Below, one piece after another: positions 1-46,065 of a DNA stretch of 46,065 nucleotides. The notes under the pieces were generated by a model. The model was not told the origin of the DNA. It saw only the letters and a program-made list of their open reading frames with translations, and did no database searches. The stretch is from positions 1 to 46,065 of the forward strand of contig JAJYOK010000024.1 in the NCBI GenBank assembly GCA_021796215.1, in the 5' to 3' direction. The position numbers were made by a program, and so were the translations under genes. The DNA comes from Bacteroidota bacterium. Lineage in GTDB: Bacteria; Bacteroidota; Ignavibacteria; UBA10030; UBA8401. Within the stretch, counting starts at the first letter, position 1. Each line of letters begins with the position of its first letter.

Positions 1-766
1 CGTCACGGTCCATTGCGTCAAGGTACTTCGGTACCGGAATATTTGCCGATGTCGAATCACGCTCATCATGTCCGGCAATAACTTGCAAAACATGTGCAAT
101 GTCGCGCGCGGAATTTGCAAAGGGACCAATCTGGTCGAATGACGAAGCAAAAGCAACAAGTCCATAGCGCGACACGCGCCCGTACGTTGGTTTCAAACCG
201 AATACGCCGCAGAATCCCGCCGGCTGTCGAATCGAACCGCCGGTATCTGTGCCGAGCGATGTTGTGGACATCCCTGCTGCGACGGCGACACACGATCCGC
301 CGCTGGAACCTCCGGGCACGCGTGTTTCATCAAGATGATGTTTGACTGGACCGAAAGCAGAATTTTCATTCGACGACCCCATTGCAAACTCGTCCATGTT
401 GGTTTTGCCAATGATAATCGCATCGGCAGCATGCAGGCGCTCAATTACCGTTGCATCGTAAATCGCTTCGTACCGTTCCAGCATTTTCGATGCACACGTC
501 GTGCGCTTTCCCTTCATGCACAGCACATCTTTGACGGCAACAACCATTCCTGCCAGCGGGCCGGCAGTGCCGTCTTTTATTTTCTCATCAACACGATGCG
601 CTTCTTCTAGTGCTTCATCGTCGAAGAGGGAAAGAAACGCATTCAGCGTGTTGCGCTTGTGAATAACGGAAAGATAGTACTGCGTGCGTTCAACGCACGA
701 TTCCTTTCCTGCCGCAAGCCGTGTCCGGTATGAGTCGAAGGAAGCAGGTGTGTTCAGGAAGCTCAA
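1..766 (-). CDS. gatA: Asp/Glu-tRNA amidotransferase subunit A, N-terminal part (runs off window)
   Basis: Glutamine-hydrolysing subunit of the GatCAB complex, which converts Glu-tRNA(Gln) or Asp-tRNA(Asn) to the amidated form in the cytoplasm. Translating the minus strand gives an uninterrupted amidase-signature protein of about 255 residues before the window edge. The family triad is visible: the Lys of [12 protein letters not shown], the cis-Ser of GGSSGGS and the nucleophile Ser of [14 protein letters not shown]. No early in-frame ATG exists. A TTG at 764-766 overlaps the stop codon of the upstream tatA (TTGA), which suggests translational coupling, so I take it as the start. The C-terminal half lies outside the window. 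Gene identity is secure; the start codon is inferred. Confidence 0.9.
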
Positions 767-1056
767 TGTTGTGTACGAGTCTGTGTGTCGTCGAGAATTT
801 TTTGTTCTAAATGCGAATCATCCCCGCTTTTGTCCGAAGTGTTCTGTAGATCAGGATTAGGAGCTTTCAGGCGCGGCGGTTCAGGTGTGGCGGCCGGTTT
901 TGTCAATTCGGTTTCCACATCACGCATTGCCTTTTTGAATTCAGAAATGCTTTTTCCCAAACCTCGGGCTATATCCGGAATTTTCTTCGGGCCAAAAAAA
1001 ATGACAATTACCAACAAAATAAGCAACAACTCGCCCGTACCGATACTCTCAAACAT
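763..1056 (-). CDS. tatA: Twin-arginine translocase subunit TatA/TatB-type, longer paralogue
   Basis: Small single-span component of the Sec-independent Tat pathway, which exports folded proteins across the inner membrane. The 97-residue protein has the family layout: a short periplasmic N-terminus, one membrane helix (about residues 8-22, [14 protein letters not shown]), a hinge Pro and the amphipathic helix [22 protein letters not shown] polar, proline-rich tail follows. The tail is longer than in the neighbouring copy, so this one may play the TatB-like role, but sequence alone does not decide this. It is the second of two tandem tat genes, and its stop overlaps the probable gatA start. 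No tatC lies in the window. Confidence 0.9.
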
Positions 1057-1092
1057 CGGAATGTCTCTTTCTTTTTTTAACTGAAGAAATAA

Positions 1093-1275
1093 TTATTTCT
1101 TCTCGTCGGTTTTTTTCGAATCATCTTCGACTGTGTCCTGTGCATCTTTCATTGCTTTGCGAAATTCCTTCACGCCGGTTCCTAACCCTTTGGCCAGATC
1201 GGGAATTTTCTTCGCACCGAACAGCACGAGGATGACTAAGAAAATCAATATCAGTTCAGGGGCGCCGAGATTCAT
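1093..1275 (-). CDS. tatA: Twin-arginine translocase subunit TatA, short paralogue
   Basis: Pore-forming Tat component of 60 residues. It has one N-terminal membrane helix (about residues 6-20, [14 protein letters not shown]), the conserved hinge and amphipathic helix [23 protein letters not shown], and a short acidic/basic tail ending in lysines. An AAGGAAAA Shine-Dalgarno-like stretch precedes the ATG. It sits 36 bp upstream of the longer tat paralogue and 48 bp downstream of purQ, in the same operon-like run. The two copies share the helix-hinge-helix core but differ in their tails, as in TatA/TatB pairs. Confidence 0.92.
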
Positions 1276-1323
1276 ATAATTTTCCTTTCTTACCGCGTTC
1301 TACGCGGCGATGATAATCACTGC

Positions 1324-2034
1324 TTATACCAATACAACGGAATGAATTAACGACTCAAAAATTTTCTTGCCATCGGCAGAACCAAGCTCCAATTCCGACG
1401 CGCGTTCCGGATGGGGCATCATTCCCATCACATTGCCTTCTGCACTGACAATGCCCGCAATATTATGAAGCGATCCATTTGGATTTGCTTCGTCGGTAAT
1501 ATTGCCGTCGGCTTCGCAATAGCGAAACACCACTTGATTGTTGTCTTCCAATGACTTTACAACATCGTCGCTGGCGAAATAATTTCCATCTCCATGAGCG
1601 ACAGGAATCTTCAACACGCCGCCTTTTTGACATTCGGAAGTAAACCGTGTTGAAGCGTTTTCAACTTTAAGGTGAACAAATTTGCAGACAAAACGAAGCG
1701 AACGATTTCGCAGCATCACTCCGGGAAGCAGCCCGGCCTCCAGCAAAACTTGAAACCCGTTGCAAATGCCTATCACCGTTCCGCCATTGTTGGCAAACCG
1801 AACCACTTCCTGCATTACAGGCGAGAAGCGGGCAATAGCGCCGGTGCGCAGGTAATCGCCGTACGAAAATCCTCCGGGAAGAACGATCACGTCCGCTCCG
1901 TGAAGATCCGTTTCTTTGTGCCAGATAAATTCCGCATCCTGTTCCATCACATGCTTCGCAGCATGATACGCATCGTGGTCGCAATTCGAACCGGGGAAAA
2001 CGACAACGCCGAATTTTATTTTCGAGAGTGACAT
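1324..2034 (-). CDS. purQ: Phosphoribosylformylglycinamidine synthase subunit I (glutaminase)
   Basis: Glutaminase subunit of FGAM synthase in de novo purine synthesis. It supplies ammonia to PurL, with PurS as the third component of the split, Gram-positive/archaeal-type enzyme. The 236 residues form a class I glutamine amidotransferase domain. The nucleophile Cys is in [18 protein letters not shown], and the His-Glu pair is in [10 protein letters not shown] near the C-terminus. The N-terminus [16 protein letters not shown] is typical of PurQ. It lies 11 bp downstream of purS; purL is not in the window. The length fits the family. Confidence 0.96.
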
Positions 2035-2045
2035 TGTTTGAACAA

Positions 2046-2303
2046 TTATTTTCTTTTTTCTACAGTGAATGCGTAATCTTCCATTACCGGATTAGCAAGA
2101 AGTTTTTTGCACGCTTCTTCTGTAATGCGCTCCGCTTCCTGCTGCGTCGCTGCGTCAATATCAAATTCCACAAGCTTGCCAATTCTAAGATCATGCACCG
2201 CTGCCGCCCCTAACGAGTGAATGGCATGCTCGACTGCTTTTCCCTGAGGATCAAGAATTGAAGGGCGCAGCTTCACCGTAATTTTAGAATGATACACCTT
2301 CAC
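2046..2303 (-). CDS. purS: Phosphoribosylformylglycinamidine synthase subunit PurS
   Basis: Small structural subunit that bridges PurL and PurQ in the three-part FGAM synthase. The 85 residues show the compact alpha/beta fold signatures of Pur[31 protein letters not shown] at the start, an internal [13 protein letters not shown]-like stretch (here [15 protein letters not shown]) and a short C-terminal strand (EDYAFTVEK). It is directly upstream of purQ. The preceding gene pssA ends 29 bp upstream. Confidence 0.95.
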
Positions 2304-2332
2304 TCCGCTCTGCCAACGATACGACAGATAAG

Positions 2333-3103
2333 TTAAACATCATAGCTGGTTGCCTCTTCAATATCCGGCTCTTCTTCTTTTACTTTAACCATGCCCAGCA
2401 TTTTTCTCGTTCCATGGTAGAGCCACCGAATAATTCCTGTAAGAATGAAGAAGATGAAAATGAAAAAAAGCGCTCTCATTCTTGTTACCACAAGAATCAC
2501 GGCCGCACATGTCGTCAGAATTATTCTCCACCGGTGATGTTTCCATCCTTTGCGCGTGAATTTCGGCAGCGTGTCGTATTTCACTTTACTAACCATCAGC
2601 AACGAAACGATAACGATCATCGGTGCGAACGCATCTGCCGCAAGCCCGCGCAATCCGAATACTTCATTGCGATACGTCAGCACGTACGCCACAATGGTGA
2701 TAGCGCTTGACGGAATCGGCAATCCTGAGAAATAATCCTTGTCGAAGCCGATAAGCTGCACATTGAATCGTGCCAGCCGAATACCGCCGAGGATCAACGG
2801 CAGCGCACTGATCAATATTCCGATGCCTTCATAATGAAACAAGTAGAGCTTGTACGCCAGAAATGCCGGCGCCGCTCCGAACGAAATCACATCAGACAGC
2901 GAATCAATTTCCACTCCGAAACTGCTCGACGACTTCGTAATTCTCGCCATCACGCCGTCAAGCGAATCAAAAATTCCAGCCAATACAATAAACCACGCCG
3001 CAACGTCAAACTGCCCTTCACTGGAATGAATCAGCGAGACGAACCCGCAGAACATGTTCAACACAGTGAAAAGGCTCGGTACGACTGCCCGTGTTATTTT
3101 CAT
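2333..3103 (-). CDS. pssA: CDP-diacylglycerol--serine O-phosphatidyltransferase
   Basis: Inner-membrane enzyme that makes phosphatidylserine from CDP-diacylglycerol and serine, the first step towards phosphatidylethanolamine. The CDP-alcohol phosphotransferase motif DGxxARxxxxxxxxGxxxDxxxD is intact (DGVMARITKSSSSFGVEIDSLSD), and several hydrophobic spans follow. The ATG at 3103 is preferred to the adjacent TTG at 3106. It lies directly downstream of psd, the enzyme for the next step, so the pair encodes the complete PS-to-PE route. The C-terminus is acidic and hydrophilic (VKEEEPDIEEATSYDV). Confidence 0.95.
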   Translation of the reverse strand: MKITRAVVPSLFTVLNMFCGFVSLIHSSEGQFDVAAWFIVLAGIFDSLDGVMARITKSSSSFGVEIDSLSDVISFGAAPAFLAYKLYLFHYEGIGILISALPLILGGIRLARFNVQLIGFDKDYFSGLPIPSSAITIVAYVLTYRNEVFGLRGLAADAFAPMIVIVSLLMVSKVKYDTLPKFTRKGWKHHRWRIILTTCAAVILVVTRMRALFFIFIFFILTGIIRWLYHGTRKMLGMVKVKEEEPDIEEATSYDV

Positions 3104-3165
3104 CAAAAACTTTTTCTTCTGTTCAACATTCGTATCGCTTACAGCGCTACTTCGGCTTTTTTCAA

Positions 3166-3816
3166 TTACGGTACAACTGCCAGCACTGTTTCCCCCGCGA
3201 CCGTTTTCTCATTCATTGATACTTTAATATCGGAATTTTTGGGAACAAAAACATCAACCCGGGAGCCGAATTTAATCATTCCGAAACGATTCCCCGCGGT
3301 GACGGCATCGCCGACTTTTGCCGTGCATACAATGCGGCGCGCGATAAAACCGGCAATTTGTTTGAAAAAAATCCTGAATTTCCCCGCATCAATACCGATG
3401 TGCGTTTGTTCGTTGTTCAACGACGCTTTTTCTTCAAACGCCGCAAAATATTCCCCCTTCACATAACGGTAATAGTCAACCCTGCCGGTAACAGGAATAC
3501 GATTGACATGCACATTCAGCGGCGACATGAAAATGCTGATTTGTACAGCATCGCGCTTGAGATATTCATTTTCCACCACATCTTTGATGGCGACTATCGT
3601 GCCGTCTGCCGGGGAAAGGACAAGGTTATTCCCTTGCGGAATTTTGCGGTCCGGGTCACGGAAGAAATTCAGTGCGAAAAGAAAAAAACAAAACGCAACG
3701 GCAATGATGAGGTACTTGAGGAAAGTTTGCTCAATAAGAAAGTATGATCCGAGCATCGCTGCAAAACATATCGCAACGATTGTGAAAAACACATCGTAAC
3801 CATATTTCGTAATCAA
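3166..3816 (-). CDS. psd: Phosphatidylserine decarboxylase proenzyme (short archaeal/rhizobial type)
   Basis: Makes phosphatidylethanolamine from phosphatidylserine at the inner membrane. The 216-residue length matches the short PSD class. Two N-terminal hydrophobic spans (residues about 8-48) anchor it. The conserved VLSPADGTIVAI and MSPLNVHVNRIP blocks are present, and the FGS self-cleavage motif (MIKFGSRVDVFVP) lies near the C-terminus, where the pyruvoyl group should form. The start is a TTG with a GGAG eight bases upstream; no in-frame ATG lies near. It is the first gene of the minus-strand run and has a good promoter upstream (3868-3896). Confidence 0.94.
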   Translation of the reverse strand: MITKYGYDVFFTIVAICFAAMLGSYFLIEQTFLKYLIIAVAFCFFLFALNFFRDPDRKIPQGNNLVLSPADGTIVAIKDVVENEYLKRDAVQISIFMSPLNVHVNRIPVTGRVDYYRYVKGEYFAAFEEKASLNNEQTHIGIDAGKFRIFFKQIAGFIARRIVCTAKVGDAVTAGNRFGMIKFGSRVDVFVPKNSDIKVSMNEKTVAGETVLAVVP

Positions 3817-3867
3817 ACTCTAAACTCCGCAGATTCAACGTGCAAGTCCCTGGAAAATTTCGGCAGA

Positions 3868-3896
3868 ATGATACCAAAAAATTGGGGCAAAGTCAA
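3868..3896 (-). promoter_or_regulatory. Sigma-70-like promoter for the psd-pssA-purSQ-tat-gatA run
   Basis: On the minus strand a -35 TTGACT (3891-3896) and a -10 TATCAT (3868-3873) are separated by exactly 17 bp. They lie about 50 bp upstream of the psd start, in a gene-free divergent region. The motif quality and position support it; there is no direct evidence of transcription. Confidence 0.6.
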
Positions 3897-3963
3897 GAAA
3901 CCCGAAAGACCGCGGTTGGCCGCTATTCTAGGCGTTTTCCACTTCACAGCCGTATTTCATCGG

Positions 3964-3992
3964 TTGCTTTTTTGCTGAAAAATTTCTATACT
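3964..3992 (+). promoter_or_regulatory. Sigma-70-like promoter for the Nif3 leader / small RNA
   Basis: Plus-strand -35 TTGCTT (3964-3969) and -10 TATACT (3987-3992) with a 17-bp spacer. Transcription would start near 4000, about 120 nt before a strong intrinsic terminator. It is back-to-back with the psd promoter, so the two units are divergently transcribed. Confidence 0.6.
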
Positions 3993-3999
3993 AAATGCA

Positions 4000-4150
4000 C
4001 AAAAGTGAAGAAAGTTATTGGTGAAATGAAATTCCCGCTCCGACAGTTGTACACGAAAGCACCGAACAAGTTCCAGAGTTTGTTGAAGCACATAGCACAA
4101 ATCTTAGAATCGGCGAAAAAGTCCCGTAAAACCTACGGGACTTTTTTTTG
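4000..4150 (+). ncRNA. Leader transcript or small RNA ending in an intrinsic terminator before the Nif3-like gene
   Basis: Between a good promoter and the Nif3-like gene lies a unit of about 150 nt that ends in a textbook terminator. A 41-codon ORF (ATG 4026, stop 4149-4151; product begins MKFPLRQLYTKAPNK, basic) spans most of it. The ORF runs through the terminator, and its stop overlaps an ATG of the next gene (TGATG). This fits either a cis-acting attenuator with a translated leader or a free-standing small RNA. I recognise no known RNA family: no 6S, SRP or tmRNA hallmarks. Segment 4029-4037 could pair imperfectly with the terminator's 3' arm, giving a weak candidate antiterminator. Confidence 0.45.
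4116..4149 (+). terminator. Strong rho-independent terminator abutting the Nif3-like start
   Basis: Stem GTCCCGTA (4121-4128) pairs with TACGGGAC (4134-4141) around a 5-nt loop. The stem is extended by A-U pairs and followed by eight T residues (4142-4149). No recognised plus-strand gene lies upstream, so it must end the short leader unit or attenuate the downstream gene. Confidence 0.85.
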
Positions 4151-5269
4151 ATGCTCCTGACGATGAAACTGTCTGATATTCAACACATGCTGGAACAATG
4201 GGCGCCGCCCGCAACGGCATGGAAAGGTGATAACGTCGGACTGCAAGTTGGTTCACATAACGCGGGGATCGTGAACATCCTTCTTGCGCTCGATGTTACA
4301 ATGGAAGTGGCGAAGGAAGCGGCACAGCGAAGAGCGAATCTTATTATTACGCATCACCCTCTCCTCTTTCATCCGCTTCGTTCTTTGACATCAAATTCGC
4401 GCACAGGCGAAATCGCGCTCTATTTGGCTGAACAAAAAATCAATCTGTTCGCCGCGCACACAAATTTAGACAGCGCTCCCGGCGGCGTAAATTTTGTTCT
4501 GGCAGAGCTTTTAGGATTGAAGAACGTGTCCGTTCTCTCGCCGCTCACTGACAGCATGATGAAAATTGTCGTGTTCGTTCCCAAAGAACATCTTGATCGT
4601 GTTGCGGCAGCAATGCACAGCGCCGGTGCCGGAGCATTCACAAAATATGAGGAATGCAGTTTCCGCACTGAAGGCGTCGGCACATTTCGCGGAACGCACG
4701 AAGCGAATCCGTTCATCGGCACAAAAGGAATTCTTGAAATTGTGCCGGAAATAAAATTAGAAATGATCGTTCCTTCCTGGAAACTTTCCGGCGTGGTGAG
4801 CGCAATGCTTAACGCGCATCCATACGAAGAAGCGGCATACGATATTATTCCGCTGAAGAACCACGCACAGAATATCGGGCTCGGCGCGATTGGCGATTTA
4901 CCCAATATAATGACACGCGATACATTTCTTTCAATGACGAAGAGAAAAGTAAATACAGAAGTGCTGCGATATTCCGGCAGAATCAACCGTATTCAGCGTG
5001 TCGCAGTGTGCGGCGGTGCCGGCAGCGAATTGATAGCTGATGCAATTCAAAAAGGTGCCGATGCCTTCGTAACCGCAGATGTGAAATACCACACATTTCA
5101 GGATGCCGAGCGCGGCATTCTTTTGGTTGATGCAGGGCATTTTGAAACTGAACATCATGTGATTCCTGCAATTGAACATCGTGTGAAAAAGTTTTTAAAG
5201 GAGTCAAAAAGCTCCTCAAAAGTTTTCGTGACAAAACACAAGACAAACCCTGTTTCCTATTATTATTGA
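4151..5269 (+). CDS. Nif3-like dinuclear metal centre hexameric protein (YqfO type)
   Basis: Member of the Nif3/YbgI/YqfO family, a widespread toroidal hexamer with a two-metal site. Its biochemical role is unsettled, with GTP cyclohydrolase I type 2 as a common label. Metal ligands are visible as ITHHPLLFHPL near residue 60 and VDAGHFETEH near the C-terminus. The length of about 370 residues, with a middle insertion (about residues 135-230), is the YqfO-type layout. ATG 4151 or the in-frame ATG 4163 (MKLSDIQHML) could be the start. Neither has a clear ribosome binding site, because the terminator T-run ends at 4149. It is followed after 19 bp by the zinc-ribbon gene, as in many bacteria. Confidence 0.9.
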   Translation: MLLTMKLSDIQHMLEQWAPPATAWKGDNVGLQVGSHNAGIVNILLALDVTMEVAKEAAQRRANLIITHHPLLFHPLRSLTSNSRTGEIALYLAEQKINLFAAHTNLDSAPGGVNFVLAELLGLKNVSVLSPLTDSMMKIVVFVPKEHLDRVAAAMHSAGAGAFTKYEECSFRTEGVGTFRGTHEANPFIGTKGILEIVPEIKLEMIVPSWKLSGVVSAMLNAHPYEEAAYDIIPLKNHAQNIGLGAIGDLPNIMTRDTFLSMTKRKVNTEVLRYSGRINRIQRVAVCGGAGSELIADAIQKGADAFVTADVKYHTFQDAERGILLVDAGHFETEHHVIPAIEHRVKKFLKESKSSSKVFVTKHKTNPVSYYY

Positions 5270-5288
5270 AGTTGTAAAGGAGATTCCA

Positions 5289-6020
5289 TTGGAAGAAATA
5301 CTGAGACTTTTGTATTCCCTGCAAACTGTAGATACAAAACTGGATGAGCTGGAAGAGTTAAAAGGTGACTTGCCGGAAATTGTTAAAGCACTGGAAAACG
5401 ATGTGAGCCAGGTGAAAGACACAATCAAAGAAAAAGAAGATATTATCACGACATCGGTAAAGACACGAAACAAAGCCGATCTTGACATTCACGATTTCAA
5501 AGAGAAACTCGAAAAATATAAATCGCAGCAGTATTCCGTTCGCAACAACAAAGAATACGATGCGCTGACCAAAGAAATTGATTTTGCAGAACAGTCCATT
5601 AAAGATCTGGAAGCACAATTCAGCGATCTGGAAAAAACAATGGACGTCGCTAAAAACGAGATCACTGAGCTTTCACAAAAATTAGAGGAAGCCGAAAAAA
5701 ATCTCGAAGAAAAACGTAAAGAGCTTGCCGAAGTCTCCAAGGCAACAGAAGACGAAGAACTTAAACTGACGCATGAACGCGAAAAGATTAAAGTCCGTTT
5801 ACAAAAAGATATTTTGCCGCGGTATGAACGCATCCGCAGAGCGCGCGACGGAAGAGCAGTTGTTCCTGTGAGGCGAAATTCCTGCGGCGGCTGCCATAAC
5901 CGAATTCCTCCGCAGCGTATTCTTGAACTTCGCACCAATACAAAAATGTACATGTGTGAACACTGCGGACGTATTCTCGTGTCATCGGAAATTGCTGAAT
6001 CTGTCACGACAGCTTCGTAA
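5289..6020 (+). CDS. Coiled-coil protein with C-terminal C4 zinc ribbon (zf-RING_7 / CdsZ-like)
   Basis: Cytoplasmic protein of 243 residues. Residues about 1-190 are a long charged coiled coil of hairpin type, with heptads rich in Lys and Glu. The C-terminus carries a zinc ribbon with two CxxC pairs (CGGCHNRIPP and MCEHCGRIL). This is the PF02591-type family seen next to Nif3 genes; a nucleic-acid or chaperone-like adaptor role has been suggested for relatives. The start is TTG (5289), with an AAGGAG six bases upstream that decides the start. It is likely co-transcribed with the Nif3-like gene. Confidence 0.88.
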   Translation: MEEILRLLYSLQTVDTKLDELEELKGDLPEIVKALENDVSQVKDTIKEKEDIITTSVKTRNKADLDIHDFKEKLEKYKSQQYSVRNNKEYDALTKEIDFAEQSIKDLEAQFSDLEKTMDVAKNEITELSQKLEEAEKNLEEKRKELAEVSKATEDEELKLTHEREKIKVRLQKDILPRYERIRRARDGRAVVPVRRNSCGGCHNRIPPQRILELRTNTKMYMCEHCGRILVSSEIAESVTTAS

Positions 6021-6092
6021 CAGATTCAAAACTATTACAAGTGTTTTTTTAATTCATCATCTAATCACTTCCTGATGCATGCACGTTTATGA

Positions 6093-6568
6093 TGAAGGCA
6101 CGTCAGGCAATCGCTTTAGTTCACAAGAATTAAGGAGGAAAGTCCGAACTCCGTCCTGCCATTGGCGGGATGGGCACGGTGCTGGATAACATCCAGGGTC
6201 CCTTTTATCGGGATACGGAAAGTGTCACAGAAAAAATACCGTCACGCTTCGGCGTGATAAGGGTGAAAAGGTGCGGGATGCAAGCAAGCGTCCTTAATGT
6301 AAGAGCGCACCGCGCCATCAGTGATGATGGCGGCACGACAAACCCCACCGGGAGCAAGGCCGCGTAGGTTTTGCGTCCTGTTCCGTCGGTAATACGGCGT
6401 GACAGGAAAAGAGATGCCCACTCAATTGAATCCCGCTAATGCGGGATTCACGCAAAACGGGTAGGCTGCTAAAGTGGCGCAGTAATGCGTCATCGAGATA
6501 AATGATTGCCTCTCTCTGCTTCTGCGGAGAAAGACAGAATTCGGCTTATCACCGTGCCTATATTTTTT
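6093..6568 (+). ncRNA. rnpB: RNase P RNA component (class A)
   Basis: Catalytic RNA of RNase P, which matures tRNA 5' ends. Conserved core blocks are visible: GAGGAAAGTCCGAACTCC near 6135 (P4 5' side), the GGTGAAAAGGTGCG block near 6263, and ATAAATGATTGCC followed by ACAGAATTCGGCTTAT at 6500-6549 (P4 3' side and tail). The terminal P1 helix is AGGCACG (6096-6102) with CGTGCCT (6553-6559), followed by a T-run to 6568. A TTCG-capped P12-type hairpin lies at about 6242-6257, and GAATCCCGC/GCGGGATTC forms a hairpin at about 6428-6449. At about 470 nt it is longer than the E. coli molecule (377 nt). Exact ends are inferred. Confidence 0.93.
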
Positions 6569-6598
6569 CAAGCGCATTGTACTCAGGAAGTGAGGTAG

Positions 6599-8365
6599 AT
6601 GCTTTTCATCAACGGCGTGAATCCGCAAAGGCGGCTCACGAATTCCGGGGATAAAGCATTGTCACCAATTAAGGAATACCGCTGGAAAGTTGCAGAGCCT
6701 CCTGATCTGGAACTTCTAAAAAAACTTTCAGATGAACTAACCATTGCGCCATCGCTCGCTGCGGTTCTCATCAATCGCAAGATTGATGATTTTGAAAAAG
6801 CGCGGCACTACTTCCGTCCATCCGAAGAACAACTGCACGATCCTTTCCTGATGGATGGAATGCATAAAGCCGTTGAGCGCATTCTTGCTGCTCGCATGTC
6901 GAATGAAAAGATGCTCGTCTACGGCGATTATGACGTTGACGGCACAAACGGTGCAGGAATGTTGTATCTTTTCTTCCGCGAAATCGGCTGCAACGTCTCG
7001 TACTACATTCCAGATCGCATCAAAGAGGGATACGGCATCTCGCATGCCGGAATTGATCAGGCGAAAGAAGCCGGCGTGACGCTCATGGTTGCAATCGATT
7101 GCGGAATCACAGCGGTGGAACAAGTGGAATATGCGCGCTCGATAGGTATTGAAGTTATCATCTGCGACCATCACGAACCGGGCGACACGATTCCAAACGC
7201 TGTCTCCGTTCTCGACCCGCTCAAGCCGGATTCTCACTATCCGTTTAAGTTTCTCTGCGGCACCGGCGTCGGGTTCAAATTAATTCAGGCGCTTGCGCGG
7301 ACAATCGGTGACGAAACATCCGTCACAAAGTATTTGGATTTCGTTGCTATCGCCACAACGGCGGACATCGTTCCGTTGATTGAAGAAAACCGGGTGTTCG
7401 TCAAGCTTGGCTTGGAATTGATTAATACGAATCCACGCCCCGGCATTCATGCGTTGCTGCAAGGCGCCGGTCTGGATGTTGGCGCCATTTCAACCGGACA
7501 AATTGTTTTCGTGATGGCGCCGCGTATCAACGCCGTGGGAAGGCTTGGCAATGCAATGCGCGCCGTTGATCTTCTCGTGAGCGACAGCTTCAGCAAAGCT
7601 GTTGAATTTGCCCGCGTACTCGAGCAGGAAAATCAAACCCGCCGGAAAATTGACGAAGATGTATTCATTCATGCGCAGCAGCTTGTGGAAGAATATCTCG
7701 ATGTGGAAAGCGATGGCGCAATAATTCTGCACCAAGAACAATGGCACCCCGGCGTTGTCGGAATTGTTGCGTCGCGCATCGTTGAAAAATATTACCGCCC
7801 GGCAATCATGATGACTACGGTAGACGGCGTTGCGAAAGGTTCAGCGCGCAGTGTCGCCGGCTTCAATATTTACCAGGCGTTGAAACGCTGCGAAGACAAG
7901 CTGCTTCAATTCGGCGGGCATAAATATGCCGCAGGACTAACGGTGGAAATTGACCGCCTTGAAGAATTCAAAGAAGCATTCAATGCCGTCGTCAAAGAAT
8001 TGTTGACCGATGAACTTCGAACGCCGGAAATTTCCATTGATGCGGAAATTGATCTTGCAGAACTTACGCCGAAATACCTGCGCGTTCTCAAACAATTTGC
8101 ACCGTTCGGTCCGAAAAATATGCGCCCCATGTTTGTTGCACATGATGTGCAGCTTGTCGGCACGCCGCGCATTGTCGGAAAAAACCACCTGCGGTTCAAG
8201 ATCAGAAAAAACGGCACGACATTCGATTGTATCGGTTTTGGTCTGGGCGGCCTTCTTCCGCGTGTAGATAAAGAGCGAAAGGATTTAAGCATTGTATTTT
8301 CTGTAGACGAAAACGATTACAGCGGCGTGCAGCTTCCACAACTCAAGATCAAGGATTTGAAGTAA
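6599..8365 (+). CDS. recJ: Single-stranded-DNA-specific 5'-3' exonuclease RecJ
   Basis: Exonuclease that resects 5' ends in recombination and repair. The 588 residues carry the DHH-phosphoesterase motifs: LVYGDYDVDGTNG (about residue 103), DCGIT, and the DHH triad in IICDHHEPGD. The DHHA1 domain (QFGGHKYAAGLTV, about residue 440) and a C-terminal OB-like region follow. A GAAGTGAGG sequence sits just before the ATG. Length and motif order match bacterial RecJ. It follows rnpB on the same strand, and ruvC and ruvA lie downstream, making this a DNA-repair neighbourhood. Confidence 0.96.
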   Translation: MLFINGVNPQRRLTNSGDKALSPIKEYRWKVAEPPDLELLKKLSDELTIAPSLAAVLINRKIDDFEKARHYFRPSEEQLHDPFLMDGMHKAVERILAARMSNEKMLVYGDYDVDGTNGAGMLYLFFREIGCNVSYYIPDRIKEGYGISHAGIDQAKEAGVTLMVAIDCGITAVEQVEYARSIGIEVIICDHHEPGDTIPNAVSVLDPLKPDSHYPFKFLCGTGVGFKLIQALARTIGDETSVTKYLDFVAIATTADIVPLIEENRVFVKLGLELINTNPRPGIHALLQGAGLDVGAISTGQIVFVMAPRINAVGRLGNAMRAVDLLVSDSFSKAVEFARVLEQENQTRRKIDEDVFIHAQQLVEEYLDVESDGAIILHQEQWHPGVVGIVASRIVEKYYRPAIMMTTVDGVAKGSARSVAGFNIYQALKRCEDKLLQFGGHKYAAGLTVEIDRLEEFKEAFNAVVKELLTDELRTPEISIDAEIDLAELTPKYLRVLKQFAPFGPKNMRPMFVAHDVQLVGTPRIVGKNHLRFKIRKNGTTFDCIGFGLGGLLPRVDKERKDLSIVFSVDENDYSGVQLPQLKIKDLK

Positions 8366-8429
8366 GCCAAAGAGAAGAAATCAGAAAGCAAAGGTCAGAA
8401 TCTGAAAAATAACAATCGGAAAGTACAGT

Positions 8430-8807
8430 AAGAGGCTGAATTCGGCGAAAGATTTAGACGTGTACAAAAAAGCGTATACCTTGGCAATGGAAATTTTCGA
8501 GGTCAGCAAAAAAATTTCCATCAGAAGAACGATATGCACTTACAGGACAAATTCGGCGCTCTTCGCGTTCTGTCTGTTTGAATCTTAGAGAAGCATGGGC
8601 AAAGAAAAGACACGAGGCACATTTTATAAGTAAATTGACCGATTGCGATGGCGAAAACAGCGAAACAGATTCTTCGCTTGACTTTGCAAAAGATTGTGAA
8701 TACATATCAAGCGAACAACACAAACGCTGACCTTGCAAAATAGAGAGATTGGCAAAATGCTTGGTTCTATGATTAGCAACCGGGAATCCTTTTTGATCAA
8801 GAGCTAA
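8430..8807 (+). pseudogene. Four-helix-bundle protein (23S rRNA intervening-sequence protein family), two frameshifts
   Basis: Not a complete ORF in any frame, but three successive frames give one recognisable protein. Its segments read KDLDVYKKAYTLAMEIFEVSKK, then KFPSEERYALTGQIRRSS through LDFAKDCEYISSEQHKR, then LTLQNREIGKMLGSMISN. This is the family often annotated 23S rRNA-intervening-sequence or S23-type four helix bundle protein. The first shift is at a run of seven A residues (8508-8514) and the second near 8720-8728. No good start codon or ribosome binding site is visible. Family identity is strong because the order and spacing of all helices are kept. The gene looks recently inactivated, or the shifts could be sequencing errors. 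Confidence 0.8.
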
Positions 8808-8810
8808 CAA

Positions 8811-8838
8811 TTGATATCTGACTTCTGATCTCTATATT
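8811..8838 (+). promoter_or_regulatory. Possible promoter upstream of yebC
   Basis: TTGATA (8811-8816) and TATATT (8833-8838) with a 16-bp spacer, about 60 bp before the yebC start. The surrounding sequence is AT-rich and low in complexity, so a chance match is quite possible. Confidence 0.35.
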
Positions 8839-8897
8839 CAGACTTTTAATTTCTATCTCAAAACTCGAAACACTAACCGTAATTACGGAGAACAACC

Positions 8898-9647
8898 ATG
8901 TCCGGCCATTCGAAATGGGCAACGATCAAACGAAAAAAAGCGGTGACCGATGCGCGCCGCGGAAAAATGTTCACACAAATCATCAAAGAGATTACCATCG
9001 CGGCAAAAATGGGAGGCGGTGATCTCGGCTCTAACCCGCGCCTTCGGCTCGCCGTTGATAAAGCAAAAGCGAATAACATGCCCGCCGATAATATCAAACG
9101 TGCAATCATGAAAGGCACCGGCGAGCTTCCCGGCGTTGCATACGAAGACGTGATGTACGAAGGATACGGACCCGGCGGCGTTGCACTGATCATCGAATCG
9201 GTGACTGACAACAAAAACCGCACGGTGTCGGAAATCCGGCATATCCTCGAACGCAGCGGCGGAAAATTCGGCGCCAGCGGCTCTGTTGCATGGATGTTCC
9301 ACAAAAAAGGAAGAATCCGCACACCCAAAGGTTCATTAAGTGAAGATGATATGCTTGGCATTATTCTTGACGCCGGCGCTGACGATCTGAAGTCCGATGG
9401 CGATTCGTTTGAAGTTATCACTTCACCGGAAACATTCGAGCCGGTAAAAAAAGCACTCGAGGCAAAGGGAATCAAAATTGAAGAAGCGGAACTCGAGCTT
9501 GTACCTGAAAACACGGTAAAAGTGGAAGGCGCCGATGCCGAAAAAGTTCTGAAGTTGATGGAAACGCTTGAAGAGCACGACGACACACAACACGTCTATG
9601 CCAACTTCGACATTGACGAAAAAGTTCTGGCAAACTTCGGCGGCTAA
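8898..9647 (+). CDS. yebC: YebC/PmpR/TACO1 family protein
   Basis: A 249-residue member of the conserved YebC family. It was long annotated as a transcriptional regulator; relatives, including mitochondrial TACO1, act in translation. The N-terminal signature MSGHSKWATIKRKKAVTDAR and the following KMFTQIIKEITIAAKMGG are canonical, and the three-domain length fits. A GGAG sits nine bases before the ATG. Its stop (TAA) directly abuts the ruvC ATG, the classic yebC-ruvC-ruvA order. Confidence 0.95.
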   Translation: MSGHSKWATIKRKKAVTDARRGKMFTQIIKEITIAAKMGGGDLGSNPRLRLAVDKAKANNMPADNIKRAIMKGTGELPGVAYEDVMYEGYGPGGVALIIESVTDNKNRTVSEIRHILERSGGKFGASGSVAWMFHKKGRIRTPKGSLSEDDMLGIILDAGADDLKSDGDSFEVITSPETFEPVKKALEAKGIKIEEAELELVPENTVKVEGADAEKVLKLMETLEEHDDTQHVYANFDIDEKVLANFGG

Positions 9648-10217
9648 ATGATCATTCTTGGCGTGGATCCGGGAACATTGCTGACGGGTTACGGTATCAT
9701 CGAACGGAACGGTGCGGCAACGCGCGTGCTCGCTTCCGGCGTCATCAAAAATCCGCCGGCACAGCTAATGCCGTTACGGCTGCGAAAAATTTATCTCGAA
9801 CTTTCCGCTCTCATCGAAAAATATCACCCCGATGAGTTTGCAATCGAAACGGCGTTCTACGGAAAAAATGCACAATCTGCTCTGAAGATCGGACAAGCGC
9901 GCGGCGTTTCCGTTCTCGCAGGCGTGAACTATGAGGTTCCGGTGACGGAATATTCGCCGCGTGAAGTAAAAAAAGCGGTGGTCGGCAACGGCGCCGCATC
10001 AAAAGATCAGGTGCAGTTTATGGTCGTGAAACTTCTGAAATTAAAATCAACACCGCGCTATCTCGATTCCTCCGACGCGCTCGCTGTCGCATTGTGCCAT
10101 TCGCACCGCATCGGCCAGCCGAGAACGGGTTTCAAAGACTGGAAATCGTATATTGAAGCACACCCGGAGCGAGTAGTGCATCCGTATACAAAAGCAGAGA
10201 GAAAAAAGGAAAGTTGA
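9648..10217 (+). CDS. ruvC: Holliday junction resolvase RuvC
   Basis: Endonuclease that resolves Holliday junctions made by RuvAB branch migration. Four acidic catalytic residues are visible: Asp7 in ILGVDPGTLLTGYG, the Glu in FAIETAFYGKN, and the two Asp of YLDSSDALAVALCH. At 189 residues it is slightly longer than the E. coli protein because of a basic C-terminal tail. Its ATG follows the yebC stop without a gap. About 110 bp of gene-free, T-rich DNA separates it from ruvA. Confidence 0.96.
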   Translation: MIILGVDPGTLLTGYGIIERNGAATRVLASGVIKNPPAQLMPLRLRKIYLELSALIEKYHPDEFAIETAFYGKNAQSALKIGQARGVSVLAGVNYEVPVTEYSPREVKKAVVGNGAASKDQVQFMVVKLLKLKSTPRYLDSSDALAVALCHSHRIGQPRTGFKDWKSYIEAHPERVVHPYTKAERKKES

Positions 10218-10326
10218 AACACGCCGTGCCGTTAGAAAGGATAAATGATGATGGATAAATTTCTTTCTCCTTTTTCCTTCATCCTTTTTCCTTTTGATGT
10301 TCTCATTTTTAATTTTTAATCTTAAA

Positions 10327-10929
10327 ATGATTTCGTTTCTCAAAGGCATTCTTTCCTCAAAATCCCCCACAGAAATTATTGTGGACGTGAACGGCGTTGG
10401 TTACGCCGTCAGCATAACAATCTCCGCATTCGAAAAACTTCCCGAAACCGGAAATGAGATTGTTGTATTGACGCATCTTCATATCCGGGAAGATGCGCAG
10501 CAGCTTTTCGGATTTCTTACAGAAACGGAGCGGGAAATATTTCGGCTGCTGATTTCTGTTTCGGGCATTGGACCTAAAATCGCGCAAGCAATTCTTTCCG
10601 GCTGTTCACCCGACGACCTGCGCACAATGATTATGCTGGGGAATGTCAACGGATTGGTTTCACTTCCCGGCATCGGTAGAAAAACCGCAGAGCGGCTCGT
10701 TGTTGAATTGCGCGACAAGATGGCAAAACTGAAAACCGAAATGACGGCACCGGGCGAATCGGAAACTCAAGCCGGAATCCGGTCGGAAGTCCTTCTCGCA
10801 TTGACTTCACTTGGATACAATCGCACAATCGCTGAAAAAGCAGTCCGCTCAGCATTACAGGAATTGAACGGCAAAGAGCCAACGCTTGAAGCGCTGCTCA
10901 AACAGGCGATCAAAGCAGCAGGAAAATAA
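10327..10929 (+). CDS. ruvA: Holliday junction branch-migration protein RuvA
   Basis: Tetrameric Holliday-junction-binding subunit of RuvAB. The 200 residues have the N-terminal OB domain (MISFLKGILSSKSPTEIIVD), tandem helix-hairpin-helix motifs (VSGIGPKIAQAILSG and LPGIGRKTAERLVVEL) and the C-terminal RuvB-interacting domain. The ATG at 10327 gives the canonical N-terminus, so an upstream in-frame extension to 10294 is discarded. No ruvB lies in the window. Confidence 0.95.
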   Translation: MISFLKGILSSKSPTEIIVDVNGVGYAVSITISAFEKLPETGNEIVVLTHLHIREDAQQLFGFLTETEREIFRLLISVSGIGPKIAQAILSGCSPDDLRTMIMLGNVNGLVSLPGIGRKTAERLVVELRDKMAKLKTEMTAPGESETQAGIRSEVLLALTSLGYNRTIAEKAVRSALQELNGKEPTLEALLKQAIKAAGK

Positions 10930-10977
10930 TTGCAGTAACCAGTATATCGCGATCAGTAATCAGAGAAAGCGGTTCAT

Positions 10978-11448
10978 ATGAAAACTCTGTCATTGTTCTT
11001 GACTCTCCCGATCCTTTTTCTTATTGCAGGCTGCAGCAAAACGTCGGTTGATACAATTGCCGAAAGCGACGCACTTCTTCAAACTGACATTCAATTTTCA
11101 AACGCTTCCGTTGCAAAAGGCGCAGCGGAAGCGTTCTATGAATTTATGGACGACAGTTCGGTATCCCTTTCTCCGAACAGCGATCCGCTCACCGGTAAGA
11201 ACAAGATTCATGAACGGATGTTGGGCGGAGGAAATGATTACACGCTTTCGTGGATGCCAAAGAAAGCCGAGGTTGCACATTCAGGCGACCTCGGTTATAC
11301 GTGGGGAACATATGAGCTTTCGTTCAAGTCAGAAAACGGAACGCCCCAAACGCGCCATGGAAAATATCTGAACATTTGGCGCAAGCAAGGCGACGGCTCA
11401 TGGAAATTGCTCGTTGACATTGGCAACCAAAGCACAGTAGAAAAATAA
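10978..11448 (+). CDS. Small NTF2-like (DUF4440/SnoaL-like) lipoprotein
   Basis: The 156-residue protein has a lipoprotein signal with lipobox LIAGC at about residues 15-19, so it should be anchored in the envelope. The rest (FSNASVAKGAAEAFYEFMDDSS through GDGSWKLLVDIGN) fits the cone-shaped NTF2-like fold often labelled DUF4440. That fold is used for small-molecule binding or as a bare scaffold, so no reaction can be assigned. It overlaps the next gene by one base (TAATG), suggesting co-translation with the acetyltransferase. Confidence 0.75.
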   Translation: MKTLSLFLTLPILFLIAGCSKTSVDTIAESDALLQTDIQFSNASVAKGAAEAFYEFMDDSSVSLSPNSDPLTGKNKIHERMLGGGNDYTLSWMPKKAEVAHSGDLGYTWGTYELSFKSENGTPQTRHGKYLNIWRKQGDGSWKLLVDIGNQSTVEK

Positions 11449-12026
11449 TGTCCGAACAAAAATTATCACCCATTCATCTTCTCTATCCTGACAACATCCC
11501 TGCCGAGTTGCGCACATTCGAAGAATCGGATGCGGAAGCACTTTTCGCACTGATCGAAAAGAACCGAAACAGTCTGCGAGAGTGGCTGCCGTGGGTTGAT
11601 CAAAATATTGCTGTCGGAGATTCAAAAAGATTCATCCAACACTGTGCTTCACAGTTCCAAAACGGAGACGGATTTCAGGCTGGAATTTGGTACAATCATG
11701 AACTTGCCGGTGTTATCGGTTATCATCCGATTGACTGGCTCAATCTCAGTACGATGCTCGGCTACTGGCTTGGTGAAGAATTTCGGGGAAAAGGATTGGT
11801 CACCGAAGCGGTACGAATGCTGATAAGCTATGCCTTCGCGCATTATCAGCTTCATCGTGTTGAGATCAAATGCGCAACCGGAAATTATAAAAGCATTGCC
11901 ATTCCACGACGGCTCGGATTTACCGAAGAAGGAGTCCTGCGCGAAGCGGAGCGATTCAGCGACCATTATGTGGACTTGATCGTGTTCAGTGTGTTGGAAA
12001 AAGAATGGGTAAGAAAAGTCCGCTAG
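11448..12026 (+). CDS. GNAT acetyltransferase of the RimJ/RimL type
   Basis: Predicted acetyl-CoA-dependent N-acetyltransferase of 192 residues. The N-terminal LRTFEESDAEALFALIEKNR and the middle GYWLGEEFRGKGLVTEAVRML carry the family signature, including the pyrophosphate-binding RGKG turn. The C-terminal VEIKCATGNYKSIAIPRRLGFTEEGVLREAE is typical of RimL-like enzymes that modify ribosomal proteins or small substrates. The usual N-S-A/R-A triplet reads NYKSIAI. The substrate is unknown. The next gene is convergent, with stop codons about 2 bp apart. Confidence 0.85.
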   Translation: MSEQKLSPIHLLYPDNIPAELRTFEESDAEALFALIEKNRNSLREWLPWVDQNIAVGDSKRFIQHCASQFQNGDGFQAGIWYNHELAGVIGYHPIDWLNLSTMLGYWLGEEFRGKGLVTEAVRMLISYAFAHYQLHRVEIKCATGNYKSIAIPRRLGFTEEGVLREAERFSDHYVDLIVFSVLEKEWVRKVR

Positions 12027-12028
12027 CT

Positions 12029-13288
12029 TCACTTCGGTACAACATCGAAGCGCTCTGTCTTCACCCATGTGCGGCTTTCCTTCGCAATAATATCTGCCCA
12101 TAACGCACGGCCTACAACGTAAATCCACAACTGACAGTACGTGATGTACATGAGAATCATCAGCAGAAAATTCCCCGGCGTATCTTCCCGGTCATACGAG
12201 AGGACGAGAAAAATTTCAAGCAGAAACAATGCAACGGCGAGAATCCACACCGCCGTATACGGACCCGGAAGAAGGATGACAATCACGTTCGTTACGCCCA
12301 AAATGAAAAAAATGTCTGACGCGACAATCGCGACTAAAAAAATGTAGTAGAGTGACAAGAGATAAAAGATTTCGAAACCGAGAAATTTATTTTTGAAGCG
12401 CGGAATCTCCTTCACAAATTTCGAGACGACATAATTATTGCCCCGCACCCATCGTGTGCGCTGGCGAATCCACACTTTCCACGTCTCCGGTTCCTGTTCG
12501 TACGTAACGGCGTACGGAATATACTTTACGCGGAAATTTTCCATGTAAATCCGCACCGTCAACTCGGAATCCTCGGTAATTGCCTCTTCGTCCCACCCCC
12601 CCAATTTTGTCAGAAGGCTGCGCCGGATGACGAAATTCGTTCCCGGAATTGTCGAAACTTTGAACAGCTTCCACCGCCCTGCTTGCAAAATTGATTGGAA
12701 GCTGAGGGTTTCAATATTGATGAAGCGCGTCAGCAAGTTGCGCGCTTTATTCACCGTGCGGAATTTCCCGAGCACCGCGCCTAATTCTGGATGAAGCAAA
12801 AGCTGTGCGACAAGATATTTCAGTGAAGAACGATCCGGCGTGTTGTCGGCATCGTACACGGCAATAATTTCCGACGATGTTTTTCCAACGCCGATATTGA
12901 GCGCGCGCGATTTCCCCTTTCCTCCTTCGCCCGGCGGGATTGTCAGCAGCCGGACATTCGGGTGCTGTTTCGTGTACCGGGAAACAATTTCCGCCGTTGT
13001 ATCTTTCGAGCCGTCATTGATGACGACGATCTCCAATTTTTCTTCCGGATAATCGAGTGCCGTCATCGCTTCAATCGTCCGGCCGATCACCTTTTCTTCA
13101 TTATGCGCCGGAATCAAAAGGGACACGGTAGGCAAATCAAACCGAATGGCATCAACTTGCTTTTGTTCTTTTGCCGATGCTGTGTAATGCGCGTACCCGG
13201 CAATCGTGAGAACAAGCTGGTACGCGATCATGAACCAAATGAGAATAACAGCAATCAGGAAAAAAACCTGAAGAATGAGTTCGAGCAT
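12029..13288 (-). CDS. Membrane family 2 glycosyltransferase (processive, PgaC/NodC-like)
   Basis: Inner-membrane polysaccharide synthase of 419 residues. An N-terminal membrane helix (about residues 5-30) precedes the cytosolic GT-A domain with PTVSLLIPAHNEE, VINDGSKD, DADNTPD (the DxD-type nucleotide-sugar site), the EDSELTVRI base region and QRTRW, the QxxRW signature of processive beta-glycosyltransferases. Four or so C-terminal spans follow. The ATG at 13288 is chosen; the upstream in-frame extension overlaps the preceding gene. It starts 5 bp after that deacetylase/hydrolase gene, pointing to one exopolysaccharide unit. The sugar cannot be read from sequence. Confidence 0.88.
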   Translation of the reverse strand: MLELILQVFFLIAVILIWFMIAYQLVLTIAGYAHYTASAKEQKQVDAIRFDLPTVSLLIPAHNEEKVIGRTIEAMTALDYPEEKLEIVVINDGSKDTTAEIVSRYTKQHPNVRLLTIPPGEGGKGKSRALNIGVGKTSSEIIAVYDADNTPDRSSLKYLVAQLLLHPELGAVLGKFRTVNKARNLLTRFINIETLSFQSILQAGRWKLFKVSTIPGTNFVIRRSLLTKLGGWDEEAITEDSELTVRIYMENFRVKYIPYAVTYEQEPETWKVWIRQRTRWVRGNNYVVSKFVKEIPRFKNKFLGFEIFYLLSLYYIFLVAIVASDIFFILGVTNVIVILLPGPYTAVWILAVALFLLEIFLVLSYDREDTPGNFLLMILMYITYCQLWIYVVGRALWADIIAKESRTWVKTERFDVVPK

Positions 13289-13293
13289 TTCGC

Positions 13294-16200
13294 TTATCCT
13301 AACCTGTTCCGTTTTATTCGAACCAACACATAAAAGAAGACAAGTGCGCCGCCGGCAAAAACTCCGAAGAGCACGATGATGGAACTCGACCACAGGCTCG
13401 TCAAATCAACGCCATACGAAACGCCGCTTTCTGCAACAATCAACGCCTGATGTTCCCCCGGCGGCAAGATAACGCCGTAGCGCCCAAAACCTTTCAACGG
13501 AGTAAAAGCATATTCATTTCCATCAATAAAAACTGCGTACGGAGAACGGTTGAGTGTTACGGCACAACGCGTCGCGCTTTCGTACGTGAACTGCACACTA
13601 CGCTGCGAACTCGATAACTCAAGCAGCCGCCCCGTAATAGAAAGCAGCCGCGCGCCGATGGAATTATCTGTGAAAGGCGCCGATTGATTTTGTTTCACTT
13701 GAATTGTGTGCTCGCCGGCGGGAATGAGAAATTTCCCTCCTCCGGTCGTAAGCACCTCGCTGCTGTCAACAGAAATGCGCTCGATCTTTGAATCAAGATT
13801 CAACGTCGCGCCGTCCGGCGAATTGATTTCCCACCCTCCGGGAATTTGTGTGATATCGGTATGAACCGCAAGCGCGTACGGAAAGAAACGCAAATCCTGC
13901 GGCAATACGCTCGATTCAGAATAGATCGTCACACCCGACGATGCGGCAGCGGCGAAATGTACAATGGTATAACTTTCGATTCCTGTTTGAATGGCCGTCG
14001 GAAATATTGTCAGGCGATTTTCATTACGGAACGAAAGAATATTCAAATCGAGTTTTACCGGCATCGCCGTGCCAAGCAGTTCGTGATACTGTTTGCCAAT
14101 TGCGGTGTATCGCCGCGGAGTTGTTGACCACCGCGATTCCGGGTCTTCAACCTGAAGCGTAAAATTATATTTACTGCGAAGCGCGGCAATGCGCCGGATA
14201 TCAATGCCGTGATATGCGCGCAGCTCCGGCGAGCCGATATTATCCATCGCCGTAACGATAATGGAAAAACCCGGTTTCGTTCTCTGAACATCGGATGCCA
14301 TTCCAAGAAAGACATCGTGCAAATGCGTCACCCAGTCGGTGCGGAAATTTTCAAACTTGTGCAAGGAGGAATCATTCGTTTGCCAGTAGTACTGTGAACC
14401 GGGATGAAAAATTTCGACCGGATCAAATCCATACTTCCGCTGAAATAATGTTCTTGCTGAATGATGGAACGGTGCGAAGAACTGCGGATCCTGCACGCCG
14501 CGTCCCGCTTCAAAATATAATTCTGCGATATTGATTCCATCCCAATCGTCCTGCGTCAGCAGCGAACGATATTGATCGAGAGCTGCTTTTAATGCAACAG
14601 AATCCGTGAGCGCAACGGGATACCGCCACGAAGCACCAACAAGATCGTCTCCCTTGTAATTCTTTTCCCGAAGCTCGGGGTGTTGATCCCAAAACATCTT
14701 GCTGATCTGCGGCGGCTCAATCCACAAATACACAAGAATGCCATTGGCGTGGCACAAGCGAATCAGCTTTGCATAATCGTACGTCCATTTCGGATATTCG
14801 TGCCAGCCTGCTACATCAATCACCCGCACGCCGTGGTCTGCCCACTGCTGAACGAGCGGCTCAATGCTCATCGTGCGGCGGTCGCCCGGCTCAAAATACA
14901 ACTCAAGCGCGTCGCGGCGCACGAGCGGATGCAAGCCGAATATTCTCCGCACATGTTCCAGCAAATACGGAAAACGGCTGTACCCTAAATCGCTGACAGG
15001 ATCGAAACGGGCTCCGAGAAAAATGAATCTTCCTTTTCCGTATTTTCGCGCGAAGGCAACCGGAGCGTCCGTTTTATCGTCGAGACACAGTACTTCATCG
15101 CTCACATCAACATCGAAGCGGAAAATATTCTCCGGACGGTTCCAGCTGATCAATTCCTCCGGATATTCTTTATCGCGGATATGTTCGACTTTCAAAAATG
15201 AATTGGAAAATTTAACGCCAAACTCTGACGCAAGATCATTTTTCCCGTCGGTGATTACCGAACCGCCCTTGCTCATAAAATTCGTGATGGTTTGAAAATC
15301 GGAATCTCTGAGAAAATCTACCGCAGCGTACGGAACGATCAAAAGATTGTACGGCGAAAGATCAAGCGCGTTTCCCGCAGTTAATGTGTCAAGCTGAATA
15401 TGAATCACGCCAAATGCATTGAGAAAGCTTGCCTGATCGTTCTTGACGCCGCCTGTCGCTTTCGGTGTGAGCAGCAGCAATCCGTGCGCCGCCTCGGATT
15501 TTTCCTGCGGAAGAAAAATCTTTTCACTCAGTTTTTGAGCGCTGAATTTCACATTTTGCCAGAATGTGAGTTCCTGTTCTTTGTATTCTGTCGGCTCAGC
15601 GACATAGATCCAGCCGGGGTCAAGCGTTGGTGTTCGCTCAATTTTTCCCCTCATGCGCTGCGGAGAAATATCACTGCGCTCTACTTTCCCTTCAGGGTCA
15701 ACATACATTTCTTTCAAGAATTGATCTTCAAGCGAAACGCTGTATACTCCTTCGCCGGAAGCAATGACTTGATCCTTCAAGTGAACTTCGTTGTTCTGAT
15801 TCTTCAAATCAATGAACGTATACCCTTCCGCTTTGATGCCTTCGACCAGCCTCTGCAAAAGATCAATCGGCAGGAACGGATGAAAAAATGCCGCTGCAAA
15901 GCCGTCGCGCACCGCAAGATTCGCCTTTGCAAATGCGATGAGCTGATCAACAGATGCTTCCATTTTTGTTTCGCTGCTGTCGAGCGGAACATATCCTAAA
16001 TTTTCAGGATAGATTTTTTGCCCGTAAAGATCTTTGTTGATGATATACGGGAAGTACTGGGAATAATCCAGATCGTCAATTGCGAGGCGCTGTTCCATCG
16101 CTGAAGAAAAAATTCCCGCGATGGCAGAATAATCAATTTGTGATGCGCCGTAATGCGGCGTTTCCCAAATCAGAGGGAAAATATTATTCTTCAGACATTC

Positions 16201-17235
16201 CTCGATGCCGGTCCGGATTTTTTTCTCGACAAACTGTTTTGAATCATTCTTGATCGGCTTGTTCAGATTTTCGTCCCAAAACTCATAATCAGTTGTCGAA
16301 ACACCGTGGTACTGATGCGTTACACCGTGCATCACAATTGTTCCGCCGTGCTCGACCATGTAATGAATGGCGTCTACAAAATCCGGCTTCTCCGACATGC
16401 TGACGCGAATGCCAGCGCCGGGATCAACATAGAACGGAACAAGAGAAACCAAAAACGGAACATCTTCGGAAGAAAGCAGATCGGCGATATCGCGCAGCTG
16501 CGACGGATCAGAGAACGGATTGACGTCTTCAATACGAATGAGCGCGGAATGGCTTTCAGGATGATCTTCCCCCAAAATATCGTGCAGCATATCGGCAAAC
16601 AAAAGGTAGCGGTCGTTTTCCGTTGCAGAGGCAAACGGCGAATCGCCGAAGTAGTAGAAATTTCCGCTCCGCACGGCGTACGGCGATTGTTTCGTACCGT
16701 GTGCCGCCGTTGCAATCGCCAGCACCGAACACCGGCTTGCATCGGTCACTTTTATGATATTGAGATTCGGTTCCGTTTTTGTAAAGCTGTAACCGTTAGC
16801 GCGCACGTTGTCAAAATCCGAGACCGTATCGAATGATACAAAACGGAATCCGTACCGCTTTGGCAAATCATACGAGCGGGCGTAGGCATCAAGACCGGTA
16901 TTTAACCAAATGACCGTGTGCTTCGTTTTGAAAATATCGGCGAGAAGAGATTGAGGAACGGCAGGCGTTTTAGTGAAGCCGATATAAAACGTGAAATCAA
17001 AATTTTCAAGCTGAGAAGATTTGTACTCCGCTGATGCCTGAATTGTGACGTCGGTATTAAAATGTCCGAGAAGTTCGCCTAACTGACGGGCATCGCCGCG
17101 TCCATAGTTTGTCGGGACATTGCTTCCTTCGTAGATCACAAGAATTTTCTTCAACGGATAACTACTTTGGGATTGCTGTCCGAACAGATGTTGAACACTG
17201 CAAAAGACAAAAAAGAGAAAGATGAGGCGTTTCAT
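13294..17235 (-). CDS. Large secreted DUF2334 deacetylase-like / glycoside-hydrolase-like envelope protein
   Basis: The 1313-residue protein has a signal peptide (1-20). A Rossmann-like amidotransferase-fold domain (about 27-225) comes next, then a DUF2334 polysaccharide-deacetylase-like domain (about 230-480) with RIEDV (E236, D237), MHGVTHQYH (H303, H307), WETPHYG and FFHPFLP. A second amidotransferase-like region (about 585-765) is followed by a TIM-barrel glycoside-hydrolase-like region (about 775-1090) with VYLWIEPP and WDGINIAELYFE (E905). A beta-rich tail and one membrane helix (about 1285-1305) before RIKRNR end the protein. The active domains should face the periplasm. Directly coupled to a processive GT2, it plausibly deacetylates and trims the nascent polymer, by analogy with PgaB or PelA. 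Domain boundaries are approximate and the function is inferred. Confidence 0.75.
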   Translation of the reverse strand: MKRLIFLFFVFCSVQHLFGQQSQSSYPLKKILVIYEGSNVPTNYGRGDARQLGELLGHFNTDVTIQASAEYKSSQLENFDFTFYIGFTKTPAVPQSLLADIFKTKHTVIWLNTGLDAYARSYDLPKRYGFRFVSFDTVSDFDNVRANGYSFTKTEPNLNIIKVTDASRCSVLAIATAAHGTKQSPYAVRSGNFYYFGDSPFASATENDRYLLFADMLHDILGEDHPESHSALIRIEDVNPFSDPSQLRDIADLLSSEDVPFLVSLVPFYVDPGAGIRVSMSEKPDFVDAIHYMVEHGGTIVMHGVTHQYHGVSTTDYEFWDENLNKPIKNDSKQFVEKKIRTGIEECLKNNIFPLIWETPHYGASQIDYSAIAGIFSSAMEQRLAIDDLDYSQYFPYIINKDLYGQKIYPENLGYVPLDSSETKMEASVDQLIAFAKANLAVRDGFAAAFFHPFLPIDLLQRLVEGIKAEGYTFIDLKNQNNEVHLKDQVIASGEGVYSVSLEDQFLKEMYVDPEGKVERSDISPQRMRGKIERTPTLDPGWIYVAEPTEYKEQELTFWQNVKFSAQKLSEKIFLPQEKSEAAHGLLLLTPKATGGVKNDQASFLNAFGVIHIQLDTLTAGNALDLSPYNLLIVPYAAVDFLRDSDFQTITNFMSKGGSVITDGKNDLASEFGVKFSNSFLKVEHIRDKEYPEELISWNRPENIFRFDVDVSDEVLCLDDKTDAPVAFARKYGKGRFIFLGARFDPVSDLGYSRFPYLLEHVRRIFGLHPLVRRDALELYFEPGDRRTMSIEPLVQQWADHGVRVIDVAGWHEYPKWTYDYAKLIRLCHANGILVYLWIEPPQISKMFWDQHPELREKNYKGDDLVGASWRYPVALTDSVALKAALDQYRSLLTQDDWDGINIAELYFEAGRGVQDPQFFAPFHHSARTLFQRKYGFDPVEIFHPGSQYYWQTNDSSLHKFENFRTDWVTHLHDVFLGMASDVQRTKPGFSIIVTAMDNIGSPELRAYHGIDIRRIAALRSKYNFTLQVEDPESRWSTTPRRYTAIGKQYHELLGTAMPVKLDLNILSFRNENRLTIFPTAIQTGIESYTIVHFAAAASSGVTIYSESSVLPQDLRFFPYALAVHTDITQIPGGWEINSPDGATLNLDSKIERISVDSSEVLTTGGGKFLIPAGEHTIQVKQNQSAPFTDNSIGARLLSITGRLLELSSSQRSVQFTYESATRCAVTLNRSPYAVFIDGNEYAFTPLKGFGRYGVILPPGEHQALIVAESGVSYGVDLTSLWSSSIIVLFGVFAGGALVFFYVLVRIKRNRLG

Positions 17236-17400
17236 TAAGTTCCACGTTCAGGTTGACCGCTTGCAAAGTACCAAAACTTTGTCCGCGAATCAAGAATTTT
17301 CGGTTACGCCGTCCACTCTCCCCTCATCATATCTACCTAAATAGAAACAACAGTTTCCTCAACACTTCGGTGTAATTTGAAAAATGGGCTGAATTACCGA

Positions 17401-17430
17401 TTGATACCAACAGTCAATGCTTTTTATATT
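17401..17430 (+). promoter_or_regulatory. Possible promoter of the small membrane protein gene
   Basis: TTGATA (17401-17406) and TATATT (17425-17430) with an 18-bp spacer, about 80 bp upstream of the small ORF at 17510. The stretch 17236-17400 upstream shows no gene or structured RNA that I can support. Confidence 0.4.
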
Positions 17431-17509
17431 GATACAGATTTCGGAATAGAGGAGATATATACCGATGGGGGGAAATCTTTTTACATGCAGGTAAAGGTGA
17501 TAATAAGCC

Positions 17510-17728
17510 ATGTTTAATATCTTGATTGGAGCAGGAGTATATCTCGTCATTCTGTACTTCGCCGTTAGATTTTTTCAAACGGTGCATGGCTGGGATGAGC
17601 AAATGGCAGGGTTGATTGCAAAGAAAGAACAGTTTTCCCGGCATGAAGGAACAGGACACCGCAAGCAAAAACATACGTACCATCGCACCACACAGGCGCG
17701 CCGCCGCACAGCAGCGACGGCACACTAA
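17510..17728 (+). CDS. Small single-span membrane protein, unknown function
   Basis: A 72-residue ORF that I do not recognise. Residues about 4-23 (ILIGAGVYLVILYFAVRFF) form one membrane helix. A short charged segment and a very basic His/Arg/Thr-rich tail (HRKQKHTYHRTTQARRRTAATAH) follow. AAAGGTGA lies eight bases before the ATG, a promoter-like pair is upstream and a terminator is downstream (17841-17870), which together support a real monocistronic gene. The basic tail would lie in the cytoplasm by the positive-inside rule. Confidence 0.5.
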   Translation: MFNILIGAGVYLVILYFAVRFFQTVHGWDEQMAGLIAKKEQFSRHEGTGHRKQKHTYHRTTQARRRTAATAH

Positions 17729-18163
17729 AATAGTTTTTTCACTTCTTTCTGTAATTTCCGCCCGCTTCAGACTGAACTTCTTCTCATTCCTAACAGATGA
17801 CGCGAGAAATTGGGTAGCGCCTCATTTTCATTTTTAGGGTAGGTCAGACATTTTTGTCTGACCTGTTTTTGACAGGCAGGAATGTTTGTCCACCGAAGTG
17901 ACTCTCAAATTGAAACACTACCAGAAGCCGAAAAATATTTTTTGTTGAATGTTCTTATTGTTACAGATACACATTCAGACCAAAATGTAACAAACGGGTT
18001 GTTGAAATACCATCCCTTGCTTTTCCCTGTTGTCAAGATGATATGGTACGTAATTGGCAAGGCCTGAGGATGTACGATCCTAATTTGATACCAGGGAAAA
18101 CGGTTAAAATAACAATTGCATTTTTCAAGACCCCTTTTTGCATGATAAGCTGTACTGCTCTCA
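17729..18163. other. Gene-poor stretch with one terminator
   Basis: Apart from the terminator at 17841-17870 nothing is supported here. Two overlapping ORFs of 61 and 98 codons on opposite strands (17882-18067 and 17905-18201) lack ribosome binding sites or recognisable sequence, and I regard them as chance. Confidence 0.5.
17841..17870 (+). terminator. Rho-independent terminator
   Basis: Perfect 10-bp stem AGGTCAGACA (17841-17850) with TGTCTGACCT (17855-17864), a TTTT loop, then GTTTTT. It points rightward and would end the small membrane protein transcript. No T-run follows on the minus strand. Confidence 0.8.
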
Positions 18164-19150
18164 TTAGAATGAATAAACTGCCCACGAAGTCCGGAAAACA
18201 ATGTATTTGTTGTCCGGCGAAAACAACGGGCTGTCTATAGATTTTTCTGAATCCTTTTCAGTGTAGATGGGCATTTGGTTTTGTCCGGAAGCATCCATGA
18301 CATAAATCGTGTTGCCAATAAAGGAAACAATTTTCGATCCATCTGAAGAAAAGGAAGCACCCCAGCCGGTTCCTATCTTCGAGACTTCTGCGGTGTTCAC
18401 GTTGATGACTTTTATCGTGTCAAAGTCGGAAATCAACAGGCTCGAACCGACAATAGCTCTGGTGAACGCCGGAGTACCAGCAGATTTTGTTCCAACAAAC
18501 TTCTCTGTCCGGGTTGTTTTGTTGAACAGTTTCATGATGGAAAAAGAACCGACGTCTTCGAAATAGAGGATGTTGTCATTGTCAACGTAGATCCCATACA
18601 TGCAGTAAGTAGAATCAGTTTTGGTTTTGATAAAACTGAGGCCCGTTCCATCGGCTCTGGTAGTTGCTATGCCTCCATCCCGACAGAACACAATTTCCTC
18701 AAGGTTTGGAGAAATGCGAGGCAATGTATACCATTCCTTCGGGGTCGTGAGCTTGACCAAGTTTGTTCCGTCTGGATTCATTAGATACAGTTCGCTCAAA
18801 TAACCACCTGATTCGAACATGCCGGATGCCATGAGAACTCTGTCGCCTGTGGGTGATGGTGCATGATCACCCCAGGGAATGTTCGGATAAAGCTGAGTCA
18901 GATTTGATCCGTCGTAGTTAACCCTGAACAACTTGAAGTCGCCGTTCGCAAAGATGACGGAACTGTCTGTTGGAATAGCTTCCCACCCTCCGTCTGCGAT
19001 TATCTGATGCCCGCTGCCATCAGATCGAACAACATTGAGTTCCGAATGCAGGATCGGAGAAGGTATGTCTTCTGTTGGCTCATTGCAAGAACCTGCAGTG
19101 AGTGCGGCGATACAGAGCAACAGAGTTGTTAAGTGAGTTCTATTTCGCAT
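18164..19150 (-). CDS. TolB-like beta-propeller lipoprotein
   Basis: The 328-residue protein has a lipoprotein signal (lipobox TAGSC, Cys at about residue 22), so it is probably anchored in the envelope. The body contains repeated YxMNPDGTNLVKLT, VRSDGSGHQII and RVNYDGSNLTQLYP units and PRISPNLEEIVFCRDGG blades, the WD40-like PD40/TolB propeller pattern. Such propellers bind proteins or peptidoglycan-associated partners; no enzymatic role is expected. A 40-residue lipoprotein ORF lies 40 bp upstream in the same direction, and attC-like cassette ends lie beyond it. Confidence 0.8.
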   Translation of the reverse strand: MRNRTHLTTLLLCIAALTAGSCNEPTEDIPSPILHSELNVVRSDGSGHQIIADGGWEAIPTDSSVIFANGDFKLFRVNYDGSNLTQLYPNIPWGDHAPSPTGDRVLMASGMFESGGYLSELYLMNPDGTNLVKLTTPKEWYTLPRISPNLEEIVFCRDGGIATTRADGTGLSFIKTKTDSTYCMYGIYVDNDNILYFEDVGSFSIMKLFNKTTRTEKFVGTKSAGTPAFTRAIVGSSLLISDFDTIKVINVNTAEVSKIGTGWGASFSSDGSKIVSFIGNTIYVMDASGQNQMPIYTEKDSEKSIDSPLFSPDNKYIVFRTSWAVYSF

Positions 19151-19190
19151 CGTTGGTTCGCCCGAAAAAGGTACTTACACTAAACCCTCT

Positions 19191-19313
19191 TCAATCTAAA
19201 AACAGATTTGGGCTTGAGGTAACAATTTGTGTTATTTCTTCTTTTTTACAGCCGTAAAGAAAAAGACTTGCTAAGCTCAAAGCCGCAATGAGAAATGGAA
19301 TTAATTTTTTCAT
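19191..19313 (-). CDS. 40-residue lipoprotein (entericidin-size), start codon inside a hairpin
   Basis: A minus-strand ORF of 40 residues. It begins MKKLIPFLIAALSLASLF and has a lipobox-like LFLYGC followed by KKEEITQ, then ends after about 18 further residues. Lys-rich start, hydrophobic core and Cys together make a credible lipoprotein signal. The ATG is the edge of a perfect 8-bp inverted repeat (19311-19330) that could hide the start codon. It lies 40 bp upstream of the propeller lipoprotein. It may be a true small lipoprotein or the stump of a longer one; no family is recognised. Confidence 0.4.
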   Translation of the reverse strand: MKKLIPFLIAALSLASLFLYGCKKEEITQIVTSSPNLFLD

Positions 19314-19330
19314 ACAAGATTGCTTGTATG
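19311..19330. repeat. Inverted repeat over the start codon of the 40-residue lipoprotein
   Basis: CATACAAG (19311-19318) and CTTGTATG (19323-19330) pair perfectly across ATTG. On the minus-strand transcript the second arm ends with the AUG of the small lipoprotein, so folding would block initiation. Confidence 0.6.
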
Positions 19331-19353
19331 ATTTAGGGCAATAGTTAGTTTTT

Positions 19354-19475
19354 GCTTAACCAAATCTTCGTGTTAGAGAAGCAGGACTTCTCTCATAATG
19401 CTTCCAAACAAATGCTGGGAACGAGATGAAAAAAGTCAAACTCTACACAATTTGTGTGTTCATGCGTTGGTTAAG
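19354..19475 (-). repeat. attC-like recombination site (candidate integron cassette end)
   Basis: Reading the minus strand, CTTAACCAA at the left end pairs with TTGGTTAAG at the right end, a perfect 9-bp terminal inverted repeat enclosing 121 bp. The right end GTTAAGC matches the integron core GTTRRRY, and the left end is one base off RYYYAAC. The interior is itself imperfectly palindromic around 19399-19432. It lies directly at the stop codon of the M50-like gene, where a cassette attC belongs. No integrase is in the window, so this remains a candidate. Confidence 0.4.
19416..19431 (+). repeat. 16-bp direct repeat, copy 1
   Basis: TGGGAACGAGATGAAA here is identical to 20405-20420. The two copies lie 989 bp apart on either side of the M50-like gene, each inside an attC-like region. 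Confidence 0.85.
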
Positions 19476-20310
19476 GGCGGAGCGTTGGGCCTAAGACCAA
19501 TGCATAGACAATTGTTATAATGCTTCCGAGCAAAATCCATCCCCAACTTCGCTCGATAATCAATCCAGGCATTGGTACCTGTTGGTTCCGATTCAGCAGC
19601 TGCATCATCCACAGCAAACCTGATGAGGCGCCTAAACTTGAGGCTGCGGCTGATAGTGCCACAATGACCAACCCATGCGGATTGAGTAAACCAACTGCGA
19701 TGCTGACCACTGCCCCGGTCAGATAAGATGTCAGAGCCAAGTGACGGGCGTACCTAATACGTGGCCGTCCCATGCCGCCGATGCGTTGATCAATTTCACG
19801 GACGGAGATACGAACTGTCAGGAAGTAGCTTACTATTCCGGCAATTGTCAGTCCTGCCCGCCAGAGCCACTCGGGTGCCGCTTGGTAGAGTAAGCCGTCA
19901 CGACTTATTCCAAAATCACCAACGCCGGTAATGCCAGAGAATAAGAGGTAGCCGGTGGCGGACATAAAGCCAAGACTGCTTAAGAGCCATACAAAATAGT
20001 AGAAAGTGGATGTGCGTGGTGGAACACGATGCAAGATGAGGAAACCTGCGATACCAATTAGCAGACTGACCACCGGCCCTGCTAACGCGACCAGCCGTAT
20101 GTACAGATCGCTCATTCCGCTGTAATCACAATTAACATAGAACGCACCAATTTCTGTGGGATGGCTGCCGAGCACAAAGCAAGCTAAAGTGTGTCCAAGG
20201 TGCTCGTGCAAGCCTACCGCGATGATATACGCCAAGGCAGAGATGGCAATGAGCGTTAACCGATCAGACTTTGATGACATGGCTGTCGAAGCGGATGAGG
20301 ATTGAGTCAT
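19471..20310 (-). CDS. M50-like multi-span membrane protein
   Basis: A polytopic membrane protein of 279 residues with about six or seven hydrophobic spans. The first contains GLHEHLGHTLACFVLG, reminiscent of the HExxH zinc site of site-2 (M50) proteases. However, the spacing is HExxxH, one residue longer than canonical, and the distal NxxPxPxxDG-type motif is not obvious. Protease activity is therefore doubtful. The ATG at 20310 has AAAGGAG eleven bases upstream. An in-frame extension to 20379 would run into the upstream attC-like region, so it is discarded. The gene is flanked by direct repeats and attC-like ends and may be a captured cassette. Confidence 0.65.
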   Translation of the reverse strand: MTQSSSASTAMSSKSDRLTLIAISALAYIIAVGLHEHLGHTLACFVLGSHPTEIGAFYVNCDYSGMSDLYIRLVALAGPVVSLLIGIAGFLILHRVPPRTSTFYYFVWLLSSLGFMSATGYLLFSGITGVGDFGISRDGLLYQAAPEWLWRAGLTIAGIVSYFLTVRISVREIDQRIGGMGRPRIRYARHLALTSYLTGAVVSIAVGLLNPHGLVIVALSAAASSLGASSGLLWMMQLLNRNQQVPMPGLIIERSWGWILLGSIITIVYALVLGPTLRP

Positions 20311-20404
20311 AAGATTTACATCTCCTTTTTGTTCAATATTATTCACCTCGTTCCAAATGGAACATCTAGCCAAAGACACGAGAGCCTGCTTTGGAGCGGG
20401 ACGT

Positions 20405-20420
20405 TGGGAACGAGATGAAA
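20405..20420 (+). repeat. 16-bp direct repeat, copy 2
   Basis: Identical to 19416-19431; see that entry. It sits between the M50-like and SIR2 genes, within a structured intergenic region. Confidence 0.85.
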
Positions 20421-20436
20421 CACTTAAAATCTTTTG

Positions 20437-20493
20437 TCGCCGCTGTACTTTATTCTCTTGACTCTTTACTTATTAAAGAGGTTAGGCGGCGAT
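20437..20493 (-). repeat. Nested inverted repeats after the SIR2 gene, with RYYYAAC core
   Basis: On the minus strand an outer pair TCGCCGC/GCGGCGA encloses a hairpin CTCTTTA-ATAAG-TAAAGAG. The outer left arm runs into GCCTAAC (20481-20487), which matches the attC R'' consensus RYYYAAC and begins 7 nt after the SIR2 stop codon. No T-run follows the hairpin, so it is not a typical intrinsic terminator. Confidence 0.5.
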
Positions 20494-20494
20494 A

Positions 20495-21571
20495 CTACGA
20501 TAGATATTTATCAGGATTAATAGAAAAATCTTCAAATGATTCTTCTCGATAATCAATTGGAATCCCAAAAAATCGTCGGAACCGATTTTGCTCATCTTTT
20601 TTAACAACGGATTCTTTGCCTGTATGATTGTTAAAAACAGTTATTTTAATATTTCTCGGATGATGAGTCTGAATCCGCTTTAATAGATACTTCAAGTGAA
20701 TATCCGCGTCAGGGAAAGAATAACCACAAAAAATAAGATGATTCACATCGCGAAGTTCCTGTTCTATCAAATGCCATACGGTAGAAAGAAAAATGTTCGA
20801 CATGTCTTTGAAATAGGTTGGCGGTACGATTATCGGCAATGAAAATGAATCGCAGTGTTTACATTTTGATTGTTCAGGATCTGTAATAATTCGTATTACT
20901 CCTTTTTCATATGGAGTAAGAGTCAAGGTATTGCATGATGGACAGAATAACCAATTAAGTGAGCCATGCGGCTTGAATAACTTCACTGATCTATTTGTCG
21001 GTCTGTGCCAATTTCCAGGAATATCGAAATTTGTAAATTCGAGACCATAATCAAGAGAAATCTCTTTTTGAATCAATGAACCAAGCGCATTGTCGATTAA
21101 AATATCATAATTAGTACTGACAAATATTGTTTTTGTGATTTTCCCATGTGAATATAAGTTATCAACTAATCTTTGGTGATATCCGGGTGGATTGGAAAGC
21201 GTTTCCGATAAAACTTGAGCAAGGACAAAAATAAGCCATTGACGAACATATCGGATACGAGGAGTATTAACAAGAGCAGTTTCAGAAGTAAATTCGCTAA
21301 GGGCTTCTCCTCGTTTTTCAGCCAAATCTAGTATTCCTAACGCTTCTTCAAAAGTTGGGAACAAAGTCGAATCCAAATCAGCAATTTCGGGGATTATGGA
21401 AAAGATTAAACCAAAGAACCTTGCCACATCGAGTTGTGCAGCATTACCAATCTTTCCTGATCTTATTAATCGAAAGTATTCTCTGAAAACCTCGTTCTGT
21501 AGAGGTGCTCCTTCTGAATGCGATGCACCTGCTCCTAAAAATATTACGTTATTCATGTTTCGACTTTTCAT
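20495..21571 (-). CDS. Stand-alone SIR2-domain protein, candidate anti-phage NADase
   Basis: The 358-residue protein has a SIR2-like NAD-binding core: IFLGAGASHSEGAP at the N-terminus, STNYDILIDNAL, KPHGSLNWL and CGYSFPDADIHLKYLL. A zinc-ribbon pair CPSCN/CKHCD interrupts the core at about residues 212-245. Such SIR2 proteins occur in phage-defence systems as NAD+-depleting effectors and as single-gene defences; others are deacetylases. The gene is visibly AT-richer than its neighbours. A GTTAGGC core 7 nt before the start and GCCTAAC 7 nt after the stop give it cassette-like edges. No second defence gene is adjacent. Confidence 0.8.
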   Translation of the reverse strand: MKSRNMNNVIFLGAGASHSEGAPLQNEVFREYFRLIRSGKIGNAAQLDVARFFGLIFSIIPEIADLDSTLFPTFEEALGILDLAEKRGEALSEFTSETALVNTPRIRYVRQWLIFVLAQVLSETLSNPPGYHQRLVDNLYSHGKITKTIFVSTNYDILIDNALGSLIQKEISLDYGLEFTNFDIPGNWHRPTNRSVKLFKPHGSLNWLFCPSCNTLTLTPYEKGVIRIITDPEQSKCKHCDSFSLPIIVPPTYFKDMSNIFLSTVWHLIEQELRDVNHLIFCGYSFPDADIHLKYLLKRIQTHHPRNIKITVFNNHTGKESVVKKDEQNRFRRFFGIPIDYREESFEDFSINPDKYLS

Positions 21572-22103
21572 TGATGGCGCCTAACTAGTAATTAGATAGA
21601 CTCAGTTTATCTATCACGCATATTGGACATGAAAGATAGACTTGTTCAGATACTGCTCAGCCTCCGGCTGAAATGAATTATTTTGTAGGCTCATCTCGTC
21701 TCAAATCTCATCAACCATTTTCTCCATCAAGCATCATCCACAATTGAGAATGGTTCTCTTTATGTCACGGAGTTTCGCCAGCCAGTCGTTGGCAGTTTTT
21801 GCCTAAAAACAATGGCACATCTTACCTTTTCTTTCCCACAATGTCAATATAAATCCCCAAAATTCTTGCCTTCTCATTTATCCATCCCCATCTCGCAGCG
21901 AAGCAGAGATCCCGCCAACGGCGCGACTCACTTCCCTTTACTTTTCATCCCAATCCCTCATTCTAAATTCTTCATTCCTAATTCATAATTCCTAATTGTT
22001 CATTCCAAATTGTTCATTCAAAACTACAAAATTTCTGCTGTTTCAGCCGTTTCCCACTCCGCGGTTTCGTCGGAACAAATCTCCGGGTAACCTTGTCAAG
22101 GTT
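21572..22103. other. Gene-free stretch between the accessory block and the hydrolase
   Basis: It contains the GCCTAAC/GTTAGGC core (21579-21585, GTTAGGC on the minus strand) beside the SIR2 start, and low-complexity tandem variants of ATTC/AATTGTTCATTC at about 21955-22025. A 26-codon ORF on the minus strand (21614-21694) has no support. I see no terminator or RNA gene. Confidence 0.5.
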
Positions 22104-23210
22104 CTACTGAAGAAATAAATCCGCAATCTCGTGCGCCTGAACGATCGGGTCTCCTTCGTTCCGGTTCGTCAGAACAATGACAACGAGATGCTCTGCAGGA
22201 AAAACCTGTACGTTATTTCTGAATCCGACAGTGCTGCCGCCGTGGAACGGATGCTCGATGCCCTTGTAATTTTCAAAATGCCAGCCGAAGCCGTAATCAA
22301 TCTCGCTGCCGTCGTTCAGTTTCGCTCTCGTCCACGCTAATTGCTGTGTTTTCGGCGGAACAAGCGTGCCTGCAAAAAGCGCGGAATACCATTTCGCCAG
22401 CTCTTCAACGTTCGTATAAATTCCGCCGTCGCCGAGCACCGCGCTCGTGCTGCTCTGGTCGGTAAATTTCCACGTTCCGTTTTCAAACGAATAACCGTAC
22501 GCGCGGTTGGCAACGGTGGAAATTCCCTTCTCAAATGCCACGCTTGTCGTCATCCCGGCAGCATCGAAAATATGCTTCTTCAGAAAACCGGCAAAGCGTT
22601 CCCCGCTCACCTTCTCGACGATCAGCGCAAGGAGCGAATATCCCGAATTGCTGTACTGATATTTCGAACCCGGTACGAAGTACGTTGTATCAACGCTCTT
22701 CACAAGATTCAGCACGTCGCTGTCATGCACTTGTGTTGTCTGTGAATCGGGGATCAGCGATTCGTAATCCACAATTCCTGACGTGTGATTGAGAAGATTT
22801 CTCACCGTTACGATACTTCCCCACTTCGGAAGACTGTCGAAGAATTTCGAAAGCGTATCATCGTATGAAAGTTTTCCTTCTTCGTGCAGCATCATAATGC
22901 ACAGTGCGGTGAATTGCTTCGTCATCGAAGCAAGCCGGAAATTTGTTGTGGTGGTATCAGGAATTTTTTCTTCAAGATTGGCAAGTCCGTATCCTTTCTT
23001 GAAAAGAATTGAATCATCCCTCATCACCAGCACACTCGCACCGGGAACATCCGGCGCAGTAAAGTCCTGCATAATGGCGTCAATTTTCTCGGCAGTTGAA
23101 TGAGTACTGCGGCTGCCTACAAGTGACCGCAGCGAAGAGCAGGAGGAAAGAAACAAAGCAAAAAGAAAGAACACTATTCCATGGTGAAAGAAATGCTTTT
23201 TCATGTCCAT
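22104..23210 (-). CDS. Beta-lactamase-family serine hydrolase lipoprotein
   Basis: Envelope lipoprotein of 368 residues with a class C beta-lactamase/DD-peptidase fold. Lipobox LSSC follows the signal peptide. SxxK is SMTK in FRLASMTKQF, the YxN motif is YSN in YQYSNSGYSLL, and HxG is in FHGGSTVGF. These support an active serine enzyme, most likely a peptidase or esterase on cell-wall or D-amino-acid substrates rather than an antibiotic-resistance enzyme. AAGGAG precedes the ATG at 23210 by four bases; the ATG at 23204 (MKKHFF) is an alternative. It is the last gene of the amino-sugar run and may contribute to wall turnover. Confidence 0.85.
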   Translation of the reverse strand: MDMKKHFFHHGIVFFLFALFLSSCSSLRSLVGSRSTHSTAEKIDAIMQDFTAPDVPGASVLVMRDDSILFKKGYGLANLEEKIPDTTTTNFRLASMTKQFTALCIMMLHEEGKLSYDDTLSKFFDSLPKWGSIVTVRNLLNHTSGIVDYESLIPDSQTTQVHDSDVLNLVKSVDTTYFVPGSKYQYSNSGYSLLALIVEKVSGERFAGFLKKHIFDAAGMTTSVAFEKGISTVANRAYGYSFENGTWKFTDQSSTSAVLGDGGIYTNVEELAKWYSALFAGTLVPPKTQQLAWTRAKLNDGSEIDYGFGWHFENYKGIEHPFHGGSTVGFRNNVQVFPAEHLVVIVLTNRNEGDPIVQAHEIADLFLQ

Positions 23211-23254
23211 AGGACTCCTTAGGAAGATGCGCGTCCTGTTATAGGTAAGTACGG

Positions 23255-23327
23255 TCATTCTGAGGATGCGCCGCAGGCGCAGACGAAGAATCCACTTACT
23301 GGATGCTTCGCTGCGCTCAGCATGACG
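23255..23327. repeat. Dispersed palindromic intergenic repeat
   Basis: A TCATTCTGAG...GAAGAATCC end faces a GGATGCTTCG...CTCAGCATGAC end, with an inner GCGCCGCAGGCGC hairpin. Related elements lie at 27731-27782 and 29055-29132. They sit only between genes, like REP/BIME elements. Confidence 0.65.
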
Positions 23328-23375
23328 TTTCAGTGAAAGTGTTGTGCTAAACTCCGCATCGAATGTAAAGACATT

Positions 23376-24980
23376 TTACCTGAACGTCCACCAGAGATAC
23401 ATAAGAATCAACACAAGCGCCCACGAAGCGTACACCGTAAGTGAATGCCACTTCGTTTTCTGCTCCTTCACCTTTTCCGTTCCTGCAAAAGTAAGATTTA
23501 CAAGCTGTTCGCGTGCAGGCGGGTCCGTTGCCAAACTGACAATCACTAACACCGCCGAGCAAACGACGAACAAGAAGATCGCATAGTGGAGGAAGTTCAC
23601 CGTTGCAACGTATGTCCAGAATCCGCTTTCGAACGGCGAGATCTTGTATTGAATTTCCAAAATAAACCGCACCGCACCAAGTACCAATCCCGTGAGCAGC
23701 GAAGCGATTGCACCTTTTCCGTTCACGCGCTTCCACAAAATTCCGAAAAGAAAACAGGCGGCAATCGGCGGCGAAATATATCCCTGCACGCTTTGGAGGT
23801 ACACATACATGCGTTCATCGCTCAGCAGATTGATAAACGGAATCCAAAGCAAACCGAGCACAACCATCACAGCGGTCATCACTCTCCCGAACCGAACAAC
23901 GGTTCGGTCGTCGGCGCTCGGACGAATCCGTTTGAAAATATCAATCGTCAGCAGCGTTGATGTCGAATTGAACATTGCGCTCAGCGATGACATCAGCGCA
24001 GCAAGAAGTCCTGCAACGACAAGTCCTTTCACGCCGCTCGGCAAAAGCGTCGTTACCATCCATGCGTATGCCTGATCGCCGGTTATTTGTCCGTTGGAAA
24101 GTTTGTACGCGATAACACCGGGAAGAACAAGAATGAAGACCGGAAGAATTTTCAAAAAGCCGGCAAGGATTGTTCCGCCGCGGGCATTGTCGAGATTCTT
24201 CGCGCTCAGCACGCGCTGAACAATGTACTGGTCGGTGCACCAGTACCAGATTCCGAGAATCGGCGCGCCGAACACGATGCCGGTCCACGGAAAATCCGGA
24301 TCACTGAACGGCTTGAACATATCCCAGAATCCGGCCGGTGTTCCGGCTACAACCGCGTCCCAGCCGCCCGCCTTCGACAAGCCGAGAAGCGTCAACGTGA
24401 CGGAGCCGCCAATCAAAATAAATGTCTGGACAAGATCGGTGTAGATGACGGCGGACAATCCGCCGATAACGGTGTACAATCCAGTGACAAGAACGATGAC
24501 AACGGCGGAAGTGTACATATCCCATCCCATGACGACATGAAGCAGAATGCCGCCGGCATACAATGAGATGGAAATTTTTGTAAGAACGTAAGCAACAATT
24601 GAAATAATGCTGAGGTAATAGCGCGACGCTTTGTTGAAGCGCCGTTCAAGAAATTCCGGCATAGTGAAAACACCGGACTTCAAATAGAACGGCGTGAAAA
24701 CCCAGCCGAGAAGAAGAACAATGATGCATGCGAGCCATTCAAATTGTCCGACTGCAAGGCCGGACTTCGAGCCGGTGCCCGCCAAGCCAATGAAATGTTC
24801 GCTTGAAATATTGGTAGCGAAGAGCGACGCGCCAATCGCGATCCAGCCGACCGATCGACCGGCAAGAAAATAATCGGTGCTGCTTTTGTTTCTCTTCCGA
24901 AAGGAAAGCCCTATGGCGAGTATAAGTACGAAATAGGCAACAACGATGACCAAATCAAGTGTGCTGAACGATTGTTCCAT
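23376..24980 (-). CDS. Sodium/solute symporter, SGLT-like (SSS family)
   Basis: Inner-membrane Na+-coupled importer of 534 residues with about 14 spans. The N-terminus DLVIVVAYFVLILAIGLSFRKRNKSSTDYFLAGRS, the ATNISSEHFIGLAGTG block and the WYWCTDQYIVQRVLSAKN segment match the vSGLT/SLC5A sugar-transporter branch. Sugars or amino sugars are therefore the likely cargo. AAAGGAG lies nine bases before the ATG. In context it would import products released by the hydrolases encoded upstream in the same run. Confidence 0.88.
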   Translation of the reverse strand: MEQSFSTLDLVIVVAYFVLILAIGLSFRKRNKSSTDYFLAGRSVGWIAIGASLFATNISSEHFIGLAGTGSKSGLAVGQFEWLACIIVLLLGWVFTPFYLKSGVFTMPEFLERRFNKASRYYLSIISIVAYVLTKISISLYAGGILLHVVMGWDMYTSAVVIVLVTGLYTVIGGLSAVIYTDLVQTFILIGGSVTLTLLGLSKAGGWDAVVAGTPAGFWDMFKPFSDPDFPWTGIVFGAPILGIWYWCTDQYIVQRVLSAKNLDNARGGTILAGFLKILPVFILVLPGVIAYKLSNGQITGDQAYAWMVTTLLPSGVKGLVVAGLLAALMSSLSAMFNSTSTLLTIDIFKRIRPSADDRTVVRFGRVMTAVMVVLGLLWIPFINLLSDERMYVYLQSVQGYISPPIAACFLFGILWKRVNGKGAIASLLTGLVLGAVRFILEIQYKISPFESGFWTYVATVNFLHYAIFLFVVCSAVLVIVSLATDPPAREQLVNLTFAGTEKVKEQKTKWHSLTVYASWALVLILMYLWWTFR

Positions 24981-25115
24981 ATCGAAGACTCCTTTGGAGA
25001 TGTTCTTCTTAATTATGAAGAATGCATAAACTCACAGACCACTTTCATACACGCCGGCTGCGTCGCTTCCCACAAATATAGAAGAAATAAGAAAAGAGTA
25101 AATACGGAAGGAAGG

Positions 25116-25166
25116 TTATTGCTTTTTCTCTTCACTTTTAGAGAGCAGGTCCCGCAAATCCTTGAA
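25116..25166 (-). pseudogene. Remnant of a symporter small accessory peptide (C-terminal end)
   Basis: The minus strand reads FKDLRDLLSKSEEKKQ and a stop. FKDLRDLL is identical to the C-terminal part of the intact 44-residue accessory peptide at 26003-26137, and the DNA of the two copies matches at 21 of 23 positions (25144-25166 and 26025-26047). A stop codon lies four codons upstream and no start is present. Confidence 0.55.
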
Positions 25167-25209
25167 GCAAAACAACTATCTTGGCAATAGCCCTGAAGGC
25201 ATTACAATC

Positions 25210-25257
25210 GTATCACCGAGTCGTTACCCGGTACATGTGAGCAAAGTTCAGCGTTAC
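25210..25257. repeat. REP-like palindromic unit, copy A
   Basis: Degenerate copy of the palindromic unit seen at 25261-25312 and 25953-26006. It shares an accgagt...acccggt arm, a gagcaaag segment and a terminal gcgttac. Confidence 0.6.
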
Positions 25258-25260
25258 ATC

Positions 25261-25312
25261 GTAACGCCGAGTTTTTACTCGGCGCCATACACCGCTCAGA
25301 TCCCGGCGTTAC
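25261..25312. repeat. REP-like palindromic unit, copy B
   Basis: Begins GTAACGCCGAGTTTTTACTC and ends CCCGGCGTTAC, with an internal CGCCGAG/CTCGGCG hairpin. The transposase stop codon (25309-25311) lies inside its right arm. Confidence 0.75.
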
Positions 25313-25938
25313 AAATAATCCTTGTTTAAATATGTCCATCTCCAATTTTCCCAACACTGGCAAAGTCTAGCCTTAACAGGGTTGTTTAAAATATATTTTA
25401 TAATCCTGTTTAACTCTTCCGCGTCCCGCACTATGTGATCATAATTTTCCCTGTGCCAAAAGCTCCCATTTCTCTTAAGAATAGGATTTGCTTTAACCGC
25501 ACTGTACGATTTTACACGCTGCAAGATGCTATGCAATGGGATATTTTTTCTCCGCATGTCTGCCAGAAGATGAACATGATTCGGCATAAGGCAGAAAGCT
25601 ACCACATCATACTCTTTTTGATCATAAAATAGTATTGCATCATAAACAATCTTTGCAACGCTCGGAATTGTAAGCCAAGAAACATTGTCCTTTGCTTGAT
25701 CCAAATAAGAATCGAAATGCCCGAAGTACCGTTTAGACTCATCATAAATCAGAATACTACGTTTTTTATCGTCATGTTCATGTAAAATAGGTTTACGATT
25801 TATTTCCCGCTCTTGCATTAACGCGGCTATCTCTTCTTTCGGAATTGTATTTACAAGGCGAAATGTAACAAATAATATTGCGCCTAAAGGCTGATAATGA
25901 GGCAATCGTCTTTTGTAAAAAGGCTTCAAGGTTTTCAT
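25309..25938 (-). mobile_element. REP-associated tyrosine transposase (RAYT, Y1/HUH family)
   Basis: Single-stranded-DNA transposase of the IS200/IS605-related Y1 class, about 209 residues. The start MKTLKPFYKRRLPHYQPLG and LFVTFRL are typical of RAYTs. The HUH metal motif is in FCLMPNHVHLL, and a candidate catalytic Tyr is in LQRVKSYSAVK. The C-terminal NDPxxA-like stretch reads ILNNPVKARLC. ATG 25938 is preferred; an in-frame extension to 26061 would cross REP copy C and the neighbouring small gene. It is bounded by REP-like palindromes on both sides, the normal arrangement for a domesticated or mobile RAYT. It interrupts the symporter neighbourhood. Confidence 0.88.
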
Positions 25939-25952
25939 GGTGCCGTTCATTT

Positions 25953-26006
25953 GTAACGCCGAGTTTTTACCCGGTGCATGATACGCCGAGCAAAGCTCTG
26001 CGTTAC
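25953..26006. repeat. REP-like palindromic unit, copy C
   Basis: Begins with the same 17 bases as copy B (GTAACGCCGAGTTTTTAC) and ends CTCTGCGTTAC. Internal complementary segments are CGCCGAG/CTC and GTAACGC/GCGTTAC. It overlaps the stop codon of the 44-residue peptide gene (26003-26005). Confidence 0.75.
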
Positions 26007-26137
26007 ATTTTGTTTTGCTGATGCAGCAAGTCCCGCAAATCCTTAAAACCGACAACCGCAATTACTGCGGCAACTCCGAAAAACAAAAAAGTGGAAATTC
26101 CAAAAAGAACGATCCAGACAAGCGCCGCTGAATTCAT
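26003..26137 (-). CDS. 44-residue symporter small accessory membrane peptide
   Basis: The ORF begins MNSAALVWIVLFGISTFLFF, continues with a hydrophobic stretch to about residue 29 and ends with the polar tail GFKDLRDLLHQQNKM. Its ATG overlaps the stop of the symporter gene (ATGA), and a GGAGG lies seven bases upstream, so it is almost certainly co-translated with the transporter. Small single-span peptides encoded next to SSS/NSS symporters are known as accessory subunits; assignment to that group is by position and size. The stop lies inside a REP unit, so the tail may have been altered by that insertion. Confidence 0.7.
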   Translation of the reverse strand: MNSAALVWIVLFGISTFLFFGVAAVIAVVGFKDLRDLLHQQNKM

Positions 26138-27684
26138 ATATTTTCCTCCTTTTCCGCCTCAGGCCGCTTGCGCTCCAAAATTTCGGCAACGGAGCGCAGA
26201 TCAGCCTTCGACTGATGCATTATAATCGGCGGATGTTTTTTCTGGCTGACGAGCGAGCCGACAACCATCCCAAGTGCTGCAAGTACAAAACTTAAAAAAC
26301 CCGAAATATTAACATCAACAAGGAACGAAAGGCTTGAGGGCAGCGAATCTTTGAAGCCGCTCAGAACCAGAAATACAATCGGCGCAAGACCGCCAAGCGC
26401 AAGTGAAAAATATGCACCGACAACATTCGCCCGCTTCCAATATAATCCTGCCGCAACGCACCCGAATGCACCGGCGGCGTACATGGCGCCGGTGATCGCC
26501 GCATATTGAAACACCGTCGCGGGTAGTTCATATAACAATCCAAAGACCAAAATAAAAATTCCGATGAGCGTCGTGATAATGCGCGTGAGCAGGATCGTTG
26601 TTTTCTCATCGAATTCTTTTTTTCGCAGCGGCGCAATAATATCGCGCGTGGCAACTGAGCTCCACGCCAGCATGTATGCGCTGTAGGTTGACATTGACGC
26701 TGCCAACATTCCCGCAATCATCAATCCCAAAAATCCTGACGGCACGACCGCGCCTAACAACTTCGGCATTGCCAGCGTTGAATCAATGTTCGGTCCAAAC
26801 ATCGCCAATGCTGCAACACCCCAAAACATCGGAATCATATACCGTCCGGCGAGTGTGATTCCCGTGTAGAGAAAAACTTTTCTTCCGACTTCCGGACTTT
26901 CCGACGCAAATGACTTCGAGGCGGCGGGCTGGTTGAGCGCAGAAATCGCGACACTGCCGATCAACATCCAGACAAGAAACGACCAGCCGAAATGCGGGTT
27001 GACAACGGGATTGACTCCGGCTTCGCCAAATTGATGAATAACCGTGTTAGCGATTTCACCAATGCTGACACGGAGCAATACAAAGACCGTCGCCACCAGC
27101 ATTCCAAACGAAAGGACAATGAACTGTATAAAATCGGTGATCACAACAGAGAACATTCCGCCAAGCACGGTATAACTGATAACGATTAGCAGCATAATCG
27201 TCATAATGATAAACAACATACCGGAGCTGAACCCCATCGTCTCCGTTAAAAATACTCCGTCCATTTTGAGAAACACTCCCATATTCAGCACGCCGCCGAG
27301 AAACAACAGCACGCCGCCGAGCAATCGGACACCCTTGCTGTATTTTATTTCATAGAATTCAGGAATCGTAATCACCTTCAGTTTGCGAAGCCCGGAAACA
27401 ATAAAGCCTGTTTTGCCGATCACCATATAACCAAGAAAACCGATCACACCGAGAACGAAACACGAAAATCCCGACACATATCCGAGCTGCCCGAAATACA
27501 TAAAGGTGACGATGCCGATCTCTGTGGCAATCAGCGTGGCAGAACCGAGCGCAACTTTCACGCGCCTGCCGGCAACAAAATAGCCCTCCATGTTCTCGAC
27601 ATATTTTTTCGCGCGGATTCCCATGAACACCGAAAAACCGAGATAGAGAATAAGGATGATCCAATCCAACAGATGAAAATTCAT
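26134..27684 (-). CDS. Sodium:solute symporter (SSS family), substrate unknown
   Basis: A 516-residue inner-membrane protein with about 13 spans. The N-terminus LDWIILILYLGFSVFMGIRAKKYVENMEGYFVAGRR, the LGSATLIATEIGIVTFMYFG block and the AGMLAASMSTYSAYMLAWSS segment place it in the SSS family, in a branch distinct from the SGLT-like paralogue at 23376-24980. The cytosolic C-terminus is basic and acidic (ILERKRPEAEKEENI). It sits directly downstream of NamZ and upstream of a small accessory peptide. MurNAc- or GlcNAc-type sugars are plausible cargo, by context only. Confidence 0.87.
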   Translation of the reverse strand: MNFHLLDWIILILYLGFSVFMGIRAKKYVENMEGYFVAGRRVKVALGSATLIATEIGIVTFMYFGQLGYVSGFSCFVLGVIGFLGYMVIGKTGFIVSGLRKLKVITIPEFYEIKYSKGVRLLGGVLLFLGGVLNMGVFLKMDGVFLTETMGFSSGMLFIIMTIMLLIVISYTVLGGMFSVVITDFIQFIVLSFGMLVATVFVLLRVSIGEIANTVIHQFGEAGVNPVVNPHFGWSFLVWMLIGSVAISALNQPAASKSFASESPEVGRKVFLYTGITLAGRYMIPMFWGVAALAMFGPNIDSTLAMPKLLGAVVPSGFLGLMIAGMLAASMSTYSAYMLAWSSVATRDIIAPLRKKEFDEKTTILLTRIITTLIGIFILVFGLLYELPATVFQYAAITGAMYAAGAFGCVAAGLYWKRANVVGAYFSLALGGLAPIVFLVLSGFKDSLPSSLSFLVDVNISGFLSFVLAALGMVVGSLVSQKKHPPIIMHQSKADLRSVAEILERKRPEAEKEENI

Positions 27685-27730
27685 GTTGTCACCAATACCA
27701 AAAAGTAATCAGACAAGTTAAAAAAGCCTG

Positions 27731-27782
27731 CCATTCTGAGCGAAGAATCCTGACAAAGCCAAGATGAAACATCAGAATGACA
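27731..27782. repeat. Dispersed palindromic intergenic repeat
   Basis: CATTCTGAGCGAAGAATCC is followed by an inverted ATCAGAATGAC end; same family as 23255-23327. It lies between the symporter and NamZ genes. Confidence 0.6.
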
Positions 27783-27797
27783 AGGAATAAAGTTTTC

Positions 27798-29018
27798 TTA
27801 CCGATAAAGGAAATATTTTTCTCTCAGTCTTCCGAATTCCTGCAGCTGCATTTTCCATTGAGAAAAGATTTCTTCGGGATGGATTCCCGCTTCTAATTTT
27901 TTTCTGACGCTCGATGAGCCGGTGAGAATGTCAAAGCGGCGATGGCGAAGCTCCGTCTGCTGCGGATATGCGCGCTTGAAAGCCGCCAGAATTGCAACAC
28001 CTAAACGAACCGCGCGGATTGCATTCCGATCTGTAACTTCAATTTTGATTCCGCGGCACCGCTCTCCTCCGTATTTCGGTGCGCTCGCAACGCCCGGAAT
28101 TTCCTTCGGAATAAATTCACTTGGTGAAAAAACAACTCCGCCAATGGGATTTTCAACCGGCGTTTCGAATGTAGTCAACTCTTTCAGAATTTTCTCCGGG
28201 TCAGCCCACGGCGCGCCGATCAATTCAAACGGCGATGCCGTTCCTCTTCCTTCTGAAATCGAAGTGCCTTCGACAAAACACAAACCGGGGTACACAATCG
28301 CAGTGGACAACCGCTGCATGTTCGGAGACGGTGCGATCCACGGAATGCCCGTATCATCGTACCACATATCCCGGCGCCAGCCTTCCATCGGCACAACCGA
28401 AAGATTCGCTTTTACACCGCCCGCAAGCCAGCCTTCCTCGTTCCACAATTGCGCAAGTTCTCCGATCGTGAGTCCATGTGTAACAGGAATCGGCATCCAG
28501 GCAACAAATGATTTCAGCGGCTGCTCGCGAACAGGCCCATCGTAACAAAGCCCGCGAATCGGATTCGGCCTGTCAAGAATGATGAACGGAACGCGAAATT
28601 CTGCCGCTGCTTCAAGCGCAAGTGCGACGGTCGAGATGAATGTGTAAAACCGCGCTCCGACATCCTGAATATCGCAGACAAGCACATCAATGCGTTCCAG
28701 CATTTCTTTCGTCGGCTTGTGCGTTTTTCCGTAGAGAGAATAGATCGGAACGTGATACTGAGGGTGCGCGGCGTGGTCAACAACAGTTCCGTCCGGCGTG
28801 TCGCCGAAAATTCCGTGTTCTGGCCCATAGAGTGCGGCAAGCGTTGCAATTCCCGATTCGGCAATCGCATTGGCGATGTGTGTGCCGTCGGTTAAGCATC
28901 CGGTATGATTTGTCAAAATACCGACGCGCTTATTTTTGATGAGATCAGAAAAATCACTCAGCAATCGATCGGCGCCGGTTTTAACAATTGAAGTTTTTGG
29001 AGAAAGAATTGTCTGCAT
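27798..29018 (-). CDS. namZ: Exo-beta-N-acetylmuramidase NamZ (DUF1343, GH171)
   Basis: Predicted exo-lytic enzyme that releases MurNAc from the non-reducing end of peptidoglycan fragments, as established for the DUF1343/GH171 family. The 406 residues contain the family blocks KRVGILTNHTGCLTDG, LYGPEHGIFGD, VCDIQDVGARFYTFISTVALALEAA, ILDRPNPIRG, WIAPSPNMQ and CFVEGTSISEGRGTASPFE. There is no obvious signal peptide from the chosen ATG (MQTILSP), and the in-frame extension to 29051 adds none, so localisation is unclear. It lies upstream of an SSS symporter and downstream of a HGSNAT-like acetyltransferase, consistent with cell-wall sugar recovery. Confidence 0.93.
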   Translation of the reverse strand: MQTILSPKTSIVKTGADRLLSDFSDLIKNKRVGILTNHTGCLTDGTHIANAIAESGIATLAALYGPEHGIFGDTPDGTVVDHAAHPQYHVPIYSLYGKTHKPTKEMLERIDVLVCDIQDVGARFYTFISTVALALEAAAEFRVPFIILDRPNPIRGLCYDGPVREQPLKSFVAWMPIPVTHGLTIGELAQLWNEEGWLAGGVKANLSVVPMEGWRRDMWYDDTGIPWIAPSPNMQRLSTAIVYPGLCFVEGTSISEGRGTASPFELIGAPWADPEKILKELTTFETPVENPIGGVVFSPSEFIPKEIPGVASAPKYGGERCRGIKIEVTDRNAIRAVRLGVAILAAFKRAYPQQTELRHRRFDILTGSSSVRKKLEAGIHPEEIFSQWKMQLQEFGRLREKYFLYR

Positions 29019-29054
29019 GAAATCTTGTTTATCCGTGGTGCAAAAATTCATTTG

Positions 29055-29132
29055 TCATGCTGAGCGCAGCGAAGCATCCATTCTTTATAATACCAAGTAG
29101 ATTCTTCGGTCGCTTCGCTCCCTCAGAATGAC
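29055..29132. repeat. Dispersed palindromic intergenic repeat
   Basis: TCATGCTGAGCGCAGCGAAGC faces GATTCTTCGG...CCTCAGAATGAC across about 30 bp; same family as 23255-23327 and 27731-27782. Confidence 0.6.
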
Positions 29133-29164
29133 TATTCTTTAACTTCATATACAATTTCAAGAAG

Positions 29165-30265
29165 TTACACTTTCAGAAAAAGATGACGGCGGTACATCCA
29201 ATAACAGAGAAGCCAGCCGAGTCCGACGATGAATGTAGAATACAGAAGCGAGCCGGCAACAGGACCGGCAAATTCAGAAAATGTTTTATAGAAAAATCCG
29301 ATCGGCGACGTCGGCAAGCCGTGCCATTCAACTTTCCATTGCAGCATAACCCACCGGACAAATAACCCGGTCGCTACATACAGCGTGATGGCATTCATGC
29401 CGAAAACAACAAACGGAAATGCCCACGCGGTTTTCTTTTTCACTTCGATGAGCCAGTAGAAAACCGCAAGCACTAAACATGACCACCCTGCGGTGTATAC
29501 TGCAAATGACGAAGACCAGAGAATTTTACAGAGCGGTACGATCTCGTTCCACACAAGTCCGATCGTTACTCCTGCCGCGCCGAACGCGAGCAATGTTCTT
29601 ACAACCGACATATCGTCTTTGCGCTTCAGAATATACTTTCCTGCAATCACACCGAATAACACGGTGGAAATTCCGGGAATCATGCTGATGATTGTTTCTT
29701 TGTCATTGGGCGAGAGAATAAAACTGTCAAGATATTGCGCCGAATTGACATCGCGCAAAAACGAACCCGGAATAACGCCGGGACCTTTGACAAACGCGAG
29801 AATCGCCCACCAAACGAAAAGCATTGCAACGGAAATCACCCACTGCCACTTCACTTTTAGCCGAAGCAAAAGGAAAACAATGAAGTACAAAACGCCGATG
29901 CGCTGAAGAATCCCGAAATGCAGCACCGGCATATTCAGTAATGCCGATTTGAGGAACGCGCCGAAGAAATACAACAACAGCGCTCTTCGCGCCGCGACGA
30001 GAATTTCTTTCCAGTATGGAACAGCGGCTTCACGTTTCTTCGCATCGCTGAATGGCATTGCCACACCGACGATGAATAAGAAGAATGGGAAAATCAAATC
30101 GGCAAAGGTGCAGCCGAACCATTCAGAGTGGAGCAACTGATGCGGAACAATTGTCTCGTCCCATGTGCCGGGATTGTTGACGAATAACATTCCCGCAATC
30201 GCAAATCCGCGAAACGCATCGAGTGATGTCAGGCGTTTCGTAAGAAATGAATTTGATTCAGACAT
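29165..30265 (-). CDS. HGSNAT-like membrane acetyltransferase (DUF5009 / COG4299)
   Basis: Polytopic inner-membrane protein of 366 residues with about ten spans, related to heparan-alpha-glucosaminide N-acetyltransferase. The N-terminal TKRLTSLDAFRGFAIAGMLFVNNPG, the FADLIFPFFLFIVGVAMPFS stretch and the ILQRIGVLYF segment are characteristic. The family moves an acetyl group across the membrane onto the amino group of a glucosamine, which fits this amino-sugar locus. The ATG at 30265 is preceded by GAGG; the upstream extension lacks family sequence. The bacterial substrate is not established. Confidence 0.88.
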   Translation of the reverse strand: MSESNSFLTKRLTSLDAFRGFAIAGMLFVNNPGTWDETIVPHQLLHSEWFGCTFADLIFPFFLFIVGVAMPFSDAKKREAAVPYWKEILVAARRALLLYFFGAFLKSALLNMPVLHFGILQRIGVLYFIVFLLLRLKVKWQWVISVAMLFVWWAILAFVKGPGVIPGSFLRDVNSAQYLDSFILSPNDKETIISMIPGISTVLFGVIAGKYILKRKDDMSVVRTLLAFGAAGVTIGLVWNEIVPLCKILWSSSFAVYTAGWSCLVLAVFYWLIEVKKKTAWAFPFVVFGMNAITLYVATGLFVRWVMLQWKVEWHGLPTSPIGFFYKTFSEFAGPVAGSLLYSTFIVGLGWLLCYWMYRRHLFLKV

Positions 30266-30456
30266 ATTTTCCTCATTTATTGCTGAAGACACACAAACAA
30301 AAAGAACATCATTTCCGAATGCTTTTATCGGGAATCTGATTACCGGAATCTGATTAAAATAATGGATTCCCGTCTTCCTGCCTACCGCAGGCAGACGCGC
30401 GAATGACAATCCTCTGGTTTGATTCTCTAAAAGTCATTTGGCGTAACTTCAGTTTA

Positions 30457-32304
30457 TTATTTGAATAAAGCATCATAGACTTCAATTTCCCGAATCGCGT
30501 ACGACGAACCTTTCTTGTCACCACTTAAACCTTCCACGCGCAGGTAACGAGCGTTCGTTACGTTTTGAAATTCAAACAATTCCACGCCGCCGTTTCCATT
30601 CGAAACAGTGTGAACCACTTTCCACTTTTTACCATCAGTTGAAACTTCAATGCGATAATTACTCGCATAATTTTCTCCCCAGTAAATTTTCACCGAGGCA
30701 ATGCGCTGAAGTTGTTTCCATGTTAATTGCAGCCACTCATTATGTGTCTCCTTCAGCGCCATTTTCAATTTCTCATCGGGCGTCACACGAATTCCGGATC
30801 GCCAGCGGGTATCCATATTTCCATCAATCGCTTGTGAAGGTTGAAAATTTCCGGGACCCCAAAGCGCATTCTCCGGCGAGTATGACGACGCACTCGCCGA
30901 TGCGATCAAAGCAATATTCCGGAGAGGCAAAACAGAATCACGGGAAATGATGTTTATCATCATAAACGAGTACGGCGGCGCATCAATGGCCAAGTATCCG
31001 GACGTAAGAGAAATATCAGGAAGCCTTTCGTTCTTTCGCTTCTTGTCGAGAATCCAGACGTTCGCTTTTTCTGAAGGAGTAAAATTGCTAAACGCGATTT
31101 GTACTCGATGCGGTTTGCGTTCGTCTTTGTTGATAAGCGCAATCGAAATCCGTTTGCCATCTTTCGCGGCATATGCAGAAACATCCGCAGTACTTGAAAC
31201 AGCAGAGACAACTTCGTTGCCGAAATGCTCCGCGAACATCGGAAAAACATAGTAGGCATATCGGCGTGTATTCCTGCCGTCGGAAGAAAGATAGCCGAAG
31301 TCGCCGCCGCGGGGAGGATACTCATTATGAAGCGCCCAAAAACAAGAAACGTCGGTTTTCACTTCCGCCATCGTTCCAAGCATGTCGGCTGACCAGAGTG
31401 CATTCGCCAGCGAAATCGTCTGCGGTCCCGGCGAATGGTTCACGGAATTATATCCAACGTTGATGAACAGCAGCTTGTCCGATTTTTCTTTCCCGAGCGT
31501 GTGTTCAACTGTTTCTTTGAGATCGAGGAAAAGCTTTCGGTACCAGCCAACGCTTGCAAACAACGTGTCGTCGTTTTCCTTTCCCCACGAAAGAGGAAAA
31601 TAGGTGAACGTCAGCAAATCGTAGTAACCATCAGCGGCGCGCAGAACGCGCGGCGTCCATCCTTCTGATTGTGAACCGAGCGACGGCGAATTTGTCCCAA
31701 GAACTTTTCGACCGGTGAGGGCGACATTGATCGCGACTTTAATCGTTGAATCAACATCTTTCATCGCTTTGACAAATGAAACAAATTTTTCCGCATATTC
31801 TTCCGGTGTCGAATGCCCTTTTGCCCACGTTCCCCATTGTTCGTCGCCGACTTCCCACAGTTTCACATGATAGCCGCGCTCTTTGTTGCAGTAACGCACC
31901 CATTCTGCGGCAAGCGAGGGCGGCTCGTTGAAATTAATTGTGATGAACGGCTCGGCGCCGACTTCGCGGCAAAGCGCAATGTATTCATCCGTGTTCATAT
32001 CGCCGTCATTACTGGAAGACGAATTCCAGATATAATGGTCGGCATCGTTGCCGCCCGGATATTTCAGCAGCGTTACGCCCGACGCTTTGATTTTCTGAAT
32101 TGCATCACGGCCGCACGTGAGAAGCATTTCATTCGCCGGACCGGGAAACAGCGATTCGTCCCACCGTGCCGTGTTGATGCCGTAGAGCCACGGATTCACG
32201 GTGTGAATTACTTTCGCCGCATCAACTGTCACTCTGACATCTTGTGCGAGACTGATCGTATGAAAGCCCAAAAGAATAAGAACGATCGTTAAATATTTTT
32301 TCAT
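30457..32304 (-). CDS. Secreted GH51-like arabinofuranosidase homologue with discoidin (F5/8 type C) domain, nucleophile replaced
   Basis: A 615-residue exported protein with signal peptide 1-20. Residues about 25-430 follow the GH51 alpha-L-arabinofuranosidase plan: YGINTARWDES, LLKYPGGNDADHYIW, KLWEVGDEQWG with the acid/base Glu155, and ALWSADMLGTMAEV. Where GH51 enzymes have the nucleophile as T-E-Y-N-S, this reads V-G-Y-N-S: codon 284 is GGA (Gly). The expected Glu-Glu spacing (about 120-130 residues) is otherwise kept. A C-terminal discoidin/CBM32-like domain (about 475-612) should bind sugars. The start has CGGAG six bases upstream, within the end of the upstream GNAT gene. Probably a binding protein or altered enzyme. 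Confidence 0.8.
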   Translation of the reverse strand: MKKYLTIVLILLGFHTISLAQDVRVTVDAAKVIHTVNPWLYGINTARWDESLFPGPANEMLLTCGRDAIQKIKASGVTLLKYPGGNDADHYIWNSSSSNDGDMNTDEYIALCREVGAEPFITINFNEPPSLAAEWVRYCNKERGYHVKLWEVGDEQWGTWAKGHSTPEEYAEKFVSFVKAMKDVDSTIKVAINVALTGRKVLGTNSPSLGSQSEGWTPRVLRAADGYYDLLTFTYFPLSWGKENDDTLFASVGWYRKLFLDLKETVEHTLGKEKSDKLLFINVGYNSVNHSPGPQTISLANALWSADMLGTMAEVKTDVSCFWALHNEYPPRGGDFGYLSSDGRNTRRYAYYVFPMFAEHFGNEVVSAVSSTADVSAYAAKDGKRISIALINKDERKPHRVQIAFSNFTPSEKANVWILDKKRKNERLPDISLTSGYLAIDAPPYSFMMINIISRDSVLPLRNIALIASASASSYSPENALWGPGNFQPSQAIDGNMDTRWRSGIRVTPDEKLKMALKETHNEWLQLTWKQLQRIASVKIYWGENYASNYRIEVSTDGKKWKVVHTVSNGNGGVELFEFQNVTNARYLRVEGLSGDKKGSSYAIREIEVYDALFK

Positions 32305-32305
32305 C

Positions 32306-33259
32306 TCATTCTCCGATATCTTTCTTCATAATCATGTGGCGGCGAATGACTTTTAGTCCGACTTTATGATAGAAATCTTTTGCGCGCCCGGTTGTCCATG
32401 CAAGCCAGAGATTGTGTTTTCCTTTTTTTCGCATCTGTTGAACTGTACTGTAATAAAGCAATGGGCCCAAACCGCGGCCGATGTATTCTTTGTGAATACC
32501 GAAGGGACCATAGCGTTCATCGAGAAAATGACTGAAGCCGACAACTTCATCACCTTTAAGCGCAACGAGAATTTCGTCGCATTCAGGATTTTCGGTAATG
32601 CGTTCAAGCGCAACGCGAAACAGATCGCCGGGATAATTCTCGCGGAGAAACTCCAGCACTTTCAGCGTATAGCCCGGCTTAAAGACGCTGACGGTAAAAC
32701 CAGATTCGTTCAATTTTTTGAGGACGCCGTTCACTTCTTCCGGGACGTGCACATCAATTAACGAACGTCCCATGCCATACACGCTTTCCACTTTTTTGTA
32801 GCCGCTCTCTTTGAGAAAAAGAAAACTTTCCGCGTACGCATCGAGATCAACACCGGGAATAAAATAATTCGGCGTGTAATCGGAAACGAAAATTTCTTCG
32901 ACACCTTCCTGTTTAAGAAAGCGCTCCGCTTCAATGAGAAGCTTTGCTGCAATCTGCTGCCGGCGCCATTGCGGATGAACAAAAAACGCCGTTACCCAGC
33001 CTTTGCCCGGCTCCAGTCCTAAATCGTAATACGGATAGCGGCGGCGTATGCTCAACAGAAATCCGACGATCTCTTTTTGTAAACCTCGTTGGGACTTCAC
33101 CGTTGCAACGAAACAGCCGCGCGCGTCAAAATTCGGATCGAGAATAATTTTCCGGCGGAATGTGTTGAGTGAAATCTCATCACGCGGCAGACACTGGTTC
33201 CATAACGCGATGACCCCCTGCTCGTCTTCTGCTTCATAATGGCGGATGGAGTATGTCAT
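32306..33259 (-). CDS. Double-GNAT-domain acetyltransferase, paralogue 1
   Basis: A 317-residue cytoplasmic protein built of two GNAT folds. The N-terminal domain (1-150) carries VTAFFVHPQWRRQQIAAKLL, whose RRQQIA occupies the acetyl-CoA loop. The C-terminal domain (about 165-315) carries GIHKEYIGRGLGPLLYYSTVQQM, in which GRGLG is the better conserved CoA-binding turn. The overall plan, including the SDYTPNYFIPGVDLDAY insert, is shared with the paralogue at 34178-35140. The substrate is unknown; amino sugars are plausible because a PIG-L deacetylase gene lies between the two copies. The stop is one base before the GH51-like start. Confidence 0.82.
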   Translation of the reverse strand: MTYSIRHYEAEDEQGVIALWNQCLPRDEISLNTFRRKIILDPNFDARGCFVATVKSQRGLQKEIVGFLLSIRRRYPYYDLGLEPGKGWVTAFFVHPQWRRQQIAAKLLIEAERFLKQEGVEEIFVSDYTPNYFIPGVDLDAYAESFLFLKESGYKKVESVYGMGRSLIDVHVPEEVNGVLKKLNESGFTVSVFKPGYTLKVLEFLRENYPGDLFRVALERITENPECDEILVALKGDEVVGFSHFLDERYGPFGIHKEYIGRGLGPLLYYSTVQQMRKKGKHNLWLAWTTGRAKDFYHKVGLKVIRRHMIMKKDIGE

Positions 33260-33376
33260 GAAATGGTTCGAGGTTTGAGGTTCGTGATTAGTGATTCAAG
33301 GTTAAAGATTCAAGAAGAATATTTTTCTTTGAAAGTTATTTTTTCGTGTATTTTGTGTGCTTCGCGGGCTAAGTTG

Positions 33377-34084
33377 TTACGGGAGCAAATCCACGACGCG
33401 TTTTTTTTCGAACGGATCAACATCGAATGCTTCGGCGTATTTCGTTCCGGCTTCTGCGCCCCGAACACGGGCAAGCGCTTCGTAATACTCCAGATACGGA
33501 AAGGCTGAAATTCCACCCTTGATGAACTGATACTGCGTAACGCATTCTTTCCACAATTCTAATTCTTCAGAAACATCAACATAAAGATACGGCTTGAAGC
33601 CTTCAGGGTCTTCCCAATTTTCGGTGAAATAAATCGCCTTGATTCCCCGGTGACGCGGATGTTTGGTTACAACCCCTTCCAACGACGCAAGAAGAATGGC
33701 ATCCATCACAATCGAATACGTGTTCGCGTGATCTTTGTGAATGCTGTTTTTCCAATGCGTGATGACGTGCGTCGGCTTCACCTGACGAATTATATCGGCG
33801 ACATAACGGCGCGCTGCTTCATCGTTCGGAAGCTCGCCATCTTTGTACGGTGCGAAAAGAGCTTCTGCGCCGATCACTTTCGCTGCAGCAAGAGCTTCTC
33901 GATGTTTTAGTTTGCCGTACTCTTTCGGCGACATCGCCGGATTTCCGCCTTCACCTAACGTAAGATGAAGAAAGACAATTTGTGCGCCATGTTTTTTATG
34001 TTTCGCAAGCGCTGCCGCACAGGTTACTTCCATGTCGCCGCAATGTGCGCCGATGGCAAGAAAGGTTTGGGAAGAAGTGTTCAT
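33377..34084 (-). CDS. PIG-L (LmbE-like) family deacetylase with altered AHPDD motif
   Basis: Predicted zinc-dependent N-deacetylase of 235 residues, a family that acts on GlcNAc-type substrates (GlcNAc-PI, mycothiol precursor, BshB). The hallmark AHPDDxE appears as AHCGDME: the metal-binding His14 and Asp17 and Glu19 are kept, but the Asp that serves as general base in MshB is Gly16. The distal HKDH (H116, H119) metal motif is present. This may mark a distinct subfamily or a loss of activity. It is flanked on both sides by double-GNAT genes, suggesting a deacetylation/acetylation pair. There is no clear ribosome binding site. Confidence 0.82.
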   Translation of the reverse strand: MNTSSQTFLAIGAHCGDMEVTCAAALAKHKKHGAQIVFLHLTLGEGGNPAMSPKEYGKLKHREALAAAKVIGAEALFAPYKDGELPNDEAARRYVADIIRQVKPTHVITHWKNSIHKDHANTYSIVMDAILLASLEGVVTKHPRHRGIKAIYFTENWEDPEGFKPYLYVDVSEELELWKECVTQYQFIKGGISAFPYLEYYEALARVRGAEAGTKYAEAFDVDPFEKKRVVDLLP

Positions 34085-34177
34085 TTGATTTTTGTAAGTA
34101 GTCGTCCTAGTCAGCCACAGAGTTCACCGAGAATTTTTCAAAAACTCTGTGTCTTCCGCAGCTTTGTAGCTGAAACA

Positions 34178-35140
34178 TCACAATTCTTTTTTCAGCAGTG
34201 TAAACCGCCGCGTTTCTTTGAAGCCGAACTTTCCATACACTTTCGCCGCGCGGTCATCGGTCCACATCACCCATGCATTATGATATCCTTGCTGTTTCAT
34301 CCGCTCAATTGTCCGCGCAAGCAGCACGGTGCCGATACCTTTCCCTTGAAACGCATCGCTCACGCCGAACGGACCGAAATGCGAACCTTCAAACTGGCAG
34401 TAGCCAATAATGTCGTTGCCTGTCGCCTTCTGCGCCATCTTTGATTTTGCAACAACTGTAATTTGATCGGTACGAAAAGTTCCTTCTTCAATTTTCCGGA
34501 GATTACGCCGCTCAACGCGCACCCAATCCGAGGGCATTGTCCGTTCCAGAAAATCAAGAAAGCGAAGAAGATCGCTCCGCTGATACTGACGAATCACGAT
34601 ACCGTTTTCATTCAGCGTTCGCTCAAGCTTTTTCACGTCTTCCGACACTTCAAACAAAACAATTGGCGCATCCATGCTAAGCGCTTCGTGATACGGAGCG
34701 TAGCCGTGCGACTGGAACAACGCGAGCAGCGGCGTGTATGCTTTCTGATCAATCCCCGGCGCAAAATATCCGGGCGGATAACCGGAGACGAAGCATTCTT
34801 TCTTGCCGAGTTTTTTAAATCGCTGTTCCAATTCGGAAAGCAACTTGCCGCCAACTTCTTCCATATTTGATTTTGGATGAACAGCGAGAATTGTAATCCA
34901 GCACCGGCCGCCGTTCGGATCGGCGTCGCCTAAAGGCATTCGCCGTGCATACGCGCCGATGATGAATCCGACAAGATTGTTATTGTCACGGGCAAGGAGA
35001 AAAGCTTCAGCGTCAAAATTTTCATCGAGAAGAACCCGCGTTTCAAAAATCTCTTCCGTTACGGCATCAAGCGGAAGCGCTTCTGCCCAAAGAGAAAGAA
35101 CTTCTTTGCGATCGAAATCGGTAAATGGTGCGATGTTCAA
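34178..35140 (-). CDS. Double-GNAT-domain acetyltransferase, paralogue 2
   Basis: The 320-residue paralogue of the protein at 32306-33259, with the same two-domain plan. The first domain has ITILAVHPKSNMEEVGGKLL and the shared SGYPPGYFAPGIDQKAY insert. The second has GVSDAFQGKGIGTVLLARTIERM, with a canonical Q/R-x-x-G-x-G turn, and ends RAAKVYGKFGFKETRR. In the first domain the CoA loop is degenerate (SNMEEV), so catalysis probably rests on the second. The start is TTG at 35140 with GGAG seven bases upstream, overlapping the PorV-like stop (TTGA). Confidence 0.82.
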   Translation of the reverse strand: MNIAPFTDFDRKEVLSLWAEALPLDAVTEEIFETRVLLDENFDAEAFLLARDNNNLVGFIIGAYARRMPLGDADPNGGRCWITILAVHPKSNMEEVGGKLLSELEQRFKKLGKKECFVSGYPPGYFAPGIDQKAYTPLLALFQSHGYAPYHEALSMDAPIVLFEVSEDVKKLERTLNENGIVIRQYQRSDLLRFLDFLERTMPSDWVRVERRNLRKIEEGTFRTDQITVVAKSKMAQKATGNDIIGYCQFEGSHFGPFGVSDAFQGKGIGTVLLARTIERMKQQGYHNAWVMWTDDRAAKVYGKFGFKETRRFTLLKKEL

Positions 35141-36162
35141 TATGAGACTCCGAGTGAAATAAAATGTACTGCGCTGAAAATTCCAAACGGCTCATACGCA
35201 TAATCGAGATGCAACGTATAGCCGGAAAAATTCTGTGACACTCCAAAACCAGCCGTGAATCCCCGCTCATCCAGTCCGGTCATATATCCGGTACGCAGGG
35301 TAAACATTTTTGCAAAATTATATTCGCCGCCGAAGCGCAGACTTTCACTGAAATCCCTCGGATGCGTTGACTGCACACTGAGAACAAATGAATGTTGTGA
35401 CGATGCATAGTCTGTCAGCAAAAATGAAAGCGGGTCAACAGTCAAACCGAAATTGACAGAGAACGGCAGAAAAAATGCCTGCTGAACGTACGTAATTTGC
35501 CGGGAAACATTTTGAAGAGCCGCGGCAAAGCGAATGCCATGAGACAGAAAATCGTACATCGCACCGACATCGAACGCCGGTTCTCCGTGCACATATTTAA
35601 TTGTTGATAATTGGCCCGGGTCGGAAATATCTGCGCCTGACGGGGCAACCCACGCGCCGCCTAAATTCTGATACGCATACTTGATATGAACGCCGTAAGA
35701 AAATCTGTCGCTCACCTTCTGAGAAAATCCGACTCCCACGGCAAACGCCTGCGGACTAAAAGTCCCTGTCTCGACATAGCCGTCGGAATTGTTGGCGTAT
35801 CGCGTTCCGTAGAAATTGCCGTAGTCCATAGCCACGCCGTCAAAAGCGAGCACGCCAAAGTCCCATAATTGAAAGGCGACCGAGGGAGCAAAATAATTAA
35901 TGTTTGCAATTCCTTGTGTGTAGCTGACATTGAAATCAATTTTCTGTTCAATCCAACCAAGCCCCGCCGGATTCCAAAAAACTGCATCTGAATTCGTCAT
36001 TGTTGCAACACCGCTGCCGGCTTTCCCCATCGCTTCTGCAGAAACGGGGTTTTCAAGAAACCGGAAACCAGCTTGGGCTTCCTCTGTTTGCGCTCGTACG
36101 TTGCTGCTCAAAAAAACAATTGTCAGCACGACAGCAATTAAATAAGAAACGGATTTATTCAT
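35137..36162 (-). CDS. PorV/PorQ-family outer-membrane beta-barrel protein (UPF0164)
   Basis: A 341-residue exported protein, signal peptide about 1-25 (MNKSVSYLIAVVLTIVFLSSNVRAQ). The mature start GFRFLENPVSAEAMGKAGSGVATMTNSDAVFWNPAGLG is the hallmark of the PorV/UPF0164 family. It is followed by alternating strands ending in an aromatic C-terminus (HFISLGVSY). PorV-type barrels act in T9SS as shuttles or surface anchors for cargo. A gene for a T9SS-tailed protein is immediately upstream, which supports such a role. The ATG at 36162 has GGAG eight bases upstream. Confidence 0.85.
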   Translation of the reverse strand: MNKSVSYLIAVVLTIVFLSSNVRAQTEEAQAGFRFLENPVSAEAMGKAGSGVATMTNSDAVFWNPAGLGWIEQKIDFNVSYTQGIANINYFAPSVAFQLWDFGVLAFDGVAMDYGNFYGTRYANNSDGYVETGTFSPQAFAVGVGFSQKVSDRFSYGVHIKYAYQNLGGAWVAPSGADISDPGQLSTIKYVHGEPAFDVGAMYDFLSHGIRFAAALQNVSRQITYVQQAFFLPFSVNFGLTVDPLSFLLTDYASSQHSFVLSVQSTHPRDFSESLRFGGEYNFAKMFTLRTGYMTGLDERGFTAGFGVSQNFSGYTLHLDYAYEPFGIFSAVHFISLGVSY

Positions 36163-36199
36163 CTCACTATCTCCAATTGTATTGCCATTTAAAATTGCA

Positions 36200-38329
36200 T
36201 TACCTGACAATCACAAATTTTACAAACTGATCCGAAAGGTTTTCACCATTCAAACCTTTTGAATTAGTAACGGCAAGAATATAAATGCCGCTTGCAACAT
36301 ACTGGTTGCTCGAAGTTCGCTGATCCCAATAATCATCAGCCGGTCCATAATGGCTCCAACGTTTAATCAAATTCCCCGTTTCAGTATAAATTGAGAGAGT
36401 GCATGAAACGGGTAAATTGAATAACGCAATTTGGTCCGTCGGCCCTCCTCCGGTCTTAGAAGGGCGGCCCAGCGCTCCGGAAGCCGACGTCGCAGGATTG
36501 GGAACCACTCTCACCCTGCCGGAGACACTTAGACCCGGTTTGAACGGAGACGCCGCTAACGAGGTGCGGGTGGCATAGCGAGAACTTTCCAATTTCGTTC
36601 CCGGATAAAGACCGTTATTCTGTGTGCCGTCATTCACCGAAGTGACCGCGTAATAATAATTCACGCCTCTCGTTCCACTCGTATCTTTGAAAGTTGTTTG
36701 ATTCCTATCGTGAGTTTCATACACTAACTGCCACGTCGCACCGGTCCCCTGGTCATTCGGGTCGTCAACATAATATGCGCCGGTCTTCCGATAGACTCGC
36801 CACGCATACCAATCGTCAACACCTGTAACTGCATTTTTAAAATATGAGAGATCAGGGTAAGACCAACTCACGACGTTCCAGCCCGGACCGCTTTGCACAC
36901 TAACATCAGGAGGAGGGGGGGGCGCGGGAATTGCTCTGCCATGACTGAGCTGATCCCATGCCCAATATGCACGATCAATGGAATTCACAAGTGAATCTCT
37001 TCCGCCGTTGAGAATAATACTGTCTTTCACGGCATCGCTCATGCTTCCGCCGAGCCATGCACGTCCAACACTGTCGGCAACTTCATAAGGAACCGAGCCT
37101 GATGCGATTCCATACACGAACGTTACTGAGTCATATCTGCCGGCAGCATCATTCTTTGTAAGGCTATACGGACCTGCGGAGATGAAACGCATCGGCCCTT
37201 TTTGTATTCCTTCTCCTGTCGTTACCGGATCTAAGGGAAATTTTTCAGTGCTTTCTGTCCCAACGTAAATATTTCTAAAATCTTTTCCTGTTTGCCAAAG
37301 GCTGGTAGTGATCGCGGCATGCATCATGGAATACGGCTCGGCAGGATCATCGGCATTATTCTGCAGCGAAACTGGCGCGTACAATAAGGCATATCCCGGT
37401 ATCTGCGATGAATAAATATGTCCGGTTGTTCTGTCAGGATTAAAGCTGGCATCTTTTGAGCCGTTGGGATATGTCGGTGAACCGGCAATGTTCGGCAGAT
37501 AATAGCACCAATAATAAGCAACTTTTAAGTCTGTTCTTGGATCATCAGTAACAAGCTGCGATGTCTTGTTGATCCAACTGTCTAAGACGTTTTCGCTTTC
37601 AACAGGATATCCTCCATAGACTTCATCGTACCCGCCCATTGTCGGTCCAAAGCTCATCGAGAATGGCCACCACATTGTTATCGTCTGGTCTGGAAGCCGT
37701 CTCTGTGGTTTGTATTTTGGAAGTGCGATTTCTCCGGTGAACGTTAACGTAATCTGCCAAATTGCGACATTGGCTAATTCCGGATTGCTGAATGTGTAAA
37801 TTCGCACATGCGCTCGTACTCCGTATGCTGGTATAAGGTCATTGAACTCACAGATTTCGTCTGCCTTCAACGCCGGATCAACCTGTCCGTTGTATTGCGG
37901 ATTCAGTTTTATGCCGTCAACATAAATGTCTGGCGGGCGAAACCTTCTTCTTTCCCACGTCCAATCAGTTGCGGCTTGGCTTATAGGCTGTGAAGGCTCT
38001 GCAAATTTCGGATGCCTCACACCTGCCGTATCAACGATGCCGCTGTCTGATAACATGATCGGGCTGAATATTTGGAAAAGCATATTCGAAAGGTATTGGT
38101 CAGCAGGCCAGAAAAAATCAAAATCAGGCCCATATGTTGCATAATTCCAGCTATACTCATTTACCATTCCACCGTCACCGCGAGTTTTGCTCGGCGTCCA
38201 GTGAATAGAATTCACATCAATTGTCAGCGGCGGTGCAGTGTAGTTCGGCTGGCTCACTGCAGCCGACTGATACAACATGACCACTGCGGCAATTATGGTA
38301 ATCTGTAATTTCATTTTACACGTCAGCAT
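36200..38329 (-). CDS. Large secreted protein with fibronectin-III-like and T9SS sorting domain, unknown function
   Basis: A 709-residue exported protein that I do not recognise in its main part (about 30-470). That part is rich in Trp, Tyr and Pro (NSIHWTPSKTRGDGG, TMWWPFSMSFGPTMGGYDEV). A proline run (APPPPPP) links to a fibronectin-III-like domain (about 485-600), in which WRVYRKTG and TTFKDTSGTRGVNYYYAVTS are typical. The C-terminal about 90 residues (VRVVPNPATSASG ... ASGIYILAVTNSKG) are a type IX sorting domain. The ATG at 38329 has GAGGAG seven bases upstream. It lies between the chitinase and PorV genes and is probably a surface glycan-binding or structural protein. Confidence 0.72.
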   Translation of the reverse strand: MLTCKMKLQITIIAAVVMLYQSAAVSQPNYTAPPLTIDVNSIHWTPSKTRGDGGMVNEYSWNYATYGPDFDFFWPADQYLSNMLFQIFSPIMLSDSGIVDTAGVRHPKFAEPSQPISQAATDWTWERRRFRPPDIYVDGIKLNPQYNGQVDPALKADEICEFNDLIPAYGVRAHVRIYTFSNPELANVAIWQITLTFTGEIALPKYKPQRRLPDQTITMWWPFSMSFGPTMGGYDEVYGGYPVESENVLDSWINKTSQLVTDDPRTDLKVAYYWCYYLPNIAGSPTYPNGSKDASFNPDRTTGHIYSSQIPGYALLYAPVSLQNNADDPAEPYSMMHAAITTSLWQTGKDFRNIYVGTESTEKFPLDPVTTGEGIQKGPMRFISAGPYSLTKNDAAGRYDSVTFVYGIASGSVPYEVADSVGRAWLGGSMSDAVKDSIILNGGRDSLVNSIDRAYWAWDQLSHGRAIPAPPPPPDVSVQSGPGWNVVSWSYPDLSYFKNAVTGVDDWYAWRVYRKTGAYYVDDPNDQGTGATWQLVYETHDRNQTTFKDTSGTRGVNYYYAVTSVNDGTQNNGLYPGTKLESSRYATRTSLAASPFKPGLSVSGRVRVVPNPATSASGALGRPSKTGGGPTDQIALFNLPVSCTLSIYTETGNLIKRWSHYGPADDYWDQRTSSNQYVASGIYILAVTNSKGLNGENLSDQFVKFVIVR

Positions 38330-38370
38330 CTTCTTGCTCCTCTTCCCGATTTTATAATTCGAGAATGACA

Positions 38371-39777
38371 TTATTTTAGATACAACATAGATTTTGAAAA
38401 CGCATGATCATTGACATAAAGAACAGAGAAATACATTCCACTCGATAAATTACTTGCATTAAACACAACTTCATGTTTCCCCATCTTCTCCGTTTCGTTC
38501 ACCAGCGCCGCTGCTTCTCTTCCGAGAACATCATAGACCTTCAACACAACGTGACCGTTCACCGGTAATTGATATTCGATTGTTGTTGAAGGATTGAACG
38601 GATTAGGAAAATTCTGCAAAGCAAAATCCCGGCATGACGTTGTTCCTTGGTGCACAACTGCTGTCGGTGTATTCAATTGCTGCCATGTTGTTTCAAGCAG
38701 AGGCTGCGAGATTCCAAGATTGTCCATGCCGAGTCTCCAGATAATCACACCACCTAAATTCTTCTCCCGAAGATACTCGCATTTGTATCGAATCGAAGCA
38801 GTATCATCAAATGTGATGATGTGAGTATTTGAAGGATCAGTTAGGTAGGGACCTTTTGCGACATCGTCCCAATGATAAATCCAGCCCGATTTTTGATACG
38901 CAACCGCAGCAGCATAAGATACAGATGGCGCACTTCCTGTTCGCGGTTTATAAAGTCCGGCAGACTGAAAGCTGTAGCCATAGAATGCAAGCCCCATGAA
39001 AAGTTTCGATGTTGGAATGACTGCACTCTGAAGAAACTGAATTACCGAAGAGTTCACTGAACCTTGATTGTTGTCCGTCTCCGAATAAAGTGGAGACACG
39101 AAACCGGAAGTGGACGTCCATCCTCCATAATAATCGTACGTCATAACGCCAATCCAGTCGAGCAAATCCGCAAGTGCGATAAAGTTGTATCCGCCAGCTA
39201 AGTAGCCGGGTGCAGTGATGCTCAGAGAAAGCTTCCTGTCGGCAGTAGCAAGAGAATCGTGCAAAGATTTTATCATCAAAACAAAATTTACTTTGTCCGC
39301 TGTACCGGGATATTCCCAATCTATATCCACACCGTCATAGTTATTCTGAAGACAGAAATTTTTCAAGTTGCCTGCAAACTTCGCCCGTGCGACTGCATTT
39401 CCTGCGATTGACGGGAAGCCATAACCCTTCCCATCCCCGTAACCGCCGACAGAAACAATTACCTTCACGTTGTGTTGATGTGCAGCGTTGATCATCTCCG
39501 GATAAAGATAATTTTGCCATGCGGCTCCGCCTTCAGGCGATAAGCTTCCGTCCGCATTCGGCACAATGAATGCTTCGGCTATGCAGTTTATTTTGTCAAG
39601 CTTGATCATTGTATAAGGGAAAGAAGACTTATCCCAAAAATAATAGTAGCCTACCACAGATTTATTTTGGGCGAAAGAATCTCTTGAGATCACTATGAAT
39701 GCAATGAACGTCAGCAGAATGTGAAACAGTGAAATATTAGAATATCTTGGATTCAGCGTCGTCAAATCAATTCTCAC
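38371..39777 (-). CDS. GH18 chitinase-like hydrolase with T9SS sorting domain
   Basis: Secreted family 18 glycoside hydrolase of 468 residues, expected to cleave beta-1,4-GlcNAc polymers. The catalytic DxxDxDxE is intact (DGVDIDWEYP, D148 to E155, with E155 the proton donor). The barrel strands VIVSVGGYGDG, IGVMTYDYYGGW and KLFMGLAFYGYSF match the fold, and GGVIIWRLGMDN ends it. A T9SS type A tail begins NFPNPFNPSTTIEYQLP. An internal signal-like segment (about 17-36) gives export. The start is GTG, overlapping the TonB receptor stop (GTGA), so receptor and chitinase are translationally coupled. Confidence 0.92.
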   Translation of the reverse strand: MRIDLTTLNPRYSNISLFHILLTFIAFIVISRDSFAQNKSVVGYYYFWDKSSFPYTMIKLDKINCIAEAFIVPNADGSLSPEGGAAWQNYLYPEMINAAHQHNVKVIVSVGGYGDGKGYGFPSIAGNAVARAKFAGNLKNFCLQNNYDGVDIDWEYPGTADKVNFVLMIKSLHDSLATADRKLSLSITAPGYLAGGYNFIALADLLDWIGVMTYDYYGGWTSTSGFVSPLYSETDNNQGSVNSSVIQFLQSAVIPTSKLFMGLAFYGYSFQSAGLYKPRTGSAPSVSYAAAVAYQKSGWIYHWDDVAKGPYLTDPSNTHIITFDDTASIRYKCEYLREKNLGGVIIWRLGMDNLGISQPLLETTWQQLNTPTAVVHQGTTSCRDFALQNFPNPFNPSTTIEYQLPVNGHVVLKVYDVLGREAAALVNETEKMGKHEVVFNASNLSSGMYFSVLYVNDHAFSKSMLYLK

Positions 39778-42700
39778 AGGTCTACCTTAACGCCGAATAA
39801 AATACGGCGTGGATTCAGGAAAATAGGTGCAGTCCACCAGCCAACATCAATGTACGACTTGCTCGCCGATGGTATATCTCCCCATTTATCGTTTCCTTTC
39901 ATATCTCCTGAATTGAACGGCAAGTGAAGAGAATTTTTATATGCGTCTAACTGATTAGGAGTCATATTGCCGATATCCAATCGTTTCTCATTCAGCACGT
40001 TTTGTACTGTGAGAATGAATTGGAAATTGATTGTGCTGATAGATAATGTTTTTGCTAACCTCAAATCGAGGTTTGTATAATCAACAACTTCTACCCACTC
40101 CTGTTTTTTTATATCCGGTTCTTGCGGATTCCATAACATCTTACCGCCCGACCTCCAATCAAACAGGAGGTCCAAATACCAACTGCTAAAAGCCATGCTC
40201 CAGTCCGGGGGCGTATGAAGATTCAGATCAACATGGGCTCGCGGCCGAGGAATCGTTGTAGCGAGGTTCGCGGATCGCAGCGCATCCGATGCTTCAAGCT
40301 GATTTTCGTAAATCGCCGCCAAGCCGCTCTGCCCGTAACTTTGCAGCATATAATCGTAGTTTGCCCAGAAGGTCACAAATCTTCCCATGGTTCTGTCGAG
40401 CCGCATTTCGAGCCCCTCAACAATGTTGTATCCATCCGGAACGTACTGTGTCACGTTGTTATCATGGTAGTAATCAATATACGTTTGGGAAAGAGGCTGG
40501 TTCCTCACATCTTTGTAATAGAAGGAAACCGTTGCGAGAAAGTTTTCCAAGAAAGATTGCTCATATCCAAACTCATAAGAAATTGTCTTACCCATCGAAA
40601 GATTAGGCGTTGGAACTGTTGCTGCCGCAGGATAAAGCGCGAGATCATAGAGAAAGGAAACCGGAGGGCGTTGATAAAAATGCCCATAATTAAAATACAG
40701 TTTGCTGCTTTCAGTTATCGGAAAGGAAACTGATAAGCGCGGAGAAACCGGCATTTGAGCTTTGCCCGGAACGGTCGGCCATCCCGGCGGAGATGCGATC
40801 ATGTTTTCATACGCCAGCCACCTCTGATAAGAACCGAATGAACCCGGCAGATTCGAATAAACGTCATTGTAAAACGCCGTGTAAGCAGGCGAAGGCGGAT
40901 TAGTCACTGCGAATCCATCTTTGTTAGGATTCCAATAATCCACTCTCACCCCTAAGTTCGCTATCATTCCTTCGAACTCCAATTTGTCCTGGAGATAAAT
41001 TCCACCAGTCAGAGGCGTGACATTATAATATTGCCAAAGATCGGGCGTCCATGATGTCTGCGATTGCAGCCATGTACCTGAATACACATGGAAGCGCGTC
41101 ATCTCCATTGTGAATCCGGCTTCGAACTGGTTATGTCTGTCGAATTGCCATACAAAATCACCGTTCACTTGTCCAACCCACGTGTATGATGAATCAATTC
41201 TCTGTGGGCCGCCAGCAAGACTAAACATGTTGAGGACATCCGGGCTGTAATTCGTGGAGGCGTTGGGGGAACCGCCCGCAGGAATTTTCATAATTTTTAT
41301 TGCGCCAGGCTGCGGAGTCGTGTACACTGTATCGCCCACCATATAGTACCACGAGCTAACCTGACTTGTATCAAGTGAGTACGAAGACAATCGCGGTGCA
41401 TTATATTGGAAATGTGTACTCAACGTGTAAAAAGCAGTCGGAGAAATTGTGTGTGTGTATTTCGCTCCCCCGATAATATAGCGCTGATCGTACAGCTGCA
41501 TTCTGCTGAGGTTGTAAATTTGCGGAAAGCTTCCGCCGCCGATAAGTAAGGCTTGCTGTTCGACTGAGCTTTGCGTGTTAGTCAGAAATCCGAAGCTGGA
41601 AGAATTTTCCTGAAGTGCTCCGCTGAAATTACTGGCTCTTCCGGTATTCAACGTGCTGACATTGGCAAACATCCCTTCTATTGTCAACTTATCAGCAGAA
41701 GCAACCTCTGTCGTAAGTTTGAGTTGAACGTTCCAGTCTAAATAATTATTTCTGTCTCCGATCGGATACGCAAACTGCGTGTCCTCATATTTTACTCCGA
41801 GAAGAAAAGTGGTACGGCCAAAATAGTCTCCGAGCAGCGGGATGCTTCCGCCGGGAACGGGACCGGTTAAGCTTCCTTCGAAATAATAATCGGGCCGGGT
41901 CGCTATAGCATACTGCGGATGTTGAAGTTTCCAGATTTCCATTCGTTGAGTTGAATCAAGTTGTGTCAACGGAATAAATCCGGCGGGGAATTGTATGTAA
42001 GGCGCCGAGAAGTTACCTGTGTTATAGCGGTAAAAGTTGCCTTGCTTTTTTCCATCAGCCCAGCCCTTGAACCCCCAAAACTCGGAAGGAACCGCCAGGC
42101 TGTCGCCGTGCGTCCGTATGCCGCGCATCGCATATTTGCCGGCAAACACTTGATAAATCATGGACTGATCGCTCCATGGGTTGGTGCCGAAAAATTTTTG
42201 TTGTCCCCCGGCAGTCATATTGTAATTTAGAGACAAGGTGTATTTTTCGCGATTGCCTTCTTTTGTAATCGCATTGACAATGCCCGATTGAATGCCGCCA
42301 TACTTTGCCTGAAATCCTCCTGTCATCACCTGTAATTCTTGAATCGTAGTGGAATTGAAAGAAAGGTATGAATTTTCAGAGCGCGGGTCTTGGAGCGAAA
42401 TATCGTCCAAACGCACGTCTGTTTCTCTAATTGCTCCGCCACGAATGCTCAAACCGTGCCCTTGATTATTATCTACAAGCTCGATCCCCTGAAGTTTACC
42501 GACAAGTTCATCAACGCGTGTCATCGGAGCTTCCTGAATCGTTTGAGCATGAATCACTTCCTGCGTGCTTGCAACATCGGCTTTAATAACATTCGGCCGG
42601 TACACTACTTCCACACCCGACATTTGAATGGCGCCCTGCTCCAATGAAAAATTAAGCGTGATGGTCCGGTCTGCTTCAACCCGTACCATTTTCTCAACAA

Positions 42701-43010
42701 CAGAGACATATCCTAACATCCTCGCCGTAACTGTGTACACGCCCGGCGGAACGTTCAAAATAAAATAGTAACCGTCAACATCGGTAGCTCCTCCCATCTG
42801 GCGGCTCAACGGGGCTTCGCTTCCATCCGAAAGCAAAATGCTCGTCACCATCACATTCGCGCCCGGCAATGCTTCCTGAGTCCCGCGGTCAACAACGCGG
42901 CCCGTAATTTTTCCGTTACCGGCAATGGCGGCATTGATGAAAATAAAAATACTGATTGCTGCAACGAGGAAGGGTTTGCGATAGGCGAACAAAATAGTCT
43001 GGCGTTTCAT
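39774..43010 (-). CDS. SusC-like TonB-dependent receptor with carboxypeptidase-regulatory N-domain
   Basis: Outer-membrane receptor of about 1078 residues. A signal peptide precedes a carboxypeptidase-regulatory-like domain (GKITGRVVDRGTQEALPGANVMVTS, DVDGYYFILNVPPGVYTVTARMLGY). The plug follows (VDELVGKLQGIELVDNNQGHGLSIRGG ... MTGGFQAKYGGIQSGIVNAITKEG), then the 22-strand barrel rich in Tyr and Trp, ending GVKVDL. It should take up an oligomer in a TonB-driven manner. Coupling to a GH18 gene suggests chitooligosaccharides. No SusD-type lipoprotein is encoded beside it. The ATG at 43010 is preferred over an extension to 43049. Confidence 0.9.
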   Translation of the reverse strand: MKRQTILFAYRKPFLVAAISIFIFINAAIAGNGKITGRVVDRGTQEALPGANVMVTSILLSDGSEAPLSRQMGGATDVDGYYFILNVPPGVYTVTARMLGYVSVVEKMVRVEADRTITLNFSLEQGAIQMSGVEVVYRPNVIKADVASTQEVIHAQTIQEAPMTRVDELVGKLQGIELVDNNQGHGLSIRGGAIRETDVRLDDISLQDPRSENSYLSFNSTTIQELQVMTGGFQAKYGGIQSGIVNAITKEGNREKYTLSLNYNMTAGGQQKFFGTNPWSDQSMIYQVFAGKYAMRGIRTHGDSLAVPSEFWGFKGWADGKKQGNFYRYNTGNFSAPYIQFPAGFIPLTQLDSTQRMEIWKLQHPQYAIATRPDYYFEGSLTGPVPGGSIPLLGDYFGRTTFLLGVKYEDTQFAYPIGDRNNYLDWNVQLKLTTEVASADKLTIEGMFANVSTLNTGRASNFSGALQENSSSFGFLTNTQSSVEQQALLIGGGSFPQIYNLSRMQLYDQRYIIGGAKYTHTISPTAFYTLSTHFQYNAPRLSSYSLDTSQVSSWYYMVGDTVYTTPQPGAIKIMKIPAGGSPNASTNYSPDVLNMFSLAGGPQRIDSSYTWVGQVNGDFVWQFDRHNQFEAGFTMEMTRFHVYSGTWLQSQTSWTPDLWQYYNVTPLTGGIYLQDKLEFEGMIANLGVRVDYWNPNKDGFAVTNPPSPAYTAFYNDVYSNLPGSFGSYQRWLAYENMIASPPGWPTVPGKAQMPVSPRLSVSFPITESSKLYFNYGHFYQRPPVSFLYDLALYPAAATVPTPNLSMGKTISYEFGYEQSFLENFLATVSFYYKDVRNQPLSQTYIDYYHDNNVTQYVPDGYNIVEGLEMRLDRTMGRFVTFWANYDYMLQSYGQSGLAAIYENQLEASDALRSANLATTIPRPRAHVDLNLHTPPDWSMAFSSWYLDLLFDWRSGGKMLWNPQEPDIKKQEWVEVVDYTNLDLRLAKTLSISTINFQFILTVQNVLNEKRLDIGNMTPNQLDAYKNSLHLPFNSGDMKGNDKWGDIPSASKSYIDVGWWTAPIFLNPRRILFGVKVDL

Positions 43011-43134
43011 AGCACATCCTATTAAAAATGGTGAAGTTGAAAACCGCACCTCAATGTGTGCGACATGGTGCAGCTTATTTCAAACTGTGATGGGAGGGTG
43101 AAATAGTGAGTAGTTCAGTACGGGCAGAAATTAA

Positions 43135-43160
43135 AAAGGCATGATACTAATATCATGCCG
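43135..43160 (-). terminator. Rho-independent terminator of the btuB-like gene
   Basis: On the minus strand GGCATGATA and TATCATGCC form a 9-bp stem around a 4-nt loop, followed by TTTTTAATTT. It lies about 135 bp downstream of the btuB-like stop and separates that unit from the SusC-like receptor. The stem is almost a perfect palindrome, so an operator is an alternative. Confidence 0.75.
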
Positions 43161-43294
43161 TGAGAAGGTTCAATTTTTGTCTGCCTTCGACTCACGAGAT
43201 ATGGAGTACCCATCACTCGATACGTCTGTTTTTCTGTTGCAAGTATAGAAAATATTTACCCGTTTGTCAAGTACTTTTTTTGAAAAATCGGTTC

Positions 43295-45256
43295 TCATTT
43301 AATATTTACCTTGACACCTGCATACGCTGTTCTACCCGGAGTTCCGAAGCCATACACTTCCTCATATTTTGCATTGAGCAGATTTTCAATTCTCCCATAT
43401 AATTTAAAGTTTTCCGAAACTTTGTACGATGCAGAAACGCCCATAAGCGTGTATGCGTCAAGCTGAACTCTCGCAGCAGAAAAAGAAGAATAATCCACGT
43501 ACACATCATATCTCGTTCCAACGTAAACAGCATTCAAGTTCACATTTAAATCGTCCGAAAAATTATAGTTCAATCCGAGCGATGCACTCTGCTTCGGCCT
43601 TCGAACCAATTGCAAATTCTCATACTGGGAACCCGAAGTTTTATCCAACGCATTTGTCAGAGTGTAACTCGCGCTTGCTCTTAATGATTCATTTATCATC
43701 GCAGTAAAAGAAATCTCGATTCCGTCCGTTTGCGCCTTGCCGATGTTAATGGTTCTGAAGTTGTTGTCGTAGCCGAACATATCGGTAAAAATATTATTGA
43801 AATATGTCACGCCAAACAATGAACTGTAATTAAACAGATATTGCTCAACTCCAGCTTCCCATCCGGTGCTTCGTTCGCTTTTCAAATTTAAGTTCCCGTA
43901 CAACGGGTCGTACAAGTCAACAAGCGTCGGCGCTTTGAAGCCGGTGCCGTACGTCGCCTTGAGTTTTGTTCCGGTATTTTTGAAAAGATACGCCTGAGTA
44001 ATTCTAAACGTCGCTGCTGAACCTCGTTTGCCGTAGTTGTCATATCTGATTCCGACTGTAGTAAAAGCATCTTCAAGGATATTAATTTGGTCTTGAAGAT
44101 AACTTGAAAATGAGTTCACACTCACCAAGGGCAAGTGTGATGCGAAATTGAGGTAAGGCATTGATGAAAGAGAAAAATAGTCGGAAGACGAGCTTTGCTT
44201 AGCAGCTTCTAATCCAAGCGTCAATAAGTTTTGCGGGAAAACGCTGAAATTATTTTCCCAATCAAACTGATAAAAATTTCCCGAGTAAAAGCTTCTCGAC
44301 GATGCCGGATTGTTTAGAGTCGAATCGTAACTGTATCTTCGTAAATTTCTCATGAACGATACGCCTACCTTCTGCTGCCATGCACCTTGAAAAGAATTGA
44401 TATTTGCTTCTCCGCGATATTCGCCCTGTTCATGATAGCCGAAGTATGTTGGGTCATCGCCTAGCGGACCTCCATGTTGCGCAATTCCGGCTTTCCCCTT
44501 GTTGAATGCGGCAAAAAAATTGAGTCCGACCTTACTATTAATTTCGTAGCCCGCGTTGGAAGAAAAATTATAGTACTGGTAGCCGCTCTTCACCGTGTTT
44601 CCGAATTTTTGATCTGCCGGAGGAATCCCGTCGGACTTCGTTTTGCTCAGCGTTACTGAGTAATCAGTGCTGCCGCTTTTACCGCTTGCACCGACAAGCC
44701 CTTTGTACGTTCCTAAGGAGCCGCCCTCCGCATTTGCAAAATAATTCGACGCGTTGGCGGCTCGCCGGGTAATAATATTGATAACACCTGCGGTTGCATC
44801 AGAACCGTACAGTGTGCTTTGCGGTCCGCGAAGAATTTCTATCCGTTCAATATTATCCAGAGGCACCGATGAAAAATCGAAGGAATTGCCGGGGTCGTCC
44901 GGCATATTCATTTTGACTCCGTTCATTTCGACAAGCACCTGATCCGGATTCGCACCGCGCATATAGACTTGAGCTAATTGCCCGGGACCACCGCCTTGCG
45001 TTACAATTAAACCGTATTGCCCCTTCAACAAATCAAGCATATCGGTTTTATTTGATGCGGCGATTTCAGCAGAATCAATCACACTGATTGAGCTTGCGAC
45101 TTCTATCGAAGAGGTTTTTGTTCTCGTTGCAGAGACAACAATTTCTGAGAGGTTGTAGATTTTTGAGGAATCGGAAACGGAGACAGTCTGAGAATGCGCT
45201 GACGGCAAAAAAAGAAAGCTCAGAACAGAAAGCGAAGCAAAAAAAATCTTTTTCAT
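43295..45256 (-). CDS. btuB: TonB-dependent vitamin B12 receptor (BtuB-like)
   Basis: Outer-membrane cobalamin receptor of 653 residues. Signal peptide 1-22, then a TonB-box region (SEIVVSATRT) and a plug domain with QVYMRGANPDQVLVEMNGVKMNMPDDP and ERIEILRGPQSTLYGSDATAGVINIIT. The 22-strand barrel ends RIENLLNAKYEEVYGFGTPGRTAYAGVKVNIK, the classical C-terminal signature of BtuB-class receptors. The cobalamin riboswitch upstream makes B12 or a corrinoid the likely ligand. AAGGAG lies eight bases before the ATG. Confidence 0.92.
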   Translation of the reverse strand: MKKIFFASLSVLSFLFLPSAHSQTVSVSDSSKIYNLSEIVVSATRTKTSSIEVASSISVIDSAEIAASNKTDMLDLLKGQYGLIVTQGGGPGQLAQVYMRGANPDQVLVEMNGVKMNMPDDPGNSFDFSSVPLDNIERIEILRGPQSTLYGSDATAGVINIITRRAANASNYFANAEGGSLGTYKGLVGASGKSGSTDYSVTLSKTKSDGIPPADQKFGNTVKSGYQYYNFSSNAGYEINSKVGLNFFAAFNKGKAGIAQHGGPLGDDPTYFGYHEQGEYRGEANINSFQGAWQQKVGVSFMRNLRRYSYDSTLNNPASSRSFYSGNFYQFDWENNFSVFPQNLLTLGLEAAKQSSSSDYFSLSSMPYLNFASHLPLVSVNSFSSYLQDQINILEDAFTTVGIRYDNYGKRGSAATFRITQAYLFKNTGTKLKATYGTGFKAPTLVDLYDPLYGNLNLKSERSTGWEAGVEQYLFNYSSLFGVTYFNNIFTDMFGYDNNFRTINIGKAQTDGIEISFTAMINESLRASASYTLTNALDKTSGSQYENLQLVRRPKQSASLGLNYNFSDDLNVNLNAVYVGTRYDVYVDYSSFSAARVQLDAYTLMGVSASYKVSENFKLYGRIENLLNAKYEEVYGFGTPGRTAYAGVKVNIK

Positions 45257-45278
45257 CGAAGTTACTCCTTATGTTTTA

Positions 45279-45311
45279 AGATGGACTCCACCTAAGAGGT
45301 GGAGTCCATCT
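45279..45311 (-). promoter_or_regulatory. 15-bp perfect hairpin just before the btuB ribosome binding site
   Basis: AGATGGACTCCACCT (45279-45293) and AGGTGGAGTCCATCT (45297-45311) pair perfectly around a 3-nt loop. On the transcript the hairpin ends about 12 nt before AAGGAG. It is not followed by a T-run, so it is not a standard terminator. It may be a translational control element or an RNA stabiliser. Confidence 0.6.
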
Positions 45312-45362
45312 GGTTGTGGATAGTAACTTCGCCGGGAGTTATGTAGAAGGGATACTTCTTTT

Positions 45363-45448
45363 CCCGCCATGTGCGGGATGAGCCTGCGGCTCACATCGAA
45401 CCTCACCTTGCGAAGGTTTGAGCCAGAGGCTCATCCGCCTTGCGGCGG
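45363..45448 (-). repeat. Array of five short hairpins between riboswitch and btuB
   Basis: Consecutive small palindromes with 2-5-nt loops occupy this stretch: CCCGC/GCGGG (45363-45377), TGAGCC/GGCTCA (45379-45393), ACCTT/AAGGT (45405-45417), GAGCC/GGCTC (45420-45432) and CCGCC/GGCGG (45435-45448). They resemble clustered intergenic palindromes, and no T-run is attached. Confidence 0.65.
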
Positions 45449-45473
45449 AGATTATTTTTATTTTACGGCAGGT

Positions 45474-45645
45474 CTCCTGGCTTCGTGCATTCAGCAGCGC
45501 CTTCCCATCCGACCAAAAAAAATCAGGACAGTGGCATTTCGCTGCTGCTTTCGCACATCACAGTTGCGCGGCAGCTCCGGAATCACACCGGACTTCCCTA
45601 TTCTTTCCCAATGCGCTAATAGACAACATCGGGAACACCGTAAAA
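45474..45645 (-). promoter_or_regulatory. Cobalamin (AdoCbl) riboswitch
   Basis: Minus-strand RNA with the conserved core in order: GGGAA, GTCCGGTGTGATTCCGG, AGCTGCCGCGCAACTGTGAT, GCCACTG, GGGAAGGCGCTGCTGAATGC and the B12 box AGCCAGGAGACCTGCC (45477-45492). It precedes the BtuB-like receptor gene, so B12 should repress uptake. The expression platform is not obvious: about 220 nt with several hairpins separate the aptamer from the start codon, and no terminator is seen, which favours translational control. End points are approximate. Confidence 0.96.
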
Positions 45646-45703
45646 GTTGTAAAAGAACTTTTGCGCCAGAGCGCATCAGCCTTTGGCTGATTAAATTATT
45701 CCG

Positions 45704-46065
45704 TTAAGAATGAACAACAGGCGCTTCATCTGCCTGAAACTTTTTCATCGCAAACAAAACCAGTTCATACAAACCGAACAATACTGCAACAAAGAAAACA
45801 TCGCCTTCAACTGTGCCGCGGAAAAACGGAATCGCCGCTGTGTAACATTCGGCTAAACCTGCAAACGATTTCGGATACATCGAAGCTGGCACTGCCCACA
45901 CGCCGAAGTTTGTCACGACAAAAAAGAGAATCGATCCGGTCAGTGTACCTCCGAGAATAAACAGCGGATTCTTGTGATTCTTCAGCCATAAGCCGATGAC
46001 TGCAATAAGAAGAAAACTTCCGTACACCCAAATCATTTCGGTGTAGAAGCCGAGAAAATAATCGC
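45704..46065 (-). CDS. DUF6580-type (ECF S-component-like) membrane protein, 5' end outside window
   Basis: The C-terminal about 120 residues of a multi-span inner-membrane protein. The frame continues to the window edge through DYFLGFYTEMIWVYGSF, so the apparent ATG at 46036 is internal. The conserved TGSILFFVVTNFGVWAVPASMYP and AIPFFRGTVEGDVFFVAVLFGLYE blocks match the DUF6580 family, which resembles ECF transporter substrate-binding components. Its position immediately upstream of a B12 riboswitch and btuB suggests a part in cobalamin or precursor uptake. Family assignment is from memory of the pattern. Confidence 0.7.
   Translation of the reverse strand, partial: DYFLGFYTEMIWVYGSFLLIAVIGLWLKNHKNPLFILGGTLTGSILFFVVTNFGVWAVPASMYPKSFAGLAECYTAAIPFFRGTVEGDVFFVAVLFGLYELVLFAMKKFQADEAPVVHS

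What the first reader, a model, noticed from the sequence alone, without database searches (positions are those of the whole stretch)
3964..4163. Promoter, translated 41-codon leader and terminator in front of a Nif3-family gene
The sequence shows a 17-bp-spaced promoter, then about 120 nt, then a strong intrinsic terminator whose T-run ends one base before an ATG of the Nif3-like gene. A basic 41-codon ORF runs through the terminator, and its stop overlaps that ATG. A ribosome translating the leader would prevent the terminator from folding, so the gene may be controlled by transcription-translation coupling (translation-dependent antitermination). Alternatively the unit is an unrelated small RNA and the Nif3 gene has no other visible start signal. 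I know of no described leader of this kind for Nif3 genes.
Basis: partly seen in the sequence, partly recalled or inferred. Interest (0 to 1): 0.62.

Follow-up and report, generated by a model that had tools for sequence, protein, structure and literature searches.

The report
Leader-peptide transcription switch before nif3
In front of the nif3 gene of a whole group of bacteria lies a short 'gate': a tiny peptide gene followed at once by a transcription stop signal, arranged so that a ribosome making the tiny peptide would cover the stop signal and let nif3 be copied, which could help to find out what this widespread but poorly understood gene is for.

Summary
At 3964-4163 lie a promoter (TTGCTT-17-TATACT), a 41-codon ORF (4026-4151) and a strong intrinsic terminator (hairpin 4115-4147, T-run to 4149), 13 nt before the conserved nif3 ATG (4163). 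In 143 nif3 loci of 95 genera, 127 have a strict terminator within 60 nt upstream of nif3 (shuffles 2 of 715; other windows of the same loci 0 of 417). Its sequence differs completely between lineages (GTCCCG/CGGGAC, TGCACTTC/GAAGTGCA, GTGTTCC/GGAACAC, GTGTCCG/CGGACAC), but the layout persists. The leader ORF shows coding constraint, and the stop of the first ORF clusters at -12 to +5 nt from the hairpin (43 of 83 genera; 6 expected), or the ORF runs through it, as here. No antiterminator pairing is conserved. Best reading: a pyrBI/pyrE-like attenuator in which a ribosome at the leader's end occludes the terminator and lets RNA polymerase enter nif3-cdsZ. Signal and sign of regulation are inferred. 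My paper searches found no such element described for nif3.

The parts
3964..3992 (+). Promoter: TTGCTT (3964-3969), 17-nt spacer, TATACT (3987-3992); expected start of transcription about 3999-4000
   Evidence: kept in congeners G001 (TTGCAT..TATACT) and G002 (TTGCGT..TATACT); promoter score in 87 genus representatives
4026..4151 (+). Leader ORF, 41 codons, MKFPLRQLYTKAPNKFQSLLKHIAQILESAKKSRKTYGTFF; it runs through the terminator and its TGA lies at the end of the T-run
   Evidence: coding constraint in relatives; no family in Pfam or NCBIfam
4115..4149 (+). Intrinsic terminator: hairpin 4115-4147 (GTCCCGTA-AAACC-TACGGGAC core) and T-run 4142-4149
   Evidence: pair changes in 78 terminators of the order
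4163..5269 (+). Regulated gene nif3 (DUF34_NIF3; Nif3-like dinuclear metal centre protein), conserved ATG at 4163
   Evidence: PF01784, E 2.7e-77; TIGR00486, E 3.3e-57
5289..6020 (+). Second gene of the likely operon: CdsZ/CT398-like C4 zinc-ribbon protein (below the NCBIfam equivalog cut-off)
   Evidence: PF02591, PF24481; NF047363, 104.7 bits against a cut-off of 275; synteny
6095..6564 (+). RNase P RNA (rnpB), class A, 74 nt downstream of the zinc-ribbon gene; possibly reached by the same transcript

Best explanation
It is a translation-coupled transcription attenuator of the nif3 operon. RNA polymerase starts about 25 nt before a short ORF and reaches a strong intrinsic terminator about 120 nt later. 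If no ribosome follows closely, the hairpin folds and transcription ends just before nif3. If a ribosome translates the leader quickly, it arrives at (most lineages) or within (window genus) the terminator's 5' arm, so the hairpin cannot fold and polymerase reads on into nif3 and cdsZ. Shown by sequence: the layout, its conservation, the coding constraint, the stop-to-hairpin positioning, and the absence of a conserved competing antiterminator. Inferred: occlusion by the ribosome, the direction (more translation, more nif3), and that a physiological signal modulates it.
For: (1) Strict terminator <=60 nt before nif3 in 127 of 143 loci (87 of 95 genera), shuffles 2 of 715, control windows 0 of 417; 15 of 15 named Ignavibacteria-type loci against 2 of 65 other named loci (the grouping, by rank in the hit list and by name, was made after I had seen the loci); of 84 ORFs >=150 codons tested in 16 named loci and the window, the 10 with such a terminator are all nif3. 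(2) Terminator sequences are unrelated between lineages while position and layout stay. (3) ATG ORF >=15 codons reaching the hairpin in 74 of 87 genera; shuffles 23.4 +- 3.8, maximum 35; shifted control 26 of 86. (4) For the first ATG after the -10, taken regardless of its stop, the stop ends -12 to +5 nt from the stem in 43 of 83 genera (6.1 expected) and more than 22 nt upstream in 14 of 83 (62.6 expected). (5) pN/pS 0.52 in frame, 0.90 and 0.94 in the other frames, 26 pairs. (6) No conserved pairing of the leader with either terminator arm. (7) Stem-to-nif3 distance 5-40 nt, median 18, leaving no room for another promoter; the window's upstream gene (3166-3816) is divergent, so the terminator is not its own. 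(8) Experiments in E. coli: a terminator a few bp after a stop codon is almost fully repressed by the ribosome, with relief beyond about 27-30 nt (PMC4824070, passages); coupling across the pyrBI leader prevents its terminator (PMC5021804, passages).
Against: No transcript, termination or translation data were available. [quoted passage not shown] these ORFs start 52-146 nt before the stem and I could not show a pause site (T-runs >=5 in only 12 of 87 leaders). In 14 of 83 genera the first ATG's ORF stops early; 4 of 127 loci gave no leader ORF (G011, G043, G044, G107); the three f15 genomes lack the terminator. The 26 pairs of the coding test were hand-picked, some share a member, and their frames came from the same ORF assignment. 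Peptide sequence is not conserved between genera, so no arrest motif or sensor codon could be named.
Confidence: 0.66

Rival explanations
1. Classical attenuator (trp/his/thr type or drug-sensing type): the ribosome stalls at sensor codons or an arrest motif inside the leader, and this switches between an antiterminator and the terminator.
For: Short translated leader peptides, mostly 17-45 residues; mild lysine enrichment (15.6% against 13.4% in shuffles, z 4.7).
Against: No conserved antiterminator pairing; no run of one codon shared by genera (by eye); the stop lies <=22 nt from the stem in all genera where it precedes it (the ORF choice itself demanded <=25 nt), whereas amino-acid attenuators keep >20 bp (PMC4824070).
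Confidence: 0.14
2. The short ORF is an independent small-protein gene with its own promoter and terminator, and nif3 lives on read-through or on an unseen promoter.
For: Own promoter and terminator in most genera; purifying selection on the peptide. A stop close to a terminator is also what an ordinary small gene would have.
Against: Peptides are not alike between genera and hit no family or credible solved structure; in 15 of 85 genera, the window's included, the ORF's stop ends >=32 nt past the start of the stem, at or beyond the release site, so the terminated RNA would lack a stop codon (distances); the terminator-to-nif3 spacing is short and kept.
Confidence: 0.1
3. Constitutive device: the terminator merely sets a low fixed level of nif3 read-through, the ORF keeps that level steady, and there is no regulated signal.
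For: No conserved sensor sequence was found.
Against: Strong positional constraint on stop codons and replacement of the terminator sequence with the same layout suggest selection on the interplay of ribosome and terminator; but they do not exclude a constant level.
Confidence: 0.1

Closest known systems
pyrBI (pyrL) attenuator of E. coli
   Same: A short leader ORF runs through an intrinsic terminator ahead of the operon; a closely following ribosome prevents the hairpin (PMC5021804 and PMC4824070, passages). The window genus has this layout.
   Different: The gene is nif3, not a pyrimidine gene; no U-rich tract (T-run >=5 in 12 of 87 leaders); most relatives stop just before the hairpin; different phylum.
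rph-pyrE attenuator of E. coli (recalled, no paper read)
   Same: The upstream ORF ends a few nt before the terminator so that a terminating ribosome blocks the hairpin; this is the layout of 65 of 85 genera.
   Different: There the upstream ORF is a full gene; here it is a 14-60 codon leader soon after the promoter.
trp/his/thr-type amino-acid attenuators
   Same: Translated leader peptide plus intrinsic terminator.
   Different: No sensor-codon run, no conserved antiterminator, stop within 22 nt of the stem or past it.
Attenuators catalogued by premature-terminator analysis (PMC2965389, passages)
   Same: Orthologous genes keep an attenuator while the sensing system changes between lineages.
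   Different: Neither NIF3 nor a word beginning with Ignavi occurs in that paper's main text.

Membership tests
pyrBI/pyrE-type coupling attenuator | leader ORF that ends at, or runs through, an intrinsic terminator preceding the regulated gene | tested here: met
   65 of 85 genera end from 22 nt before to 4 nt into the stem, 20 go further; unbiased first-ATG test
pyrBI/pyrE-type coupling attenuator | U-rich pause tract in the leader (feature recalled) | tested here: not met
   T-run >=5 in only 12 of 87 leaders; T fraction 0.21-0.32 over the last 80 nt
pyrBI/pyrE-type coupling attenuator | regulated pyrimidine gene | tested here: not met
   gene is DUF34_NIF3
pyrBI/pyrE-type coupling attenuator | read-through depends on leader translation | not testable with these tools
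   needs reporters or in vitro transcription-translation
amino-acid (trp/his/thr) attenuator | run of codons for the pathway's amino acid | tested here: not met
   no shared run in 123 leader peptides, by eye
amino-acid (trp/his/thr) attenuator | antiterminator competing with the terminator | tested here: not met
   mean z 0.26 and 0.06 for pairing with the 5' and 3' arms, 87 genera
riboswitch, T-box or other Rfam leader | match to a described RNA family at its gathering score | tested here: not met
   best is Thr_leader, 23.4 bits against a cut-off of 55, mainly on the hairpin; none at gathering score in the leader
DUF34/NIF3 protein family | PF01784 / TIGR00486 above the curated cut-off | tested here: met
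   260.3 bits (cut-off 23.4); 194 bits (cut-off 130.55)

The most novel reading that the evidence does not exclude
A translation sensor kept across a large bacterial group: the attenuator heads a nif3-cdsZ-rnpB unit, so that ribosome activity on a near-leaderless leader peptide sets the supply of Nif3 and, by read-through, of RNase P RNA, tying tRNA maturation to translation capacity. Its terminator has been replaced by unrelated hairpins several times while the layout was kept.
Probability: 0.13. Interest if true: 0.8.

Novelty: new variant of a known kind. Interest (0 to 1): 0.6.

Why it matters
Nif3/DUF34 proteins are very widespread, yet their function is unsettled (a metal ion chaperone or insertase has been proposed: PMC8469502, title, abstract listing and passages). 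A conserved attenuator would say when a large group of bacteria wants the protein made and would tie it to translation, a direct handle on the function. It is also a natural series of about 85 genera in which the spacing of ribosome stop and terminator has been tuned by evolution, against which coupling models can be tested outside E. coli.

Tried and rejected
Rfam search of the stretch and of the window: nothing for the leader. Structured RNA: whole-transcript fold z -1.5, leader plus 5' arm mean z 0.13. U-tract pausing: not seen. A known small protein: no Pfam or NCBIfam hit; best PDB hit of the window peptide is a designed protein, E 0.0012, taken as helix similarity. Terminator belonging to the upstream gene: excluded in the window because that gene is divergent. 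The same GTCCCG terminator elsewhere in the genome: three other places, two beside CRISPR-like repeats and cas-like or other genes, one behind a ribosomal-protein-like ORF, none examined as leaders. Literature: no paper with Nif3 + leader peptide + attenuation; Ignavibacteria + leader peptide gave three papers that look unrelated (listing); searches listed nothing on nif3 control (listings only).

Rows dropped: of 91 order genomes with nif3 85 were used; G008, G030, G031, G036, G089 (gene start missing) and G051 (only 82 nt upstream) were left out. Outside the order, 58 loci were chosen by hand, mostly one per genus, from the strong matches listed. Of 25 genomes with short or weak Nif3, upstream DNA of 21 was read by eye: such a hairpin was seen in G117 and G169 only. 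One locus per genus with a terminator (87) was used.

The 16 of 143 without a strict terminator include near misses by eye (long loop in G028, G100, G110, G119, G145; hairpins with mismatches or more G-T pairs in G149, G302; distance 64 nt or more in G055 and about 150 nt in G045; weak T-run in G046, G059, G097; N-gap in G066) and absences (G115, G150, G168).

Full report
Observation. The window carries, on the + strand, TTGCTT (3964) - 17 nt - TATACT (3987-3992), an ORF of 41 codons (ATG 4026, TGA 4149-4151), a hairpin 4115-4147 followed by a T-run to 4149, and nif3. nif3 matches DUF34_NIF3 and TIGR00486; alignment with 15 relatives puts its start at 4163, so the ATG at 4151 that overlaps the leader's stop is an upstream in-frame start which congener G002 lacks. 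Within the 46 kb window seven terminator-like hairpins pass a strict test, and only this one is followed within 60 nt by the start of a long ORF.

Conservation in the window's order. nif3 was found in 20 of 22 family genomes and 91 of 98 order genomes. Reading upstream DNA of 85 of these showed the same layout almost everywhere: a TTGC..TATATT-like promoter, a short leader, a GTCCCG...CGGGAC-like hairpin with a T-run, and nif3. In 78 hairpins of the order the TCCC core is nearly fixed, but outer and inner pairs change with pairing mostly kept (GC 31 and AT 26 of 78 at position -3; TA 44 and AT 17 at position -2, where 16 are unpaired; CG 73 and TA 5 at position 3).

Conservation beyond. A scan of named genomes and a class-level search (279 of 294 genomes with a match) extend the picture. 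In Ignavibacterium, Melioribacteraceae, Ignavibacteriaceae and further unnamed families the layout is the same, but the hairpin is a different one: ATGCACTTC..GAAGTGCAT in most, AGTGTTCC..GGAACACT in one family, AGTGTCCG..CGGACACT in another. The same detector finds it in 15 of 15 named loci of this group and in 2 of 65 other named loci (grouping made after I had seen the loci). Three genomes of family f15 lack it, and of 21 loci with short Nif3 proteins only two show it by eye.

Counts and controls. Over all 143 loci the strict detector finds a terminator within 60 nt of nif3 in 127; dinucleotide shuffles give 2 of 715, and windows further upstream in the same loci 0 of 417. By genus, 87 of 95 have at least one. 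Among 84 ORFs of at least 150 codons in 16 named loci and the window, 10 have such a terminator and all 10 are nif3. The hairpin ends 5-40 nt (median 18) before the aligned nif3 start in the 87 genus representatives. The promoter score reaches 7.5 in 80% of these against 14% in mononucleotide shuffles.

The leader is probably translated. With ATG starts only, 74 of 87 genera have an ORF of >=15 codons that reaches to within 20 nt of the hairpin; shuffling the leader gives 23.4 +- 3.8 (maximum 35 in 200 rounds), and a position 180 nt upstream 26 of 86. Taking simply the first ATG after the -10, without regard to its stop, the stop codon ends between -12 and +5 nt of the stem in 43 of 83 genera (6.1 expected from shuffles), and more than 22 nt before it in 14 of 83 (62.6 expected). 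In 26 hand-picked pairs of relatives pN/pS is 0.52 in frame and 0.90 and 0.94 in the other two frames; substitutions at codon positions 1, 2, 3 are 92, 95, 140. The pairs are not independent and their frames came from the ORF assignment, so this supports but does not prove coding. Examples: MRKFLIKLARRKTTELTK, MSNRIRPKQLDLKFPRITSEKSEK..., MVKRRPYTDKNHISLVLKSVRT. Peptides are not alike between genera; lysine is enriched (z 4.7), and net charge is only modestly above what the A-rich DNA gives (0.192 against 0.152, sd 0.010). In many genera of the other lineages the ATG follows the -10 by 12-15 nt, so the message is nearly leaderless and a ribosome could start early.

Mechanism. The decisive anatomical fact is the position of the leader's stop. 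In 65 of 85 genera with an assigned ORF it ends from 22 nt before to 4 nt into the stem (53 of them within 12 nt), and in 20, the window genus among them, the ORF goes further (that assignment demanded a stop no more than 25 nt before the stem, so the unbiased number is the first-ATG test above). In E. coli a terminator a few bp behind a stop codon is almost fully repressed, with relief beyond about 27-30 nt, and the repression vanishes when translation is removed; amino-acid attenuators keep their terminators >20 bp away from the leader, which the authors explain by this effect (PMC4824070, passages read). The pyrBI leader, where the ORF passes through the terminator, depends on close coupling (PMC5021804, passages read). 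The nif3 leaders sit on the repressed side of that boundary. No alternative pairing competes with the terminator: pairing of the leader with the 5' or 3' arm is at chance over 87 genera (mean z 0.26 and 0.06), and the window's best leader:3'-arm duplex is -8.8 kcal/mol against -15.3 for the hairpin core, z -0.6. So the simplest device fits: ribosome present, hairpin blocked, nif3 on; ribosome absent or late, hairpin forms, nif3 off. The same paper warns that ribosomes rarely catch up within the first 100 bp without pausing. This would make the default state 'off' and the switch sensitive to initiation and elongation rates; but I could not show a pause.

What it is not. Not a described RNA family, not a trp-type attenuator by codons, antiterminator or spacing, not of pyrBI type by a U-tract, not a known small protein. 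A stand-alone small gene is less likely, since in 15 of 85 genera, the window's included, the stop lies at or beyond the expected release site (distances), and since the hairpin keeps its short distance to nif3.

Context. Behind nif3 lies a CdsZ/CT398-like zinc-ribbon gene, and then RNase P RNA (window 6095-6564). rnpB is found downstream on the same strand in 25 of 40 loci scanned, several of which are too short to reach it; the gap from the zinc-ribbon gene is 16-605 nt in the 24 loci measured, and only 16-24 nt in L021, L125 and L128. In other lineages a TATATT-like box in the gap suggests an own rnpB promoter (by eye). Control of rnpB by this attenuator is therefore open.

Print. Searches found no description of a leader or attenuator for nif3. 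The DUF34 review holds neither 'leader' nor 'riboswitch' in its main text, and the premature-terminator survey does not mention NIF3. Subscription journals are mostly not held, so absence in print is limited to these searches.

Verdict. A real, widely conserved ribosome-coupled attenuator, undescribed within these searches; mechanism well supported by anatomy and comparison, unproven by experiment.

Noticed in passing
window 6095-6564 (+); L021, L026-L032, L034, L040, L041, L125-L128 and others: RNase P RNA lies behind nif3 and a CdsZ-like zinc-ribbon gene in 25 of 40 scanned loci of this bacterial group; in three loci the gap to the zinc-ribbon gene is only 16-24 nt, so co-transcription is likely there.
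   Followed up: partly
window 45450-45657 (-): Cobalamin riboswitch, 106.5 bits.
   Followed up: no
L279, L282 (G000:C11 about 66-74 kb): CRISPR-like repeat arrays with ORFs that look like cas1 and cas2 (by eye) in the window's genome; hairpins of the GTCCCG type lie beside them.
   Followed up: no
L016, L022 (same family, genus g2): The leader peptide of G003 has a net charge of -1, unlike most others, and its ORF passes the hairpin, while in G004 of the same genus it stops before it.
   Followed up: no
L222, L223, L224 (family f15): The three f15 genomes examined have no terminator before nif3; the DNA upstream looks like the 3' end of another gene (by eye), so the element was lost or never gained there.
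   Followed up: no

Follow-up and report, generated by a model that had tools for sequence, protein, structure and literature searches.

Background

In the Pel system, the GT4-type glycosyltransferase PelF is accompanied by PelD, PelE, and PelG. In PelA and PelADA, a CE4-like deacetylase and then a beta domain come after an alpha/beta domain, which is ThuA/PhzE-like in the former and of alpha/beta/alpha type in the latter (PMC12022489, PMC13254593); for PelADA, docking on PelG has been proposed (PMC13254593). PgaB of E. coli and Bordetella is a periplasmic partner of a GT2 synthase and combines a CE4-type deacetylase with a GH153 barrel at its C-terminus (PMC5933820). The pssABCDE operon of Listeria is responsible for a beta-1,4-ManNAc-based polymer and encodes the putative deacetylase PssB (PMC5422440, PMC6307706). 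Here, we describe a pair of genes from a Bacteroidota bacterium, which was detected in a stretch of 46,065 nucleotides, in the following called the window. The pair encodes a large protein, named the giant below, and a GT2 synthase; very likely, it makes and then chemically trims a secreted amino-sugar polymer.

The gene pair and its surroundings

An earlier interpretation of this DNA, the sequence-only reading, had placed a 1313-residue protein 5 bp upstream of a QxxRW synthase. This arrangement was confirmed: both ORFs are located on the minus strand (Table 1), and the GT2 gene lies 3' of the giant gene, 5 bp after its stop codon. The giant is predicted to be exported. The mechanically determined GT2 ORF comprises positions 12029-13393; the start conserved among the homologues is the ATG at 13288 (MLELILQ), which is preceded by AGGATAAG. 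The genes on the 5' side of the giant, one of them TolB-propeller-like, are unrelated to the pair; on the 3' side, the pair is followed by a convergent GNAT acetyltransferase gene and then by the ruvA/ruvC/yebC/recJ region. Scans with consensus promoters and terminators gave about twice the number of hits obtained for shuffled DNA, and a convincing operon promoter was not found.

Table 1. Features of the gene pair and further features of the window
Feature	Positions	Strand	Evidence or content
Giant, 1313 aa	13294..17235	-	ORF, Pfam, 60-homologue alignment, models; order: signal peptide, amidotransferase-like, DUF2334/CE4-like, beta domain, amidotransferase-like 2, GH153/GH42-like barrel, beta-rich, TM
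Class I amidotransferase/ThuA/GH42-domain-B-like alpha/beta domain, residues ~28-224	16564..17154	-	VIA Z 14.9 Gan42B domain, 13.9 anthranilate synthase subunit, 13.6 ThuA-like protein
DUF2334, CE4-like deacetylase fold, residues 225-478	15802..16563	-	Pfam 168 bits; VIA Z 17.5 to polysaccharide deacetylase (rmsd 2.8, 222 residues); invariant E236, D237, H303, H307, H452
Second amidotransferase-like domain (GH42 trimerisation-domain-like), residues ~584-760	14956..15486	-	PF08532; PDB profile matches to GH42
(beta/alpha)8 barrel, PgaB GH153- and GH42-like, residues ~770-1120	13876..14928	-	VIA Z; conservation; invariant E905 ending strand 4
Beta-rich region, residues ~1121-1270	13426..13875	-	DSSP on model
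Conserved juxtamembrane segment and TM helix, residues ~1271-1303	13327..13425	-	Hydropathy; conservation
GT2 processive synthase (predicted), 419 aa	12029..13288	-	Pfam GT2 families; motifs in 22 homologues; hydrophobic stretches at both ends
Lone SIR2_2-domain protein	20495..21571
IS200-like Y1 transposase	25309..26061	-
Gene group	27798..45256	-	NamZ exo-N-acetylmuramidase, HGSNAT-like acetyltransferase, PIG-L deacetylase, GNATs, secreted GH18 with type IX sorting tail, TonB receptor

Judged by its sequence, the GT2 protein can be assigned to the processive synthases, as it contains the D, DxD, TED, and QxxRW motifs and flanking hydropathy peaks. The segments DGS, DADNTP, TEDSE, and QxxRW (QRTRW here) are invariant in 22 GT2 homologues. 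PDB profile matches were obtained with chondroitin and cellulose synthases; the best NCBIfam match is PgaC/IcaA with 174 bits, well under the cut-off of 422.

Elsewhere in the window, the gene group listed last in Table 1 looks like a cell-wall/amino-sugar scavenging region. SIR2_2 domains, one of which occurs here in a lone protein, are found in anti-phage defence proteins.

Domains and predicted structures of the giant

The giant was modelled with AlphaFold2 as two halves, each based on 60 homologues, giving a pLDDT of 89.8 and a pTM of 0.85 for the N half and values of 89.7 and 0.88 for the C half. A search of PDB sequences with the whole protein or with the N half gave no significant match, and the C half matched only GH42, weakly. 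DUF2334 (PF10096) was assigned to residues 231-466 with 168.4 bits, compared to a Pfam gathering cut-off of 26, and was matched in all 27 of the giant homologues inspected with Pfam. Within this domain, E236, D237, H303, H307, H361, and H452 are invariant among 60 non-redundant homologues, and R383 is present in 59 of them. The order E236-D237, H303-x3-H307, H452 is that of the CE4 motifs, with a glutamate rather than an aspartate as the putative base. Given both the modelled fold and this motif order, the domain is a predicted CE4-type deacetylase.

The top solved matches of the barrel are C-terminal domains of PgaB (Z 25.8, rmsd 4.0, 318 residues; VIA), which are tied with GH42 enzymes (Z 25.2, rmsd 3.2, 309 residues; VIA). 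At the sequence level, neither a GH family above the Pfam cut-off nor a Pfam match to PgaB's barrel family was found for the barrel. The GH42 trimerisation domain PF08532 is sub-threshold at residues 600-662 (19.3 versus 25.8 bits), so that, by the Pfam cut-offs for the catalytic and the trimerisation domain, the giant falls outside GH42; PF08532 was matched in 26 of 27 homologues with a best E-value of 4.6e-8. The sequence-only reading had stated that the domains differ from those of Pga systems. This holds at the sequence level and is less true at the level of folds, since the best match of the barrel is the PgaB hydrolase domain. Agd3 (CE18) and the PelA/PelADA structures were absent among the fold matches listed, which has no bearing either way.

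In the barrel, E792, D899, E905, D998, E1087, E1107, and D1114 are invariant in the 60 homologues; E1030, D1031, D1063, and N1065 occur in 58 to 59 of them. The acid/base of GH42 enzymes is located at the end of strand 4, and, according to the DSSP strands of the model, E905 terminates strand 4 of the giant's barrel. Judged from the model, E905 may correspond to D474 of PgaB (PMC5933820). At the C-terminus, residues 1271-1303 show a mean conservation of 2.79 bits per column, compared to 2.82 for the barrel and 2.19 for the preceding beta-rich region.

With the metal-site motifs of DUF2334, the hydrolase-like barrel, two amidotransferase-fold regions, both seen in the predicted structures, and a C-terminal anchor recognised as a TM helix by hydropathy, the architecture proposed from sequence alone was recovered. 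A class I amidotransferase activity of the giant was set aside, because the alignment contains no invariant cysteine in those domains; C717 is present in 47 of 60 homologues.

Linkage and co-inheritance

The linkage survey was based on 80 GTDB loci identified with the giant profile. These are the best 80 of 350 relatives, and the survey thus samples the closer ones. Six loci stop at a contig edge; in all 74 readable loci, the GT2 gene follows the giant in the same orientation, no more than 1 kb downstream and nearly always adjacent. These loci span Ignavibacteria, Bacteroidales, Acidobacteria, a spirochaete, and others. A script flagged the two genes as adjacent in 69 of the 74 cases. Of the five inspected manually, L067 and L068 are ORF-start artefacts, and L131 and L137 carry split giants followed by GT2. 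At L087, the GT2 gene lies 0.9 kb 3' of the giant on the same strand. The conserved linkage with GT2 genes in other genomes, whose absence would have counted against the sequence-only reading, was borne out.

Among 60 genomes ranging from the window's genus up to its order, 31 contain the giant and 29 contain the GT2 at E ≤ 1e-80. All of the 29 belong to the 31; the remaining two (G027 and G058) have truncated or fragmented giants. This nested distribution argues against a chance pairing. The pairwise distances among giants are correlated with those among the GT2 proteins (r = 0.946 over 54 loci; permutation maximum 0.378), a value to which shared species history contributes. In the tree, the copies of Bacteroidales and the spirochaete fall inside Ignavibacterial groups, which suggests that the two genes move together. 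Phylum-wide, the pair was found in 15 of 395 sampled genomes, all of which belong to the window's class. Four deep-branching giants (L140, L142, L143, L144) have about 1650 residues, including some 350-400 additional N-terminal ones; at these loci, giant and GT2 are followed by a protein of about 280 residues belonging to a family distinct from the outer-membrane-barrel family that is usual there.

Recurrent neighbours and stand-alone modules

A gene for UDP-GlcNAc 2-epimerase is located directly 5' of the pair (position -1) in 26 of the 72 loci with readable upstream DNA. Such loci occur in both Ignavibacteria and Bacteroidales, although most of the Ignavibacterial ones lack the gene. The genome of the window carries an epimerase on another contig, which is 61% identical to the operon-linked type; close relatives of it were found in 27 of 31 pair-bearing and in 15 of 29 pair-free genomes. 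This distribution is suggestive and falls short of proof. On the 3' side, an outer-membrane-barrel-like family occurs within three genes of the pair in 19 of 63 loci, and 2 of 16 members are similar to SlipAM. This family is absent from the window's genus, and at the window locus there is no recognisable outer-membrane exporter. The "minimal two-gene" system of the sequence-only reading is therefore only partly upheld: in many relatives, epimerase and/or outer-membrane barrel adjoin the pair, which then belongs to a larger cluster, so that it is not strictly a two-gene system.

Stand-alone DUF2334 proteins of Streptomyces and of Comamonadaceae plasmids align to residues 30-476 of the giant with 30-34% identity, and their genes are adjoined by wecB and a glycosyltransferase gene. 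The occurrence of DUF2334 beside a glycosyltransferase and an epimerase in other phyla indicates that the pairing is broader than the fused giant. The plasmid search for DUF2334 relatives returned no Firmicutes. The C half also exists alone, in proteins of about 730 residues and about 30% identity. Modules corresponding to both halves thus occur apart, and the giant has the appearance of their fusion. C-half homologues without DUF2334 (aligned to residues ~586-1266, ~30% identity) are encoded at L061:2209-4395 and at L060, L062, and L063; the L061 copy is not located near a GT2. A Comamonadaceae plasmid (L151:6134-15080) carries wecB, a glycosyltransferase, a small protein, DUF2334, a TPR protein, and a DUF4434 protein, and looks like a fuller Gram-negative version.

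Proposed function and alternative explanations

We consider it probable that the pair constitutes a compact exopolysaccharide system of the synthase-dependent type, with the giant removing N-acetyl groups from the chain as it emerges and hydrolysing it. The GT2 synthase would polymerise an N-acetylhexosamine from a UDP-sugar and thread the chain across the inner membrane. The exported giant would be held by its conserved C-terminal helix, probably at the exit of the synthase. There, the DUF2334 domain may strip some of the N-acetyl groups in a metal-dependent CE4-type reaction with E236 as base, D237, H303, and H307 as metal ligands, and H452 as acid, and the GH153/GH42-like barrel may cut the partly deacetylated chain with E905 as acid. 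Cutting could control chain length or clear stalled polymer, as in PgaB and PelA. By analogy to PelADA, the TM region of the giant may dock on the synthase, since residues 1271-1303 are conserved beyond the needs of a plain anchor. Two observations weigh against the scheme: the genome of the window contains neither the outer-membrane-barrel family nor PgaA_barrel nor BcsB, and the epimerase, missing at most Ignavibacterial loci and encoded elsewhere in this genome, also occurs in pair-free genomes.

Parts of this scheme can be read differently. The barrel might be non-catalytic and bind the polymer or guide its export, leaving the giant a deacetylase alone. The lack of a GH family assignment would fit such a role, as would the fact that the catalytic residues are deduced from the strands of the model; nevertheless, we regard it as unlikely, given that ten acidic or amide residues are kept in 58-60 of the 60 homologues and E905 in every one. 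More improbable still, in our view, is a GT2 that makes a glycan or glycolipid of the cell envelope instead of a polymer for secretion, with the giant modifying the envelope glycan. Many loci, including that of the window, are without an outer-membrane exporter, and GT2 families span broad functions; against this stand the processive QxxRW motif of the GT2 and its matches to polymer synthases, and next to the pair no lipid-carrier genes recur.

A serious rival concerns the sugar. We hold it to be quite possible, if short of probable, that the polymer is a PNAG-like poly-GlcNAc and contains no ManNAc; the system would then be a diverged counterpart of Pga with equivalent function. The GT2 has its best NCBIfam match in PgaC/IcaA, the barrel has its best fold match in PgaB, and most Ignavibacterial loci lack an adjacent epimerase. 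However, the GT2 score is far under the value required for PgaC, and the epimerase is a repeated neighbour of the pair in two lineages and of stand-alone DUF2334 genes in two further phyla. Moreover, PssC of Listeria is about 30% identical to IcaA, and its polymer is still ManNAc-based (PMC4125290, PMC5422440). From the recurrent epimerase and the precedent of poly-beta-1,4-ManNAc in Listeria, ManNAc appears somewhat more likely than GlcNAc, which is a tentative assignment.

The most specific version of our proposal is an undescribed class of machine in Ignavibacteria, Bacteroidales, Acidobacteria, and others, which produces partly deacetylated poly-ManNAc from two dedicated genes, a synthase and an anchored protein that combines a PelA-type deacetylase with a PgaB-type hydrolase and docks via its TM helix; taken as a whole, it is possible but doubtful. 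If the proposed function is correct, the pair offers a genetic handle on matrix polymers in Ignavibacteria and some Acidobacteria. Deacetylation and cutting would be physically coupled to the synthase in one protein, so that it would become testable what the hydrolase contributes to polymer export, a matter of debate. In addition, the pair hints at what DUF2334 does, a domain that in the literature searched is mentioned in a metagenome survey only.

Comparison with described systems

B. subtilis has a DUF2334 match, and YdaL of this species is a DUF2334 protein. Like the pair, the operons pssABCDE of Listeria and ydaJKLMN of B. subtilis combine a GT2 (PssC, YdaM) with a putative deacetylase. 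They differ in that they carry a BcsB-like protein (PssD, YdaN) and a degenerate GGDEF c-di-GMP receptor. No BcsB match was found in the genome of the window (the E. coli and B. subtilis controls were positive), and none of the window ORFs scanned contains GGDEF; one GGDEF gene is located on another contig of the genome. We know of no fused hydrolase in Pss/Yda systems. The clusters with stand-alone DUF2334 proteins are similar to the pair in their wecB and glycosyltransferase neighbours and in the alignment to the N-terminal part of the giant. In contrast, their hydrolase-like proteins (GH16, DUF4434) each have a gene of their own, the Comamonadaceae clusters include a TPR protein as well, and the glycosyltransferase sequences are distant from or unrelated to the GT2. 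The EPS clusters of Actinoplanes and Rubrivivax were considered as counterparts and set aside as other systems. For Ignavibacteria and some Acidobacteria, the literature searches turned up no description of a comparable system; as far as we found, the pair is an undescribed, widely conserved variant of synthase-dependent polymer machinery.

The closest similarities are to Pel and Pga. The N half of the giant has the domain order of PelA/PelADA, and PelA likewise joins a deacetylase to a hydrolase; PelADA is anchored by a single membrane pass, and the giant has a C-terminal TM anchor. However, the hydrolase of PelA is an N-terminal GH166 domain, whereas the barrel of the giant is located in the C half, and PelD, PelE, PelF, and PelG were neither found near the pair in the window nor recurrent in its relatives. 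As in Pga, a predicted deacetylase is joined to a barrel beside a GT2; in its fold, the barrel is best matched by that of PgaB, in a tie with GH42, and at the sequence level it has no Pfam match to the PgaB family. In contrast to PgaB, the giant possesses two additional amidotransferase-like domains and the TM anchor; the GT2 falls short of the PgaC/IcaA cut-off, and a profile search for PgaA_barrel gave no match in the genome of the window (E. coli control positive). In its proposed working, the pair thus resembles PgaB/PgaC and PelA, and it belongs to neither.

Follow-up and report, generated by a model that had tools for sequence, protein, structure and literature searches.

A GH51-fold protein with glycine at the probable nucleophile position, encoded in an amino-sugar gene cluster: a putative substrate-assisted glycosidase

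The α-L-arabinofuranosidases of family GH51, such as those of T. maritima (3ug3) and T. xylanilyticus (2vrk), consist of a (beta/alpha)8 barrel and a beta-sandwich and carry a PGGN motif and an acid/base Glu. Clan GH-A, which includes GH51, is known as the retaining clan whose catalysis depends on two Glu residues. In GH51 the Asn preceding the acid/base and the nucleophile both hydrogen-bond the sugar O2 (PMC7604909). The GH20 β-N-acetylhexosaminidases use an adjacent Asp-Glu pair in substrate-assisted catalysis that proceeds via an oxazolinium intermediate, as described in PMC4752478, where formate was used for chemical rescue. In the GH51 enzyme PoAbf the mutant E449G was made to identify the nucleophile (PMC4686458). 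The protein analyzed here has in common with GH51 the barrel plus beta-sandwich, the PGGN motif and the acid/base Glu. However, it appears to carry Gly284 in place of the nucleophile Glu and has Asp154 in place of the Asn, and its family combines these changes with a discoidin domain and an amino-sugar gene cluster. With GH20 it shares, at the level of mechanism only, the adjacent Asp-Glu pair and the amino-sugar context, substrate assistance being a proposal in this case; the GH20 model PF00728 gives no match in the protein at E 0.01. With the PoAbf mutant (PMC4686458) it shares a Gly at the nucleophile, which was lab-made there and is natural and fixed in the Gly284 family.

The GH51-fold gene encodes 615 amino acids on the minus strand (30457..32304) of the window, the whole 46,065-nucleotide stretch of DNA analyzed here. 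A likely signal peptide, read from the sequence, covers residues about 1-20 (32245..32304), with a helix at 2-17 in the model, and the protein is predicted to be secreted. It is followed by the GH-A barrel, a beta-sandwich part at residues 361-455 (30940..31224) that is defined by model strands and by a partial match to the GH51 C-terminal domain model PF06964 (residues 342-423, E 0.0013, under cut-off), and a discoidin or CBM32-like domain at residues 470-610 (30475..30897). The full-length AlphaFold2 model has a mean pLDDT of 79 and is weak around residues 281-300 (block means 57-59). It aligns with 3ug3 over 392 residues (Z 34.2, rmsd 2.5, 21% identity), and the GH51-like fold that a preliminary description had read from the DNA is borne out. 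By sequence the N-terminal half matches GH51 arabinofuranosidases (3s2c, E 5.9e-19 with phmmer and 9.2e-29 with a 27-row profile). The only Pfam matches above cut-off lie in the C-terminal discoidin domain (PF00754 and PF22633); the F5/8 type C match to PF00754 spans residues 470-600 with E 4.1e-18, in keeping with the discoidin domain noted earlier. The GH51 family models stay under cut-off (PF06964, 19.4 of 27 bits; NF051901, 42.8 of 625 bits). Since these cut-offs and two GH51 features, the nucleophile and the Asn, all fail, the protein is treated as a GH51-fold relative and is not filed as a GH51 enzyme. The best matches of the discoidin domain are the discoidin domains of a Paenibacillus chitosanase (E 3.9e-10 with phmmer, 2.3e-25 with the 27-row profile), so that its nearest solved relatives by sequence are DD1/DD2; this CBM32 likeness leaves the ligand unfixed. 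DD1/DD2 are reported to bind chitosan (PMC5651945).

The putative acid/base Glu155 (31840..31842, minus strand) lies at the end of beta4, which spans 149-152 in the model, within the motif W-E-V-G-D-E-Q-W-G, and is intact in all 27 rows of the orthologue alignment, as had been supposed. The codon at 31453-31455, tcc on the plus strand, is indeed the minus-strand codon 284 of the 615-aa frame and reads GGA, and Gly284 stands 129 residues from Glu155, again as first described. To read out the end of beta7, residues 21-285 were modelled alone (29-row alignment, mean pLDDT 70.8, last block 67), so that the last aligned pair from a structural aligner marks this point. The fragment was aligned with VIA-align 2 to 1000 PDB chains, of which only the end pair is printed. 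Against GH51 rows it gives Z 16.1-17.2 and rmsd 5.4-6.4 over about 240 residues. Tyr285, the fragment end, is matched to residue 299 of the T. xylanilyticus entries 2vrk and 2vrq and of five 6zt6-6zta entries; the nucleophile of the T. xylanilyticus GH51 enzyme is Glu298 (PMC7604909). In the galactanase 2gft it pairs with residue 264, and the title of that entry names E263A as the nucleophile mutant. It also pairs with residue 295 in 1pz3, 1pz2, 6sxu and 6sxv, with 293 in 2c7f, 2c8n, 5o7z and 5o81, with 282 in 3ug3, 3ug4, 3s2c and 4atw, with 279 in 2bfg and 2bs9 and with 300 in 4obs. We take the nucleophiles of these structures to be residues 294, 292, 281, 278 and 299, respectively, i.e., in each case the residue one before the pair; they include the GH51 enzymes of G. 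stearothermophilus, C. thermocellum and T. maritima, the GH39 enzyme XynB1 and human iduronidase. By the nucleophile numbers that we assume for them, 5la4, 5bwi and 7pr9, as well as those GH79 rows that end at 289 (heparanase, some GH79), are off by one residue. With Tyr285 one past the nucleophile, Gly284 falls on the nucleophile itself provided that the strand end is ungapped. Based on this structural placement with a model of moderate quality, Gly284 most likely occupies the nucleophile site, where the preliminary description had put it. A Glu is absent from residues 278-287 in all 27 rows.

Further changes become apparent in a comparison with 30 canonical GH51 relatives from the same class. 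The nucleophile of these relatives was located by motif, and its own count of 30/30 is therefore circular. The residue before the acid/base is Asp in 27/27 family members (Asp154, 31843..31845, minus strand) versus Asn in 30/30 relatives. Together with Glu155 it forms an adjacent Asp-Glu pair at the acid/base, as in the GH20 mechanism, that is present in 27/27 rows and whose role here is putative. The residue two before the nucleophile position (Asn282, 31459..31461, minus strand) is Asn in 20 and Asp in 7 of the 27 rows, compared with a hydrophobic residue in 29/30 relatives and Lys in one. Because the GH51 Asn and nucleophile both touch O2, the changes at Asp154 and Gly284 sit at the C2 substituent of the sugar. 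In addition, the Glu of the GH51 motif YGxFxE (29/30 relatives) corresponds to Ala46 when read ungapped from the invariant Gly42. The best profile matches among the canonical relatives (E 9e-27 to 5.6e-34) come from a GH51-like group of 742-784 aa in the same class (L095-L100) and cover the acid/base region (E-V/I-G-N-E-Q). These proteins differ from the Gly284 family in having Asn-Glu and, in 5 of 6 cases, a TEW or SEW nucleophile motif (TEN in L099).

The orthologue alignment comprises the window protein and 26 orthologues, picked by similarity and 45-83% identical to it. Gly is found at position 284 in 27/27 rows, which settles the earlier question of Gly or Glu in orthologues. Asp154, Glu155, Gly284, Tyr285 and Asn286 are invariant, as are Asp49 and Glu50 (W48-D49-E50), and the motifs V-G-Y-N-S and W-E-V/I-G-D-E-Q-W-G are present throughout. 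The Gly284 codon itself varies (GGA, GGC, GGT, GGG). A read error or local mutation at codon 284 is ruled out by Gly in 27/27 rows with all four Gly codons, and a fresh one-base mutation by the fixation of Gly in the orthologues seen. Invariant residues amount to 89/340 in the barrel (21-360), 2/95 in the beta-sandwich (361-455) and 16/160 in residues 456-615. In comparison with two orthologues about 80-83% identical, dN/dS is 0.14 and 0.17 (NG86) or 0.17 and 0.19 (YN00); the open frame and these values of 0.14-0.19 rule out a relaxed pseudogene. On a tree of 30 rows representing 28 distinct proteins (two genomes occur twice), residue 282 requires 4 Asn/Asp changes, at least 2 of them forced by supported branches, which indicates that a carboxylate at 282 is not essential. 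The rows of this tree were chosen by VGYNS, so the tree is silent on VGYNS itself.

A contig scan yields 28 loci, of which 27 come from Bacteroidetes, Bacteroidota or Ignavibacteria-type MAGs and one is labelled only bacterium; since the scan relied on patterns taken solely from the window protein, it may have overlooked distant orthologues. Of the 391 genomes sampled from the class, 31 give a match with an E-value under 1e-100. Among viral contigs no member of the Gly284 family was found, and three GH51 were found. A canonical GH51 query returns nothing at E 1e-20 from the window's own genome. Several MAG contigs (L009, L010, L058, L059, L060, G043, G614, G686 and G008) end or start within the GH51-fold gene at about codons 259-298, possibly due to k-mers common to co-assembled strains; synonymous sites vary in this region.

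The GH51-fold gene is part of a conserved amino-sugar cluster with GH18, NamZ, NagX-like, PIG-L, GNAT and symporter genes, all on the minus strand. On one side, 47 bp away, lies a gene for a homologue of the NagX/HGSNAT-like transmembrane glucosamine N-acetyltransferase (29165..30409; PF07786, E 3.1e-13; NF046061, E 2.6e-50, its 171.6 bits falling short of the 480-bit cut-off). It is followed by a homologue of the NamZ-type exo-β-N-acetylmuramidase (27798..29051; PF07075, E 6.1e-79; PF20732, E 1e-46) and an SSF sodium:solute symporter (SSF2, 26134..27684; PF00474, E 4.6e-27). On the opposite side, separated by 1 bp, is a double GNAT acetyltransferase (GNATa, 32306..33259; Pfam), and beyond it a PIG-L family deacetylase (33377..34084; PF02585, E 3.6e-27), a second double GNAT acetyltransferase (GNATb, 34178..35140; Pfam) and a PorV/PorQ family outer-membrane protein (35137..36210; NF033709, E 4.4e-47). 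The next gene encodes a 723-aa protein (36200..38371) with a weak match to a T9SS PorZ tail (NF052228, E 7e-4, under cut-off) and no Pfam match at E 0.01. The series continues with a GH18 chitinase-like protein with an intact DGVDIDWE motif and a T9SS tail (38371..39777; PF00704, E 8.7e-63), which matches PDB chitinases, and a TonB-dependent receptor (39774..43049; PF00593, PF07715). GNATa and GNATb are paralogous, about 34% identical, and tied to the PIG-L deacetylase. An IS200-like transposase ORF (25309-26061, minus strand; PF01797) lies within the cluster between two symporter genes; in locus L034 a symporter is followed by a beta-lactamase-like gene without the IS200-like ORF.

Co-occurrence in the 28 loci was scored by best BLAST hits at 1e-8. 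NamZ, GNATa and GNATb are each found in 20 loci, NagX in 19, PIG-L in 18, SSF2 in 17, PorV in 11, homologues of the 723-aa protein in 9, GH18 in 8 and the TonB receptor in 3, many of the absences being contig ends. Of the 20 loci that extend more than 1 kb downstream, 19 contain NamZ, the exception being L048, which has 8 kb downstream. The NagX count includes many hits that are only 34-38% identical; the hit counted for one clade is a gene lying upstream, at that identity. Out of 60 genomes, 8 have close GNATa homologues (at least 65% identity), and these 8 all belong to the 9 carriers; G008, the remaining carrier, has a mere gene fragment at a contig start. GH20 matches over cut-off are found in all 31 carrier genomes searched, of which 20 are strong and 11 weak (best E 1e-18 to 1e-9), and strong GH3 matches likewise in 31/31, with NagZ and other GH3 counted together. 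Thus, there is no missing hexosaminidase to explain, no metabolic gap points to this protein, and its being a replacement for a missing hexosaminidase is unsupported.

The preliminary description, correct as to fold, acid/base and, by structure, the Gly, had overlooked Asp154, the polar residue 282 and the amino-sugar cluster; taken together, these three favor a re-tooled enzyme. The cluster and the Gly at the nucleophile suggest that the acetyl group of the sugar itself may do the job of the lost residue. The best explanation, still a tentative one, is a putative glycosidase for 2-acetamido sugars in which the acetamido group replaces the nucleophile and a GH20-like Asp-Glu pair operates on a GH51 scaffold. 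Such an enzyme would be secreted and active on 1,2-trans 2-acetamido sugars, with β-GlcNAc or β-MurNAc in chitin or peptidoglycan fragments as candidate substrates. Gly284 would free the space formerly occupied by the nucleophile, and the 2-acetamido group of the substrate would fold into it so that the carbonyl oxygen could attack C1, giving an oxazolinium intermediate. Asp154 may orient the acetamido N-H, Asn/Asp282 may line the new pocket and Glu155 would act as the acid/base. The discoidin domain would hold the amino-sugar polymer, and NagX might re-acetylate glucosamine ends, allowing an acetamido-dependent enzyme to cleave them. Overall, a GH20-like mechanism would have evolved on a clan GH-A scaffold. 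It can be proposed, with a little more hesitation, that a clan GH-A lineage lost its nucleophile and turned to substrate assistance on 2-acetamido sugars and arrived by convergence, still with a GH51 fold, at the Asp-Glu pair of GH20. If true, the loss of one Glu and the gain of the Asp of the pair would show one glycosidase mechanism turning into another. Among the matches listed in the literature, titles and abstract openings reveal no nucleophile-less clan GH-A enzyme with substrate assistance.

The conservation of the family would be equally expected of a binding protein and in this respect counts against substrate assistance. A catalytically dead protein whose barrel pocket and discoidin domain bind amino-sugar oligomers without bond cleavage would account for the Gly in 27/27 rows, the attached CBM32-like domain and the GH20 and GH3 matches in all 31 carriers. 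Nevertheless, this is rather unlikely given the invariance of the acid/base and of its motif and given that the neighboring Asn-to-Asp change is specific and fixed, unlike decay. In that case the family would be a GH-A pseudoenzyme that is well conserved and encoded among amino-sugar genes.

The alignment itself may be off, such that residue 282 (Asn/Asp) and not 284 is the nucleophile position, which would be compatible with all functional readings. In the model beta7 ends at 282, and MAFFT alignments of the 27 family and 30 canonical rows place the nucleophile there, in three modes, for 28 of the 29 relatives in which the motif was found. Sequence-only results vary with rows and method, however: MAFFT with 6-9 relatives gives residue 278, hhalign with L016 gives 283, another alignment gives Ser287, and hhalign with the 30 relatives gives 284 in 21/30 by Viterbi and, once realigned, a gap in 23/30 and 284 in 6/30. 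Because the answers (278, 282, 283, 284, 287 or a gap) depend on rows and method, sequence-only placing was dropped and structure preferred, the earlier assignment of Gly284 holding in the structural alignments with GH51 and other clan GH-A enzymes but only in part in these. Since the end pairs of the structural alignments with GH51, GH39 and 2gft entries point to 284, and since either way there is no Glu and 20/27 rows lack a carboxylate at 282, such a shift appears improbable. Nine loci were omitted from the MAFFT, hhalign and residue comparisons with the 30 relatives: L104 (wrong frame), L111 and L125 (partial), L119 (a family member), L115-L118 (repeats of L096, L095, L097 and L099) and L129, an apparently valid GH51 (GNE, VDEW) whose omission had no sound basis and which agrees with the other relatives. 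In L095 the motif misplaced the nucleophile (residue 107) in the MAFFT and hhalign counts; in the residue comparison it was set by hand.

A glycosidase using another enzymic nucleophile or base, be it Asp154, Asn/Asp282 or one of the acidic residues in the invariant W48-D49-E50, would fit the invariance of Asp49, Glu50 and Asp154 and the Asp at 282 in 7/27 rows. We know of no precedent in clan GH-A, and the Asn in 20/27 rows and the repeated Asn/Asp changes make 282 a poor fit for an obligate carboxylate nucleophile; this option is considered distinctly unlikely. A glycosidase, phosphorylase or transglycosylase relying on an external nucleophile (phosphate, formate or an acceptor), akin to laboratory nucleophile-to-Gly mutants, has the resemblance of Gly284 to the GH51 mutant E449G (PMC4686458) in its favor but leaves the Asn-to-Asp change at 154 unexplained and is very improbable. 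The two functions offered in the preliminary description, a sugar-binding protein and an external nucleophile, thus rank second and lower relative to substrate assistance.

Elsewhere in the window, a SIR2_2-domain ORF (20495-21571, minus strand; PF13289, E 5e-9) is located near an unannotated ORF of 302 aa and may have a role in defence. A gene for a DUF2334 protein of 1313 aa overlaps a family 2 glycosyltransferase gene (12029-17235, minus strand), and the two are perhaps an exopolysaccharide pair.
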